Of a DNA stretch of 64,000 nucleotides, positions 1-64,000 are shown in pieces. The stretch lies in assembly GCA_023091665.1 (NCBI GenBank), contig JALJCQ010000029.1:186001-250000 (forward strand), written 5' to 3'. A model generated the notes under the pieces. The model was not told the DNA's origin, ran no database searches, and saw nothing but the letters and a program-made list of their open reading frames with translations. The DNA is from Pythium myriotylum (Eukaryota > Oomycota > Peronosporomycetes > Pythiales > Pythiaceae). Each line of letters begins with the position of its first letter. Positions within the stretch are counted from its first letter, which is position 1. The translations under genes were made by a program, and so were the position numbers.

Positions 1-1153
1 ATGCGTCGCGTGGAGCGAGGCCGCGTGGCGAAGAGGGATGGTCGGGAGCTCGCCATGGGGCTCGCTGGCTGCTGGCTCGCGGTGGGGACACTGATCGGCT
101 GGGCTCGCGATGGGATGGGGAGCTTGCAAATTGCAGAGTGAGGTGGTCGGCGAGTCGCTTCGAAGCGAGCGGGTCGGTCGTCGGGAGAGACGTGGTGGAC
201 GTGGGATGTGTGAGTCGATGGAACGCCGGCGCGTCATTTCGTGGAAGCTGGAGGCGGCTGCGGGGTGTTGACGGAACCTGGGCGCCGATGGTGGAACGGC
301 TCGCGGTGGGAGATCCAACTGCGTCGGGTGGCTCTCCGGTCCTCGTCGACCGGGCCGTCGTGGTATCAGTAGTAGCAGTGGCAGTAGTACTGTAGTAGTC
401 GGTAGTAGAGTACACTGTACTATCGCTCGCGTGAGTGAGTGGCTGGATTGTTGGTTGTTGGTCGTCGGGTCTTCGGCATGGACTCCCAGGACCAACGGTT
501 GGAGCGTGAGGAGCCGGGGGCAGCAGATCTCACTTCACTTCGTTGGGCCCCTGTCGCCTGGGAGAGACGTGACCGAGTGACCCAAAGATGGACGCACGAA
601 GATCTGCCACTCGCAGAATTAGTACGGAAACGGGTGCCGTCGCGCTGTGCTGAGTTGGGTTGGTACTGTCTTCGCAATCTGCGAGCCGTGGAGGGAAGAT
701 GGAACGGCGGCGAGAAGTTGATTGATTCCGTGAGATGATGGGGTAGAGTAGAGTACTGTAGTTGGGAGAGTTGAGATACGAGTAATATTTGGCCACATGT
801 CCAGATTGGCAGAGAGACGTCTGTTGTGCGCGACACGTGCTTTCATAGACTTGTGACGCTGAAGGCCCTGCGGTTTCATGTTCCTGTAGCCGTAGCTGTT
901 GCTGTTGATGGGCATGTACTGTACTGTATATGTCAGTAGTAGGTGACGTACGCACTGTGTACGGTAGGCTGATTTATGGCAGGCTGATTTAGAAGGGCAG
1001 ACGGCGCGGTCATTTTTGAGTCGCTGGGCGGTGAGAGATTTGATTTGCGGCGAGCGGGATCAGACCGCTGGTGTGCACGAGTTTGTGTCTGAGTGGATTT
1101 TTGATTGTTTCTCGGGATCGTGGGTTGCACAGTGGATCGATCGAAGAGTGGTA
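1..1153. repeat. Left arm of a perfect inverted repeat
   Basis: Base i pairs with base 2884-i, and every reading frame inspected in this arm has an identical partner in 1731..2883. The match stops at base 1153/1731: base 1154 is c, while 1730 is a. The arm starts at base 1 of the window, so its true outer end is not visible. It carries, inverted, the upstream region and the first 56 bases of the lectin-like gene that starts at 2828. It could be a real palindromic duplication or a fold-back artefact at a sequence end. Confidence 0.9.
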
Positions 1154-1730
1154 CGCCACGTGTCATTATATCTCTCCCTGGATTACGAGACTTGTCAACG
1201 CAATTAGGAGAGCAATCTCCTCTCCGGTCTGGATCGATCTTGATGGCCTTAGCCTCATATATCACATCTAGACACTCGAATGTGGGATCCATGGGCCGAA
1301 CACCACTCAAGCCTCATAAAAATATTCGCCCACACGATCTCGAAGTAGTGCAGGTGAGTCTGAAGGTGTGCAGCGGACTGCCGTGTCAGTGGGTCTGTGG
1401 TGCGCGCTCCCAAGTAGGCTCACTGAGAGGTGAGCGTCGAGCAGTAGGCCGCCTTGATCGAAATGACCGAGTCATGGTGGACCGTATCAGAGACTGTCAC
1501 AACTGCTGAGATGCCGACCGAATCCACTTGTTGGCTATCCAACTTCGTACGTGGGACTGGGATAGACTTTTCGAGCCGCTCAAGATGATGAAAGCATCAG
1601 CTGAGCTCGACAACTGAATTTTAGTGGATTCTTGCAGCATATCACAAATCTACCGACTGAGAGCTATGTAGACAGTAGTGCTGGCCATGACAGATGACTA
1701 ATTACAAGACGAGAGTCTCAACTATGCCAA
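1154..1730. other. Spacer between the inverted repeat arms
   Basis: These 577 bases separate the two arms. They contain only short open frames with no recognisable protein features. No RNA gene or mobile-element domain was seen. Confidence 0.6.
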
Positions 1731-2883
1731 TACCACTCTTCGATCGATCCACTGTGCAACCCACGATCCCGAGAAACAATCAAAAATCCACTCAGACACA
1801 AACTCGTGCACACCAGCGGTCTGATCCCGCTCGCCGCAAATCAAATCTCTCACCGCCCAGCGACTCAAAAATGACCGCGCCGTCTGCCCTTCTAAATCAG
1901 CCTGCCATAAATCAGCCTACCGTACACAGTGCGTACGTCACCTACTACTGACATATACAGTACAGTACATGCCCATCAACAGCAACAGCTACGGCTACAG
2001 GAACATGAAACCGCAGGGCCTTCAGCGTCACAAGTCTATGAAAGCACGTGTCGCGCACAACAGACGTCTCTCTGCCAATCTGGACATGTGGCCAAATATT
2101 ACTCGTATCTCAACTCTCCCAACTACAGTACTCTACTCTACCCCATCATCTCACGGAATCAATCAACTTCTCGCCGCCGTTCCATCTTCCCTCCACGGCT
2201 CGCAGATTGCGAAGACAGTACCAACCCAACTCAGCACAGCGCGACGGCACCCGTTTCCGTACTAATTCTGCGAGTGGCAGATCTTCGTGCGTCCATCTTT
2301 GGGTCACTCGGTCACGTCTCTCCCAGGCGACAGGGGCCCAACGAAGTGAAGTGAGATCTGCTGCCCCCGGCTCCTCACGCTCCAACCGTTGGTCCTGGGA
2401 GTCCATGCCGAAGACCCGACGACCAACAACCAACAATCCAGCCACTCACTCACGCGAGCGATAGTACAGTGTACTCTACTACCGACTACTACAGTACTAC
2501 TGCCACTGCTACTACTGATACCACGACGGCCCGGTCGACGAGGACCGGAGAGCCACCCGACGCAGTTGGATCTCCCACCGCGAGCCGTTCCACCATCGGC
2601 GCCCAGGTTCCGTCAACACCCCGCAGCCGCCTCCAGCTTCCACGAAATGACGCGCCGGCGTTCCATCGACTCACACATCCCACGTCCACCACGTCTCTCC
2701 CGACGACCGACCCGCTCGCTTCGAAGCGACTCGCCGACCACCTCACTCTGCAATTTGCAAGCTCCCCATCCCATCGCGAGCCCAGCCGATCAGTGTCCCC
2801 ACCGCGAGCCAGCAGCCAGCGAGCCCCATGGCGAGCTCCCGACCATCCCTCTTCGCCACGCGGCCTCGCTCCACGCGACGCAT
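1731..2883. repeat. Right arm of a perfect inverted repeat
   Basis: This is the reverse complement of 1..1153. It contains the upstream region of the gene starting at 2828 plus its first 56 bases, so the outer end of the repeat lies inside a coding sequence. The duplicated gene start in the left arm would be cut off at the window edge. Confidence 0.9.
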
Positions 2884-5800
2884 GGCGGCGGCCATCACAG
2901 TCGCCGTGACGGCCCTCGCAGCGACGTCGACTCCACTCGTCGACGCCGCGACCGGCCTGCTCAAGAACGCCGCCTGGACCGACGGCAGCAACTGCGTTGA
3001 CCAGCCCTGGTACACCACCTACGCCGTGCTCTACCGCTGCCACGGCGAGAAGAACCAGCAGTGGGAGCTCACGAGCGACGGGCTCATCCGCAGCCAGGAG
3101 AACAACTGCTTCGAGCTCCCGGAGATCGGCGACGAGCTGCTCGTCGTGCCCTGCGACGCCTCGCGCCGCCAAAAGTGGTTCGTCGTCGGCAACCAGATCA
3201 AGCCGCAGGGCTTCCGTCTCCAGACCGGCGACTGGTCCATGCGCCTCGGCTGGTGCGTCGACGCCACGCAGCCTGACGGCAAGCTCATCATCCATGCCTG
3301 CCACGGTGGCCAGAACCAAAAGTTCTCCAACCCCACCTTCCCCACCGAACCCGAGGACGTGATGCTCGTGCAGGGTCCGTGGGGCGTCGGCCAGAACTGC
3401 GTCGACTACGACTTCAGCTCGGACGTCGCCTACGTCTACGCGTGCCACGGCCAGTCCAACCAGCGCTGGTCCTTCACGGCCAAGGAGGAGCTGCGCGTCA
3501 TGGGCACCAAGTGTCTCGAGTACGACGACAAGAACGGCGTCTACGTGCGCACCTGCACGGGGGTCGCCAAGCAAAAGTGGGTCGTCCAGAGCGACGGCCA
3601 CATCCAGCCCAAGGGCTACCAGGCCGCCGACGGCTCTTTCGTCAGCATGGACTCCAAGTGTCTCGACGCCTCGCTCGACAACCGCAAGCTCTACCTCTAC
3701 AACTGCATCGCCGACCAGGCCAACCAGAAGTTCAGCTCCGAGGTGCTCAAGCCCAAGAGCCAGGACCTCATCAAGGTCGACGGCACCTGGGCCGACGGCT
3801 TCAACTGCGTCGACTACAACTACGACAAGGGCTACGCCAACATCTACTCGTGCCACGGACTCTCCAACCAGGTCTGGGAGCTCACGGCCGACAACCAGCT
3901 GCGCAGCTCCATGAACAACATGTGTCTCACTTTCGAGGACAACGAGGTCGGCGTCTACGTCAGTAGCTGCTCGGCGACCACCGGGCTCCAGAAGTGGCGT
4001 ACTACGACCCAGGGCGAGATCCACCCGCTCGGCTTCCGCAAGGCGAGCGGCGACTGGCGCACGGGCGCCACGCGGTGCCTCACGGCCGCGCTCGACACCG
4101 GCATCCTCTTCCTCTACGACTGCACCAACCTCGTCAACCAGAAGTTCCGCTCGCGCGCGCTCACCACGGTGCGCGACTACCTCTACGCCGGCTCGAGCTG
4201 TGTCGCCTCGGACGGCTCGCGTGCCGTCGTGGCCACGTGCGCCTCGCTGCGTGCGCAGGTCTGGGAGTTCACGCTGAGCAGCGAGCTGCGTGTGGACGGC
4301 AAGTGTCTCGCCGCTAGTGGCACGAGCGTCTCGGTCGCGACGTGCGACGGCAGCGCCGGCCAGAAGTGGAAGACGACGCCCGCGGGCGCTGTGGTGCCGC
4401 GCCAGGACGCGACCAAGTGCCTCGACGTCGGCACCAAGGCCGCGCCGGCGCTCGCGCTCTCAGTCTGCGGCTCGGTGCCCACGGCCTCGCAGGTCTTCCG
4501 CTCCAACGTCTTCCAGTCCACGTCCGGCAGCAACTCGGCGCTCTTCGACAAGACCAGCGCGCTGCTCGACGTCGTGCAGAACAGCACTTTCCTCACGCAG
4601 GCCGTGCTCACGGCCGCGGCGGAGGTCGTCGCCGAGGCCGACAAGCAGCTCGCGACGGCCGACGCGGCGGCGGCCAAGGACGTGCTGCTGCCGTTCCTCT
4701 TCGGCACGTCCGCGGTGACCGACTACAGCGTGCCGGTCAAGGCTCTGTACCAGACGGCTCGCTCCAAGGAGTTCCTGCTGCTGTCGTCCGTGCTGCTGGG
4801 CGCGGCCGCGACCAAGGGCAAGACGCTCGAGACCATCAAGCCCTTCGTCAGCGTCTTCAGCGACCAGCTCTACGAGGCTCGGTACGAAGTGCTCTGGGAC
4901 CGCGCGCTGCTCGAGGACGCTGGCGTGCTCGAGATGAGCGTGGACGGCACGCTGGACGACTTCGACGAGCTGGGCGGCATGCTCGTGGCCGTGTGTCGCG
5001 CCGTGCCGCTCGACCTCTCCATGTGCGCGCTCGCGCAGTACTTCCAGCTACTTGACCAGTTCGTGGCCTTCCGCTACCGCCTGGCCGTCGAGGGCGCCTC
5101 GGGTCTGCGCAACACGACGCTCGCGCTCGGCGCCGAGGTCGTCAAGGTCTTCTCGACCAGCGCGCTCGTCGCGAACGACCCGCTCTGGACGCGCGTCATG
5201 AGCCTGCTGCTCTTCCGCGCCTCGTACGTCGACGTGCTGCCGGACGCCGTGCTCGCGCGCGCCTCGGACCCGTCGCTCTTCCTGCCGGCGTTCGTGCTCT
5301 ACAAGTTCTTCGGCGCCAACAACGCCAACATGGCGCCGCTCGAGACCCAGCTCCGCTTCCTCAGCGACCAGATCACCACGCACCACTTCACCAAACTGCT
5401 CAAGATGACCGACGCACGCGACATGGACGCGCTCGACACGTACATGACGACGTGGGTGGGCCAGCTGCCGCTTGTGCGACCGCTCAACAACTTCACGTCG
5501 AGCGACTTCCCGATCCTCGTGCAGTTTGTCACGCCGCTGGTCTGTGACGACCTCGCTCGTGCACCACTGTCGCTCTGCCAGCTCGAGACGTTTGATGAAG
5601 GACTCCAGTCCGTGCTGCGTTTCGAGCGCCAGCGCCGCGACAACGTCATCTCGCTGGACGACGTGCTCGAGGTGGACGTGCGCAAGAAGCTGGATGTGAT
5701 CGACCAGGAAAAGAAGCAGTACGAGATCATCTCGACGCTGCAGACTGTCGCTAACAAGATCGGTACGACCATCAACAATCAGATGGCGAGCGTCAAGAAG

Positions 5801-8497
5801 GCAATCGCCGATAGCACAGCTCAGATTACGGCAAACCTTGAGAAGACCCGACAGACACTGCGCACGGCGATCGGTGAGCTCGGCCAGGGCATCCAGAACT
5901 CGCTTGATACGAGCACCCAGCAGCTTGTCGTTCAAATTGGCGAGAGCGCCGCTGATATCCGCCACGACATCGCGAACAACTCGCGTCAGCTTGAGCAGCG
6001 TCTCGACGCGACGGGCCAGGCGATCTTGGGCTCGATCGAGCAGAGCAAGCAGGAGCTCAAGTACCAGATTGGTGCTGAGGCCGACAAGACTCGCAACTTT
6101 ATCTCGCAAAAGTCGGACGAGCTCAAGACCCACATCTCGAACGAAGTGAGCGGTGTCCGTCAGTTTGTGGACGTGAAGACGAACGAGATCATCGGTGTCG
6201 TGCGTGAGGAAGCGCAGACTACGCGTGTCTTCATGGACCAGAAGACGAACCAAGTGATTAGTGTCGTTCGCGAAGAAGGTGAAAAGTCCCGTGAGACGGT
6301 GCGGGAGGAATCCAAGAACATCCAAAAGCACTTGGATGAGAAGACGACTGAGATCGTCGGTGTTGTCAAGGAAGAAGGCGCCAAGACGCGCCAAGTCGTC
6401 GTGGAAAAGTCGGCTGAGCTCAAGACGCACATCACCAACGAGGCGGAGGGCGTCAAGAAAACGGTCATCGCCGCCAAGAACGAGATCAAGAGCACGTCGA
6501 CGGCACAGTATAACAGCCTCATGGACCAAGCGAAGCAGACCCAGAAGCAGATCAAGGACAGCACGGCCGACATCACGAAAGACATCCACACGAGCACGTC
6601 CATGCTCGCTGACATCGAGTATTCGTCCTGTGTCAAAGCTGCTGTCGGAGGAAGCGACCTCAAAGAAGCACTCGGTGACTATAGCAGCGCCACGTCAGAA
6701 ATCATCAAAATCGCCAAGGATATGGAGCCCGACTTCACTGATTTGGTCAAGGAAACCGAGAAACTCCTCGAGGATTTGTGGGCCTCGGTCTACTACAAGG
6801 CCTCCAAGTCCATCTTTGGTTGTCTCGCGAGTCTCTTCACGCTCGACTTTGGCGGTGTCGTCGACTCGGTCAAGGACGGTTTGGCGACCATGGCCGGAGC
6901 CGATTACCTCAAGGGCGCGCAGAAGCGCGTCGCTGCAGCTGGCGACGAGCTCAAAACCACTATTCAGAAGGTCGGAGGCTTCGCTGACAAGCTCAGCGGG
7001 CTCTCGAAGGTGGACCCTAACTCGTGGAACTCGTTGAAGCAAGTGATCCAGGGCAACTCGGAGGTCGATGACATCAAGGCCTTCGCCGACGACTACGCCA
7101 CGTACCAGACCACGATCACTCAAGCCAATCTGCAGGACACGATTCACAGTCTCGCACACGTGATCGAAGTTTCGTGTGACGGGCTCAACGAAGTCGAGGA
7201 ATCCAAGTGGCCCGCGACGGCCAACGGCGGCGCCAAAGCCAAGCAGAAGTGCGGATCGTTGACGACAAAGGTCAACCAACTCTCCGAACGCTTCGTGGAG
7301 TCGCTCAACCTCTTGGATGAGATCCGAAACCTGCTCTCCAACAAGGTCGCAGACCAGCGATCATGCAGCAAGGCGAACAGCGCCAAGGATTGGGCGGCAG
7401 GCAAGACGCGGCGACAGCTGCGAAGAGTACTCGCGAGCGGGGTCGACGTGCCAGAGAACGAGCCGTACTACTCGATGGTGTACACCTCGCTCACCAAGCT
7501 TCTGCTCGACTACCAGCTCCAGGAGGCTGCGTTCCAGTTCTGCAAGTTCTACGAGTTCAAGAACGGCGGCGTGCCGCCTCCGATGTGTGGCAGCAGCTCC
7601 TCGAGGACGTACTACACACTGTCGCAGATCCTGCAAATGCGATCCTGGAGTCCGCCAACGTACCGAAGCCTGGGCGCTCGCGTGTACTTGCCGACCAAGC
7701 CTGCCTTCAGCGACGTCTACAACCGCACGTATCCGTACGTCGATGTCGGTCGCCTTCTTGCTGGTGGAGCACAGTACTTCACACTGCCGACGTGGGATCT
7801 CGACTGGCTCAAGAAGTACGGCTTTGTCTCGGCCGCGCTGACGGCTGACAAGGTCCCGAGCATTTACGTCGAGTCGATCCGCATTTACGTGCCCACGGTT
7901 ACCACTGGAGATGCCTCGGCCAGCACGATCGCTGCCACGGTGGAAGTCGAGTCGACCACGAACCAGTACATCAGTCTCTCGCGTCGTGATCGTCTCTACA
8001 GGCTGCCCAAGCGCAAGTACACCTTCGGCGCCACCTACGGCGCGACTTCATGTCCGGATTCCAACTTTTTGACGAACCCATACGACTCGATTGCCGGGTG
8101 TGTGCAGGAAGACGGCTCGTCGGATGTGTGCATGCGAGAGAAGGGCACGACCGAGTCGCAGACCGATAAGCAGCTTCTCCCGAGCCTCTTCTCGTCCTGG
8201 CGCCTCAGTGCAGCCTTCGACAAGCCTGCCGGTAGTGCATTCGATGTCTTTGTGCCGAAGAAGGGCCCCAGCTCTGATGTTCCAGCCGTTGGAGACTTCA
8301 TGCTCGTCGCCGACCTCAGCATCGTCCAAGTCACGACCTCGGCCACGACTGCAGACGTCCACGAGAGCGAGATCTCGCCCATGGCGGTCAGCCAGTGCTG
8401 CGCTGCGAACGAGTTCCGCGTTGCTAAGAACAAGTGCCAGGCCTGCCCGGCCGGAACGACCGGAGCCCTCCACGGCTACGCGTGCGTGCCAGTCTAG
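2828..8497 (+). CDS. Secreted protein with four ricin-type trefoil lectin domains and a long coiled coil
   Basis: This is an 1,889-residue intron-less protein. A basic start is followed by a hydrophobic stretch ending near residue 41 (AAITVAVTALAATSTPLVDA), which reads as a signal peptide. A second ATG at 2882 would give a more standard signal peptide. Residues about 41-560 hold twelve QxW/QxF motifs (for example NQQW, RQKW, NQKF), three per domain. That makes four tandem beta-trefoils of the ricin B-chain lectin fold, each about 125 residues, with repeated CVDY and CHG motifs. Residues about 570-960 are mostly helical. Residues about 970-1257 are a charged coiled coil with a 22-residue repeat (REEG, KTNEI). 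The last 35 residues are cysteine-rich (CCAANEF, CQACPAGTTG), like a small secreted disulphide module. A carbohydrate-binding role at the cell surface or wall is inferred from the trefoils. Confidence 0.85.
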   Translation: MASSRPSLFATRPRSTRRMAAAITVAVTALAATSTPLVDAATGLLKNAAWTDGSNCVDQPWYTTYAVLYRCHGEKNQQWELTSDGLIRSQENNCFELPEIGDELLVVPCDASRRQKWFVVGNQIKPQGFRLQTGDWSMRLGWCVDATQPDGKLIIHACHGGQNQKFSNPTFPTEPEDVMLVQGPWGVGQNCVDYDFSSDVAYVYACHGQSNQRWSFTAKEELRVMGTKCLEYDDKNGVYVRTCTGVAKQKWVVQSDGHIQPKGYQAADGSFVSMDSKCLDASLDNRKLYLYNCIADQANQKFSSEVLKPKSQDLIKVDGTWADGFNCVDYNYDKGYANIYSCHGLSNQVWELTADNQLRSSMNNMCLTFEDNEVGVYVSSCSATTGLQKWRTTTQGEIHPLGFRKASGDWRTGATRCLTAALDTGILFLYDCTNLVNQKFRSRALTTVRDYLYAGSSCVASDGSRAVVATCASLRAQVWEFTLSSELRVDGKCLAASGTSVSVATCDGSAGQKWKTTPAGAVVPRQDATKCLDVGTKAAPALALSVCGSVPTASQVFRSNVFQSTSGSNSALFDKTSALLDVVQNSTFLTQAVLTAAAEVVAEADKQLATADAAAAKDVLLPFLFGTSAVTDYSVPVKALYQTARSKEFLLLSSVLLGAAATKGKTLETIKPFVSVFSDQLYEARYEVLWDRALLEDAGVLEMSVDGTLDDFDELGGMLVAVCRAVPLDLSMCALAQYFQLLDQFVAFRYRLAVEGASGLRNTTLALGAEVVKVFSTSALVANDPLWTRVMSLLLFRASYVDVLPDAVLARASDPSLFLPAFVLYKFFGANNANMAPLETQLRFLSDQITTHHFTKLLKMTDARDMDALDTYMTTWVGQLPLVRPLNNFTSSDFPILVQFVTPLVCDDLARAPLSLCQLETFDEGLQSVLRFERQRRDNVISLDDVLEVDVRKKLDVIDQEKKQYEIISTLQTVANKIGTTINNQMASVKKAIADSTAQITANLEKTRQTLRTAIGELGQGIQNSLDTSTQQLVVQIGESAADIRHDIANNSRQLEQRLDATGQAILGSIEQSKQELKYQIGAEADKTRNFISQKSDELKTHISNEVSGVRQFVDVKTNEIIGVVREEAQTTRVFMDQKTNQVISVVREEGEKSRETVREESKNIQKHLDEKTTEIVGVVKEEGAKTRQVVVEKSAELKTHITNEAEGVKKTVIAAKNEIKSTSTAQYNSLMDQAKQTQKQIKDSTADITKDIHTSTSMLADIEYSSCVKAAVGGSDLKEALGDYSSATSEIIKIAKDMEPDFTDLVKETEKLLEDLWASVYYKASKSIFGCLASLFTLDFGGVVDSVKDGLATMAGADYLKGAQKRVAAAGDELKTTIQKVGGFADKLSGLSKVDPNSWNSLKQVIQGNSEVDDIKAFADDYATYQTTITQANLQDTIHSLAHVIEVSCDGLNEVEESKWPATANGGAKAKQKCGSLTTKVNQLSERFVESLNLLDEIRNLLSNKVADQRSCSKANSAKDWAAGKTRRQLRRVLASGVDVPENEPYYSMVYTSLTKLLLDYQLQEAAFQFCKFYEFKNGGVPPPMCGSSSSRTYYTLSQILQMRSWSPPTYRSLGARVYLPTKPAFSDVYNRTYPYVDVGRLLAGGAQYFTLPTWDLDWLKKYGFVSAALTADKVPSIYVESIRIYVPTVTTGDASASTIAATVEVESTTNQYISLSRRDRLYRLPKRKYTFGATYGATSCPDSNFLTNPYDSIAGCVQEDGSSDVCMREKGTTESQTDKQLLPSLFSSWRLSAAFDKPAGSAFDVFVPKKGPSSDVPAVGDFMLVADLSIVQVTTSATTADVHESEISPMAVSQCCAANEFRVAKNKCQACPAGTTGALHGYACVPV

Positions 8498-9008
8498 ATG
8501 TCGACAGTAGTGAGAGCAAAATATTAATGCAGTTGTCTTGGAAATCAAGTCCAATTTCGTAGAACCTCAATACCTAGAGAGTTTGTTCCCAACACTCGTA
8601 CAATTGGCGAGCGCAATGCTTTCGTTCAAGTGCAGCATGTCCAGACTGGTCGAAGAGAGCAAGCGCATTCGTTCATCGCCGCGGTTACGCACAACATGCC
8701 AGCACATCAGAGAATGCTGCAGCTCAATTCGCGAAGGTTGGACCAGGTGTCGCATGCTTCAGCCGATCCCGCGACTGTGAAGACTGATCAGTGTGTGTAG
8801 GATCCGTCACCGCAAGAGCTGACTGCATCGAGCGAGTCGAAAGGAATCGGTGCCTGATGTCCCTCTCGACTACACGACCTCCGTCTCCGTGCAGATCAGG
8901 TCCATGCGAGAAACCAGACCTGAGCTTCTACTTGGATTCTCTGGTTTTCAGCTACCGAGAGTCGTGGAGCTCGTCAGAGTCCAGTCTTCAATTGTTCCAG
9001 CAGCAGCG
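8498..9008. other. Intergenic, no feature seen
   Basis: This stretch holds the 3' flank of the lectin-like gene and the upstream region of the first cysteine-rich gene. An open frame runs upstream from 9009 but lacks protein character. Nothing else is supported. Confidence 0.5.
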
Positions 9009-9749
9009 ATGCGTCTCGTTCGTTCCGTCTTCTTCGCCGTCGGCCTTGTGACCTCTGTCTTCGCAGCTAGATGCACCGAGTCCGAGGAAGCGACGTATAA
9101 CACCGCCAACAAGGCCGTCTCGCTCGACTGCCGATCGGTGCTCGACGGCTTCAACGCATGCTCGGATGGCTGTCTCGAGTCCTATTCGGTAGTTGCAAAG
9201 GCCGCTTCGAACTGCACGACAGGAGTGACGGGGTCGACCACGCTGCAGAAGGCAGCGAGTGATATGCTCGCCAAGTGCGAGGAAGCGAGATCCAACACGA
9301 CCAACAAGTACATCCCGCAGCCTGATCCGAGCGCGCCGCAGTGCTTTGACTCGAAAATCACTGACTGGGACTTCAAATACGGTGTCAGTAACGCGTTCAG
9401 CGACTGCAACACCATCGCGCTCCAGAAGAAGACGTGCACCGACGAATGCTTGAAAACTATCGAGCAAGGCATCTCCGAGGCCCCGACGTGTCGTGCGACG
9501 AGCGAGTACACTTTCCAAGAGAGCAAGAAGTACGTTTTGCTTCGCTGTCTAAACGCGCGCGGCGACGACCTCGCCACCAACAAGGTCCTGCAGACTGTTG
9601 GGACCGTCAGCAACTCGGATGCTTCGTCCAAGTCGGAGAGCCCAAGCATTGAAACGTCTACACCAACGCCGACAAGTGGCTCGGCGGTTCCTCAAGTGGC
9701 GGCGACTCTCACGGCAACCGCAGTTTACGCTCTTGTGGCTGTGCTTTGA
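9009..9749 (+). CDS. Secreted GPI-type protein with two six-cysteine modules (paralogue 1)
   Basis: The protein has 246 residues. I chose the ATG at 9009 because it opens a clear signal peptide (MRLVRSVFFAVGLVTSVFA); the open frame itself runs further upstream. The mature part has exactly twelve cysteines in two homologous modules with spacings of about x18-20, x9, x3, x13 and x18-20. The module boundary is marked by NTTNKYIPQPDPSAPQC. A Ser/Thr-rich stretch and a hydrophobic C-terminus (AATLTATAVYALVAVL) suggest a GPI anchor. The spacing differs from canonical elicitins, which have a much longer second interval, so I do not call it an elicitin. The neighbour at 11204 is a paralogue. The function is unknown; a cell-surface or extracellular role is inferred. 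Confidence 0.8.
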   Translation: MRLVRSVFFAVGLVTSVFAARCTESEEATYNTANKAVSLDCRSVLDGFNACSDGCLESYSVVAKAASNCTTGVTGSTTLQKAASDMLAKCEEARSNTTNKYIPQPDPSAPQCFDSKITDWDFKYGVSNAFSDCNTIALQKKTCTDECLKTIEQGISEAPTCRATSEYTFQESKKYVLLRCLNARGDDLATNKVLQTVGTVSNSDASSKSESPSIETSTPTPTSGSAVPQVAATLTATAVYALVAVL

Positions 9750-11172
9750 TAAACTGTGCGCGGAGGGAAAGTGCAAAATTTGCACTTTCACTCGGTGCCA
9801 TTTAATGGCACTGCGTCGGAAGCATCCATCAGATGGCTGTCCTTAGCACCAAGCAGTTGTGGATGCATCCTTCGTCGACGGATAATTGGTTCCATACGAT
9901 AAGGTCACGCTGGCAAGACTGTGTAATGTTGAAGTTCACTCAATCGTTTTAATTTTTAGTTGGGTTTACAACGAACATGGAGAGTGTGTTGTTTCTGCTT
10001 GAGCTATGAGCAATATGACGGTAGACTGGCCGCTCGATGCATTTGAGCTCCAACCGATCGTCTCAGCTCACATCATCTTGTCGAGCTCTTTGGCAACCCT
10101 CTGCCTTTTCTGTGTACCCTGGATTTCCGCAGATCCGAGTTGCTTCTCGGCATCCAGCGCATCGTCATTGACTCGTTCGAAAGCTGAATGACGCTTCAAG
10201 CAAAGCCACTTCGAGCAGATTCTAGAACCCAAATTACAGTGGCCCTCAATATTCCGCTGATAGGCTCACGACACGGAAGGACGAGAAGAATCGCAATAGG
10301 TAGCCAGTCGAATCACCTTCATCGACTTCCTGAGATGGTATAGGACCATCCGAGGGCAGGGAATCCACCCACCTCCGCCCGTTCTTCTCTGGCGAAATCA
10401 GCATGTGGATGAGCCTTCACAGCTCCTGCGAGAGCAGTGCGGAGCTTATCTCGGCAAGAAACTTCCCTCCCAGGCCCGAAAAACGCCCAGAAGACAGCTA
10501 GATTCGTCCTGAGATGATCTCGCTTCCAACTGCGAGTTGTCGACATCGAAGTTCAGATATCAGTGGATGAATGTAAAGACGAGGTGGTGCATTCGTTGCT
10601 GTACGGAGGCAGGACGCTAGTCCGCTAAAGTCGACAGTCTGCTTGCCAACGGATCCGTTTGCCAACACCAAATTTTGAGAGGGAAGCTCCCAACGACGAA
10701 TACGAATCAGACCAAAATGGATGGTCACGACCACGCGCGTTGTCCCTCACGACTTGGCGATATTAGATCAAGGGAACGGGGTCGGTCAGCAAGCCCAACT
10801 CTCTTGCCGTAACGGTCTCACCATGGAAGGAAACTCGGTTGCTCGAGTCCCTCATCGCGAGCCTTTAGTCGATACCGCACAATGGTGACTGTAGATGTCG
10901 TTGGTGATGAGTCTCCGACTGGGAGGACCCCACACCCACGCACCATGCAATCAAATTGTACTGTACTGGACATATCTCCTTCGGCACTCGTTACTTCGCA
11001 ACCACTCGCTGGGTGGGCGCTGGGTTCGCGACTCCCTTGTACCACTTACCGTCGTCTACGGTGGACAGGCGGTGCAGTACGTTTGCATCCGAGATTTGCC
11101 ATGCAGCTTTGCACGTGTTGGATGCGTTCGAGTAATCAGCACAAAAACGACGAGAGACCGTCTTTTCAACCT
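9750..11172. other. Intergenic, no feature seen
   Basis: About 1.4 kb lie between the two paralogous cysteine-rich genes. Only short open frames without domains or codon character are present on either strand. No repeat, tRNA or transposon remnant was recognised. Confidence 0.5.
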
Positions 11173-11180
11173 CTCATTCC
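11173..11180 (+). promoter_or_regulatory. Oomycete initiator-like element
   Basis: CTCATTCC followed by a pyrimidine-rich run lies 24-31 bases upstream of the ATG at 11204. It resembles the TCATTYY-type initiator described for oomycete genes. The match is short and could be chance. Confidence 0.4.
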
Positions 11181-11203
11181 GCCTTCTCAGCCCTCGTGTG
11201 CTC

Positions 11204-11884
11204 ATGCGTCTGCTGCTCTTCGCGACGTTCGCTGCCACACTCGCAGCCTCAACGAGTGCAGTCGAGTGCACGACCGAGCAGCTCAACTCCTACAACTCGG
11301 TTCAAAAGTCCGTCGCGAGCGACTGCCAGCCACTGCTTGACAACTTCGACGTGTGCAATGACGAGTGCCTCGCGTCGTTCAAGACTGTAGCCCAGGCGGC
11401 GCCTAACTGTACGTCCCAGGTGGGCCTTACGGAGTACCGTGTGGCCAGCACGACGCTCTCCCTCTGCGAGAAGGCACACGCAAACACGACCAACAAGTAC
11501 ATCCCGCAGGCGTCGCCGAGTGCACCAACGTGCGACTCGACCGTGCTCCACAAGTGGAGCAAGCTCAGTGATGCTGGCGTCTACCAGATCTGCAAACAGA
11601 CCATCTCCAAGCGGAACAAATGCGACGACGACTGCCTCAAGACAATCGAAGAGGGGATCACGCAGGCACCGGCGTGCCGCCAGAATGCTGACACCCAATA
11701 CCTCATCGCTGAGAGCAACAAGTACGTGCTCGCGAAGTGCCTGAACGCGCGCGGAGCAGACCTGGCGAGCAACCAGGTCCTCCAGACGCTCCCGACGCCA
11801 TCAGCGAGCAGCGCGGCCGGGGTTATCCCGAAGACAGCAGCATTCGTGACGCTGACAGTCGCTGTGCTCGCGGCGGCTCTCTAG
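11204..11884 (+). CDS. Secreted GPI-type protein with two six-cysteine modules (paralogue 2)
   Basis: The protein has 226 residues. The ATG at 11204 opens a signal peptide (MRLLLFATFAATLAASTSA); codons upstream in the same frame are unlikely to be used. Twelve cysteines form two modules with spacings x18, x9, x3, x13, x18 and then x19, x9, x3, x13, x20. This is the same layout as the gene at 9009, and the linker NTTNKYIPQ is shared exactly. The C-terminus is hydrophobic (FVTLTVAVLAAAL) after a short Ser-rich stretch, as in GPI-anchored proteins. The two genes are tandem duplicates on the same strand, 1.45 kb apart. Each protein also arose by internal duplication of one six-cysteine unit. The function is unknown. 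Confidence 0.8.
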   Translation: MRLLLFATFAATLAASTSAVECTTEQLNSYNSVQKSVASDCQPLLDNFDVCNDECLASFKTVAQAAPNCTSQVGLTEYRVASTTLSLCEKAHANTTNKYIPQASPSAPTCDSTVLHKWSKLSDAGVYQICKQTISKRNKCDDDCLKTIEEGITQAPACRQNADTQYLIAESNKYVLAKCLNARGADLASNQVLQTLPTPSASSAAGVIPKTAAFVTLTVAVLAAAL

Positions 11885-12103
11885 ACTTCGATGGGACCTG
11901 CAATACTCGTAATCCAACCTGTCGTTTGAGAGCAACCGTGGTGGAGACCGTAGTGGGACACGCTCCGTGAGCGAGCGAGCAGAGGCAGGAGCTATCCGTT
12001 GGATGGAAAATGACACAACCGGTGATACAGGGAGTCACGACGTGCTTATGGTAGTGGAACACAGCAGACAGAGAGGAAGAAACGAGACGCTCGCAACAGA
12101 GGC

Positions 12104-15100
12104 TTATTCGGCCTGGATCGAAACTTGGACGATGGACTGCGTGCTGCCTGCCGGTGACGGAAGTGCGTCCGCGGCAGGCGCGACGAACTCTTCTGTAGCT
12201 GCGGGTTCTTGCAGTGGATACGATCCCAGAGGCTCGGTCGCTGCGATCGCGGCGTCAACGTCGACAGGTTGGCCAGGATCCTCTGCCGCAGGCGCCACGG
12301 CGGCAGCCGACGCTGCTGCCTTGAGTCGCTTCGCAGCTGCTACGATCTCGGCGACGGCCAAACGGTACTTGTCGTTGGCTTCGATCGCGTAGCTCTTGAC
12401 TGGGGCTTGCATGGCCTCCCACGTGCGCATGGGCTCGCCTGGCAACCGTCGGATACCGTTCTTTATTGTCTCTTCTTTCCACAACCGGATGAGTTCGCCG
12501 CGGTCGTTTTTCTCGAAGCCCAGCTTCTTGTCGGGGGAGAACCTCCTCGGCACGGTCTTGCGGAAGAAGTCAGTGAACTCGGGGATGATTACTTCAGCAG
12601 CACGTGGCGTCGGGGCCACGACGACTGTTGTGCTTGCAGCAGACTGAACAGGAAGCGGCACGACGTCAGCAGGGGACGGTGAAGACCGATCGCTGGACCC
12701 CTCGGCTGGAGCTGCCGCTGTCTGTGGATCAACTGCTGGGACGTCGGCGACCGATGTGGCCGCTACGTGCACCTTGGCGGTCGCCTTGGCCTTGGCCTTT
12801 GCTCTCGCTCGCTGCCTCCGCTTGGCCCATGCCTTCTGAAAGCGAGTCTTGATACGGTTCCACATTGCCATGAGTACGACGCCGAATGTGCGCTTGAAGA
12901 TGGGCCACAGCAACTGAGAAAACACGGTCTTGAGTAGCAGCGCAACAACGAGCACGGCGAAGTAGAGGAAAATAACCATAACGTTGGTGCGCACGACCTT
13001 GACGACGAGTCCGTGTTCGCCGAGGATGTCTATCTTAGAGGCCTGATCGTAGAGCTCGTTGTAGAGCACGGTCGGACTCACGACCGTCCCATTAGCCTCG
13101 ACGACATTGATATTGAGTAGGTCGAGCACGACCTTGAGATCGATGGTCGTCGATTTCATGAGGTCCTTGTTGCCGTACATCCATGTTGAGAAGGCCAGGT
13201 GCAGCACAAGCGTCCAGGGCAACACGGCGAGTGCCGTCTCGCCAAGCTCTTCGTCATAAGCGGTCTTGACGCTGTAGAGCCGCAAGATTGAGAGCTTGTC
13301 AAACCAGTATGTTCCGAAAGCTGTAAGCGACGCGATGAAGAGCAGCACGGGTGAACCGCCACAGAAGCACATGGTCACGAAGAGCGAGTTGAGCACCATA
13401 GGGTACCGGATCGAGATGTCGAACTCCGGGCCGGCGTAGAGCTTGTTCATTTGCACCTGCGTGCGGAGCTTGCGACGAGTCAAGCAGCGTGTCAGCGGCC
13501 CCACGATGAACATTTGCACGAAAAGCACCACCTGAGGCACGAACGCGTTGATGAGCATGGTCATGGTGATGCCCATGCCCACAGTCGGGTACCAGTCGCG
13601 CTCAAAGTCCTTGTACTTGCCCTGGAAGAGGTCTCCAAGCAATGGAAAATTCTTGAGCCCGAGCGCCGCGTTGACAACGAGTACGATCACGGCCGTGTTG
13701 AGGAACTGGGCTCCGAACATTTTGATGGCAATGGCTGAGGCCTTGGCGGACTCGCTTGAGTGGGCCTCGAACGTGGCAAATGCGCGCAAGATAGCCTTGA
13801 GTAGTAGGTTGACGATCACGACGATGCCCGCGGCCAGGTACATAAGCACGTTGCGCGTGACGTAGCCAGTAATGAACGACTGACATGGTTTCATCTGTGT
13901 CCACAGCTTCTTTGGTCCGTTGAAGATTCCGTCAGCCTTGATGCTCTCGGCCACGGCGTCTTTGCAGAGACAGAAGAGGATGTTAGACTCCGGGTACGAC
14001 TCACACTTGTCGCCAATGTCCAGCAGATCTTGATCAAAGCACGGCATCGTGTTACACGTCGTGTTGGAATTCTCCGAGATGCACGGATCGACGCAGCGCT
14101 TGGAAGTCGCGAAGGTCTTGGCGGTACGATTGATGTAAAGGTCATTAACGATCCCGTTGTCGTAAGCAATGTAATATCGCGCCGCGCCTTTTGTATCCGG
14201 TGCGCAAGTTTTATTCGCATTCCAGATGAGGTGCCACTGGATGTCTGGGTCAGAGTAGAACGAGTCGTTGCCATAGTAGACGAGCGGCAAATTGTAGTCG
14301 CAAAATCCCGGTGTCACCATCTTCTTTTTCATTTCTGTTTGCGCCGACTGCGCACCGGAGATAATACCGCATGAGAGAAGTAAAAGCAGGAAAGTGACGA
14401 AGTTGGTGAATGACCGCCGGTAGAACCGCCCCCGGTCTGTGACCTCGAGATTCTCCCAGAGGATATTGGATGGCTCTGGCGCTGGTCTCACAATCAGGGG
14501 ATGCTTCTCGCGGAATCGCAAACCCTTTGGCTGAAACCGACGGGCAAACGAGCGCATGGAAGCGCGGTAGTCTTGCAAGCACCGCCGTCGCGACTCGATA
14601 TTGTTGAAGACAACGAACGCGCATTCGCACGCGTCCCAATTGAACGCGTGCTCGTGGAGATTTTTCTTGGTCTTGGCTTTGGCATTGGAGCCTTCTTTCG
14701 TGGACACGGCAGCTTTGCCCTGCTTCAATGCCTTGATCTTGCTTGTCTTTTTCTCCAGCTTGGCGTTGAGTAGTTCGAGCTTCTTGTTGGCCTGCTGCAG
14801 TAACTTCTCATCGCCAGGCTTGAAAGCTTGCTTACCCGTCGGTGGCGCGGCTTTCTTCTCTTGCTGGAGGACATTAACGAGTTCCTGAGTCTCAGCGATG
14901 CTTCGGGTCAGCGCCTCCATCGAAAGGAAAGTCTTGAGCAGCCCGCCGGTAGGATGGCCTACGCTCACCTCGGCGATCCACGTGTCGAAGTACAATTCCT
15001 TGGTCACGCTCGTGGTGACGGCGAGGTGGTCGAGATTCTGGACTGTGGACCGATTGGCAGCATTGCGCGAGGTCGAGACCTTGACCTTGCGTCGGCGGCC

Positions 15101-16162
15101 CCAGCAGCAGCCGAACCAGAGAGGGTGGTATTCCTCATCTTTGGTAAGATCGTAGCGGGCGTTAAAGTGGGCGTGGATCTCGGACTCGGTCGCGTCGGCC
15201 GGAAGCCCGCGCACGAAGACGGCGTACTTCGCGGGCGTTAGGTTCTCGTTCATATGCGCGTCGATGGCCTTGCGAGCGCGGAAACGGTAGAGCAACACGA
15301 AGCAGAAGAACACAAACGAGTAGAGCACGTCACTGACCGTGATGATCCATGAGACTGTTACGGGGTCGGTGGTAAATGGGGTGTTGACTGTCGTCCAGTT
15401 GCAGTCGATCGCGCCCTTGGGCAGACACGCTTCCTGGTCTGTCTTTGTATCCGGGTTAACGCCTTGGTTTCCAAGTGATCCGTAAGCTAGCCCAAGCGGA
15501 TCCACCATGCTGTCAGTCACACCGTCGCCCGAGAGGTTGACGATGATCGTCGGCAGTGACACAACCCCCATCAGCAAGAAGACCACGGCCAGGTACTTGG
15601 TCAGCATGAAGTAGAGTTGCATCCCAATGCCGAGCGCGCCGATATCGCTCATGTCCGCATCGAAGACCGACTTGTTGCCCCCCGCGAGTCGATCAAGCTT
15701 GGCCAGCGCAGCCGCTCGCCGTGCCATCGCACGGTAGTCTTTGCTGTTGACGTGAGGTTCTTCCGGCGACACGGTGAGCTTCCCCAAGGACGGTACCTCC
15801 TGTGGGGCAGGTGGTACGACGACTGCCTCTGAGTTTGGCTGCGGGTCCTGCTCCCCTGGTGCTTGCCACTGCGAGGCATCGACCGTCCCCTGCCACTCGG
15901 AGCCGTCTCCTGTCCCTTGCCACTGCATATCATCCGTAGCACCGGGTGCTTGGGCGTCAGGAGGCACCGTTGGGGCTCTTGGGGATGCAACGGGCGACTT
16001 GGTAGACACGGTCGGAGGAGGTACCGGACGCGCTGAGGGTGGCGGCGTCTTGGGCTTCTCGATGGCTCCATTCACCGGGTCATCCGGCACGATAAGCGTC
16101 GGCAACGAACCCAGCGACGCGTCGACAAGCGCCGCCTCGCCGCCGCGCGGACTCTGCGCCAT
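12104..16162 (-). CDS. OSCA/TMEM63-type mechanosensitive cation channel family protein
   Basis: The protein has 1,352 residues from the ATG at 16162; the open frame runs to 16228 but without an ATG. A proline-rich cytosolic N-terminus (about 150 residues) precedes the first membrane helices (LTKYLAVVFLLMGVVSLPTI and DVLYSFVFFCFVLLYRF). Next comes an RRM-like cytosolic segment starting AVFVRGLPADATESEIHAHF, then the family signature APEPSNILWENL directly before the next helix. Further helix clusters follow (VLMYLAAGIVVIVNLLL, MGITMTMLINAFVPQVVLF, and others), then a charged cytosolic tail. This order matches the DUF221/RSN1_7TM family, whose known members are osmo- or stretch-gated channels in the plasma membrane. 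It is longer than typical members because of the N- and C-terminal extensions and a cysteine-rich extracytosolic loop. A channel role is inferred from family membership. Confidence 0.8.
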   Translation of the reverse strand: MAQSPRGGEAALVDASLGSLPTLIVPDDPVNGAIEKPKTPPPSARPVPPPTVSTKSPVASPRAPTVPPDAQAPGATDDMQWQGTGDGSEWQGTVDASQWQAPGEQDPQPNSEAVVVPPAPQEVPSLGKLTVSPEEPHVNSKDYRAMARRAAALAKLDRLAGGNKSVFDADMSDIGALGIGMQLYFMLTKYLAVVFLLMGVVSLPTIIVNLSGDGVTDSMVDPLGLAYGSLGNQGVNPDTKTDQEACLPKGAIDCNWTTVNTPFTTDPVTVSWIITVSDVLYSFVFFCFVLLYRFRARKAIDAHMNENLTPAKYAVFVRGLPADATESEIHAHFNARYDLTKDEEYHPLWFGCCWGRRRKVKVSTSRNAANRSTVQNLDHLAVTTSVTKELYFDTWIAEVSVGHPTGGLLKTFLSMEALTRSIAETQELVNVLQQEKKAAPPTGKQAFKPGDEKLLQQANKKLELLNAKLEKKTSKIKALKQGKAAVSTKEGSNAKAKTKKNLHEHAFNWDACECAFVVFNNIESRRRCLQDYRASMRSFARRFQPKGLRFREKHPLIVRPAPEPSNILWENLEVTDRGRFYRRSFTNFVTFLLLLLSCGIISGAQSAQTEMKKKMVTPGFCDYNLPLVYYGNDSFYSDPDIQWHLIWNANKTCAPDTKGAARYYIAYDNGIVNDLYINRTAKTFATSKRCVDPCISENSNTTCNTMPCFDQDLLDIGDKCESYPESNILFCLCKDAVAESIKADGIFNGPKKLWTQMKPCQSFITGYVTRNVLMYLAAGIVVIVNLLLKAILRAFATFEAHSSESAKASAIAIKMFGAQFLNTAVIVLVVNAALGLKNFPLLGDLFQGKYKDFERDWYPTVGMGITMTMLINAFVPQVVLFVQMFIVGPLTRCLTRRKLRTQVQMNKLYAGPEFDISIRYPMVLNSLFVTMCFCGGSPVLLFIASLTAFGTYWFDKLSILRLYSVKTAYDEELGETALAVLPWTLVLHLAFSTWMYGNKDLMKSTTIDLKVVLDLLNINVVEANGTVVSPTVLYNELYDQASKIDILGEHGLVVKVVRTNVMVIFLYFAVLVVALLLKTVFSQLLWPIFKRTFGVVLMAMWNRIKTRFQKAWAKRRQRARAKAKAKATAKVHVAATSVADVPAVDPQTAAAPAEGSSDRSSPSPADVVPLPVQSAASTTVVVAPTPRAAEVIIPEFTDFFRKTVPRRFSPDKKLGFEKNDRGELIRLWKEETIKNGIRRLPGEPMRTWEAMQAPVKSYAIEANDKYRLAVAEIVAAAKRLKAAASAAAVAPAAEDPGQPVDVDAAIAATEPLGSYPLQEPAATEEFVAPAADALPSPAGSTQSIVQVSIQAE

Positions 16163-16923
16163 GGCGTTGGACGAAGCAATATGAGGAGGCGAACAAGCGA
16201 GTCGTCGTGAGCGAGTTTTGAGCTGCAACTGACGACTGTTCGAGCGAAACGGGGGATGTCAACGAACGTCATAAATATATCGACCGGCTCCGTCTCATGG
16301 CTTCTGCGTCCATGAATATCCAGCAAAGAAGCGCCTGCCTCAGCATGCTCGATCAGAGCGTGGTTGAAGGCTCGTTGTGGTCTCTGTAACATTCTCAAAC
16401 TGCACCTCGATTTGGAGAACGATGGCGCCAACTGCGAACATGAATCTTGAATTTCAACGTCGGATCTTGGCATTCAGAGTCACCAATGGGTGCTACGACA
16501 GCGCTGGCTTTGGAACGCAATGAGTTGAGGTGACCACCGTTCAATTCTCTGTTCGACTGAACGAGCGACAACACAGTACTGTAGTTAGGAGGTCGGCTCA
16601 GTTTGGTTGATCTCGATGACACGAAGAAGTGCCCACGTAACGAAGACGAAGGTGCACGTTGTCTTCTCTCGTGCACGCATCGGAGGCTTCAGGCATTTCG
16701 CCCTTCACGATAGATCCACCGGCTCCTCTTCCTTGTCGGCTGCTTCAAGTACTTCAATGTACTTCGAAGTATCGTTTTCGATGGACTGGACCTCGACGTG
16801 AATCTTGCCACCCATTGCCCATCTCCCCTGCCAACTGAGTGGAATGGGAACAATGTGAGACCGTCAGTGAGCAAATCTCGCCGGATCCCGCATTCGTCCA
16901 GCTTCCTCCTCTCCCTCACAACC
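16163..16923. other. Divergent upstream region, no feature seen
   Basis: This region lies between the minus-strand channel gene and the plus-strand gene at 16924. It should contain both promoters. A CATTCGTCC initiator-like string lies just upstream of 16924. The plus frame is open from 16798 but has no ATG before 16924. Confidence 0.45.
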
Positions 16924-17592
16924 ATGTCGAGCTGCCTCGCTCGTGCCAAGAGCTTGTCACCCGGGCTCGCGGATAGCAATTGGGCGTCGTATGGTCCTGG
17001 TGCCGAGGCCACGGTGCCGCTGGGCTCGCTGGACAATGTGGCGATCCTACCCGTGTCAATGGGCCAAGAGGAGCACTTCCTCACTACGAACGTCTCGTTC
17101 CGCAACGCCTGTGCCGGCTACGTCTCCGTTCTGTCTGTCCCGTCCTCGGCCTCGGCGATCGTCGTGAACGTGACGGCGATCGCGGACACGAACCCGTCTT
17201 ATCCGGTCTCCACGTCGATCTCCAGCTGTGACGGCTCGGTTGTGTTCGCGAACGCCACCACCAAGTCGGGTCTGCTCGTATTGAGTGGAACAAAAGCCGC
17301 TATCTACGTCGGTCGTGGGGAACCGACAGTGCAGGGCCAGGTATCCTGTCCGGGGCAGTCGTTTGTCACATTTGAGTCGGCACCACTCGAAGATTTCTGC
17401 AAAGTGGATCAGACGCTAGCGGCTTGCGGTGGCAATGGATTGACGACACCGTCCAGTTCGTCGAGTGCCCCTACTTCCAGCGTCACGACTCCGTCTTCTA
17501 CCTCCTCCGCAGTCAAGCGTAGTCTCGCACTTTCGCTATTCATGACGACTGTTGCAGTCGCAGTGAGCCTCACTTCTCAAGTTGGGCTATGA
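16924..17592 (+). CDS. Ser/Thr-rich protein of unknown function with hydrophobic C-terminus
   Basis: The protein has 222 residues from the first ATG, at 16924; the frame stays open upstream to 16798. The body has beta-type sequence with several N-glycosylation sequons (NVSF, NVTA, NATT) and five or six cysteines. A Ser/Thr/Pro-rich stretch (residues about 177-197) is followed by a hydrophobic tail (LALSLFMTTVAVAVSLTSQV), as in GPI-anchored surface proteins. No good signal peptide follows the chosen ATG. The segment SSSFLLSLTTMSSCLARA around it looks like part of one, so an upstream exon or another start is possible. I do not recognise the family. A surface role is inferred only from the sequons and tail. 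Confidence 0.5.
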   Translation: MSSCLARAKSLSPGLADSNWASYGPGAEATVPLGSLDNVAILPVSMGQEEHFLTTNVSFRNACAGYVSVLSVPSSASAIVVNVTAIADTNPSYPVSTSISSCDGSVVFANATTKSGLLVLSGTKAAIYVGRGEPTVQGQVSCPGQSFVTFESAPLEDFCKVDQTLAACGGNGLTTPSSSSSAPTSSVTTPSSTSSAVKRSLALSLFMTTVAVAVSLTSQVGL

Positions 17593-17765
17593 AGGATCAT
17601 TCTACAGCACAACTACTTGTTGGCAGATTGTCGTGTAGGCAGCTCGCAGACATAACTCACCTCGTGTTCTTCGTTTCTTTCCTCCTTTCTCTGTCTGCTA
17701 AGTTCAAATTACACGTTCATCCCACTCTCCGAGTTTCACTGCGTACCAACATCCTTGTGTATTAC

Positions 17766-20630
17766 CTAACTCAGAAACAACTTGCGAAAGTCGGCATTGG
17801 TCTTCGGCGCCGCAGCCGCGGGCGTCTCCGTCTTCTCCACACCAGGCGTAGAACTCTCTGAAGTACTGACCGCCGCCGTAGCCACAGTCTTCTTGCGTAG
17901 TGCACGAGGCATGAGACTAGCAACAGAAGCTACAGGCTTGGGTGGTGCTGTGAGCCTCGTGTTTGGCTTCGAGTGTGGAGCCACCTTGGCCTCGAACGCA
18001 TCTTTCTTCCGTTTATCCTTGGGAGGGGGTTTCTGCTTGGCCTCCTTAGCCATCTGTGTTGCCTGCTTCTGCTCATCGCGATGCCGCACGACCTGATCAA
18101 TTGTCATCCGCGACGCCTGCACCGTGATCTGGTCGCCAAGTTTTGCCTTTAGCTCCTCGAGTTTCTTGATTGCCGAGCCAACCAGATTTGGGTCGGCAAC
18201 CTCGACGAGACCATAATCCTTGGGTCGCCCTTTCCTATCTGTGAGGATCAGCACTTGCTTGATGGTTGCTTCGCCAAGCAGCTCCGACAATGCAGCCTTA
18301 AGCTGGTCCTCTGAGATCGCTTCACGATTCGGTGGCAGCATGCCCCCAACGTAGAGCGTCGTGTTAGCCTTTGAACCCTTGCTGTTCGGTACAATGTGTT
18401 CACTATTTGTAGACTTGCTCGACGGAGGAATTGATCGCTCGACTTTAATCGCCTGGCCGTGGAGTACAGTCCCATCCAGAGTCAGTCCCGTGGCGACGCC
18501 GCTCTCGTCATTAAACTGCACGTATGCCATCCCGCGTGACTTCACATGGTTGCCGCGCTCCTTAACGACTAACCGCACATCTTGCAGAGTGGGGATGTGC
18601 GCAAACAGAGCCCGTAGTTCCTCTTTTGTCACGTCCTTTGACATATTGCACACGAACAACGTGTTGTCATTCGAGAACTTCTCGGTCTTTTTGGTTTCCA
18701 CCACTGGCTCAGACTGCTTTTGTCGCTTGGCCTGTACTGTATGTGAATTATCGGTCTTTCTTTTTTTGTTGGTGGCCTTTTCAGATGGTGCTGGAGCTGC
18801 TGGTGCTAGCGCTTTAGTCTCCGTGACGGGCTGGGTAACTGCCTGATATTGGTGCTTGAGCATGACGGTCTGATACCGATCACGAGCATTGACGAGTGCA
18901 TCTTGATCACCGACACTCTGCTCAAATGCGACCCATCGGTCCAATACCGACAACAAATAGTCCTGGACTTGGTCCGCAGCAGGCTTAAAAACGAATTCTC
19001 GGAGATCCTGCACAAGAGTCGTTGAATCTGCGTGAACAAATCGATACTCATCGTAGAAGCTCAGCCAAGCCTCCGCCTGTGTACCACGTATCCGCAGGGT
19101 CTCGTCCCACAATGCACGCCATTTTTGTTTCTTTTCGATCTCACCAGATCGGATGCGGAACGCAGTGAACTGAGCCTGAAATGTGAGCAGTGCGGCAATG
19201 GGCGTCCCATCGTCGGGAAACGCCGTCTCCAGAAAGCCTTGGCAGAGAGCGACAACGTCATCCACGGACGCCACCGAGTCCTTGGATATCCGGCGCACGA
19301 CTCCACATAACGTCGTCACTACTCGCGCCATGTGCGCGCTGTCCATCAGCGGCGGAAATGTTCTCTCCAGCAAGGCTCTCCTTGTGGCCTCGATGACACT
19401 CTCATCTGACTCGCCGTTCACTTCCATTGCTAATAGCCATTCGACCCAGAACGCGGAATCGAACGACACATTTCTCGTCGCGCGTTGGGCCACTTGTGTC
19501 AACTCTTCTGGCTGGTGGCTCTTGACGTACGTGACGTACTGACTCCAGAGGTTGGAGCTCAGGCACACGCTCGCGATGGCGCGCTCCATCAAACACACGA
19601 CGTACCGCTCGGCGTCTTCTGGTGAGTTCATCAATGGCGCGAGCTTGAACTGCGCGTATCGAAGGTACTGTGTCCACACTTTTTCTGGCGCCTCGACCTC
19701 TTCACTGGTCGGTGACGGCAGTCCAGCCAACGCCGCAGCAAGCCTCGCTTCAAACTGGTTCAGCTTCTTGTACACTGCACCCCCGAAGACCTGCTGCTGG
19801 AACTTAACGGCCTCGCGGATCGCCCGCTCTCTCGTGTGCGCGTCCTCTAGCGCGTTGTACTCGTTCCACGCGCGGAACTCGGACATCGCGAGGTCGTTTT
19901 GCTCCAGCGGCAGCCGCATCTGGCGAACGAAGAGCTCTCGCACCGCCGTCTCCTTGCCGCGCTCGCTGTCGTCCATCGAAGTCGACACTGCCAACAACTC
20001 CCAGTGTTCCGCCGTGAGCTCGCGCGCGACCTTCCACACGTCGTGGCCCTGTGTGTAGTGGCGCCCGACGGTCTCGAGCGCGCGTTCGATGGTCGCCTGG
20101 AGCGAACTCCAGCTCACGCCGGGCAGTTGTTGACGGAGACTTTCCGCCAGGAACTCGAGCTGCTCGACCGCGAGCGACGGCGACCAGTAGTCGCGCTGTG
20201 CTTGTTCATAGAGCGGCAGTCTCGCGAGAGCGTTTGCGCTCGCAATATACTCGCTGTAGAGCTCGGGCGTGAGCGGGAAGGCGCGCTGGAAGCGGCGGAA
20301 GACCGCGAGCCGCAGACGGCGCGAGGTCGCGTCCTCGCGCGGCAGCGTCGCGAGCGCGTCGAGCGCCGCCGTGAAGGCCTCGTAGGCGAGCGTCTGCGCC
20401 GCCAGCACGGGCTCGAGCGCGCGCAGCAGCGCGTCGCACGCGCCGTCCGCGCGCAGCGTCGCGAGCCAATCGGTCGCGTCTTCGTCGGCCGATTTCTCGG
20501 CTTCTACGCACTCGTCGAGATCGAGAACGTCGACGGCCGGCGCCGCCTGAGACGAGCCATACGCCGAGGCCGTCGAGAGCGCGTCGAGCTCGTCGTCGGA
20601 CGAGAAATCGGACGACGACGCGTCGGCCAT
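17766..20630 (-). CDS. SART3: SART3/Prp24-like U4/U6 snRNP assembly factor
   Basis: The protein has 954 residues from the ATG at 20630, uninterrupted. After an acidic N-terminus, residues about 60-560 are helical with aromatic-rich pairs typical of HAT repeats (for example YLRYAQFKLAPLMNSPEDAE). Two RRM domains follow, near residues 652-725 (NTLFVCNMSKDVTKEEL) and 754-835 (TTLYVGGMLPPNR). The C-terminus has the Lsm-interaction signature: SLMPRALRKK, then the terminal NADFRKLFLS. HAT repeats, RRMs and this tail are the known architecture of SART3. It binds U6 and the Lsm ring, and it recycles U4/U6 snRNP in the nucleus. It shares a gap of only 180 bases with the divergent gene at 20811. Confidence 0.93.
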   Translation of the reverse strand: MADASSSDFSSDDELDALSTASAYGSSQAAPAVDVLDLDECVEAEKSADEDATDWLATLRADGACDALLRALEPVLAAQTLAYEAFTAALDALATLPREDATSRRLRLAVFRRFQRAFPLTPELYSEYIASANALARLPLYEQAQRDYWSPSLAVEQLEFLAESLRQQLPGVSWSSLQATIERALETVGRHYTQGHDVWKVARELTAEHWELLAVSTSMDDSERGKETAVRELFVRQMRLPLEQNDLAMSEFRAWNEYNALEDAHTRERAIREAVKFQQQVFGGAVYKKLNQFEARLAAALAGLPSPTSEEVEAPEKVWTQYLRYAQFKLAPLMNSPEDAERYVVCLMERAIASVCLSSNLWSQYVTYVKSHQPEELTQVAQRATRNVSFDSAFWVEWLLAMEVNGESDESVIEATRRALLERTFPPLMDSAHMARVVTTLCGVVRRISKDSVASVDDVVALCQGFLETAFPDDGTPIAALLTFQAQFTAFRIRSGEIEKKQKWRALWDETLRIRGTQAEAWLSFYDEYRFVHADSTTLVQDLREFVFKPAADQVQDYLLSVLDRWVAFEQSVGDQDALVNARDRYQTVMLKHQYQAVTQPVTETKALAPAAPAPSEKATNKKRKTDNSHTVQAKRQKQSEPVVETKKTEKFSNDNTLFVCNMSKDVTKEELRALFAHIPTLQDVRLVVKERGNHVKSRGMAYVQFNDESGVATGLTLDGTVLHGQAIKVERSIPPSSKSTNSEHIVPNSKGSKANTTLYVGGMLPPNREAISEDQLKAALSELLGEATIKQVLILTDRKGRPKDYGLVEVADPNLVGSAIKKLEELKAKLGDQITVQASRMTIDQVVRHRDEQKQATQMAKEAKQKPPPKDKRKKDAFEAKVAPHSKPNTRLTAPPKPVASVASLMPRALRKKTVATAAVSTSESSTPGVEKTETPAAAAPKTNADFRKLFLS

Positions 20631-20810
20631 TTGCTGCCTTCGATAGTGGTGGTGATGATCCTAATCGACAAATGGATCGGGTGGGCTCAGAATACCCTCT
20701 GGAAAATGCTATCTATTTCAACAGGTTCTCATTCTCAGACTCAGGTTGAACAGGGTTTCTAACGTTTCTGAACAAGGACCTCTCTCTCTTTCCGACTGCA
20801 ATCGAAAACC

Positions 20811-22289
20811 ATGGCGGATATGGAAGAAGATTGGGACGAGTGGGGCGACGACGCGGACGCCTCTCAGGCGGCTCCTGAGCCTCCGATCGACGATCCGGCG
20901 CCGCCATCGTCTTCTGCTGCGTCTCCGCGTTCGAACGCGGTGCCGGCGAGCCCGCAGCGCGCCGTGAAGCCCGAGAAAAAGGACCGCGCGCTGCTCGAGT
21001 GGGACTGGGACCTGGACGAGATCGACGCCGAGCTCGAGGCGCTCGCGCCGTCCAGCGCGTGGGAGATCGCGCCCGACGGTCGGAACGACCTTCTGTGCGA
21101 GCTCGCGACGCTCGCCGCGCCGACGCGAGCGCGGCTGCAGGAGCTGGGCGAACGCACGCGCGCCATGCGAGCGCAGGCGCTCGTCTCGCAGTGGTCGCTC
21201 GCGCGTTTGCAGCAGAGTCTCGCGGCTCAGGACCACGCAGACGCGAGCTTCGAGTCGCTGGACGCCATGGACAGAGAGCTGTGCTCGCTGGCGCGTGAAT
21301 GGGGCGCTTGTGGCGACATGACAGGCGCCGCGACAACCGAGGAACTCGGCGAGATGTCGGCCATGTTGCAGCACGCGCTGTCCGCGTGCGACGACGGCGA
21401 CGTCGCGCCGTTCCAACAGGCCATCGAGCAGCTCTTCGGCTCGCTGCCCAGCCAGAGCCTCGTCGTGCCCGTGTCGTGGATCCGACCTCCGAGGCATCAA
21501 GAAGCACCGCCGCCGTCGCCGTTTGACGCGTACCTGCAACGGCTCGTCTCACTCTGCGACGTCGATGCCAGCGTCTCACGACGCGTCGCCGCATTGACAG
21601 ACGCAGAGACGTTCCAGGACGCCAAGGACATCCAACGCGACGAGCTGGTCGTGAACGGCGAGCGCGTGGCCGGCACGCTCGGCTACGAGGCCGTCGTCGC
21701 CAAGATCGCGTCGCACGTCCGCGAGGCCGTCGCGCTCACGACGACGACGGGCTCTATGGACGATACGACTATCCGCCATGTCGCCCAGTTGGCGCTCCAT
21801 GTACGTTTCGCGGCTGAGAAATGGAACGGACTGGCTAGTAGCTCACCCATGTCGTCGTGTGCGTAGGCGTGCAACCGAACCGAGTCCGGAGGCGGCTCGT
21901 ACGAGATCCTGAGCCAATTCGTGTCGAACCACTCGATGGACCACGTGCTGATTCGTCCGGCGTCAGCTAAGGCACCGCCGCTCGAGATCCGGTGCGACGT
22001 AGGCCCCTTCCGCGATGGAAGTGCGCCGGAAGACGAGGCCTGGTGCTTCGGCCTTCGCGTGCACGTGTCGGCGGTCACGTGGTACTGCATCTGCGAGGCC
22101 AACGACCCGACTCGCGAGTTCTACGACGTCAAGACGACGTTCGAGAACCGGCTCGCGTTCCCATTGGGGCTGTCCCCGCTGACACGTCGCGATCTCATGC
22201 GGCGAGACGGCGGCAGCGTGGTGATCTCGCTGAGATTGGACGACCACGCGGACCGGCCCGAGCACTTGGATTTGGATGCACTCATGTGA
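20811..22289 (+). CDS. Unrecognised conserved-looking acidic protein, two exons
   Basis: Exon 1 runs 20811..21800 and exon 2 runs 21867..22289. I infer a 66-bp intron (21801..21866) with donor GTACGT and acceptor GCGTAG, because it removes an in-frame TAG at 21864 and joins both parts in the same phase. The product has 470 residues. The N-terminus is strikingly acidic and aromatic (MADMEEDWDEWGDD, later LLEWDWDLDEIDAELEAL). The middle is helical and Ala/Leu-rich, and the C-terminal 140 residues look like a beta-rich domain (HVLIRPASAK, WYCICEAN). Short D/E-W-G motifs at a N-terminus can serve as trafficking-adaptor ligands, but that is only a guess. I do not recognise the family. It is transcribed divergently from SART3. 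Confidence 0.7.
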
Positions 22290-22398
22290 AGGTGTAGTAA
22301 GGGAATGCTGCTATTAGATGGATGTCGACACTGAAACAGATTACTTACGTCACCATTTACGCGGAGTGGTCCCAGTCACAAGTTGCATTGCGAATCTA

Positions 22399-24159
22399 TT
22401 AGAGGATGCAGACGCCGTCGCCGTTGGGCGTGAGCATGACGATGCTCGAGAACCGCGTGCCGAGCGGGTCGTCGTACACGCTCTGCGTCGAGTTGCGTCG
22501 GTCGATGGACGAGGCTGCGACCGTGCGGGTCTCGACCTCGTCCGACTCCTTGTTCCGTCGACGCATGTACACGCCGGCCACGATCATGGACGCGCAACCT
22601 GCGAACCCCACGAAGACAAAGAGCGTGGACGTCACGGTACCCGAGTCGCCCGAGACCTGGCGCGCGACCTTGGAGTTGGCCTCCTTGGCGGCGATCTCGG
22701 CCTGGACCTCGGGCGACAGCGTGGTCGGCGCCGGAGACGGTGCTGGTGTCGGTGCCGGCACGGGGGCAGGCACTGGCGCCGGCGGGTTCGTGCGCACGCG
22801 CTGGGTCGTCGGCGCTGGCACGACGCCCGCCGAGCCGTCGCTGACTTCGTCGCCCTTGGACGAGCCCTCGCGCGAGCCGGCGTGGGAGCCCTGGAACGAG
22901 CCGTGGTGCGGGAAGACGATCTCGTCGGCGTGCGAGCCCGAGTAGCTTGCGTGCGAGCCGTCGTGGTGGACTGGAGCGGTCGTCGGCGCCTTGGTCGGCG
23001 GCGCTGGCGACGTAGGAGCTGGAATGGAAGAAGCCGGGGTCGTCGTCGGCACCGAGGTCGTCAGCGCTGGCGTCGTGGTCGGCTGGGGCAAAGGCGCCAC
23101 GGTCGTCGGCGCCGGCGTGGAGGACGCCGGTGTCGTCGGCTGCGACGTCGTGATCTCGGGCGCCGGCGTCTCCGTCGGCGTGAGATCCGTCGGGACCTTG
23201 ACCGTGGCCGGGTCCGGGAGCTCGCGCGACTCGTTCGAGCCCGAGTTGCTCGACTTGACCTGCTTGGCGCCGCCGGTCGAGAACTTCATCTGGCGGCTGC
23301 TGGTCGCGACGCCAAAGTGCTCTTCGTAGTCGGCGCCCGAGGAGCTCGGGACGTCGAACATCATGAAGTAGAACGGCGTGTCGGTCGAGGTCTGCTGCGT
23401 CCAGTCGACGAAGGCGTTGTAGTAGTCGGCGGCGTTCTGCGACGACGGCACGTTGCCCTGCGGCGAGGCCGAGCCCTGCGAGGGCCAGCCCGTCTCGGTG
23501 AGCCGCGCGATGCTGCCGTACTTGCTGGTGAACTGGGCCCACTGGCGACTGAGCGTGCCCTTCATGTCGCTCGCGCCGCCCGTGGTGAAGAACGGGTAGA
23601 TGTTGGCGCCCGCGACGTCGCAGGCGGCCGCGAGCTTGTCGGCGTCGGCGGCGTTGAGCCACTCGTTGAGGCGCTGCACGGTGCCCACGGGCACGTTGGC
23701 GCCCGGAGTGCCTCGCAGCGCGTTCTTGACGCGCGTGATGACCTCGACGATGCGGTCGGCCGTCGTGGAGCCGTGGTCGCCGTTCACGAGGTTCTCGTTG
23801 CCGGCGTAGATGGCGAGCACGTTCTCGGGCGCGGTTTTGGCGGCGTCGACGGCCGCCTGGATGTCCTGCTCGAGGTAGGCGTACTCGCTTCCGTCCGTGT
23901 CGACCATTTGGATGCCGATGGCGACCTTGAGCCCGTTGTTCTTGGCGGCGTCGACCACGTTCTGGCCGAAGAACTGCGCGTGGTAGGTGCGCACGGCCGT
24001 GAAGCCCTGCGCCGCGATGGTCTGGTAGTCGCGCTCGAGCAGCGACTTGATGCCGGCGGACGAGTAGTCGGACGAGTAGAAGGGCGAGTAGCAGACGCCG
24101 GCGGCGTCGGCCGAGGCCACGAGCGCTGCGGCGAGCGCCGCGCCGAGCAGGCGGAGCAT
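22399..24159 (-). CDS. GH17 family beta-1,3-glucanase with C-terminal membrane anchor
   Basis: The protein has 586 residues. The signal peptide is MLRLLGAALAAALVASADA. Residues about 21-290 form the GH17 barrel. The proton donor is predicted as Glu122 in YAGNENL and the nucleophile as Glu222 in RLTETGWPS. The family cleaves or rearranges beta-1,3-glucan, the main wall polymer of oomycetes. Residues about 300-500 are Thr/Pro/Ser-rich, with a tract of PAPVPAP repeats, probably O-glycosylated and wall-spanning. A single membrane helix (TLFVFVGFAGCASMIVAGVY, about 517-540) and a basic RRRNKE stop follow, then about 45 cytosolic residues. It is therefore a type I surface enzyme rather than a freely secreted one. 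The sequence directly upstream of its start codon is a GA microsatellite. Confidence 0.88.
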   Translation of the reverse strand: MLRLLGAALAAALVASADAAGVCYSPFYSSDYSSAGIKSLLERDYQTIAAQGFTAVRTYHAQFFGQNVVDAAKNNGLKVAIGIQMVDTDGSEYAYLEQDIQAAVDAAKTAPENVLAIYAGNENLVNGDHGSTTADRIVEVITRVKNALRGTPGANVPVGTVQRLNEWLNAADADKLAAACDVAGANIYPFFTTGGASDMKGTLSRQWAQFTSKYGSIARLTETGWPSQGSASPQGNVPSSQNAADYYNAFVDWTQQTSTDTPFYFMMFDVPSSSGADYEEHFGVATSSRQMKFSTGGAKQVKSSNSGSNESRELPDPATVKVPTDLTPTETPAPEITTSQPTTPASSTPAPTTVAPLPQPTTTPALTTSVPTTTPASSIPAPTSPAPPTKAPTTAPVHHDGSHASYSGSHADEIVFPHHGSFQGSHAGSREGSSKGDEVSDGSAGVVPAPTTQRVRTNPPAPVPAPVPAPTPAPSPAPTTLSPEVQAEIAAKEANSKVARQVSGDSGTVTSTLFVFVGFAGCASMIVAGVYMRRRNKESDEVETRTVAASSIDRRNSTQSVYDDPLGTRFSSIVMLTPNGDGVCIL

Positions 24160-24195
24160 GGAGAGAGAGAGAGAGCGAGAGAGAGAGAGAGAGAG
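24160..24195. repeat. GA microsatellite
   Basis: This is an almost pure (GA)n run with one interrupting c, starting at the base next to the GH17 start codon. It therefore lies in the 5' leader or core promoter of that gene. Confidence 0.85.
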
Positions 24196-24269
24196 GTAAC
24201 GAGGGCGCCGAGAGGAGGCGTCGACGTTGGGGTATTATCCGAGATTCCTGGAGGAAGTGGAAATGGTCA

Positions 24270-24331
24270 TGGAGGAGGAGGGGAGGAGGAGGAGGAGGAG
24301 GAGAGAGGAGGAGGAGAGGAGAGAGGAGGAG
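24270..24331. repeat. GGA-rich polypurine tract
   Basis: These are repeated GGA units on the plus strand, about 110 bases upstream of the GH17 start. The strand asymmetry could favour unusual DNA structure in the promoter. Confidence 0.75.
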
Positions 24332-25237
24332 CGCCAGTCACATAAGCCGCAATAGGGACTAGGGGAGTGGAGAGCTCAGCCCTAAACCGCCACGGGGAGA
24401 GGGAGTCAGCACGGACGCCTACCTCAGTGGATGGGCGTGCATCTAACCAGAATGTACTGAGATAACAGGTCAACGGGTGGTACGGCCAGAGAGTCGGACG
24501 TGCTCGGCAACGTCCAACTCGGATCCGATCGGCCAAGAGTCGCGGAGGTGGCGGAAGAAGGAGGCGGAGGCGCCGGCGCCAGCAGTCGGCGACGGTCATG
24601 GCGTCGGGGCGCTGGCGTGCTGCCACGACGAAAACGCAAAGCGGAGACGCCTCAAGGAAACAGACCGCGGCGACCACTGCAGTGACAAGCGCCGCGAAAG
24701 GGCTCGGGGAGACTGGCACTTCCGCACGCAACCCTACCCCGTATAAAGATCGTACTGTACAGTATGTCACCGTCAAATCGTCACAGAAGAGAGACCGGCT
24801 CAAAAATCGCGCACAATCGGGCGACGTCATCTCAAATATGGACCGTTTATGGCCATTCGGCACGCCAGACGAGCCACTTTTTGCTCCATAGCGGAACGTC
24901 GTGTTGTGAAGGCAGTCCGCTGCGCAAAAAAAGGCCATTTCATTTTGATACAACGGATATTAATATTGTTAGGAACCGCTCACCAAGATCTCAGTTGGTG
25001 CAAACCTCGTTTCAAAACACGGTGGAACGCGAAACGACGTGAGCTCCTCGAGGGAAAGTTCCTCGGTCTCTCTTCATGCACCGCGTTCGCTGAACGATGC
25101 AGCGTCGTGTGCGGAAAGCCCCGAGGTGTTCCGGCTCTACCACGCCCCTCACAGCACGGCGATCCATGCTGCCATTGCGACTTTCGCCATCCGCGCTGCA
25201 CTTTGGTTGCGTCACGGATACTTCCACTCGACTCAAA
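24332..25237. other. Intergenic, no gene seen
   Basis: This lies between the GH17 promoter tracts and the VWD-EGF gene. A minus-strand open frame overlaps it but its translation is low-complexity and has no domain. Nothing else was recognised. Confidence 0.5.
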
Positions 25238-26890
25238 ATGCTCCAGCGTTTGCTCTCGCTCTTCGCGGCGCTCGCGAGCGTAGTCGTTGCGACCGACGGT
25301 GTCGTGGATTTTAACAGCGTTTGCGGGCTCGTGGCGCCGCAGACCAGCATGCTCGACTTCGCGTTCGCCGACGGCTCCAAAGTGCTCAAGGACGGAGACA
25401 TCGTCACGGCCTCGCTCTCGCTCCACAAAGACTACCACGAGAACCCGCCCAAGTCGGTCTCAATCAACGCGCCGGGCGTCAAGTGCGGTCGCTCCACGTT
25501 TGCGTTCGACAAGAACGACCCGACGACGTTCGACCAAAGCGTGACGTGCCGCACGGACGGAGGCGCCGCGGCCAACACCAAAGACGGCTCACTCATCGAC
25601 ATCGCCATGGTCTTTGACGTCGACACGCTCTCGCTGGACGCCGCGTTGCAGCAGACGATCCAGAAGATCTGTCTCAAGCTGCTGCTCCAACGGCAGCTGG
25701 GCAACACGGGCTCGGGCGGAGGCACGGGCGATCCGCACCTCACGACCTTTGACCGCGTCAACTACGACTTCCAGATCCCTGGCGTCTTCCGACTCTTTGA
25801 ATCGCGTAACTTACAGGTGCAGATTTTCCAGGAAAAGTGCACGCCTGTGGCGTACAGAGGAGACGCGGCACCGAGTTGCTACCAAGGCGTGGCCGTCGCG
25901 TTCGCCGGGTCCGTCGCCAAGTTCTTTATCCAGGACGGCAAGATCCAGCTCGGCAAAGGCACGAGCTGTCTTGATTGGCTCTCAGTCGAAAAACTCAAGG
26001 GCAAGACCGACGGTTATCGTGTGTTCATGGCGGTAGATCAGGGCAGCTACGTCGACATCACACTCGGCACGTGGATCAACAACTATCCGTACCTCAACAT
26101 CGCTGTCAAGGCTTCTCCGTACTTCAAGGACCCCAGCGTGCGAGGGCTGCTCGGCAACTGGAACGGAAACCCCAGCGACGATCTCCGCGACAACACGCAG
26201 CTCGCGAGTCTCCACGGATTCGATCTGGCGGACAATCTGTTTACGTGCGTTGGCGACGCGTGCTCCAAGTTCCTCCAGCCGTCATCGATCAAAGACGACA
26301 TGGCTCGCGGCCTACCGAACAACATGACGCTGCTCCACCAGAGCTACTCGGTCGTGGCTCCGTCGGCGATCCCCCTGCGGGCCTTTTCGCCCGTGCTCGT
26401 GCCATACGTGAAGAAGCGCAGCCTGAGAGGCATGGACGAAACTTCGGAGGCTGGTGTCGTTCACCCGGCGGGGAACCAAACGATCGCTCCTATTACACAA
26501 CCGCCACCGCGCGACGTTTCACCACGCGCCATCGAACTCTGCTCGCAAGTCATCAACCAGATCCCGGCGTGCGAAAAGTACGTCGCCGACCGCGTCAACT
26601 TCGTCGACGTTGTATGTGTCGGTGACTCGGTCATGCTCGGCGATCTTTCGGTGGTCGACAGCACAAAGATCTCCTACCTACGCGAATGTCGCCGCGAACT
26701 CGATTACCGCATCGAGTCCAACATGTCGACCGTCGACGAGGTCGCCGTGATGCGCGCAGAGCGCATCGCGCTCGGGTTTGGCGATATCTCCAACTGTGCC
26801 AACAACTGCTCGAGCCACGGCACGTGTCTGGCTGCTGGCTGCAAGTGCGACCTCGGCTTCGCGGGGTTTGCTTGTGAGATTCCCATATAA
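25238..26890 (+). CDS. Secreted VWD- and EGF-domain protein
   Basis: The protein has 550 residues. The ATG at 25238 is chosen because it opens a signal peptide (MLQRLLSLFAALASVVVA); the frame is open for 47 codons upstream. Residues about 164-345 form a von Willebrand factor type D domain. It begins with the signature GDPHLTTFDRVNYDF and contains the later RGLLGNWNGNPSDD. The C-terminus (about 520-547) is an EGF-like module with six cysteines (CANNCSSHGTCLAAGCKC). Between them lies a Pro-rich linker. Proteins of this layout act in adhesion or extracellular matrix in animals and protists. A surface or matrix role here is inferred. There is no membrane anchor. Confidence 0.82.
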   Translation: MLQRLLSLFAALASVVVATDGVVDFNSVCGLVAPQTSMLDFAFADGSKVLKDGDIVTASLSLHKDYHENPPKSVSINAPGVKCGRSTFAFDKNDPTTFDQSVTCRTDGGAAANTKDGSLIDIAMVFDVDTLSLDAALQQTIQKICLKLLLQRQLGNTGSGGGTGDPHLTTFDRVNYDFQIPGVFRLFESRNLQVQIFQEKCTPVAYRGDAAPSCYQGVAVAFAGSVAKFFIQDGKIQLGKGTSCLDWLSVEKLKGKTDGYRVFMAVDQGSYVDITLGTWINNYPYLNIAVKASPYFKDPSVRGLLGNWNGNPSDDLRDNTQLASLHGFDLADNLFTCVGDACSKFLQPSSIKDDMARGLPNNMTLLHQSYSVVAPSAIPLRAFSPVLVPYVKKRSLRGMDETSEAGVVHPAGNQTIAPITQPPPRDVSPRAIELCSQVINQIPACEKYVADRVNFVDVVCVGDSVMLGDLSVVDSTKISYLRECRRELDYRIESNMSTVDEVAVMRAERIALGFGDISNCANNCSSHGTCLAAGCKCDLGFAGFACEIPI

Positions 26891-27156
26891 ATGTGGTCTT
26901 CGACCGGCTTTCTCCACGGAAGAGAGAGTCTTCAGTAGCGTCGATTTACACCTTTTTGATTTCTCTTTCTCACCAGTTCAATATATATACTGATACAGCT
27001 TCAATACGGCTCCATAATGTACATAAACGCTGCAGCTGAACAACACAAACTTATCGGGGCACTATTTATGTACAATCTGACACATCGTATATCAGTAAAA
27101 GAAATCGAGGGTACCACAATCTAACCTATATTCGCCTCCGTCTTCCTACTTCCTAC

Positions 27157-30100
27157 CTAATTCATTCGGCCGATGCAGTTCGGTGCGCCACAGTCGCAGC
27201 GAATGGCTTCGTCCTCGATGGGGAACTTGTAATCGTACGTCACTTCTTCAAATGCTTCGATCGTGCGTTTGGCGAAGATCACAATCTTTTTCTCATTGTT
27301 CTCAACCACCACAACGCGAGCGTAGGCCTTGGGATCACACGAGTGGTTCATGAAACGCGCCAAATTGCCGCAGCGCGTGGCATCGATAATCGTCTTCTCG
27401 TCCAGTCGGAACATGTAGCAACTGCCGATGCCCATCTCTTCGTATTGCTTCTCACGAACGTCAGCCACTGCCTGCGAGATCATCTGGCCCTGATACTCGA
27501 CAATCATCTGACCTTCAACGAACTTCTCCTTCGTGAACAACCCATACCCATGAATCTTCGACTTGAGCACTTCCAGTCGCTCGCTAAATGGACGACGACG
27601 CAGTTCGCGGTACTGCATTGCGATTGGCAGGTGTTCAAGATCCATCGGTACGCCTTGCTTCTCCTTGACGACAGCTCCAGTGGTATCACTGGATGCCGAA
27701 GTCTCGTTTGAAGCCGGCCCCGCAGCAGCCTTTTCCAGAGGTGTCTGGACACTGCTTTCACGAGTCGCATCCTTGTTTAATCGTCGACGGGTCGCGCGTC
27801 GAGCAGCTTCCTCCTCTTCGTCCACTTGACGGTCCAGTCCATCCGTGCGCACAGCACCACTCGACAACCGAGCATGCTCTTCAGCCTCTACAACTTGCTC
27901 TACTTCACGCATCGCAATGGCCATCTCAGCAGCTGGCGGAAGTCGATGCGAGAACACGTACACATGATCACCTGCCTTCGCTTCTTCGTCGTCTAGAAGT
28001 TTGTCTTGTCCACGACGTCGTTTGCGTAGATTCTGCTGTCGATGGCGTTGAACAACGTAACTGCGGCGAATAGCGGTCGTAGCAACGTGAGGTAGGGCCT
28101 CGATCTCTCGAGCAATCTCAGGGATCCCAAATCCGAAAAAGTGGTGACCAAGTAGCCCATACGAGAACCAAGATCGCCGACTGAGAAATGGGTTGTCGTC
28201 CGATGAAGCGAAGCATCGTGTATCTTCATAGAGGGCCACGACACGACTGCGGAGCTCCAGTAGTGCCTCAAGCGGTGACGAGGCAACTATCGGATTATCC
28301 ACATCGTCAGATGCCGTTATCTTGAACAAAGCCTTCGGACTCGCGTACGGCTTATCTTCCGCATCCTTGCCCTTTGCTTCCTTGCGAGCTTCTACGTCCG
28401 TGCTGGACACAACGCACTCGTAAACGCAACGAGCAGAGAGCTGACGGGAGCTCCAGTACACACGCGTGCTTCGATATCCAAGCGGGAAGACTGCGTCTCG
28501 AGTGTAAAATGATGGGTTGCCGATCACAATGTGACCAAGCGAGTGCACCGTAAGTGCACCGATGCGAAAGCAGATTTGACGTTTGACGTGGAGTGCGTTC
28601 ATGCGCTTCTTGGAATCGCTAAACACAGTGGAAAAGTCCACCTGGACACAGTGCCGGGGCTCCTTGATGAGCGGGCTAACCAACGGCGGCGGCAGTGCAG
28701 AAATGCTGGCGACGGCGCTGGTATCGCTGTTATCAATCGCCTCCGTCTCTGCATTTGGAGGGACCGACGAATCCACCATCTCAACTGATGTGGACTCCTC
28801 GATAGTTCCGCCATCTCCGGGTATGGCGGCGCTATCTTGATGCATTGCGACGTCATCCGCAGGGCGGACATGAGGAAGTATTGAATGCGCCGCTGATAGA
28901 GAGTCCAGCCGGACGAGGTCAGGCAGCTGAAAGTTCTTCGTCCCTTGCTGTACGTGACTTGGCAAGGGGCAACAAGTTTCTCCGTTCGGCAAGAAAACCA
29001 CCCCACGATCAATCGCACAAGGGAAATGATAATGCCGTGGGCATCGTGACACTGTGCAGCCCAGAGTTGCGCCAAGTACTCCACATCCATCGCAGCGGTT
29101 CGTCTTGCTTCTCGATAATGCCTTCTGGCATTTTTGTAGGACACCACTGGCGTCCTCAAACACTTCAGAAGACCAAAGCGCGCAGTTGATGTGAACCCAT
29201 TGGTCGAGTTCAACGTAGATCAAACGGCCACACAAAGAACTATCACCGACAATAAAGCACAAGCCGCAAAAACGGTTGTCTTCTCCTGATGAGTATCCTG
29301 GTGCCAGGGAAGTCTTCGGCTGACCGCTCATTGGCGAGGATCGGGTAAGTCGTACCAAAGTTGTTGAGTGTTCCTTCGATATAGCTGCTTTATGTGGAAG
29401 AAAAGCAGGTGCCTTTTGAGGTGATTCAGAATTTGTTGCCTCCTCCTTTGTCTCTGCGTCGTTCGATGAATCGGTCACTTGTGTCGTATCATCAACCACT
29501 TGCTCATGGTTTTGAGTATCAGATTCGGGTGAAATCTTGGAGTCATCATTTTCTTCCGTTGCCTTCGAGACCGGGTCCAGAGAGGAGACAGATGAACCAG
29601 TAGGAGAAACTTCTTCCATGAAAACGTCGTCTACGTCTTCGCCATCCGTTTGCACTCGTAGAAGATGCTTCTTTCTCGCCCTTCGTTCGTATTGATTCTT
29701 GATCTTCATGATTTCATCATCCAGCGTGTCCGAGTTGTCGATTAACAGAGATCTGACCAACTCATCACTGAGGCGAGCACCCTCACCCTCCAAGAGGTGA
29801 AAAACAACTCGCTGTAGGGGCGCCCAGCCATACAGTAAGTGCACGCAGACGATGAGTGCGGCGCAACTGGAGGCTTGAGCAGCCACGGTTGCAATCGCGT
29901 GGGGCTCTTTTTGTCTGTCAATACCTTGCTGGGAGTAGAAATTCTCCGTCTTTCGTGCTAATTTTCGCTGGGCGGCGCGTGGCCCACGTGCGTATCGCTT
30001 ATATCGAAGATATCGTGCAGCTTTTTGCACCAACCACGCAGGGACCACCTGTGCTTTGTTCTTCATCAAGTAACGAGCCCAATCGTCCTGGAAGTTCACG

Positions 30101-33100
30101 CTTCGGTACGCCAGATTCTTGAGGCATTCTTCTCCGATGCGCAGAACGTACAAGTAAATGGCCAGATTGTCCTTCCACTCGTTCCAGAGCTGCGTTTGTC
30201 GCATTTGCGCTCGGGCCTCAACCCATCGCGCGTCACAAAGCATGCGCGCATTTTGGATCTTGTCCAGCAGCAACTGACATTTCGCAAGATTTGGTGTAGA
30301 TCGGAGATGTGTACGCTCGTGGCTTCGACAAACGCTGCAGACATACTGAGCACTAGGATCGTTCACCAGTTCCTGATACTTGCTAGGATCCTCTGCAAAG
30401 GCAACGTCGCACAAAGGATGTGCCCAAAACTCACAAGCATCGCACTGAATCAAGTCAGCGTCCTCAGCCGTCCACTTGTTCATGCACATTGGGCACTTCT
30501 CTGCATCTTTGCGCTGTTTGCGCGCGTCTGACGCCCACACTTGGATAAGATGCTTCGTCTTGGCGCTCATAATGTTTTGCTCCGACTTTTGAGCTTGGCA
30601 GCAACTCAGGCAGAGCTCGCGATCATAGCTGTAGCTTGCGCGTGGCTGGACCTTGTCACAAATCTTGCATACCACACAACTAGAACAATAGAACGATTCG
30701 GGTTGAGGAGGAGCATCATCTGAGTCGTCGTCTTCAGTCGGCGGAAGATCTTTCTTGGATCCGATCGCAGGCAAGAGGCATTTTCCGTGGAAGCTTCTAT
30801 CACAGTGAGAGCACTCCATCCACTCGTTCTCCTCGCCCTCAGACTCCTTGTCGTGCGGCTTCCCGCACACCTCGCACATCTCGCAGTTGGCACACCTCCA
30901 GTACGTATGGATCGGGTGATCTTTCAGTGCGAACTTCGTCTCATCAACACCGCAACAAAATGTGTGGAACCCTTCACCGCAGTCGGTGCAAAAGATCATA
31001 TCATCATTGTGGGAACCACGCGTTCCACAAAGACAACATGTGTCAATCCAACAATAAGCATGCGCACCACTGCGCGAGTGCATTGTCAAGTAGAAAGGCA
31101 GCGAGGAGTGGGGTTTTGGTATTGAACCCAGCTCGCTTTGAGGCACGAATGTCAGTCGGACGATGCCATCCATCGCACGTCTGCGCTCAACTGCAGGTTT
31201 CGCCGACGCCAATGCGTCTGGGTACGATAAACCTGAAGTTTCTGGCTTGAGTGAGAGCGAATCTCTTCCCAGTTCGTCATCTCCAAGCCCAACCCCATTA
31301 TCCACGTCTGTGACCCGCGACGTACTTTCCCGGCCGCTTCCTGAGTCATCGAGGCCGTCATTATCCCCTTCATTATCGAGCGGGTCGACCTCAACATCGT
31401 CTTCATCATCACCGTCTTCATCGTCGTCATCATCCTCTTCACTACCCCCAGCAAATTGTTTTGTCTTGCCGAGTTGAGAGTTGTTTGGCAGTTGACGCTT
31501 CGCTGCAAGAACGAGAGCGTCGTAGTGTTTCCCACCTCGCTGTTTCATCCTCGCCTTTGGTGCGACGAGTCGAAGAATTTTTTGTCCTTGGCCATAAAAT
31601 CGCCAAGCTTCGCGCCAAATTAGGAAATCTCGATCGCGCGAATTGAACGTCACAGCGTTTAAGCACAGCAGCTCAAAGTCATCCCGGAAATCACGAAAGT
31701 TGACGCGCGTATACTCATCATCAAGGACCTTCTGCTGCATCGTAGCCAGATCCATTGGCTGCTTGATCACGTCGAAGTAAGTTGGAGCAATCAGTTTCGT
31801 CACTGGCTCCTTGAAGAGATCGAGTTTGTCCTCCATCCTCAGCCGTTGAAGAACGCGGAGTAAGCGTACTTTACGGCAACTAAGGCATTCGTAATTATTG
31901 AAAACGCGAGCGTCGTACGTCTCCTTGAACTTGAGAGAGAATGCGCAATCCTCATCGACAAGACGAGCCGGTTTCGTAGAATGACCGTTGGCCGACTTAC
32001 TTGACTGGTGTGCAGCATCTTCTTCTTCGTCATCATCTTGATCTTGCTGCTTGACGCTGAGATCAGGAAGAGGAATATCAATGTCTAGCTCAAACTCTTG
32101 TGGTTCATGTTGCAAGCGGCGACGAAATGCTGGATGTGGGTCTGGCTCACAATGCGGGTGAACCCATAGGTCGCATGAGGTACATTTCAGCAGATTCGTC
32201 GACTCGTTCACGAGAGAATCTTCGAGGCATTTGTTGCAGACTGCGCACTGACACTTGTTGTCGTAGATAGTGACACAGTTCTCGCAAAGTGATACGACTT
32301 GAAGGGGCAGCCGCCAGCGATACCATCGAGTTGATGTGGTTGTTTGACATCCAGCACAACTAACGCAGTCACGACAAATGAACGGTGACTTGATATCTTC
32401 GACAAGAACAGCACCATCCTCACTGCTGACAAGTGGAAACGCGCCGTGCGGAGGATCACAACAGAAGCTGTGAAACGTGTTGCTACATTTCACGCACTTC
32501 ACCAAGGCATTATCGACAGCCACGTCCGAAGTGTCGCCATCCAAGACAGGAGGTAGTCTACACTTGTCACATTGACCATCTGAGTCGGTAGGTGGAGGAC
32601 GGATGCTGGATGTCCTACTTGGAACAAACTTCAGTTCGGGATCGGAGGGCTCGGGCTCGAGTTCACTGCTGTTCGATGGAACAATATCGAGTCCACGAAG
32701 AGCTTTGTTCAGAGCCAGCTCAAGCTTGGCTAGTGTGTGGGCATCAATTGCCATATCGTTGATCACTTGAACAAGTTTGATCTGAACTTCATCATCTTCA
32801 CCACTACAAAGACGGTGCAGCCCAGATACGGGATCGAAATCCTTAATTGTGACAGTTCGATTCCCGTTCACCAGCAATTCGCACCCGACTAATGCTTGCG
32901 CGAACGAGCTCCACACATCGTCACCACCGTCCTGAGCGCTCCGCAGGAGAGCTTTGAACGCTACCATCCGCACCGATCGCTCAATCTGATCCTCATTGAG
33001 AGCTTCACGCACAAGCGCTTTGTAGTCTTCATCAGTATCAGTAGCCTCGCCTTTGCTGTTCTCACTCAAAGCCCTACAAAGATGGCGAGGGACCCAACAC

Positions 33101-36045
33101 GCAACACTCTCCGTTTTGGTGGCATTGGCTGTTGACGAAAAGAGGCGCACAAGTCTCATCGATCTTAGAACACCAGGATCTTCCAATGTCTGCAAAAGGT
33201 GTCTCTCTGCAATTGCATTCATCTTCAGCACTTGTGCAGGCCACCAACGATTCTGGGAAGCTGGGACCTTGACTTCAATGACTCTAGAGGTACCGATGAC
33301 AAACGGGAAGGCAAACAGCGGTAGTACCTGTTCACTTTCGTCATCGTAACGGATGAGATGGTTACAGGAAGCAACTTCAAACGACAAGACACGCCCCATC
33401 ACCCAGTGCTTGTCCCACGACAGTAGTACACCGACTCGCTTCCCTACGAGTTCGCCCAACGCCAAAATTTCCTCGTCTGCAGTTGGCTTTTTGCCACGCA
33501 ACAAACGAACCATCGGGTCAACCGCTTTGGCCGCCGTTGGACGTAGAAGACCCCCGTAGAGTTGCATCTCCAGCATCATCTGCTTAGAAATGCGCTGCTT
33601 CTTTTTACGGTTCTTCTTTAATCGTCGCAGACATGGCAAACAGTACCATGGTCTTGGCGGCGGTGTGAGCGACTGAGAGTCACCCAGAACGTCGATCATG
33701 TTGAACTCACTCAGACAGATCTCGCAAACAATAATAATGAGATCATCGTCATCATCTGACATACCATCACCTTCGTCATCCGTGCAAACTACGTGGCCAC
33801 AGGTTGCTGAATTCGAAGTGTTAGATAAAGCCGAACCATTGGATGCTGAGCTTGACGAATAAGAAACTGTGACTGGCACAGGTGCAAATATGCGTTCGAC
33901 TGGGTCGACTTGTAGCCGCCCGTCGTGTTGGATAACGTCGACTGGACGCTTGCGCTTCTTTTCCTCCCGAGGAATCCCGACAATTGGTGGAGGTGGAGGA
34001 GGTTGCGGGGGTCTAGAACTCATCCTTGCTTGAATGCAGGGATTACAGAGCACGGTCATGTCACCTCGCTTCCGGGCAGCACGTTGAGCATCTCTATTCC
34101 AGCGAACTGGACCCTTGCAAACCGTGCAGGCTGTCGTTGAAGGTGTTGGGCGCTGGAAAGCCGCTGTGTTTCGTCCGCGACTAACACACGCAGAGCAATA
34201 CCAGTCTCCTCTTGGAACTGACGCAAGAGGAGGACTCAGGGTTGTCATGTCAAATTCACCATCACATCCGTCGCATATCAGCAGAGTCACTGTTGACGAA
34301 GGAGGCTGGCCTGGCACTAATGATCTTCTAGGTTCCAATTTCACTCGTGGACTGATAGGTCTTGCGACAGAAAGCCCTCGGTTGATGGGTATGATTATCC
34401 CTTCTGCCCGTGCTTTAACTCGTCTAGCTTTTTCTTGCTTCAACGCGGCATAACCTTTTTTACGTCGCTTTCGAGTTGCCTCACACTCGTCACAAAACCA
34501 ATCCCCTTTGGGGACTTCTGGAGCCGCGGGTCGAATTGTTCGGATGTCAAACTTATCATCACAGCCATCGCATTCGATCAACGGGACCAATTCATCCTCG
34601 GGGTTTGACTGCTCGACCCCATTCTCTGTGCCTATGCCATGGTCAGTCTTCGCCGGCTCTTGCAGGGTATCACTCGTCGCAGATAGCTGGTCCTTTTGAT
34701 TGGACACTAACGCATCAGCACTCGAGACCTTGTTGGTACTTGGACCAAAGGTCGTTTCTTCCGCTTGTTTTCCATTAGCAGACACATATAAGTGGTCCTG
34801 AGTCGCGCCTGAAATCTCTTGATTTTCCTTTAAGCAATCGGAGCAGAACCAATCACCTTCGGGTATCGACTCGAGTGGTGGCAGCACTGCTGCCATGTCA
34901 AACTCGTTTTCGCAGCCGTCACATATCAGAAGCGTGACCATGGTAGCGTCCCCATCAAGAACTCCGAAATGCTGTGATCGACACGTGGGGCAAAACCAGT
35001 CCCCTTCTGGAACTTCGTGCAACGGAGGGTCGAGCTTCGCCATATCAAACTCTCCTTCACACCCGTCGCAAAGCAAGATCGTTCCCTCATCTTCAACAGG
35101 CAACATGCCATCCAGAGCTGCGTCGACGGAAACACTTGGTGGTGCAGTCTCACGAGAAGCGCTTCGGTCGATACATGCGCGACAGAAAAAGCCGAGCTCT
35201 GTCTCGCGCCCAATCCGATTTCGTAGCGCGTCATCTTCCTCTTCTTCATCTCCGACGAGTGGATGTAGACAAAAATCGCCTTGACACGACAAGCAAGTCT
35301 CCCACCACACAACGTCTCCTTTCGGGACCAACACACCCACCCGTCGCCTTCGTACCAGATTCCCAGCCACGTCACATGAAGGACACGCAGTTGGACTGTC
35401 CAGTCCCCCAGCGGGAGACATCGCCTGGCTGCGCTTCCGCTTTCGTCCAGGCGATGGGAGCGCGACCTCCATCGCGCACTCTCGATGGCGCCGCGCAGCC
35501 GCATGGCACTGCGCGCACGACGCTAAACTGCTCGGCGCAATATTCACCTGTCGGCAGGCCGTGCACACGTCCACTTCCTTGGTGACAACGGCCCATTCCT
35601 CAGCTTCGTCCTCTTCCGGTGGTGCTTCGCGACCGTTCTCGGCCATCAACGCGAGCGCCGCTGGCGGCAGCAGCAGCGGCTCGCTCTCGTCTTCATCTCC
35701 GCTGTCTTCTTCCGTCTCTGCGCCTCGACAGCACCTCGCGCACTCAAACTCCGAGAGCGATCGCCCCGCGGCCGCCACACACGGCGCGTGGTAGAGCCCG
35801 TCGCAGCGGCGACAGCGCACGGCGACTCGGCGCGCCGCGTGCTCGCTTCCTTTAACTAGTTCTTTGTCTTGTGCTGAGCTGCTCCCGCTCACCGCTGGCG
35901 CCGTCGGAGGCTCGTCGCGGCCGTCGTTCGCGCGCGCAGAGCTCGACGCCGCAGTTGCCGTCGCCGATATCTCGGCGAGTTCGCGTCCGTTGGCGCCGAG
36001 CGCGACGCGCACGTGCTCGCGGCATCGCAGGCAAGCGAATTCCAT
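27157..36045 (-). CDS. Trithorax/KMT2-like histone lysine methyltransferase (PHD, bromo, ePHD, FYR, SET)
   Basis: The protein has 2,962 residues from the ATG at 36045, with no intron. In order it has five PHD-like repeats near residues 320-355, 372-405, 482-522, 588-622 and 768-808 (CDGC..EFDM..GDWFC). A PHD finger starting CDKCRLPP lies at about 1,160, and a bromodomain at about 1,398-1,495 (IAPTYFDVIKQPMDLATMQ). A PHD cluster follows (CCLCGTRGSHNDD, about 1,668 on), then an extended PHD at about 2,255-2,361 (WVHINCALWSSEVFED). An FYRN-like segment lies near 2,485, then FYRC-like sequence. SET and post-SET close the protein (about 2,825-2,962), with HGYGLFT, RFMNHSCDP, YDYKF and CDCGAPNCIGRMN. 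The family methylates histone H3 lysine 4 in the nucleus. The many reader modules suggest a chromatin-targeted regulator. An upstream in-frame stretch to 36159 lacks an ATG. Confidence 0.92.
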   Translation of the reverse strand: MEFACLRCREHVRVALGANGRELAEISATATAASSSARANDGRDEPPTAPAVSGSSSAQDKELVKGSEHAARRVAVRCRRCDGLYHAPCVAAAGRSLSEFECARCCRGAETEEDSGDEDESEPLLLPPAALALMAENGREAPPEEDEAEEWAVVTKEVDVCTACRQVNIAPSSLASCAQCHAAARRHRECAMEVALPSPGRKRKRSQAMSPAGGLDSPTACPSCDVAGNLVRRRRVGVLVPKGDVVWWETCLSCQGDFCLHPLVGDEEEEDDALRNRIGRETELGFFCRACIDRSASRETAPPSVSVDAALDGMLPVEDEGTILLCDGCEGEFDMAKLDPPLHEVPEGDWFCPTCRSQHFGVLDGDATMVTLLICDGCENEFDMAAVLPPLESIPEGDWFCSDCLKENQEISGATQDHLYVSANGKQAEETTFGPSTNKVSSADALVSNQKDQLSATSDTLQEPAKTDHGIGTENGVEQSNPEDELVPLIECDGCDDKFDIRTIRPAAPEVPKGDWFCDECEATRKRRKKGYAALKQEKARRVKARAEGIIIPINRGLSVARPISPRVKLEPRRSLVPGQPPSSTVTLLICDGCDGEFDMTTLSPPLASVPRGDWYCSACVSRGRNTAAFQRPTPSTTACTVCKGPVRWNRDAQRAARKRGDMTVLCNPCIQARMSSRPPQPPPPPPIVGIPREEKKRKRPVDVIQHDGRLQVDPVERIFAPVPVTVSYSSSSASNGSALSNTSNSATCGHVVCTDDEGDGMSDDDDDLIIIVCEICLSEFNMIDVLGDSQSLTPPPRPWYCLPCLRRLKKNRKKKQRISKQMMLEMQLYGGLLRPTAAKAVDPMVRLLRGKKPTADEEILALGELVGKRVGVLLSWDKHWVMGRVLSFEVASCNHLIRYDDESEQVLPLFAFPFVIGTSRVIEVKVPASQNRWWPAQVLKMNAIAERHLLQTLEDPGVLRSMRLVRLFSSTANATKTESVACWVPRHLCRALSENSKGEATDTDEDYKALVREALNEDQIERSVRMVAFKALLRSAQDGGDDVWSSFAQALVGCELLVNGNRTVTIKDFDPVSGLHRLCSGEDDEVQIKLVQVINDMAIDAHTLAKLELALNKALRGLDIVPSNSSELEPEPSDPELKFVPSRTSSIRPPPTDSDGQCDKCRLPPVLDGDTSDVAVDNALVKCVKCSNTFHSFCCDPPHGAFPLVSSEDGAVLVEDIKSPFICRDCVSCAGCQTTTSTRWYRWRLPLQVVSLCENCVTIYDNKCQCAVCNKCLEDSLVNESTNLLKCTSCDLWVHPHCEPDPHPAFRRRLQHEPQEFELDIDIPLPDLSVKQQDQDDDEEEDAAHQSSKSANGHSTKPARLVDEDCAFSLKFKETYDARVFNNYECLSCRKVRLLRVLQRLRMEDKLDLFKEPVTKLIAPTYFDVIKQPMDLATMQQKVLDDEYTRVNFRDFRDDFELLCLNAVTFNSRDRDFLIWREAWRFYGQGQKILRLVAPKARMKQRGGKHYDALVLAAKRQLPNNSQLGKTKQFAGGSEEDDDDDEDGDDEDDVEVDPLDNEGDNDGLDDSGSGRESTSRVTDVDNGVGLGDDELGRDSLSLKPETSGLSYPDALASAKPAVERRRAMDGIVRLTFVPQSELGSIPKPHSSLPFYLTMHSRSGAHAYCWIDTCCLCGTRGSHNDDMIFCTDCGEGFHTFCCGVDETKFALKDHPIHTYWRCANCEMCEVCGKPHDKESEGEENEWMECSHCDRSFHGKCLLPAIGSKKDLPPTEDDDSDDAPPQPESFYCSSCVVCKICDKVQPRASYSYDRELCLSCCQAQKSEQNIMSAKTKHLIQVWASDARKQRKDAEKCPMCMNKWTAEDADLIQCDACEFWAHPLCDVAFAEDPSKYQELVNDPSAQYVCSVCRSHERTHLRSTPNLAKCQLLLDKIQNARMLCDARWVEARAQMRQTQLWNEWKDNLAIYLYVLRIGEECLKNLAYRSVNFQDDWARYLMKNKAQVVPAWLVQKAARYLRYKRYARGPRAAQRKLARKTENFYSQQGIDRQKEPHAIATVAAQASSCAALIVCVHLLYGWAPLQRVVFHLLEGEGARLSDELVRSLLIDNSDTLDDEIMKIKNQYERRARKKHLLRVQTDGEDVDDVFMEEVSPTGSSVSSLDPVSKATEENDDSKISPESDTQNHEQVVDDTTQVTDSSNDAETKEEATNSESPQKAPAFLPHKAAISKEHSTTLVRLTRSSPMSGQPKTSLAPGYSSGEDNRFCGLCFIVGDSSLCGRLIYVELDQWVHINCALWSSEVFEDASGVLQKCQKALSRSKTNRCDGCGVLGATLGCTVSRCPRHYHFPCAIDRGVVFLPNGETCCPLPSHVQQGTKNFQLPDLVRLDSLSAAHSILPHVRPADDVAMHQDSAAIPGDGGTIEESTSVEMVDSSVPPNAETEAIDNSDTSAVASISALPPPLVSPLIKEPRHCVQVDFSTVFSDSKKRMNALHVKRQICFRIGALTVHSLGHIVIGNPSFYTRDAVFPLGYRSTRVYWSSRQLSARCVYECVVSSTDVEARKEAKGKDAEDKPYASPKALFKITASDDVDNPIVASSPLEALLELRSRVVALYEDTRCFASSDDNPFLSRRSWFSYGLLGHHFFGFGIPEIAREIEALPHVATTAIRRSYVVQRHRQQNLRKRRRGQDKLLDDEEAKAGDHVYVFSHRLPPAAEMAIAMREVEQVVEAEEHARLSSGAVRTDGLDRQVDEEEEAARRATRRRLNKDATRESSVQTPLEKAAAGPASNETSASSDTTGAVVKEKQGVPMDLEHLPIAMQYRELRRRPFSERLEVLKSKIHGYGLFTKEKFVEGQMIVEYQGQMISQAVADVREKQYEEMGIGSCYMFRLDEKTIIDATRCGNLARFMNHSCDPKAYARVVVVENNEKKIVIFAKRTIEAFEEVTYDYKFPIEDEAIRCDCGAPNCIGRMN

Positions 36046-36863
36046 CGCCTTCTGCTCGGGGAACGGCCTCTGGCGCGCGCGTCGTCGAGCGCCAAGCCCT
36101 CGTGCCCTTTGCTCGCGCCGTTGGCGTCGCCGCCCTTCCCTTTCCACGGGCTCGCCCAATACGCCTGGGCCGAAACCCCGCCACAGTCGCCAAAACAGGA
36201 CATTGCCTAGTTAAAGAGTTCGATAAGGACGAAGGGTCCTGAATTAGAGTGGAGAAGAGGAATATAACGTGAACACATCAACAGAACTATTTGCGGAGGC
36301 TGGACGTCACTTGATTCGTTTTGTTTATTACAAGTGGTGACCAAGTGGGAGAAATCAAGAAGCATGCTGTCCCGACGAGTGTGGAGACGGCGACTCGCCG
36401 ACTCTCCACCCAGCGAGCTCGCCCTCGTGAAGAGAAAGTAGTCCAGGTCCAGTGATCTCACCCAAGTGAACGAAGAATGGGGGGGGGGGAGGCTAGGATC
36501 CGACAAATATAATACAATCTCAATAATAATTGTAAGAATTGTGCATCATATCCACGAAACGCAACAGTGTCTCCAAACTCGCACGGGACTTGAACCAGCC
36601 GTGAGGACGACAGCGCCAACTCGCTCATGTACGAAGCCTTCCTTCAAGTCGCAAGCGTTCGCGATCCACACGGAGCGCAACAAGAAGGAAAAACAAAAAA
36701 AGCTCTCTCTCTCGATTGATTGTGGCTCGTCTGTTCAATTATAATTCGCGCGCTGTCCACACCGGCTGTTTATGAGGAAGGTCACAGCAACATGGTCGCG
36801 ACGAGGAGCTCCTCCCGCGGCGGGTGGGAAGCGCTGGCGCGACGCTCGCCCACTGCGGAAACC
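36046..36863. other. Divergent upstream region
   Basis: This lies between the SET gene and the TMEM267-like gene. It contains a run of ten G at 36480..36489. A string resembling a tRNA T-arm near 36583 was examined and rejected. An in-frame ATG at 36792 belongs to the next gene's frame. No other feature was seen. Confidence 0.5.
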
Positions 36864-37790
36864 ATGGCCGACGAGAGCACGTGGCGCTGGTCGCTGACGG
36901 CGCTGTCGCCGCGCGAGTGGATGCAGCGCCTGCTGCTGCTGCTGCTGCTCTTCTGCTGCCTAATGGGCGACTTTCTCCTCTGGCAGCAGTGAGTTCCTTG
37001 CTCCTCCTCATCGCAATGACAGGAGACTCACTTCTTCACACACAGAGTGCTCTTCGCGGACTGGTCGCTGCTGCGCCACCTGCTCGACAGCGGGACCCAC
37101 TTCGCCGTGGGCTTTTGCTGCTGGGGCATCTTCCTCTGCTTCTCGCACGACGACCGCATCCCGGCCGCGCCGGCCAAGAAAGAGAACGAGACGACGCCGA
37201 CGCCCGCGCTGGACGAGTCGGCCGGCCGCGAGACCTTCTCGACCGTGCCTGGCATCAGCGAGTGGAAGTCGTTTCTTATCAGTTGCTTTCTCGCGGGATT
37301 CACGGCCGCGATCCTCGACATCGACCACTTCATCGCGGCTGGAGCCCTCAGTATCTCCGGCGCGACCCATTTGGAAGGCCGGCCGTTTGGACACTCGGTG
37401 ACGTTCGTGATCGCCGTGACCGTGCTCGTCTGGGCCATCAGCAAGTTCCGAGGAGCGAGCAAGTGGATGCGAATCCATCGCATGAGCTTCGTCATCATCA
37501 CGCTCATGAGCCACCAGTTTCGCGACGGCAACCGCCTCGGCTTGTGGTTTTGGCCCATCGGCTCTACCCCAGGCATCTTCTACCCGATCTACTTGTTCGC
37601 GGAGGTTGCGATGCCCATCGCGCTCGCTCGCTGGCAAGTCATGGACGGTCGGAAAGAGACCGCGGAGGCCCAGGCGGACGCAGCGGGAGTGCCCGAGCCA
37701 AAGACCATCCGCGACGGAGACGAAGACCACATCGCTGTCACTGTGAGCGAAGAACACAAGACCCCGCCAGGCCCGCCGCAACTGTTCTAG
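36864..37790 (+). CDS. TMEM267-like multi-pass membrane protein, two exons
   Basis: Exon 1 is 36864..36988 and exon 2 is 37046..37790. The inferred 57-bp intron (GTGAGT...CACAG) removes an in-frame TGA and gives 289 residues. I chose the ATG at 36864 (good context AACCATGG) over the in-frame ATG at 36792. Membrane segments include LLLLLLLFCCLMGDFLLW, HFAVGFCCWGIFLCF, FLISCFLAGFTAAILDIDHF and VTFVIAVTVLVWAI. The motif LDIDHFIAAGALS, followed by RPFGHS, resembles the conserved core of TMEM267, whose metazoan members are about 215 residues. The function of the family is not established. The C-terminal 60 residues are acidic and cytosolic. Confidence 0.7.
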
Positions 37791-37859
37791 TGTTCCATTC
37801 ACTATTTAGAGCGTTTTTGTGATTGGTGTCCATGTATTACGAATGCGGGAGAAAAAAGT

Positions 37860-38259
37860 TCATTTCTCGTCGGCGTATGTGTAGAACCCTTGAGCATACT
37901 TTTTACCAAACTCAGTAGCGCATGAAGGGGGATGCTTGAGCGCCTTCCGAGGCGACTCGTCCAGCTCTTCGAATACGGCACGTAGGTTGCCATCGAGCTT
38001 CTCGTACAGTGCAGCTGGAACACCGTCATTTATGAACGCAGAGGTCTTCACAAATGAGCTTGCTAAGCTTACCAAGGCGGTCAGCAACCTCTGGGTCGTA
38101 GTCGAGCGAGTCGGCATGTTCTCGCGACTTTGCGGCCTTCAGCGACTTGGTCGTCTTCGCGAGATCGCTAGCGGAGATCTCCACAGCGTGCTTTGCTTCC
38201 ATGGCAGTTATCGATGAAAGCACGAGACGTGGAGTTGTGGAATGGCGTGCGCCGAGCAT
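37860..38259 (-). CDS. Small helical protein of unknown function, two exons
   Basis: Exon 1 is 38259..38073 and exon 2 is 38014..37860 (minus strand). A 58-bp intron with donor GTAAGC and acceptor CCAG joins the frames as VADRLAALYEKLDGN and removes the exon-1 frame stop. The product has about 113 residues. A second in-frame ATG at 38202 would give 94. The sequence is charged and mostly helical, with neither signal peptide nor membrane helix, and ends QGFYTYADEK. I do not recognise it. It lies 60 bases downstream of the dysbindin-like gene on the same strand. Confidence 0.6.
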
Positions 38260-38319
38260 AAGGCGGAAGGGATTCACAACAACGTTGCCACAGAGTTATA
38301 AATACTACATCCTATCTGG

Positions 38320-39634
38320 CTACTCTCCCTTTTCGTCGTCACGCTTGAGGGCCGCTTCTGCGACAGAGCTTTCCGTGGCTGGGCTTCCATTCTGTTCTGG
38401 AACGGCGGGCTTTTCGCTTGCGTTTTCAGGGATATCCTCGTCGGTGCTTGCCTTGGCGCCTAGCGGCTCGCTTGGCGATTCCTCTTTATCTTCTGTCTTC
38501 TCCTCTTCTTCTTCGAAGTGGAGAGCGGCAGCCTCATCGTCATCCTCTGTGTCGTAAAAGGCTTCCAACTGCGCCTCATCGGTTGTGACCACCAAATCAA
38601 CCGATTCGAGACTCTCCTCCTGGGGTGGCGATATGGCGCCTGGGCAAAACCACACAGATCAGCCAAGCATTGAACTCCTAAAAGATCCGACCGACGTACG
38701 CTGAGTGAGCACTGGGCCTTGATACGCCACTAGTGTTTGGTACGTCTTGAGGTCGTTCTGGAACGCCTCGGCCAGGACTTGACGTCGAGCCGCAAGAAGC
38801 TGCTTCTTACGGCCTTCCTTCTCCTCCAGAATACGCTCCTCGAACAAGTCCAGCTCCTGTTCCTGCTCTCGGAATGATTTAATCAGTACCTTTTTCTCGT
38901 CTGCATTCGAAACAACGCAGGCTCACGCACCTGGCGGACAACGAACTGGGCGTTCTGGGCTGCCATATACTCCTCCGTTTGCTTCCTGCAATCCAAACGA
39001 GACGAGTCAACTCTGGGTACCCATCACCAACACCAACCCAGCACAAACTCCACACGTACGTGAGAGCCTGTTCGACTTCTTCAACGTCCACTGCGATCTT
39101 CTCCACAAGCCCTCTGCATTTGTACCCCCACGTGTCACGCTCTGATCTCAAAACCACATCCTTGCGCAGTGGCCTACCGGATCGCGCTGATCTGCTCGCG
39201 CACGCGCTTGATCTCGTGGAAGTGCTGCTCGACGTACGCCTGGCTCTCCACTTGGTCCTGCAGCCGCTTGCGCGCGCGTCCCAGCTCATCGCTCATCTCG
39301 TCGCCGCTACACACCATCCCGGACTCGTCTCAGCACCCCACGCACCCACCACGGCAACCGTCTTGGTCGCTACGCACCTTTGCAGTAGCTTGCGGTGGCG
39401 CGCGAGCACGGCGTCCCAGTCCTTGTGCTGCTCGACCAGGAACGCCTCGCCCTCGTGGCCGTGGCCCGTGCCCAGGTCGCTCTCGGCGAGCGAGCGCGCG
39501 GCCGCGGCGTCGCTGCCGGCGACCGAGCTCGCGCTGCTGGGCGCGTCGACGCGCGCGCCGCCCACGACGGCGCCCAGCTCGAGCTTGGACGTGAGCTCCT
39601 TGGACTTGGCCATCACATACTTGAGGCTCAGCAT
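38320..39634 (-). CDS. Dysbindin-like coiled-coil protein (BLOC-1 subunit family), six exons
   Basis: The inferred exons on the minus strand are 39634..39378, 39306..39178, 39113..39060, 38985..38931, 38865..38700 and 38639..38320. The introns are 60-74 bp with donors GTGCGT, GTAGGC, GTACGT, GTGCGT and GTACGT. Phases agree and the sum is 326 residues. The fourth intron's acceptor is the least certain. The middle is a coiled coil (SDELGRARKRLQDQVESQAY, EKIAVDVEEVEQALT). The block EEKEGRKKQLLAARRQVLAE, then AFQNDLKTYQTLV and the acidic LEAFYDTEDDDE, corresponds in order to the dysbindin core. Human dysbindin has about 350 residues. Known dysbindin works in BLOC-1 in endosome-to-lysosome-related organelle traffic. 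The last 90 residues are low-complexity and acidic. Confidence 0.65.
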
Positions 39635-40192
39635 GGTCGCTTTGTCGCCCGTTGTTTCTTTCGGGCCTGCAAGTGAGCTCGATCCGAGTGAGGATCAGAT
39701 AATTGATTGGTTGAAAGTGTTGGGTAAGAGTGTTTGATTGGCTATTAAGAAGGAAGAGGAGACTGACACGAGTGAGGTCTCCATCGAAACAGAGATACCC
39801 ATCGACGCGAGAAAGATGCGCATACACGGCCACTTCATGCAGCCAGTGGAAGTGGTTTAGGTGATTCTCAGTTGTGTAGTAGAATGGAAAGAGGATGACA
39901 CCAAACCTTCTCTTCCCTCTGGAGAGAGTAGTGTCGATTGCTCGATGAGGAGTGCTCACTCAGGGCGATGATCACCTATGGATCGATGAGTGTTCACGGC
40001 AAGGCAAGTATGATTACAACCGCTACCGTCAGGACTTGATTGAGCGTTCTCGACACCCATGGGCTTTGTGCGATCTCCACGCACGCTGGCTCATCCCATA
40101 GCACAGGCGACCGTCGTCGGGGTTGGGTTTCTTTTATGGGAGGACCATCGGAAGGACCTGACATCTTGGGTTTTCTCTCAACACGACCAAGA
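39635..40192. other. Intergenic, no feature seen
   Basis: This contains the upstream region of the dysbindin-like gene and the 3' flank of the broken ankyrin-type gene. No domain-bearing frame or repeat was noticed. Confidence 0.5.
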
Positions 40193-41755
40193 TCATTTCA
40201 CGAGCCGCACATGGAGCTCGGCGTGACCGCAGTAGGAGGCCCACGCTACCAGCCACGGCACGCGTCTGCATTCCTTGGGTCTGTTTCTCAGCCACAACGC
40301 AACGTACTCGCTTACCCACGCCGGTTCACTTGCAAGTCGCTGTCACTCGCGATGCACTCCGCCCGCGTGAACTCCGTCGAAGGCGTCCGAGAAGCTCCCC
40401 CACGCCTTTGGAAGGAACTCGAGGTCTTCTGGCTGATGCACAGGGTGCTCCAAGATAAATCTCACGACCTCGAGGTGGCCGCGCATTGCGCACTTCCAGA
40501 GCGTGTCGGCGTGGACTTTATAAAACGGACCAGCACACGCAAGCCACTCGACGATCTCTCGATGGCCCTGAAGCGCTGCAGTCGCGAATGTGTCGTCGTG
40601 CATGAGCTCGAACTCGTAACTCATCCACCGAGCGACCACGCGGTTCCAGAGCTCAACGTTCTTGCCTCCGGGTGTGCCGCTCGCTAGCCACTTGGCTGTG
40701 GCGACGTCGCCGTGGCCGATGCCCAGACTCATGGCCTTCTTGGTTGCAAGCCGAATGCTTTTCTTGTACTCGAGCCACTTCAAGACAGCCAGCCGGTTGG
40801 ACGACACACAAGCAGCTTCAACTATGTGCGTCACCGTTGGCATTGCAATCGGTGCGTACTCCTCTAGCCACTCGAGTGATTCGACGTGGCCACCTTCCAA
40901 CGCGGCTACGAACGTGCTCGTCGTGGGTTTCACGCCGTGGACCTTGTCCAGCCAATGCATCGCCGCTACGTGGCCATTGCGAGCTGCCTCGTCGATCGCG
41001 GCTGGAGTGCATCCTTCGGTTCGATTCTCAGCGAGCCACTGGATCACGTGGAGATGGCCATTTGCCGCAGCCTTGTCCATGGCAGACGGCGTGCACGACC
41101 ACGGATACTCTTCTTCCTCTTCATGCATCGCCCATAGCAGACTCAAGTCCCCGTGGCCAGCGACAAAGTCCATGACACCGGAATATTGGCGAGTAGTGGC
41201 CCAGCCGTAGACTCTCTGCACCGGCGCGAGGCCGTGTTGCCTGGTCGCCAAGTATTTGCGGTTCACACGCTGGTTGTTGGCGTTCACGTACTGCACCGTC
41301 CACGCGAGCACAACCACGTCGCCGTCGTACGAGAGGAGGTAGTGAAGGTCCGTCTCGTACGGATGCAGCGGATCGTGCACGGCCAGAACGGCGCGCTCGC
41401 CAATCCACTTGGCGACGTCCAAGTGACCCGATCCTGCGGCTTTCGCCATGGCCTCGTGAGGTTCGTAGGCTGAGAGCGCGTGAAGCCACTGGACGGATGC
41501 AAGGTCTCCTCTTGTGGCTGCCTCGTAGATGCCGTAGGCGCTCAACGGAGGCTTCAGGAAACTGAATGAGAGACCTCCGATCACTGGCAGCGGAGATGGC
41601 ATGGCTAGGTACTCGTCGAGGCCTTCGCAACTCAGCAGGCGAAGCGTCGCAGTGTGACAGCCGTTCGCAGCCGCGCACTGAGTCTCAATTTTGAGCATAC
41701 CAACGACAGCGCTCGATGATTTGGTTCGGGAATGACACAATCGTACGCAGTGCAT
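40193..41755 (-). pseudogene. Broken copy of the WL-type ankyrin-repeat gene
   Basis: An open frame from the ATG at 41755 ends at 40343 after 470 residues. It is nearly identical to the intact gene at 57334..58956 (position sums of 99,149). Relative to that gene the TGG codon after GGVHRE is TGA here. Reading past it, the frame stays open for 50 more codons to a TGA at 40193 and still encodes the homologous tail. A single nonsense change is therefore enough to explain the shortening. The 5' end is also missing: similarity starts only at about 41686, and the first residues here are unrelated sequence. The protein has degenerate ankyrin-like repeats of the type A..GHL.V..WL. It may still be translated in truncated form. 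Confidence 0.75.
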
Positions 41756-41939
41756 GGAACGCGTTCACTTCGTACGTCAGGACGCCATTGTGTGGCTTTT
41801 TGGTTACTTGTTGAGAATGAAGACGAGTTGTGGGACAATAAATTTTGTGCCTTGCTTTTTCGCTGTCGACACGACTAGAACTGACAATGATATGAATTTG
41901 TGAATTTGCCACACTCTAAAACAAGAGTGGAATGCAATA

Positions 41940-44900
41940 TGTAAATCACGAAGGCTGGGTCGCAGATGTAGAGACCTCTGGAACAGCCGATCATGGCAGA
42001 TCCACCACTTCAATGAACTCGTCTGCGTAACCGCTTATCTTGAGCACCTCCGGGTGGATCCAGACGCTCTGTTTCTTGCTCACCTTGAAGTGTGCGTCAA
42101 TGTTAACGTTTTTCAAAGCCTTGTACAGCTTCAGCTTCGATTTCTTGCGTACTTCAGTCAGACCGCAGATTTGGATGAGAGTGTTGAGGAGATCCGCTGT
42201 CCTCTCCCTCTTCGTCTCATCCAGCTTTTCCGCCTGGATGACCCCATCGTCGCTAAGTTCGAGATTATCGATGCGCTCGTGGACTTGCTGAGATTTTATG
42301 ACTCGCTGTGATCCATCAGATGTCGGATTTGACCAACCCTCGCCCAAGTACCTCTCAAGAATCTTGCGAGGTAGTAGAAAGCGCAGAGCCGCACCGATAG
42401 ACTGTATGCAACAGAGCATTAGAAGCGCTACTGCAAAATCGAACCAGTCGTTTGTGGACTAGCTTACCATTATGATCTCGCCGCACTTGCTCACTGCTTT
42501 CGCTAGCACTTTCACTTCAATCGGATCGCCTTCGTGAAAGCACATCTTGGACAGCTGGCACTGCAAGCGAAGTTCACGTGCGTCGAATACTGAAGAGCAG
42601 CGGCATCCCTCTTGCATTGTCTTCTTCGAAAGAGACCAGGCAGTATGATGTTCGCCATTATCGGAGTCGCGCTTGGCTGGCAATTTTTGCACCGCGTCAT
42701 GCGACAAGTCCTCGTCCTCAAGCTTCCAATCTTCGCGAACCCACTTCTTCTCAACATACCACTCCATTAAAGGCGGGAGCATACAGTTGTCCTTCTTCAG
42801 CTGCGCGCGGACATCTATTTTGTTGTCTCCCGTCACGACATTGTACGCGGTCTGAAGTCCTGGATAGGAATCGAGTAGTTGCTCCAAGCAGACGACGAGT
42901 TCCGCTAGTTTGCGTCTTGCAACTGGCAAGGTGTTCGCTCTGACTTGAATCTTGATGACCGAGACCCCACCGTTTGACGTGGCTTTCCACTTCGAAATTC
43001 GAGCTACGTACTCCTTTCGATCATTTGTTTCAGAGACGTCTTCCCTGCATTCTTCAGTCTGAAAGAGATCTTGGTAAAGGTACTGGCAGTCCCACGCATG
43101 TAGATCATGACTCTTCACGATGAATCGATCAAACAAGCTGTCTGGGAGTCCATTCCTGAACTCGTACTCCCAGCACATGTACTCCTTGTGCTTCCCCCAT
43201 GATTCGTCTTTCTTTATTTCTTCGGGCGCGACCTTCCAGTAGACGGGCACAATGAGATCCGAACCCGCAGCCATCGATTGCCCTCCGGCAGGGTATACTA
43301 TTTGAAGATGATACAGCAGATCCTTCAGTCGTAGCATCAGACTTTCGTCTCGAACCTTGGACCACGGCTGAAGATACCATATCATGTCATGAGTCACACG
43401 TCCTTCTTCCCTCATGGACTTCTTGCCCCGTGAGGCCTCTTCCGACTTCTTCGATATGTTGTTATTGACGATGCTTCCTATGCAGTCAATGACTAGACTC
43501 GGACTGACGAAGACAATATCCTTCAGCGAATTGCTACTTTTCTCGAACCACAAGATATCGCCGAGATTATGCAGCACACGCAAGATCGACTTGGCACCAT
43601 TGTCCGCTAACTCTTCGTCGCCGACTTGAAACCTTATTTTGTTTATGAGGACATCTAGTCTCACAAGATGCTTCTTGATTCGGTCGCTCTCTGATTCGTC
43701 TTGTGCACTGTGTATTTGACGAGCAATATCTCGCCACTTGGATGGCAATATGGGGATCAGATCCTCCGAAGAAGAGATTGTCTCTTCGAGCTGCTTTACG
43801 AAGTCGGCGATACCTGCGCCCGTATCGCTGCTCACGGAGACCATTCTCCTTTTGAGTAGTGCGTCAACAATTTGTCGGTCTTCGGAAAGTTGTACTTGGT
43901 TGGCTCGAGCTTCCTCACCCATCTTTAGGTTCCGATTTTTGTACCACTCAGTGTTCTCGACAGCTTGATGCACTCCTGTTTTGTTGAGAAATTTGTTTTC
44001 GTTGAGAACGGCTTTTTCAAGGCCACTCGACACTTCGTCGAGGTGATTTTTGCGAGAAGTGAGCTCCTCGTCCAATCGACGTTCTAATCTATCCATGACA
44101 TCGCTAACGAGATCACCGACTTTAACATCCTCCACCAGATCGGCTTTCGTTCCGACCAAGATAAAGTCCGCAATGCCTTTGTTAGCAGCGCAGATAGCAT
44201 CCACTCGACTGTAGATATTCTTGTCAAAGAAGTTGTCGAGTGCCTTCTCGTTATTGGTTGTGATTTTCTTGTAAACTTCGCTGTACGCGGCAAGGTCTAC
44301 ACAGACCACGTAAAGAGCTTCTTCTGAGAAGAAGAGCGAGTGAGCCGATTGATATACATCCTCGCCAGCAAAGTCCCAGATCGACACTTCACAACGGCAA
44401 CCATGTTCCTGTGAGATTGCAATGTTCCACGAGAAGAGGTCAACACCGATAGTACGCGCTTCTTCTTGGGGTTCGAGGGAGGGTTGATCGGTCAGCGTTT
44501 TGACAGTTCGTGTTTCTTGCGGTTCGAGTGTAGATGTTTCCATTAGCTTTTTGATAAGCTTGGTTTTGCCGCACTTGCCCGGACCAACAAAGCACAACTT
44601 CTTTCGATGTTCTCCACCAGAATGGACGAGGTCTTTGAAAAAGCGTTTGACGATATCTTCGCCAGCATCGAGGACTGAGCGGGGTACAGTTGACAGTTTC
44701 TCGCCACACATTCCGTTTGTTTGTGCGGCATTCTTCTCTTTCGCTCGAGGTTTCGCGTTGCATTGATCTCTCCACCCGCGGATAACCGCCAAGATGACAG
44801 CTTTATCTGGAAAATCCAGGCCTCCCAGCCTCTTTTGAATACTCTCGAATGATCCCCCGTGGCTTAGCATGGTCCTCACCATCGGCAAGTAGGACGTGAG

Positions 44901-46080
44901 TAATCTCTGCAACACCCAGCAGCACCACGTATCGGAGTAGAGTTTAGATACAGACTGACACCACCACACGGAGCACTCAAACTGATCGCACCTCTTTGCT
45001 TGTGTTCGCAATCTCATCTCCAGCAAGCATCAAAGGGGTTACGCCTTCCTGCACACATCGCACCCAAGCATTTTAGTTCGGACCCGACGAAGCCAATTCC
45101 TTTCTCACCCACGTACCTTGTTTTCGGCGGCGATGGAGCATCCCCCATCCAACAACAGCTTCACCACTTCCAAATAGCCACCACACGCAGCACTGTGCAG
45201 CGCTGTGGCACCATCCTATGCAGAAGCCCCGCATCGTTCGGTTAGTGTTAGCGTCCAGAGTGGTTGTCAAGGGTTCGAGCTCGCGTACATTATTTGGAAT
45301 CTCTTTCGAGCAGTTTGACTCCAACAATAATCTCACGATATCCTCATTCGCTTTGCCGGCTGCAATGTGCAGTGCTGTCCGTCCCCACTGGAGATTCAAA
45401 ACCACTCACATCAGAAACAGCATCCACAATGCGACACGAAGGAATCCTGCTTCCTGACATCGTCTTGCGCGTCGATCGAGCAGCCTCGTTCCACTAGTAG
45501 TTTCACCATGTCCGAGTTATCATTCCTCGTGGCTATGTGCAATGCTGTCCAACCATCCTGGGCAAGTACAAAGTCGATCGGTGATGTGACAAGATAGCAC
45601 GCAGTTACCACTAGTGTGTTAGCCGACGTACCCTATCTTTCGCATCTAGTGGACAGCCTTGATCCAGCAACGCTTTCACTTCACCGACAGAGTCACGAAG
45701 CGCAGCTTGGAGAAGCCTTGCTCCGTCTGGTCGCTTTTCCATCGTGGTTGGTATCTTCAATGCAGGTGAGTCAACTCCGCTGTTTCCCCTGCTACTGCAC
45801 ATCCCACATAGTGACCACTCACCGCATCTCGTGACTCGTTCTCGCCGCCGCCTGGATTCTGCTGCAGATCGTCCCTTGTCGTGTAACTCTGTAGCTCCTC
45901 ATCGTCTACCTCTGGTCCCACCGTCGCCTTCTCGCGACTCTCCACACACTCGGCGGTCAACTCGTTCGCACTCATGGGCGTCGTGGGAAATGCTCGACTG
46001 AGCGTGCGACTCGAATCGCCGCGTGAGGTGCCTCCTCGTTTCGCCACGCGAAACGGACACCTCTTTGGATTGAGAAGGCG
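41940..46080. repeat. Arm A of the ROCO inverted duplication
   Basis: This segment is inverted relative to about 48780..52915. Position sums are 94,880 through the ankyrin exons and first part of the GTPase domain, then 94,853 after a 27-base length difference. Introns are as similar as exons between about 44110 and 45460, so the duplication, or a conversion event, is recent. Ends are approximate. Confidence 0.85.
41991..45742 (-). CDS. Ankyrin-Roc-COR (ROCO family) GTPase, copy A
   Basis: Inferred exons, minus strand: 45742..45632, 45557..45459, 45387..45289, 45215..45117, 45048..44992, 44906..42468 and 42401..41991, about 1,104 residues from this ATG. The first five exons encode ankyrin repeats, one each, all phase 0 (for example DGWTALHIATRNDNSDMVKL). 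The large exon holds a Roc GTPase domain: P-loop GPGKCGKT, switch motif WDFAGEDVYQ, and GTKAD for guanine recognition. A COR-type region follows (LGDILWFEKSSNSLKDIVF). The last exon is a C-terminal domain I do not recognise (ALRFLLPRKILERYLGEG). There is no kinase domain. ROCO proteins are dimeric GTPase switches. The upstream exon used in copies B and C (ATG at 45975 here) cannot be joined in frame, because A has four fewer bases before the shared AAG codon. Confidence 0.75.
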
Positions 46081-46163
46081 CGCGTGGGCGGTTGCGAGAA
46101 GATGAAGACGAAACCTCCTCTCTCTCCCTTGGTTCGGTAATCCTGAAGACTAGATGGCTTCAT
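45972..46163 (-). CDS. Small upstream frame of ROCO copy A
   Basis: This is a 63-residue ATG-initiated frame. Its TGA overlaps the ATG at 45975 as ATGA, a layout shared with copy B. The conserved part is SQPPTRAFSIQRGVRFAWRNE, cut at the limit here, then IRVARSVE..RRP. Two of the base differences from copy B (in SIQ and GVRF) are silent in this frame but would change residues in the overlapping frame, so this frame is more likely the coding one. The product is short and basic. Its hydrophobic part is much weaker than in copy B. Confidence 0.5.
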   Translation of the reverse strand: MKPSSLQDYRTKGERGGFVFIFSQPPTRAFSIQRGVRFAWRNEEAPHAAIRVARSVEHFPRRP

Positions 46164-46256
46164 ATCTGCACGATGTTGGCCTCGTCAGGTAGACCACCAT
46201 GTACAGGTCCTTCTCCTTGTTCTCGGGCGCCGCCAGCATGGCCACGTGAAGTATAA

Positions 46257-46342
46257 CCAGATAAATCTGGATACTATTGGCCCAATAGTATCCAAAAATG
46301 GGTCAGTATGACCCAATAGTATTGGGTCATACTGACCCATTT
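46257..46342. repeat. Three consecutive perfect palindromes
   Basis: The palindromes are 46257..46270 (6+2+6), 46269..46293 (12+1+12) and 46296..46342 (23+1+23), all with perfect arms. The second and third share the motif CCAATAGTA. They lie in the spacer between inverted ROCO copies A and B. The arrangement resembles a fold-back element or cruciform-forming site. No transposase is nearby. Confidence 0.85.
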
Positions 46343-46474
46343 CTCAGCTTTACTCTCGCCCTCAGAGGACGAGAACCACCCGACACTATCTGAGGTCGGA
46401 GTGGCGGCTGCTAGGACGCAGCCCAGAATAGAACTCGAGGCCGCAAGGTCTCATCCCACCATATCCCCTGGACT

Positions 46475-46491
46475 ACCGTGCACTGCACGGT
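46475..46491. repeat. Short perfect palindrome
   Basis: Arms ACCGTGCA and TGCACGGT flank one central c. CCCACC about 20 bases upstream of the left arm could pair with GGTGGG at the right end. This palindrome belongs to the same hairpin-rich stretch as 46257..46342. Confidence 0.7.
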
Positions 46492-46651
46492 GGGAGGATG
46501 GAGAAGGGAAGAAAAGACAGAGTTGAATTAGCTCTAAACCACGCAAGTAAACGTTGGTGTGCTTTGGGAGTTCCAGCTCCCACGACGGTGTTCCTACCCG
46601 ACTATTCGACGGAGGCATACTACACCACGTCGGCCCGCTTTAGATCAACGT

Positions 46652-46714
46652 GGAGTCTTGTCTGAGTGGTCGCTGACTCAGCCAGCAACCGCGTGTTCAA
46701 ATGATGGTGACTCT
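46652..46714 (+). other. tRNA-like stretch with A- and B-box-like motifs
   Basis: TGTCTGAGTGGTC (from 46659) matches a tRNA-Leu-type A box at 11 of 13 positions, by eye. GTTCAAAT, about 33 bases on, resembles a B box. The ends GAGTC and GACTC can pair and a short D-stem (GTC/GAC) is possible. However, the T stem does not pair and no clear anticodon arm forms. It may be a decayed tRNA or the head of a tRNA-derived short repeat. Confidence 0.3.
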
Positions 46715-47453
46715 AAACGTAACGGCCGTGTTGTGTGGCCACTGAACTAGTTTCTGCTGCAGAACGAGCAACGTGCCATTTGACAACCAGTAGGGTCTTG
46801 GGTGTTGCTACAGACTGGACAAAGCCAATGCTCGGGAAAGAGAAGTGCTGTTCCCGTTACGATCACGAACAACAGGTCATGGGAGCAAGCGCTCCATTCT
46901 AGCAAGCTGGACCGCTGGATTCTGGTAACATCATCATTTGAATTTTCACGATGACTAATTTCTGTGCCAGATTTTGCACAATGATTGATATTCATTCCGA
47001 TGCACACAATGGATCACAGATAATGTCCACTAGACTCTAGTGGCCTTTAGTCACTATCAATAGAGGCCAGATCGAGAACACACATGAGTTCTTTAGAAAT
47101 ATCTGACAGTGAAGGCTCGGCTAATGGCGCAGACTGTCGATCGTATCACGGCCGACGAAAAGCTGTGCAACAGGCTGGGTGCTACAACACGGACTCCACC
47201 TAGACCGGAATTCCCGCTTCCTGTGCTATAATTCGTGCATTTCGACTTGAACTCCTCGAAGGTTGTCGTGAACTAGAGTGGTTAACGATTTTCCTGTTTT
47301 CATTGATCGAAGACCACATGGAGAGTCAACTTCACTTCCCATCACTCAATACACAACAATACAGACAATATAGAGACGATAAGACACGTGTTTGACTAAT
47401 GGAGAATTTGACACCTCCAGGATATGTAAGTATGCACAATATACAGAAAAAGA
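46715..47453. other. Intergenic, no gene seen
   Basis: This is AT-richer spacer sequence between the ROCO arms, downstream of the PAM2-motif gene. Only short frames without domains are present. Confidence 0.5.
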
Positions 47454-48459
47454 TCACGGGAAAAAGTCGCTACCGGAAGGCTGTGGCAAGTGATCGTACG
47501 TCTGCTGGAACTGGAACGCATTCGGAGGTGTTAACGTGGTTGAGGATGCTCCGCTGGACGAGCGCGGCGGAGGCTGACCAAACACGAACTCTGCCGCCTT
47601 GGCGTTCAGTGTTGAGGTCGCGCCCGCACTTGCGTCTGCGGTCGGTCGTGTCTCTGGCCGGCTGAAGCTGAAGGCCTTAACAGTGGTGTCCAGGGGCGCT
47701 TGCTTGGATGACGAGTTGGCCTTGACCAGCTCACGCAGCTCGGCCATTTCTTTACGCAGCTCCTCGAGCTCTTCTTGCAAGTCGTGCACTTGCGCCTGAA
47801 GCAGATCTTCACGTGACAGCGGACACGGCTCAAGTGGCAGCGTGTATGTCGGAGCGAACATGGCGCCAAAGACGAGTGTGAGCGCGAGCGACATGCCCGA
47901 TCCTTCCGTCTGCAGAAGCAGTCGGTGCGGTCCATTCTGCGGATCCTTGAGCTTCTCCTACGAGCCCCGACCCGTGAGCAAATAGCAGCAAATAGCATTG
48001 ACCGTCAACCTCCTCCACTCCAAACCAAGCAGCAAGCCGCACGCACCACGAGAAAGTTGGCGACGACGTGGCGCGGCAGCTCCACGCTGCTGGGGCCGCA
48101 CTTGCGCATCGTGGCGTCGTCCAGGCGGCACTCCCTGGCGCCACCACGGCTGTCATTTCCTCCGAGCCAACGCCACCAGCCGCGTCCACCACGCACCATT
48201 TCTGCCGCGACCGACGCGACTCGAGCGTCACGGCCGTCTCGAGCTTGTCGGACGCCACCGAGAACCGGAAGCTCTCGCCGGGCATGTTCCAGAAGGCGGC
48301 TTTGCCGTCGGCCGCGACCGCCGACGTCGGCGGCGGCGACGCGCTGGACGGGAACAAGCCGCCGAGCCCGGGCGTCGGCGGCAGCGTCGAGAAGACAGAC
48401 GAGGCGACCGACGAGGCCGTGCTGGCGGCGCGCGAGAGCGAGGCGAAGGAGCCGTCCAT
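47454..48459 (-). CDS. Coiled-coil protein with a PAM2-like motif, three exons
   Basis: Inferred exons, minus strand: 48459..48197, 48134..48047 and 47957..47454. The introns are 62 and 89 bp, both with donor GTGCGT and acceptors CCAG and CGTAG. The product has 284 residues. Residues about 1-50 are Ser/Pro-rich. Residues about 55-165 look like a compact beta-rich head (SFRFSVASDKLETAVTLES, LPRHVVANFLVEKLKDP). A coiled coil follows (LLQAQVHDLQEELEELRKEM), then a low-complexity tail. In the tail, STLNAKAAEFVFG closely resembles a PAM2 motif, which binds the MLLE domain of poly(A)-binding protein. A head plus coiled coil is reminiscent of XRCC4-like folds, but I have no firm assignment. The gene sits in the spacer between the inverted ROCO copies and is not part of the duplication. 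Confidence 0.65.
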
Positions 48460-48697
48460 GGTGGGCAGCTCGTGCTCGGACGATGGATGTCAACGAGAAG
48501 AAGAAGAAGAAGAGGACCATCACTCGTTCGAACGCGGTCGTTTACGGCCAATCACATCGTCTGAAGGTGACTTTACAGCCAGTCACACGTCTTGTGGACA
48601 GATGTAGCCATGTGGGCTGGACGGTCACTATCGCGAGGGAACACGAAAAAGAGGAGACCGAGAGGGTCTTGTCAATGGCGATCCGACCACGCCCAAG

Positions 48698-48913
48698 ATG
48701 CCGCGAGAGAATCCGTTCGTGGCGTCGCGACAAAGCGACGGGGGTTTCCGCTCTTTGCTCTTCTTGTTCTTGTTCTTGTTCTTGGCGTCGCAACCGCCCA
48801 CGCGCGCCTTCTCGATCCAAAGAGGCGTCCGTTTCGCGTGGCGAAACGAGTTGGCGGCTCGCGCGTCGATTCGAGTCGCACGCTCAGTCGAGCAATCCGC
48901 ACGACGCCCATGA
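48698..48913 (+). CDS. Small upstream frame of ROCO copy B, signal-anchor-like
   Basis: This is a 71-residue ATG-initiated frame. A hydrophobic run (SLLFLFLFLFLASQPPTRA) is encoded by TTCTTG hexanucleotide repeats. A basic tail follows (FSIQRGVRFAWRNELAARAS and SVEQSARRP). The TGA at 48911..48913 overlaps the ROCO ATG at 48910 as ATGA. It could be a secreted or membrane-inserted peptide, or a regulatory upstream frame allowing reinitiation. The overlapping frame is also open and also hydrophobic, so the true translated frame is not settled. Confidence 0.5.
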   Translation: MPRENPFVASRQSDGGFRSLLFLFLFLFLASQPPTRAFSIQRGVRFAWRNELAARASIRVARSVEQSARRP

Positions 48914-51900
48914 GTGCGAACGAGTTGACCGCCGAGTGTGTGGAGAGTCGCGAGAAGGCTACGCTGGGACCAGAGGTCGACGACGAGGAGCAAAAACAGG
49001 GTGACAAGACAAGGAACGAGGCGCTGCAGAATCCAGACGACGAGAGCGAGACACGAGATGCGGTGAGTGGTCACTATGTGGGGAATGGCGGCGAAAATTG
49101 CAGAGCTGAGTGGTGGCGCTGCTCTGAAGATGCCAACAACGACGGATGAGGGACCGGATGGAGCGTGTCTTCTCGACGCTGCGTTTAGTAACTTTGTCGA
49201 TGAGGCGAAATGGTTGCTGGATCAAGGATGTACGCTAGATGCGAAAGATGGGGTACGCTAACACATTGGTGGTGACTGCACACCATCTTCTGATGTCGGC
49301 GATCCGCTGCATTCTTGCCCAGGATGGTTGGACGGCATTGCACATAGCCGCAGAGAAAGGCCATTCGGCCATGGCGAAACTACTGGTGGAACGAGGCTGC
49401 TCGATCGACGCGCAAGACGATGTCAGGAAGCAGGATTCCTTCGTGTCGCATTGTGGATGCTGTTTCTGATGTGAGTGTTTTTGAATCTCCAGTGGGGACG
49501 GACAGCACTGCACATTGCAGCCGGCAAAGCGAATGAGGATATCGTGAGATTATTGTTGGAGTCAAACTGCTCGAAAGAGATTCCAAATAATGTACGCGAG
49601 CTCGAACCCTTGACAACCACTCTGGACGCTAACACTAACCGAACGATGCGGGGCTTCTGCATAGGATGGTGCCACAGCGCTGCACAGTGCTGCGTGTGGT
49701 GGCTATTTGGAAGTGGTGAAGCTGTTGTTGGATGGGGGATGCTCCATCGCCGCCGAAAACAAGGTACGTGGGTGAGAAAGGAATTGGCTTCGTCGGGTCC
49801 GAACTAAAATGCTTGGGTGCGATGTGTGCAGGAAGGCGTAACCCCTTTGATGCTTGCTGGAGATGAGATTGCGAACACAAGCAAAGAGGTGCGATCAGTT
49901 TGAGTGCTCCGTGTGGTGGTGTCAGTCTGTATCTAAACTCTACTCCGATACGTGGTGCTGCTGGGTGTTGCAGAGATTACTCACGTCCTACTTGCCGATG
50001 GTGAGGACCATGCTAAGCCACGGGGGATCATTCGAGAGTATTCAAAAGAGGCTGGGAGGCCTGGATTTTCCAGATAAAGCTGTCATCTTGGCGGTTATCC
50101 GCGGGTGGAGAGATCAATGCAACGCGAAACCTCGAGCGAAAGAGAAGAATGCCGCACAAACAAACGGAATGTGTGGCGAGAAACTGTCAACTGTACCCCG
50201 CTCAGTCCTCGATGCTGGCGAAGATATCGTCAAACGCTTTTTCAAAGACCTCGTCCATTCTGGTGGAGAACATCGAAAGAAGTTGTGCTTTGTTGGTCCG
50301 GGCAAGTGCGGCAAAACCAAGCTTATCAAAAAGCTAATGGAAACATCTACACTCGAACCGCAAGAAACACGAACTGTCAAAACGCTGACCGATCAACCCT
50401 CCCTCGAACCCCAAGAAGAAGCGCGTACTATCGGTGTTGACCTCTTCTCGTGGAACATTGCAATCTCACAGGAACATGGTTGCCGTTGTGAAGTGTCGAT
50501 CTGGGACTTTGCTGGCGAGGATGTATATCAATCGGCTCACTCGCTCTTCTTCTCAGAAGAAGCTCTTTACGTGGTCTGTGTAGACCTTGCCGCGTACAGC
50601 GAAGTTTACAAGAAAATCACAACCAATAACGAGAAGGCACTCGACAACTTCTTTGACAAGAATATCTACAGTCGAGTGGATGCTATCTGCGCTGCTAACA
50701 AAGGCATTGCGGACTTTATCTTGGTCGGAACGAAAGCCGATCTGGTGGAGGATGTTAAAGTCGATGTTCTTGTTAAGGATGTGTTGGACCGATTGAATTG
50801 TCGATTGGACGAGGAGCTCACTTCTCGCAAAAATCACCTCGATGAAGTGCTTCGTGATCTCGAAAAAGCCGAAACAGCAGTATGTGAAGCTGTCAAGAAC
50901 GCCAAGTGGTACGAAAATCGAAAGCTTAAGATGGACGAGGAGGCTCGAGCCAACCAACTACAAGTCTCTTATGATCGACAGATCTTTGAGGCACTACTCA
51001 AAAGGAAAATGGTCGCAGTGAACAGTGATACGGGCGCAGGTATCGCTGACTTTGTAAAGCAGCTCGAGGAGACAATCTCCTCTTCGGAGGATCTGATCCC
51101 CATATTGCCATCAAAGTGGCGAGATATTGCTCGTCAAATACACAGTGCACAAGACGAATCAGAGAGCGACCGAATCAAGAAGCATCTTGTGAGGCTAGAT
51201 GTTTTCATAAACAAAATAAGGCTTCAACTCGGCGACAAAAAGTTAACGGACAACGATGTCAAGTCGATCTTGCGTGTGCTGCATAATCTCGGCGATGTCT
51301 TGTGGTTCGAAAAAATTAGCAATTCGCCGAAGGACATTGTCTTCCTCAGTCCGAGTCTGGTCATTGACTTCATACGAAGCATCGTCAATGAAGACACATT
51401 AAAAACGTTGGGCGAGGTCCCAGACGGCAAAAAATCGATGCAGGAAGTAGGGCGCGTGACTCATGACATGATATGGTATCTTCAGCCGTGGTCCAAGGTT
51501 CGAGACGAAAGTCTGATGCTACGACTGAAGGATCTGCTGTATCATCTTCAAATAGTATACCCTGTCGGAGCGCAGCCGATGACTGCGGATTCGGATCTCA
51601 TTGTGCCCGTCTACTGGAAGGTCGCGCCCGAAGAAATAAAGAAAGACGAGTCGTGGAGGAAGTACAAGGAGTACATGTGCTGGGAGTACAAGTTCAGGAA
51701 CAGATTCCCAGACAGCTTGTTTGATCGATTCATCGTGAAGAGTCATGATCTGCACACGTGGCACTGCCAGTACCTTTACCAAGATCTCTTTCAGACTGAA
51801 GAATGCAGGGAAGACGTCTCTGAAACAAATGATCGAAAGGAGTACGTAGCTCGAATTTCAAAGTGGAAAGCCACGTCAAACGGTGGGGTCTCGGTCATCA

Positions 51901-52915
51901 AGATTCAAGTCAGCGCAAACACCTTGCCAGTTGCAAGACGCAAACTAGCGGAACTCGTCGTCTGCTTGGAGCAACTACTCGATTCCTATCCAAGACTCCA
52001 GACCGCGTACAATGTCGTGACTGGAGACAACAAAATAGATGTCCGCGCGCAGCTGAAGAAGGACAACTGTATGCTCCCGCCTTTAATGGAGTGGTATGTT
52101 GAGAAGAAGTGGACTCGCGAAGGTTGGAAGCTTGAGGATGAAGACTTGTCGCATGACGCGGTGCAAAAATTGCCAGCCAAGCGCGACTCCGATAATGGCG
52201 AACATCATACTGCCTGGTCTCTTTCGAAGAAGACAATACAAGAGGGATGCCGCTGCTCTTCAGTATTCGACGCACGTGAACTTCGCTTGCAGTGCCAGCT
52301 GTCCAAGATGTGCTTTCACGAAGACGATCCGATTGAAGTGAAAGTGCTAGCGAAAGCAGTGAGCAAGTGCGGCGAGATCATAATGGTAAGCTAGTCCACA
52401 AACGACTGGTTCGATTTTGCAGTAGCGCTTCTAATGCTCTGTTGCATACAGTCTATCGGTGCGGCTCTGCGCTTTCTACTACCTCGCAAGATTCTTGAGA
52501 GGTACTTGGGCGAGGGTTGGTCAAATCCGACATCTGATGGATCACAGCGAGTCATAAAATCTCAGCAAGTCCACGAGCGCATCGATAATCTCGAACTTAG
52601 CGACGATGGGGTCATCCAGGCGGAAAAGCTGGATGAGACGAAGAGGGAGAGGACAGCGGATCTCCTCAACACTCTCATCCAAATCTGCGGTCTGACTGAA
52701 GTGCGCAAGAAATCGAAGCTGAAGCTGTACAAGGCATTGAAGAACGTTAACATTGACGCACACTTCAAGGTGAGCAAGAAACAGAGCGTCTGGATCCACC
52801 CGGAGGTGCTCAAGATAAGCGGTCACGCAGACGAGTTCATCGAAGTGGTGGATGGGCCTTGATCGACTGTTCCAGAGGTCTCTACATCTGCGACCCAGCC
52901 TTCGTGATTTATATA
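48780..52915. repeat. Arm B of the ROCO inverted duplication
   Basis: This is the reverse-oriented partner of about 41940..46080. Similarity continues past the stop codon of copy B into the 3' flank, as far as the shared string GCATTCCACTCTTGT. Ends are approximate. Confidence 0.85.
48910..52862 (+). CDS. Ankyrin-Roc-COR (ROCO family) GTPase, copy B
   Basis: Inferred exons: 48910..49062, 49106..49252, 49323..49421, 49493..49591, 49665..49763, 49832..49888, 49974..52385 and 52452..52862, giving 1,158 residues. All introns fall between codons. Exon 1 (MSANELTAECVESREKATLG) is acidic. The 43-bp first intron is unusually short, so translation could instead start at a Met in exon 2. Exons 2-6 each encode one ankyrin repeat (the last partial). 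Exon 7 has the Roc domain (GPGKCGKT, WDFAGEDVYQ, GTKAD) and COR (LGDVLWFEKISNSPKDIVF). Exon 8 is the unrecognised C-terminal domain. No kinase is present. Family knowledge says the Roc-COR unit is a GTP-dependent dimerising switch. The ligand and output here are unknown. Confidence 0.8.
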
Positions 52916-53258
52916 TTGCATTCCACTCTTGTCTCAATAAAAGCGTGGTAAACTCACAGATTCATGGCGGATTCGCACATCGTCAGTTCTCGTCGTCTCT
53001 GAATAATCAACTAACAAGATACCATTGTCTACGACTCGTCGTTCGCTCGGGGAAAGTATTGTCACTTCCGGCCTAACTTGCCGAAACCCGACGGTCGGGG
53101 TCAGCCGCCTGCAGGCGATGGATTGCGTGCCTGGAGACGTTGCATGTCACTGAGGCACCGCAATGTAGCCATCTGGTCTTGAAGGCCATTTCCGCGAAGG
53201 ACCGCTCGAGAGAAGACAGCGAGAGCCTTGTCAAGGGCGATCCGACCACGCCCACAAG
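52863..53258. other. Spacer between ROCO copies B and C
   Basis: The first about 60 bases match the 3' flank of copy A. The rest is unique up to the leader duplicated upstream of copy C. No gene is supported. Confidence 0.5.
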
Positions 53259-53470
53259 ATGCCACGAGAGATCCGTTCGTGGCGTCGCGACAGAGCGACG
53301 GAGGTTTCCGCTCTTTGCTCTTGTTCTTGTTCTTGTTCTTGGCGTCGCAACCGTCCACGCGCGCCTTCTCGATCCAAAGAGGCGTCCGTTTCGCGTGGCG
53401 AAACGAGTTGGCGGCTCGCGCGTCGATTCGAGTCGCACGCTCAGTCGAGCAATCCGCACGACGCCCATGA
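53259..53470 (+). pseudogene. Damaged small upstream frame of ROCO copy C
   Basis: This is homologous to the frame at 48698..48913 and still ends in the ATGA overlap (ROCO ATG at 53467, TGA at 53468). Compared with copy B, one base is missing just after the ATG (GAGATCC against GAGAATCC), so the ATG at 53259 leads into another frame. The hydrophobic run and AFSIQRGVRFAWRNE remain in the original frame but have no ATG. The number of TTCTTG units also differs from copy B. Confidence 0.55.
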
Positions 53471-56400
53471 GTGCGAACGAGTTGACCGCCGAGTGTGTGG
53501 AGAGTCGCGAGAAGGCTACGCTGGGACCAGAGGTCGACGACGAGGAGCTACAGGGTGACAAGACAAGGAACGAGGCGCTGCAGAATCCAGACGACGAGAG
53601 CGAGACACGAGATGCGGTGAGTGGTCACTATGTGGGGAATGGCGGCGAAAATTGCAGAGCTGAGTGGTGGCGCTGCTCTGAAGATGCCAACCACAATGGA
53701 AAAGCGACCAGACGGAGCAAGGCTTCTCCAAGCTGCGCTTCGTGACTCTGTCGGTGAAGTGGAAGAGTTGCTGGATGAAGGCTGTCCACTAGATGCGAGA
53801 GATGGTGTACGTTGGCTAACACACTGGTGGTAACTGCGTGCTATCTTGTGACATCGCCGATCGACTTTGTACTTGTCCAGAATGGTTTGTCGGCATTACA
53901 CATAGCCGCAGAGAAAGGTAGTCCGGACATGGTGGAGCTACTGCTGACGCGAGGCTGCTTGATCGACGCGAAAGACAAGGTCAGAGAACAGGATTCCTTC
54001 GTGTCGCGTCGTGAGTGTTTTTCTGATGTGAGATATTTTGTTCTCTAGTGGGGAAGGACTGCACTGCACATTGCAGCCGACGAAGGCCATGAGGAAGTGG
54101 TGGAGTTGTTACTGGAGAGCAAATGTACAAAAGAAGAGCGAGACATTGTATGCGAACCCTTGGACTCCATTTGACTAGATGCTGACGACTATTGGCGTAG
54201 TATGGTGCGACAGCGATGCATATAGCTGCTCGTAGTGGTCGCTTGGAAGTGGTGAAACTGCTATTGGATCGGGGATGCTCCATCACCGCCGAAAACAAGG
54301 TAGGTGGGGTGAGAAAGAATGCTGTTTTATCGGGCTAAAACGACTGGATGTGATGTATGCAGGCTGGCATAGCGCCTCTGATGTATGCTGGAGACGGAAT
54401 CGCACATGCGAGCAAACAGGTGCGATAGTTTGAGCTCCGTTTGGCGGTTCCAGTCTGTAACTAAATTTTGCTGCGATATGTGATGTTGGGCGCTGCAGAG
54501 ATTACTTACGTCCTACTTGCCGATGCTGAGGACCATGCTGAGCCGTGGGGGATCATTCGAGAGTATCCAACGAAGGCTAGAAGAGTCAACTTTTCCAGAT
54601 AAAGATGTCATCATGGAGATTATTCGCGGGTGGAGAGGCCAATGGAATAGTGTTGAACCTCATACGAATAGTGTGGTAGCTCAAGTCAAAGACAAGAGGA
54701 TCAAAAAGAAGATTGAAGTGAACGGCGAGAAACTGTCCAGAGTACCCGGTTCAGTTCTTAATGCTGGCATCAGTGCGGTCGGACGTTTTTTCAAAGACCT
54801 CGGACATTTCGGTGGAGAACGCCGAAAAAAGCTATGTTTTGTTGGTCCCGGTGGGTGGGGAAAAACAAGTCTTATCAAAACGTTGATCGATAAACCCACG
54901 CTCGAATCACAAGAAACACGCACCATCGGTGTCGACCTGTTCTCGTGGAACTTCGCAATCCCACGAGAATATGATTGCAGATGTGAAGTCTCGATCTGGG
55001 ACTTTGCGGGCCAGGACGTGTATCAATCTGTGCACTCGCTGTTCTTCTCAGAAGAAACGCTCTACGTGGTCTGTGTAGACCTTGCCGCATACGGCAAAGT
55101 TTACAAGGATATCACAATTGATGAGAAGCCACTTGATGCCTTCTTCGATGAGAATATCTACAGTCGAGTGGATGCAATCTGCGCTGCTCACAAAGGCATT
55201 GCTGACTTCATCTTTGTTGGAACGAAAGTCGATATGGTGGAGGGTGCTAATGTCAATGATCTCGTTAAGGACGTCCTGGATCGATTCAATCGTCGTTTGG
55301 AAGAGGAGCTAAATTCACGCACCGAGCACTTCAAGGGCGTGTCATGTGAATCTGCGAAACCAAGTTTCCACGAGGAAACAGTGTCTGAGGCTATCAAGAC
55401 GACCGAGTGGTACAAAGACCGAGAAAACAAGAAATCCGAGGAGACCAAAGCCAACCAAGAGCAGCTGTATAAGGACCAAAAACATCTTAGGACCCTACGA
55501 AAGAGGAGTATGGTTCCCGTGAGCAGTAAGAAGGGCACAGGGGTCAATGAGTTTCGAGAGCAGCTTGAAGAGACAATCTCGTCTTCGGAAGATTTGATCC
55601 CTACGTTGCCATCCAACTGGAGAAACATTGCTCGTGAACTACACAAAAGAGAGGAGGCGGAATACGAAACAGAGAGCCACCGGATCAAGAACCTTTTCGT
55701 GAGCGTTGATCATCTCATAAACGAAATAAGGAGGCAACCCGACAATACGAAGTCAAGTGAACATGATATCAAGTTGATCTTGCGTGTGCTGCACAACCTC
55801 GGCGATATCTTGTGGTTTGAGAAGGTTTGCAACTCGCTGAACGACATTGTCTTCATCAGTCCAAGTCTAGTTGTCGACTTCATAAGAAGCATCGTCAATC
55901 AAGACATATCAAAGAAGATGGTCCCAGGCGGCATGAAATCCATGCAGGAAGAAGGACGAGTGGATAATGACATCATATGGTCTCTTCAGCCGTGGTCCAA
56001 AGTTCGAGACGAAAGTCTGATGCTCCAACTAAAGCATCTGCTTTATCACTTCCAAATAGCTTACCCTGTCGGAGGGCAATCGATGACTGCGGGTTCGGAT
56101 CTCATTGTGCCCGTCTACTGGAAGGTCGCGCCCGAAGAAATAAAGAAAGACGAATCATGGGGGAAGCACAAGGAGTACATGTGCTGGGAGTACAAGTTCA
56201 GGAACGGATTCCCAGACAGCTTGTTTGATCGATTCATCGTGAAGAGTCATGATCTACATGCGTGGGACTGCCAGTACCTTTACCAAGATCTCTTTCAGAC
56301 TGAAGAATGCAGGGAAGACGCCTCCGAAACAAATGATCGAAAGGAGTACGTAGCTCGAATTTCAAAGTGGAAAGCCACGTCAAACGGTGGGGTCTCGGTC

Positions 56401-57291
56401 ATCAAGATTCAAGTCAGAGCGAACACCTTGCCAGTTGCAAGACGCAAACTAGCGGAACTCGTCGTCTGCTTGGAGCAACTACTCGATTCCTATCCAGGAC
56501 TCCAGACCGCGTACAATGTCGTGACGGGAGACAACAAAATAGATGTCCGCGCGCAGCTGAAGAAGGACAACTGTATGCTCCCGCCTTTAATGGAGTGGTA
56601 TGTTGAGAAGAAGTGGACTCGCGAAGGTTGGAAGCTTGAGGATGAAGACTTGTCGCATGACGCGGTGCAAAAATTGCCAGCCAAGCGCGACTCCGATAAT
56701 GGCGAACATCATACTGCCTGGTCTCTTTCGAAGAAGACAATGCAAGAGGGATGCCGCTGCTCTTCAGTATTCGACGCACGTGAACTTCGCTTGCAGTGCC
56801 AGCTGTCCAAGATGTGCTTTCACGAAGACGATCCGATTGAAGTGAAAGTGCTAGCGAAAGCAGTGAGCAAGTGCGGCGAGATCATAATGGTAAGCTAGTC
56901 CACAAACGACTGGTTCGATTTTGCAGTAGCGCTTCTAATGCTCTGTTGCATACAGTCTATCGGTGCGGCTCTGCGCTTTCTACTACCTCGCAAGATTCTT
57001 GAGAGGTACTTGGGCGAGGGTTGGTCAAATCCGACATCTGATGGATCACAGCGAGTCATAAAATCTCAGCAAGTCCACGAGCGCATCGATAATCTCGAAC
57101 TTAGCGACGATGGGGTCATCCAGGCGGAAAAGCTGGATGAGACGAAGAGGGAGAGGACAGCGGATCTCCTCAACACTCTCATCCAAATCTGCGGTCTGAC
57201 TGAAGTGCGCAAGAAATCGAACCTGAATTTATACATGGCTTTGAAAGACTTCGACGAAGGCCGAGGTCTCGAGGCACGCAATACATCGTGA
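53467..57291 (+). CDS. Ankyrin-Roc-COR (ROCO family) GTPase, copy C
   Basis: Inferred exons: 53467..53616, 53660..53806, 53881..53979, 54049..54147, 54201..54299, 54363..54419, 54499..56889 and 56956..57291, giving 1,125 residues with all introns in phase 0. Ankyrin repeats are clear (NGLSALHIAAEKGSPDMVEL, WGRTALHIAADEGHEEVVEL). The Roc domain has GPGGWGKTSLIK, WDFAGQDVYQ and GTKVD, and COR follows. It lacks an 18-residue insertion that A and B have after the P-loop. Exon 1 and its intron, and everything after SDLIVPVYWK, are nearly identical to copy B, while the parts between are clearly diverged. The last exon departs from B after KKSNLNLYMALK and ends in 17 unrelated residues, so the C-terminal domain is truncated where this copy abuts the next gene. 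Confidence 0.8.
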
Positions 57292-57333
57292 GCAGTGCCG
57301 CTGCCTGTGGCAGGTGGAGGATATCGTCCAGCG

Positions 57334-58956
57334 ATGGCATTTGTGGTCGCGACGTGTAGAAGTTGCGCATGTCTCGTCACGTGGGCAATCGATCGAGATC
57401 TTCACGAAGGTGTGCGGCTACTCGTTGGTAACGCGAGTGGGGAGCTGTTCAGAAGCCAGGAATTGTTGCAGTGCGCGGCTGCGAACGGCTGTCACACTGC
57501 GACGCTTCGCCTGCTGAGTTGCGAAGGCCTCGACAAGTACCTAGCCATGCCATCTCCGCTGCCAGTGGTCGGAGGTCTCTCATTCAGTTTCCTGAAGCCT
57601 CCGTTGAGCGCCTACGGCATCTACGAGGCAGCCACAAGAGGAGACCTTGCATCCGTCCAGTGGCTTCACGCGCTCTCAGCCTACGAACCTCACGAGGCCA
57701 TGGCGAAAGCCGCAGGATCGGGTCACTTGGACGTCGCCAAGTGGATTGGCGAGCGCGCCGTTCTGGCCGTGCACGATCCGCTGCATCCGTACGAGACGGA
57801 CCTTCACTACCTCCTCTCGTACGACGGCGACGTGGTTGTGCTCGCGTGGACGGTGCAGTACGTGAACGCCAACAACCAGCGTGTGAACCGCAAATACTTG
57901 GCGACCAGGCAACACGGCCTCGCGCCGGTGCAGAGAGTCTACGGCTGGGCCACTACTCGCCAGTATTCCGGTGCCATGGACTTTGTCGCTGGCCACGGGG
58001 ACTTGAGTCTGCTATGGGCGATGCATGAAGAGGAAGAAGAGTATCCGTGGTCGTGCACGCCGTCTGCCATGGACAAGGCTGCGGCAAATGGCCATCTCCA
58101 CGTGATCCAGTGGCTCGCTGAGAATCGAACCGAAGGATGCACTCCAGCCGCGATCGACGAGGCAGCTCGCAATGGCCACGTAGCGGCGATGCATTGGCTG
58201 GACAAGGTCCACGGCGTGAAACCCACGACGAGCACGTTCGTAGCCGCGTTGGAAGGTGGCCACGTCGAATCACTCGAGTGGCTAGAGGAGTACGCACCGA
58301 TTGCAATGCCAACGGTGACGCACATAGTTGAAGCTGCTTGTGTGTCGTCCAACCGGCTGGCTGTCTTGAAGTGGCTCGAGTACAAGAAAAGCATTCGGCT
58401 TGCAACCAAGAAGGCCATGAGTCTGGGCATCGGCCACGGCGACGTCGCCACAGCCAAGTGGCTAGCGAGCGGCACACCCGGAGGCAAGAACGTTGAGCTC
58501 TGGAACCGCGTGGTCGCTCGGTGGATGAGTTACGAGTTCGAGCTCATGCACGACGACACATTCGCGACTGCAGCGCTTCAGGGCCATCGAGAGATCGTCG
58601 AGTGGCTTGCGTGTGCTGGTCCGTTTTATAAAGTCCACGCCGACACGCTCTGGAAGTGCGCAATGCGCGGCCACCTCGAGGTCGTGAGATTTATCTTGGA
58701 GCACCCTGTGCATCAGCCAGAAGACCTCGAGTTCCTACCAAAGGCGTGGGGGAGCTTCTCGGACGCCTTCGACGGAGGTCACGCGGGCGGAGTGCATCGC
58801 GAGTGGCAGCGACTTGCAAGTGAGCCGGCGTGGGCGAGTGAGTACGTTGCGTTGTGGCTGATGCATCGACCCGAGGAATGCAAACGCGTGCCATGGCTGG
58901 CAGCGTGGGCCTCCTACTGCGGTCACGCCGAGCTCCATGCGCAGCTTGTGAACTGA
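57334..58956 (+). CDS. WL-type ankyrin-repeat protein (intact copy)
   Basis: The protein has 540 residues from the first in-frame ATG at 57334; the frame is open from 57295. The body is built from degenerate ankyrin-like repeats of about 25-33 residues with the pattern A..GHL.V..WL (AAANGHLHVIQWL, AARNGHVAAMHWL, AALQGHREIVEWL, AMRGHLEVVRFIL). Such tryptophan-leucine ankyrin families are large in oomycetes and mediate protein binding. There is neither signal peptide nor membrane helix. It begins 42 bases after the stop of ROCO copy C, so its promoter must lie inside that gene's last exon or the two may be co-transcribed. The broken copy at 40193..41755 differs by only a few residues in the shared part. 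Confidence 0.75.
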   Translation: MAFVVATCRSCACLVTWAIDRDLHEGVRLLVGNASGELFRSQELLQCAAANGCHTATLRLLSCEGLDKYLAMPSPLPVVGGLSFSFLKPPLSAYGIYEAATRGDLASVQWLHALSAYEPHEAMAKAAGSGHLDVAKWIGERAVLAVHDPLHPYETDLHYLLSYDGDVVVLAWTVQYVNANNQRVNRKYLATRQHGLAPVQRVYGWATTRQYSGAMDFVAGHGDLSLLWAMHEEEEEYPWSCTPSAMDKAAANGHLHVIQWLAENRTEGCTPAAIDEAARNGHVAAMHWLDKVHGVKPTTSTFVAALEGGHVESLEWLEEYAPIAMPTVTHIVEAACVSSNRLAVLKWLEYKKSIRLATKKAMSLGIGHGDVATAKWLASGTPGGKNVELWNRVVARWMSYEFELMHDDTFATAALQGHREIVEWLACAGPFYKVHADTLWKCAMRGHLEVVRFILEHPVHQPEDLEFLPKAWGSFSDAFDGGHAGGVHREWQRLASEPAWASEYVALWLMHRPEECKRVPWLAAWASYCGHAELHAQLVN

Positions 58957-60266
58957 TCTGTGACCACGGTCTTGCTTTATTGTTTGGAGGTCATGTATAA
59001 AGGTCCGGGTGAGCCTTCTTTAGAGTCTGTTCGATCATGACGGCCACCTGTACTGTGCGATGGCGTGGAGATCACGCGAAGCCCATCCAGGGGCATTCAT
59101 GTAGCCATGTCTCAAAGATTACGTCCCTAATCACTATTTCTTATCCCCAAATATCCAAGTCCCCGTTTATACTATAAATACCTGTCCCTAAAATGAGACA
59201 TATTTCCCTAGTTTAGATACCTAAACATGTTTTGGACGCTTGTGTGTCGAATCGAAATCGTCCTGGGAAGAAAGACCCTTTGATCTCTCTGGAGGTGCTG
59301 TTGAGTACGTGGCGACTGATGCGGAGCCGCTCGTCGACGCTGCACGTGGGAATTTGGTGATATCTTAGAGACAACTGACCGTGGATAAATATTACAGGGC
59401 ATTTGGACCCCAATCAGAAGAGCGTCAGGAGGAGACGCGTTTCCAGCCGCTCGCACCCAGGTTCTCCCCTGCGGTGTCGTGCTTTTTTGGTTTGTTTGGA
59501 TCGAGCTCTCATCCGTAAGCGTTTAGTCAAACACAAGTGGATTCTCAAATCCGACTAAGCATTCGTCGCAAACTGACTGGAAGGCAACCGTGTTCACTCA
59601 AGACAAGCACTGTGGTCTTCCTCTGAAGCGCCTTGTCGACCTCGTGCAGTGAACAAACGATCGTTTTACAGTGTGGTGCATTGAACCTTGAAGATTGCAC
59701 ACTGGATCGTGGGACACGTGGCGATTCTTCTGTCTTCCCCAGGTCGGACGACGCATCTTCCCCCGGAGACACGAATGGATCCTGCCATGGAAATTCCCAC
59801 AGATCGCTCATCTTCGCACGAGGATTCCTCCGCATCTGCCATCCGATCCGCGGGGATCTTCTTCGGTTGACGCTTCCCGTGAGACCAGTAAACGCGGGCG
59901 ACTTATCTCAACTGTCGAGCCGCAGTCGCCACCCGATGACGCGCCGGACAAATCAAAACCAAACCACGCAGCAATCACCAGGCTATCTCCCTCGCGTATC
60001 CGGTAATAACACTCCCGTAACCACTAAAACCACCATTCCACCACGTCCATCCGTCTCCTCTTATCCTCCATCCCACGTATTTATCCTCTTCATTCCATGA
60101 TTAAACCTATTCTAACCCTCCCCCGACTCACGGGCCGACCTCCTGAGACAAGCGGCCCCCCCCCGATTCCGCAAATCGCCCCCTGTGTACGTGTATCGCC
60201 GCGTAATCGCCCACCAAACCGACGGCCGCCTTCTTGCCATTCCTCCATTCCACCCCAAGTGAGACC
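58957..60266. other. Intergenic, one possible small repeat
   Basis: This contains an AT-rich stretch around 59107..59220 (see the separate entry). The remainder holds only short frames without domains. The pyrimidine-rich CCATTCC string at about 60243 may be part of the start region of the LCB2 gene. Confidence 0.45.
59107..59201. repeat. Possible miniature inverted-repeat element
   Basis: ATGTCTCA at 59107 and TGAGACAT at 59194 are perfect 8-bp inverted ends around AT-rich sequence. GTCCCTAA occurs near both ends. No target-site duplication was identified. The short ends could be chance. Confidence 0.3.
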
Positions 60267-61724
60267 ATGCCGAACGTCGCCGACAAAGTGCCGTGGGTGC
60301 CGGCGATTCTCTGCTACGTGCAGCTCGCGATCCTCATCACGTTCGGCCACATCCGCGACTACCTCGGCCGCATCTTCGGCTCGCGGTACGCGTCCGAGCA
60401 CACGCAGAGCGGCTTCGCGCGACTTCTCATCGCGTGGGAAAACTTTTACACCACGCGCATCTACCACCGCTCGCAAGATGTCTTCAACCGCCCGGTCGCC
60501 GGCTGCCCCGGAGCCCACATCGACGTGATCGAACGCTACTCGGTCGACGGCAACAAGACGCTCCACAAGAAAGAAGGCGCGATCAAGCACTGCACCAACC
60601 TCGGCTCGTACAACTACCTGGGCTTCGCCGACGACTGGATGAACACGTGCAGCAAGGACGTCTTCGCGGCCGTGGAAAAGTACGGGCTCGCGTCCACGAC
60701 GCCGTCCATGGAGTTTGGCACGACTGCGATCCACCAAGAGCTCGAGCGCGCCGTCGCCGACTTTGTCGGCAAGCCCGCGGCCATCGTCTACAACATGGGC
60801 TACGCCACCAACGCCACGTCCATCCCGGCCATCATGGGCAAGGGCACGCTCATCGTGAGCGACAGCATGAACCACAGCTCGATCGTCAACGGCGCGCGTG
60901 CCTCGGGCGCCTCGATCGCCGTCTTCCGCCACAACGACGCCAAGCACCTCGAGAGCGTGCTGCGCGCCAAGATCGCCGAAGGACAGCCGCGTACGCACCG
61001 CGCGTGGAAGAAGATCATGGTCATGGTCGAAGGCATCTACTCGATGGAGGGCGAGATCGTCGACCTGCGCGCGATCGTCGACGTCGCCAAAAAGTACAAG
61101 GCCTACACGTACGTGGACGAGGCCCACAGCATCGGCGCGCTTGGACGCACGGGCCGCGGCATCTGCGAGTACGCCGGCGTCGACCCGAGCGAGATCGACA
61201 TCCTCATGGGCACGTTCACCAAGAGCTTTGGCGGCATGGGCGGTTACATTGCGGCCTCTGAGGACATCATCGCCTATGTGCGCGGCTCAAGTGCCGGCGC
61301 CAACTACGCCACGAGCCTCTCGCCCGTGATCGCGCAGCAGATTCTCACGGCGCTCAAGATCATCGACGGCAAGGACGGCACAGACCTCGGCAAGCGCAAG
61401 CTCACGGCGCTGCGTGAGAACAGCAACTACTTCCGCCAGAAGCTCATCGACATGGGCGTGATCACGCTCGGCGATTTCGACTCGCCCGTGATCCCCGTGA
61501 TGCTCTACCAGCTGAGCAAAGTCGGCGAGTTCTCGCGCGAATGCCTCAAGCGAGACCTCGCTGTCGTCACGGTCGGCTTCCCGGCCACACCGCTGCTGCT
61601 CTCGCGAGTGCGTTTCTGCATCTCGGCTGCCCACACGCGTGCTGACTTGGACGAAGCCCTCAAGAAGCTCGAAGAAGTGGCCCAGATCTGCCATGTGCGC
61701 TACAACAAACACTTTATCGGATAG
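60267..61724 (+). CDS. LCB2: Serine palmitoyltransferase, LCB2-type catalytic subunit
   Basis: The protein has 485 residues from the ATG at 60267. An N-terminal hydrophobic segment (VPAILCYVQLAILITFGHI) anchors it in the ER. The alpha-oxoamine synthase fold follows: LGSYNYLGFAD, YVDEAHSIGALGRTGRG, and the PLP-lysine motif GTFTKSFGGMGGY with Lys319. The GTFTKSFG form is that of the catalytic LCB2 subunit, not LCB1. The enzyme condenses L-serine with palmitoyl-CoA to 3-ketodihydrosphingosine, the first step of sphingolipid synthesis. It normally pairs with LCB1, which is not in this window. Length and motifs are typical, and there is no intron. Confidence 0.95.
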   Translation: MPNVADKVPWVPAILCYVQLAILITFGHIRDYLGRIFGSRYASEHTQSGFARLLIAWENFYTTRIYHRSQDVFNRPVAGCPGAHIDVIERYSVDGNKTLHKKEGAIKHCTNLGSYNYLGFADDWMNTCSKDVFAAVEKYGLASTTPSMEFGTTAIHQELERAVADFVGKPAAIVYNMGYATNATSIPAIMGKGTLIVSDSMNHSSIVNGARASGASIAVFRHNDAKHLESVLRAKIAEGQPRTHRAWKKIMVMVEGIYSMEGEIVDLRAIVDVAKKYKAYTYVDEAHSIGALGRTGRGICEYAGVDPSEIDILMGTFTKSFGGMGGYIAASEDIIAYVRGSSAGANYATSLSPVIAQQILTALKIIDGKDGTDLGKRKLTALRENSNYFRQKLIDMGVITLGDFDSPVIPVMLYQLSKVGEFSRECLKRDLAVVTVGFPATPLLLSRVRFCISAAHTRADLDEALKKLEEVAQICHVRYNKHFIG

Positions 61725-62335
61725 ATGAATCTTCATAGAAGGAGGACAAAGGACTCGGATGAATTTCTCCGCGCGTACCTGTACCACCATCAATACCACT
61801 ACGAAACGAGAAAAATAAAGTTGAAGCAATGAGTTGGACCTCTACATGGAACTGCGACCGTTGTACATCCTCTTTGGAAGGTGCGAATGAATCATTCGGA
61901 CGAGCCTGTCGCGTACAGACTTGTGTCTGGTTGAACTAGACAACACTTCACGCGACTGGAGACGTGGCGCGTTCAACGGAGGAGACAGCGGCCGATTGCC
62001 CAAGTGCTGCGTGTCCCAACATGAACTTCGCTGGTGGCGGGATGCTTATCCCAGCCACCGATCTTCCGTTGATTACCACCGGGACCAACGTGAGATCCCT
62101 CGATGATCGAGCGATGATCGAGGATGTGCCATCGCACATCGTGTATGGAGATGTGGTCTACGAGTGCAGTAGTACCGTGTAGTACTAGAGGATGGACTTG
62201 CAGTAGCTCAACAGTCGTAGTTGTTACTATATTCCTCCGACGTGAATAAACGCGAGGAGAGGATTCGAAGCTTCATGTCTAGTGCACTCAAACGCATTTG
62301 TGTAGTTTACTTCTACGGATAGGTGAGCGGTTGCT
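61725..62335. other. Convergent 3' flanks, no feature seen
   Basis: This lies between the ends of LCB2 (plus) and the P450 gene (minus). Short frames only. A frame at 61964..62182 has no recognisable domain. Confidence 0.5.
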
Positions 62336-63886
62336 CTAAATACGCTTTGCGACGACCATCACGGGGCTCTTGGGCTTGAGCTCGATGGACAGCACGTAGC
62401 CGCAGTCGTTCGGCTCGGCGAGCTCGAACTTGTATCGCCGCAGCAGGTTCACAAAGACCACGCGCATCTCGAGCAACGCGAGCTTCATGCCCACGCAGAT
62501 TCGCGGGCCAGAGCTGAACGCGTTCCACTTGGTGCTCGACACGCTGATGAGGCGGCCCGTGGCCGGGTCGATCCAGCGCTCGGGCTTGAACTCGGCGGCG
62601 TCTGGACCCCAGACGTTTGGCAGGCGAGCGACCGTGAACGGATGGGCGATCATCGTCTCGCCGGCCTTGATCTTGATGCCGTTGCCGATGACCGTGTCCC
62701 GCACGGCGCTGCGGATGTTGATCGGGACCGTCGGGTAGAGTCGCAGCACCTCCTTGATCGTCGCCTCGAGGTACACGAGGCCCTGGATCATGTCGTCCGT
62801 GACATACGCGTCGGGCGCGAGGTCCGGGAGCACTTTCTCCATCTCGTCGCGGATCTTTTGCTCCACTTCCGGGTGCTTGGTCAACATGAGGAAAACCCAG
62901 ACGAGCGTGAGGCCCGTCGTGCCGTACGAGCCGAGGATGAACGCAAGGATAAAGTCGACGAGATCCTGCGCGCGGAGACCCGTCTTGTCCTCAGAGCTCT
63001 GGTCCAAGAAGAGCTCGACGATGCTCTTGATCTCCTCCTCGTCCGGGTTTTGCGGCTTGGCGCGTCGCGCCTGCGCTGCTTCGAGGCTCTCGTGGGCAAG
63101 CTTGTTGAGCCATTCGCGCACGGGCCGCATCGTCTCCTCGACCTTGCCCTCAGGTCCGATCTTGAGCCAGCGCTCGAGCTTCCAGAAGAAGTTGGGGAGG
63201 CCTTCGCGGCGCATGATCGTCGGCGCGACGTCCTCGACCATTTTCTCCAGCGGATGGAGCTCGTCGCTGCCGATGACGTTGAGATCGATTCCAAAGCCGA
63301 TCTCGGCAAACGTCTGGAGCCCGAACTCGTGGAAGAGCTTGAGCAGGTCGATGGGCGTGCCGGCGGCCGTCTCGCGGTCGATCACGTCGTAGACCTGGGT
63401 CATGTTGCGGCGAATGTACGTGGTCATGCACACGCGCAGCGAGCGTGCCGTGAAGAACTTGAGCGCGGCCTTGCGCTGGTGGAACCACTTCTCGCCGTTC
63501 GAGCTCATGAGGTTGCGGCCGAAGAGGTCTTCGAAGCCTTCGCACGTGTCCTTGCCGCGCTCAAAGTTCTCAAACTGCGTGATGAACACTTCCTCGACGA
63601 GCTCGGGCTTGGTGAGGATGAGGAACTTGTACACGCCCGGGAGGTAGACGTGCCACGGGTCGCCGTTGAATCGCAGACTCGTCTCGGCGAGCCAGTCGTG
63701 GATCCGCGAGGCGTTGCGGAGGAGCTCGGGGATGTCGCCGAGCAGCAGATTGCAGTTCTCGAGCATGCGCGCCTCGCCGTTGCCCAGGAGCATGCGGCTC
63801 CGGTTGTAGAGCGAGTACGCCGCGTACGCTCCGCCGACCAGCAAGACGGCGGGCAGCATCGAGTCGAGAGGGAGGAACTGCAGCAT
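62336..63886 (-). CDS. Cytochrome P450 monooxygenase
   Basis: The protein has 516 residues, the usual length for a microsomal P450. An N-terminal membrane anchor (MLPAVLLVGGAYAAYSLY) is present. The K-helix is KEVLRLYP (ExxR), the PERW region is FKPERWIDP, and the heme-binding loop is FSSGPRICVG with Cys464 as the iron ligand. The general look (EVLRLYPTVPINIRSA, AHPFTVARLPNVWGPDA) is that of the CYP86/CYP4-like fatty-acid hydroxylase clans. A lipid substrate is plausible but inferred. The I-helix reads FILGSYGTTGLTL, where the usual acidic residue before TT is Gly. The gene is convergent with LCB2. No reductase gene is nearby. Confidence 0.92.
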   Translation of the reverse strand: MLQFLPLDSMLPAVLLVGGAYAAYSLYNRSRMLLGNGEARMLENCNLLLGDIPELLRNASRIHDWLAETSLRFNGDPWHVYLPGVYKFLILTKPELVEEVFITQFENFERGKDTCEGFEDLFGRNLMSSNGEKWFHQRKAALKFFTARSLRVCMTTYIRRNMTQVYDVIDRETAAGTPIDLLKLFHEFGLQTFAEIGFGIDLNVIGSDELHPLEKMVEDVAPTIMRREGLPNFFWKLERWLKIGPEGKVEETMRPVREWLNKLAHESLEAAQARRAKPQNPDEEEIKSIVELFLDQSSEDKTGLRAQDLVDFILAFILGSYGTTGLTLVWVFLMLTKHPEVEQKIRDEMEKVLPDLAPDAYVTDDMIQGLVYLEATIKEVLRLYPTVPINIRSAVRDTVIGNGIKIKAGETMIAHPFTVARLPNVWGPDAAEFKPERWIDPATGRLISVSSTKWNAFSSGPRICVGMKLALLEMRVVFVNLLRRYKFELAEPNDCGYVLSIELKPKSPVMVVAKRI

Positions 63887-64000
63887 CGTGTCGAGGCGAA
63901 GGCTGGAGTCGAGGCCGAAGAAGAATCGCGAATGGCACCAGCGACGGTCTCCGCAGACTACGCCAACGAAATCAAAAGAGACGAAGACCGAATCTCCCGT

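What the first reader, a model, noticed from the sequence alone, without database searches (positions are those of the whole stretch)
40193..58956. Young inverted and tandem cluster of three ROCO GTPases and two ankyrin-type genes
Order: broken ankyrin gene and ROCO A on minus; ROCO B, ROCO C and intact ankyrin gene on plus. The position sums (94,853-94,880 for A/B; 99,149 for the ankyrin pair) fit one inverted duplication of a ROCO-ankyrin unit, followed by insertion or tandem duplication of copy C. Multi-copy repeat-GTPase receptors next to binding-repeat proteins resemble recognition gene clusters such as those in innate immunity or self/non-self systems. This is the best candidate here for an undescribed system.
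Basis: partly seen in the sequence, partly recalled or inferred. Interest (0 to 1): 0.75.

Follow-up and report, generated by a model that had tools for sequence, protein, structure and literature searches.

The report
Oomycete ankyrin-ROCO receptor-like gene family
Three neighbouring water-mould genes belong to a large, fast-changing family of GTPase proteins whose binding part is built largely from one interchangeable exon per repeat, which makes them good candidates for self/non-self recognition receptors; that role is not yet tested.

Summary
The window comes from an oomycete (135 elicitin matches). Three complete seven-exon ANK-Roc-COR (ROCO) genes lie at 41991-45742 (-), 49130-52862 (+) and 53684-57291 (+), flanked by two copies of an intronless ankyrin gene. 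The one-step inverted-duplication history is too simple: A, B and C are a mosaic, best explained by gene conversion. The "ROCO-ankyrin unit" is local: 41 of 49 ROCO places have no match to that ankyrin gene within 20 kb.

The larger result lies outside the coordinates. The genome holds about 49 ROCO places, 22 of them in the last 0.6 Mb of one contig. In the stretches I could read (31 of 49 places), 125 of 153 ankyrin hits sit on single 99-nt phase-0 exons, in one gene as an array of 13. In some young arrays amino-acid change is concentrated at presumed binding-surface codons, above synonymous and intron rates. A 2024 survey reported at most four ROCOs per oomycete.

Best reading: an intracellular, diversifying recognition-receptor family, the ankyrin counterpart of brown-algal LRR-ROCO genes. 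Function is inferred; no expression or binding data exist here.

The parts
41991..45742 (-). ROCO A, 7 exons: 45742-45632, 45557-45459, 45387-45289, 45215-45117, 45048-44992, 44906-42468, 42401-41991; exons 2-4 are 99 nt, one ankyrin repeat each; the large exon carries Roc-COR
   Evidence: exon model with open reading throughout, stop checked; Roc 55.8 bits; ankyrin Pfam
49130..52862 (+). ROCO B, 7 exons: 49130-49252, 49323-49421, 49493-49591, 49665-49763, 49832-49888, 49974-52385, 52452-52862
   Evidence: last exon printed to 52861; stop 52860-52862 checked; Roc 55.9 bits; ankyrin Pfam
53684..57291 (+). ROCO C, 7 exons: 53684-53806, 53881-53979, 54049-54147, 54201-54299, 54363-54419, 54499-56889, 56956-57291; 3' end differs from A/B
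   Evidence: Roc 63.9 bits; ankyrin Pfam; predicted fold of the large exon matches LRRK2, LRRK1 and Chlorobium Roco
45459..45557 (-). exon 2 of A (first full ankyrin repeat): codons 10-14 differ from both B and C
   Evidence: translations; A/B 5 S and 8 N changes in this exon against 0 in exons 3-5
44117..45395 (-). homogenised tract: at every informative site A agrees with B (B about 49485-50763), across exons, introns and the G1-G4 part of Roc
   Evidence: run of 278 informative sites shared by A and B only, shuffle maximum 33; coordinates read by eye from the alignment, approximate
53319..53686 (+). 5' flank tract where C is nearly identical to B, ending near the start codon; exon 1 of A then resembles C instead
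   Evidence: 230 nt 100% identical (D4); B/C run of 29 and A/C run of 18 informative sites
40190..41755 (-). decayed ankyrin-type gene, different 5' end, one in-frame stop; 470-aa frame 40343-41755
57295..58956 (+). open, intronless ankyrin-type gene (frame from GTG 57295; first ATG 57334), Ank_4 56.5 bits

Best explanation
A, B and C are members of a large oomycete family of ankyrin-Roc-COR GTPases that most likely act as intracellular recognition receptors. Shown: each carries N-terminal ankyrin repeats, three of them on 99-nt phase-0 exons, followed by a Roc GTPase and a COR-like region; family members vary in the number of repeat exons; some young arrays change fastest at presumed ligand-facing codons; A, B and C are a sequence mosaic; members occur as tandem and inverted copies. 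Inferred: the mosaic comes from ectopic gene conversion, the ankyrin stack binds a variable ligand (microbial, viral or from another individual), binding changes the nucleotide or dimer state of Roc-COR, and the signal passes through COR or the C-terminal region to an unknown partner. Symmetric phase-0 exons would let repeats be added, lost, swapped or skipped without breaking the frame.
For: Three complete genes under purifying selection overall (pN/pS 0.44-0.48) with P-loop and TKxD motifs kept. 66 family matches in 49 places; 26 neighbouring pairs within 30 kb against 1.2 expected, maximum 6 in 2000 random draws. 125 of 153 ankyrin hits are exactly AG-99 nt-GT in frame, against a mean of 3.6 and maximum of 15 for shifted windows. 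13-exon array with pN 0.077, pS 0.050, intron 0.039. Over 125 exon pairs with intron divergence below 0.1: pN 0.235 at six codons taken from the DARPin design (recalled), pS 0.070, intron 0.041, pN elsewhere 0.055; 9 of 5000 random six-codon sets did as well. Variable sites pooled over three arrays: 12 of 54 in that set, 12 of 362 in introns, Fisher p 5.7e-6. Nearest-neighbour exon lies in the same gene for 57 of 123, 6.5 expected at random, ties counted as same gene. Pythium oligandrum has at least six ROCO proteins, four with consecutive locus tags; the ankyrin repeats of one (P0050) differ at positions that include 3, 8, 11 and 12.
Against: No expression, splicing, population or binding data. 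The diversification signal comes from relatives on C12, C17 and C19; A, B and C have only three full ankyrin exons and no clear excess of amino-acid change. Of five arrays, pN/pS was 1.56, 0.62, 0.91, 0.53 and 1.01; pooled within-gene comparisons give pN 0.286 below pS 0.471. One search looked at five arrays of my choice out of 24 locus-strands: C12 (11 of 12 units) and C17 (3 of 5) show the effect, C19 (3 identical units of 10) shows no variation, two were skipped. Exon pairs re-use exons. Recombination confounds such tests: in C17 synonymous divergence is also high in the 5' half of the exon (0.40 against 0.057). These codons vary in ankyrin repeats generally (recalled). No signalling domain beyond Roc-COR was found. 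6 of 66 matches contain stops.
Confidence: 0.55

Rival explanations
1. Ordinary expanded signalling family: ANK-ROCO GTPases act in growth, development or sensing of the cell's own cues, as Dictyostelium Roco proteins or LRRK proteins do (recalled); variation reflects subfunctionalisation, and the surface codons vary because they are weakly constrained.
For: The Roc-COR fold matches LRRK and bacterial Roco proteins; whole-gene selection is purifying; five of the six Pythium oligandrum relatives carry kinase domains in the precomputed Pfam lists, as LRRK proteins do.
Against: Weak constraint gives pN up to pS, not 3.4 times pS as, though recombination may inflate that ratio; about 49 clustered places with inverted and tandem copies and some broken members are unusual for core signalling (judgement).
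Confidence: 0.27
2. Unstable repeat-rich genomic neighbourhoods: genes and exons duplicate and convert neutrally because tandem exons and inverted copies recombine; the apparent diversification is older variation redistributed by conversion beside freshly homogenised introns.
For: Exon 5' halves carry synonymous divergence beside near-identical 3' halves and introns in C17 (pS 0.40 / 0.057 / intron 0.009, 3 pairs) and C19 (0.23 / 0.044 / 0.054, 6 pairs); mosaic A/B/C.
Against: In the 13-exon array (36 distinct pairs) synonymous divergence of the 5' half is 0.059, near intron 0.040, while pN there is 0.148; reading frames of A, B, C and GTPase motifs of 15 members are kept.
Confidence: 0.13
3. 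Assembly artefact: inverted copies are uncollapsed haplotypes or misjoined contigs.
For: C26 inverted pair is 99.7% identical over 3354 nt; a perfect 1153-nt inverted repeat lies at the window's left end.
Against: A, B and C differ by 7-18% with a switching closest pair and have non-repeated DNA between A and B; the C12 pair differs by 7%.
Confidence: 0.05

Closest known systems
Brown-algal LRR-ROCO candidate immune receptors (Teng et al. 2024, PMC11378527; sections 10 and 11 read, other passages seen)
   Same: Stramenopile Roc family, 9 to 47 copies per genome in four species, one repeat per exon of constant length, positive selection at binding-face codons, varying repeat number
   Different: LRR on 72-bp phase-2 exons there, ankyrin on 99-bp phase-0 exons here; the passages seen say that most copies are dispersed in N. 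decipiens, here many are clustered; alternative splicing shown there, not testable here; that paper gives oomycetes at most four copies per species
Fungal NLRs with highly conserved ANK/WD/TPR repeats (Podospora; Dyrka et al. 2014, PMC4986451, passages seen)
   Same: Ankyrin arrays with similar units, suggested concerted evolution and positive selection at concave-face positions; linked to non-self recognition
   Different: Fungal proteins use a NACHT or NB-ARC switch; here the switch is a Roc GTPase, and repeats sit on separate exons (fungal exon structure not compared)
LRRK1/LRRK2 and bacterial Roco proteins
   Same: Roc-COR fold; best structural matches; LRRK2 also has ankyrin repeats (recalled; C has a match to Pfam ANK_LRRK2 below the cut-off)
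   Different: No kinase domain in the frames scanned here; no LRR found; about 15% identity in the structural alignments
Pythium oligandrum ANK-ROCO proteins (locus tags 001878, 001893-001896, 004505)
   Same: Oomycete, neighbouring locus tags, ankyrin repeats in 5 of the 6 by my profile
   Different: Five of six carry a protein kinase domain in the precomputed lists; exon structure not seen

Membership tests
ROCO (Roc-COR) proteins | Roc GTPase domain | tested here: met
   55.8, 55.9, 63.9 bits against cut-off 27; 7 of 7 ROCO frames from other loci 52.9-61.3 (which scanned 10 frames; the other 3, taken beside ROCO frames, match no family)
ROCO (Roc-COR) proteins | COR domain directly after Roc | tested here: inconclusive
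   COR-A 31.1, 28.7, 33.2 bits in A, B, C against cut-off 35.3; C reaches 35.7 with its neighbours in the frame; COR-B below cut-off in all three; over the cut-off in 5 of 7 other ROCO frames; fold search puts LRRK2, LRRK1 and Chlorobium Roco structures on top (model pLDDT 65.9), which supports COR
ROCO (Roc-COR) proteins | GTP-binding motifs | tested here: met
   15 members aligned (of 49 places): P-loop GxxxxGK[TS] in 15 of 15, TK in 15 of 15 and TKxD in 14; switch II Gln in 13 of 15, Glu in A and B
Brown-algal-type repeat-per-exon ROCO receptors | one repeat per exon of constant length | tested here: met
   125 of 153 ankyrin hits on exact 99-nt in-frame exons, in stretches touching 31 of 49 places
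Brown-algal-type repeat-per-exon ROCO receptors | LRR repeats on 72-bp phase-2 exons | tested here: not met
   repeats are ankyrin, 99 nt, phase 0; so an analogue, not a member
Brown-algal-type repeat-per-exon ROCO receptors | positive selection at binding-face codons | tested here: inconclusive
Brown-algal-type repeat-per-exon ROCO receptors | alternative splicing of repeat exons | not testable with these tools
   no RNA data
NLR (NACHT/NB-ARC) receptors | NACHT or NB-ARC domain | tested here: not met
   none in Pfam scans of A, B, C or of 10 frames from other loci
LRRK/DAPK-type ROCO kinases | protein kinase domain | tested here: not met
   no kinase in the large exons of A, B, C or in 10 frames from other loci; most other loci were held with only 1.5 kb beyond the match, so distal exons could be missed there

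The most novel reading that the evidence does not exclude
Oomycetes, credited in print with at most four ROCOs per species (PMC11378527), possess a large non-self recognition repertoire of ANK-ROCO proteins diversified by three layers: tandem and inverted gene duplication with conversion, amplification of phase-0 single-repeat exons, and exchange of a hypervariable 5' half-exon cassette (codons 1-16) between repeats, possibly with exon skipping adding variety in somatic cells. With brown algae this would make exon-modular ROCO receptors a stramenopile counterpart to NLRs, reached with two different repeat folds.
Probability: 0.35. Interest if true: 0.85.

Novelty: new variant of a known kind. 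Interest (0 to 1): 0.62.

Why it matters
How oomycetes defend themselves against viruses, bacteria and mycoparasites, or tell self from non-self, is little known (recalled; not established by a dedicated search). A family of about 49 places with modular, changeable binding repeats gives a concrete candidate. It also shows that the repeat-per-exon design known from brown-algal LRR-ROCO genes recurs in an oomycete with a different repeat, which makes convergence on, or ancient inheritance of, modular ROCO receptors in stramenopiles testable, and it runs against the published limit of four copies per oomycete species.

Tried and rejected
ROCO-ankyrin gene as a unit: rejected as general; 41 of 49 ROCO places without a match to that gene within 20 kb. 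Of 46 merged ankyrin places 8 lie within 20 kb of a ROCO against 0.95 expected; 5 of the 8 are elsewhere than this locus, so mild clustering remains (the list comes, E 1e-10 or better, a lower bound).

ROCO C fused to the plus ankyrin gene through a 72-nt intron in the same frame: the donor at 57288 scores 3.5, near the 5th percentile of family donors (3.2), and no acceptor ending at 57359 passed the same cut. Not supported.

A first six-codon set (1, 3, 8, 11, 12, 14) was picked after seeing variability in the same data and gave stronger ratios (surface pN 0.28-0.37 against pS 0.07-0.08 for pairs with intron divergence above 0 and below 0.1); I rest on the DARPin-derived set instead.

The plus ankyrin N-terminus compared with its paralogue at C29:255682 suggests decay there too; not pursued.

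Protein searches reach only relatives that share exact words; they returned few named oomycetes, so copy numbers outside this genome are lower bounds. Paper searches, all by listing: ROCO with oomycete and ankyrin 0; with ankyrin and Phytophthora 0; ROCO with oomycete 5; Roc, COR domain, oomycete 0; ROCO with Phytophthora 13, 10 listed; ROCO with oomycetes 9. Searches took 'oomycete' as a whole word and so missed the plural; one search repaired that for ROCO only and its sole ROCO-titled paper is PMC11378527. Oomycete, ankyrin repeat, GTPase, expanded gene families: 0. Oomycete with allorecognition and NLR terms: 20, mostly fungal by title. Subscription papers are mostly not held. DARPin paper PMC8683736 (passages) confirms randomised surface positions but the passages give no numbers; the six-codon set is recalled from the DARPin design and shifted to this exon register by me.
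Full report
OBSERVATION. The window is G000 contig C29:186001-250000 of a 58.7-Mb, 55-contig assembly. The genome is an oomycete's: 135 matches to the elicitin family, 0 of 14 control genomes (that elicitins mark oomycetes is recalled), and named ROCO hits from Lagenidium, Phytophthora and Pythium. The species was not identified. Self-comparison gives A/B 92.6% over 4251 columns inverted, A/C 81.7% inverted, B/C 82.4% direct, ankyrin pair 98.4% inverted.

ANATOMY. All three ROCO genes read through as complete spliced genes in my models. Each has seven exons: a capping exon, three 99-nt exons that each hold one ankyrin repeat, a 57-nt exon, a large Roc-COR exon of about 2.4 kb, and a final exon. 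Pfam finds ankyrin repeats in the spliced N-termini (Ank_2 157, 111 and 136 bits for C, B, A), Roc far over its cut-off, and COR-A under its cut-off (C reaches 35.7 against 35.3 with its neighbours). AlphaFold2 of the large exon of C (pLDDT 65.9, pTM 0.65) matches LRRK2, LRRK1 and Chlorobium Roco best (E 1e-15 to 1e-17, TM by query length 0.40-0.47). No signal peptide is evident in the N-termini (my reading, no predictor run), so the proteins are probably intracellular. A and B share a 54-nt insertion after the P-loop and have Glu where the other 13 of 15 aligned members have the switch II Gln.

HISTORY. Along A, B and C the closest pair changes: the 5' flank pairs B with C, exon 1 pairs A with C, then A and B agree at every informative site over about 1.3 kb including introns, then all three differ (end of Roc to COR-A), then all are close (COR-B region: pS 0.04-0.07). 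Longest runs of informative sites are 278 (A=B), 29 (B=C) and 18 (A=C), against shuffle maxima of 33, 7 and 8; pattern switches 174 against a null mean of 346 and minimum of 319, over 682 sites. Ectopic gene conversion is the simplest cause. Overall pN/pS is 0.44, 0.48 and 0.45, so the proteins are constrained. The ankyrin-type copies are decayed (minus) and open (plus). The pairing is not general: 41 of 49 ROCO places lack a match to that gene within 20 kb.

FAMILY. ROCO C finds 66 matches at E 1e-10 or better (57 of 74 first-look candidates were scored, so a lower bound). They merge into 49 places when same-strand pieces within 1.2 kb are joined, 22 of them in C12:3.6-4.19 Mb; 26 neighbouring pairs lie within 30 kb, 1.2 expected. 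A few places may be pieces of one gene. COR-A alone finds 35 matches, 14 over the cut-off. 6 of the 66 matches contain stop codons. Two further inverted pairs occur. Pfam on ten frames from other loci gives Roc in 7, COR-A over the cut-off in 5 of those 7, no kinase, and nothing in the 3 frames taken beside ROCO frames.

ONE REPEAT PER EXON. I held 26 stretches, touching 31 of the 49 places. An iterated ankyrin profile finds 153 hits. 125 are flanked exactly by AG and GT with 99 nt between, in frame; of the other 28, 10 fit 96 nt, 8 fit 102, 3 fit 93 or 87, and 7 fit none of the lengths tried. Windows shifted by 13-40 nt give a mean of 3.6 and a maximum of 15. The profile was seeded partly with window repeats, but the splice-site register does not depend on it. 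Some hits may belong to neighbouring genes. Most loci were seen with only 1.5 kb beyond the match; ten were extended by 4 kb. The gene at C12:4125193-4133500 has 13 such exons, 11 of 12 spacings being 229 nt. C19:620100 has 13 hits, seven of them consecutive and alternating between two types.

DIVERSIFICATION. In the 13-exon array pN is 0.077, pS 0.050, intron 0.039; four other arrays gave pN/pS 0.62, 0.91, 0.53 and 1.01. Over 125 exon pairs with intron divergence below 0.1, pN at six codons that correspond to randomised DARPin positions (recalled set, fixed before this test but after I had seen the entropy profile) is 0.235, against pS 0.070, intron 0.041 and 0.055 at the other codons; 9 of 5000 random sets reach this. 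By gene the ratio of that pN to pS is 4.9 (C12 array), 2.6 (C19), 2.4 (C17) and 2.8 (all pairs other than the C12 and C19 arrays). Position 8 is also among the most variable but is not in the set. Counting variable sites avoids re-use of pairs: 12 of 54 in the set, 12 of 362 in introns, p 5.7e-6, from three arrays, one of which (three identical C19 units) shows no variation; two more were skipped for want of equal introns. Against this: pooled over all within-gene comparisons pN 0.286 is below pS 0.471, and in C17 and C19 the 5' half of the exon carries high synonymous divergence as well (0.40 and 0.23; 3 and 6 pairs) beside similar 3' halves and introns. That pattern points to exchange of a 5' half-exon cassette between diverged repeats, beside any selection; it is not seen in every gene. 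57 of 123 exons have their nearest neighbour in the same gene, 6.5 expected, ties counted as same gene: concerted evolution.

OTHER SPECIES. Three protein searches show the family in named oomycetes and in environmental contigs (19 of the 23 hits). Pythium oligandrum has at least six members (locus tags 001878, 001893, 001894, 001895, 001896, 004505), with ankyrin repeats in 5 of 6 by my profile and a kinase domain in 5 of 6 by the precomputed Pfam lists; the six repeats of P0050 differ at positions including 3, 8, 11 and 12. A 2024 study (PMC11378527, section 10 read) states that oomycetes have no more than four ROCO copies per species; this genome and P. oligandrum exceed that.

MECHANISM. 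Shown: architecture, copy number, exon modularity, mosaic sequence, surface-biased change in some relatives. Inferred: conversion as the cause of the mosaic, ligand binding by the ankyrin stack, switching of Roc-COR, and a role in recognition of non-self. The closest working analogues are brown-algal LRR-ROCO genes (PMC11378527) and fungal NLRs with ankyrin arrays under positive selection (PMC4986451, passages). It is not a member of either: the repeat fold and exon phase differ from the first and the switch domain from the second.

VERDICT. A real cluster by every test I could run, short of read depth; the cluster alone is a modest find, the family behind it is more interesting. Function remains unproven.

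Noticed in passing
window 1-1153 and 1731-2883: Perfect inverted repeat, 1153 nt at 100%, 577 nt apart; the left arm reaches the window edge so it may be longer.
   Followed up: partly
window 2828-8497 (+): 1889-aa frame with five ricin-B lectin stretches and a sub-cut-off apolipoprotein-like match.
   Followed up: no
window 27157-36159 (-): 3000-aa single open frame with bromodomain, PHD fingers, FYRN/FYRC and SET; the make-up of a trithorax/MLL-type histone methyltransferase (label recalled).
   Followed up: no
window 25097-26890 (+): 597-aa frame with a von Willebrand D domain and weak EGF-like matches.
   Followed up: no
window 42468-44906 (-) and 49974-52385 (+): A and B alone of 15 aligned members carry Glu in place of the switch II Gln, and an 18-residue insertion after the P-loop that C lacks; either may alter GTP hydrolysis.
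   Followed up: partly
G000 C1:2.48-2.56 Mb: Dense elicitin cluster with groups of equal scores on both strands, suggesting recent duplication, perhaps inverted, there too.
   Followed up: no
C17:684200-692412 and C19:620100-628746: Ankyrin exons whose 5' half is diverged, also at synonymous sites, while the 3' half and intron are similar: a half-exon exchange pattern.
   Followed up: partly
window 57288-57359: ROCO C frame and ankyrin frame are in the same phase, separated by one stop and 42 nt to the first ATG; a fusing intron is not supported by splice scores.
   Followed up: yes
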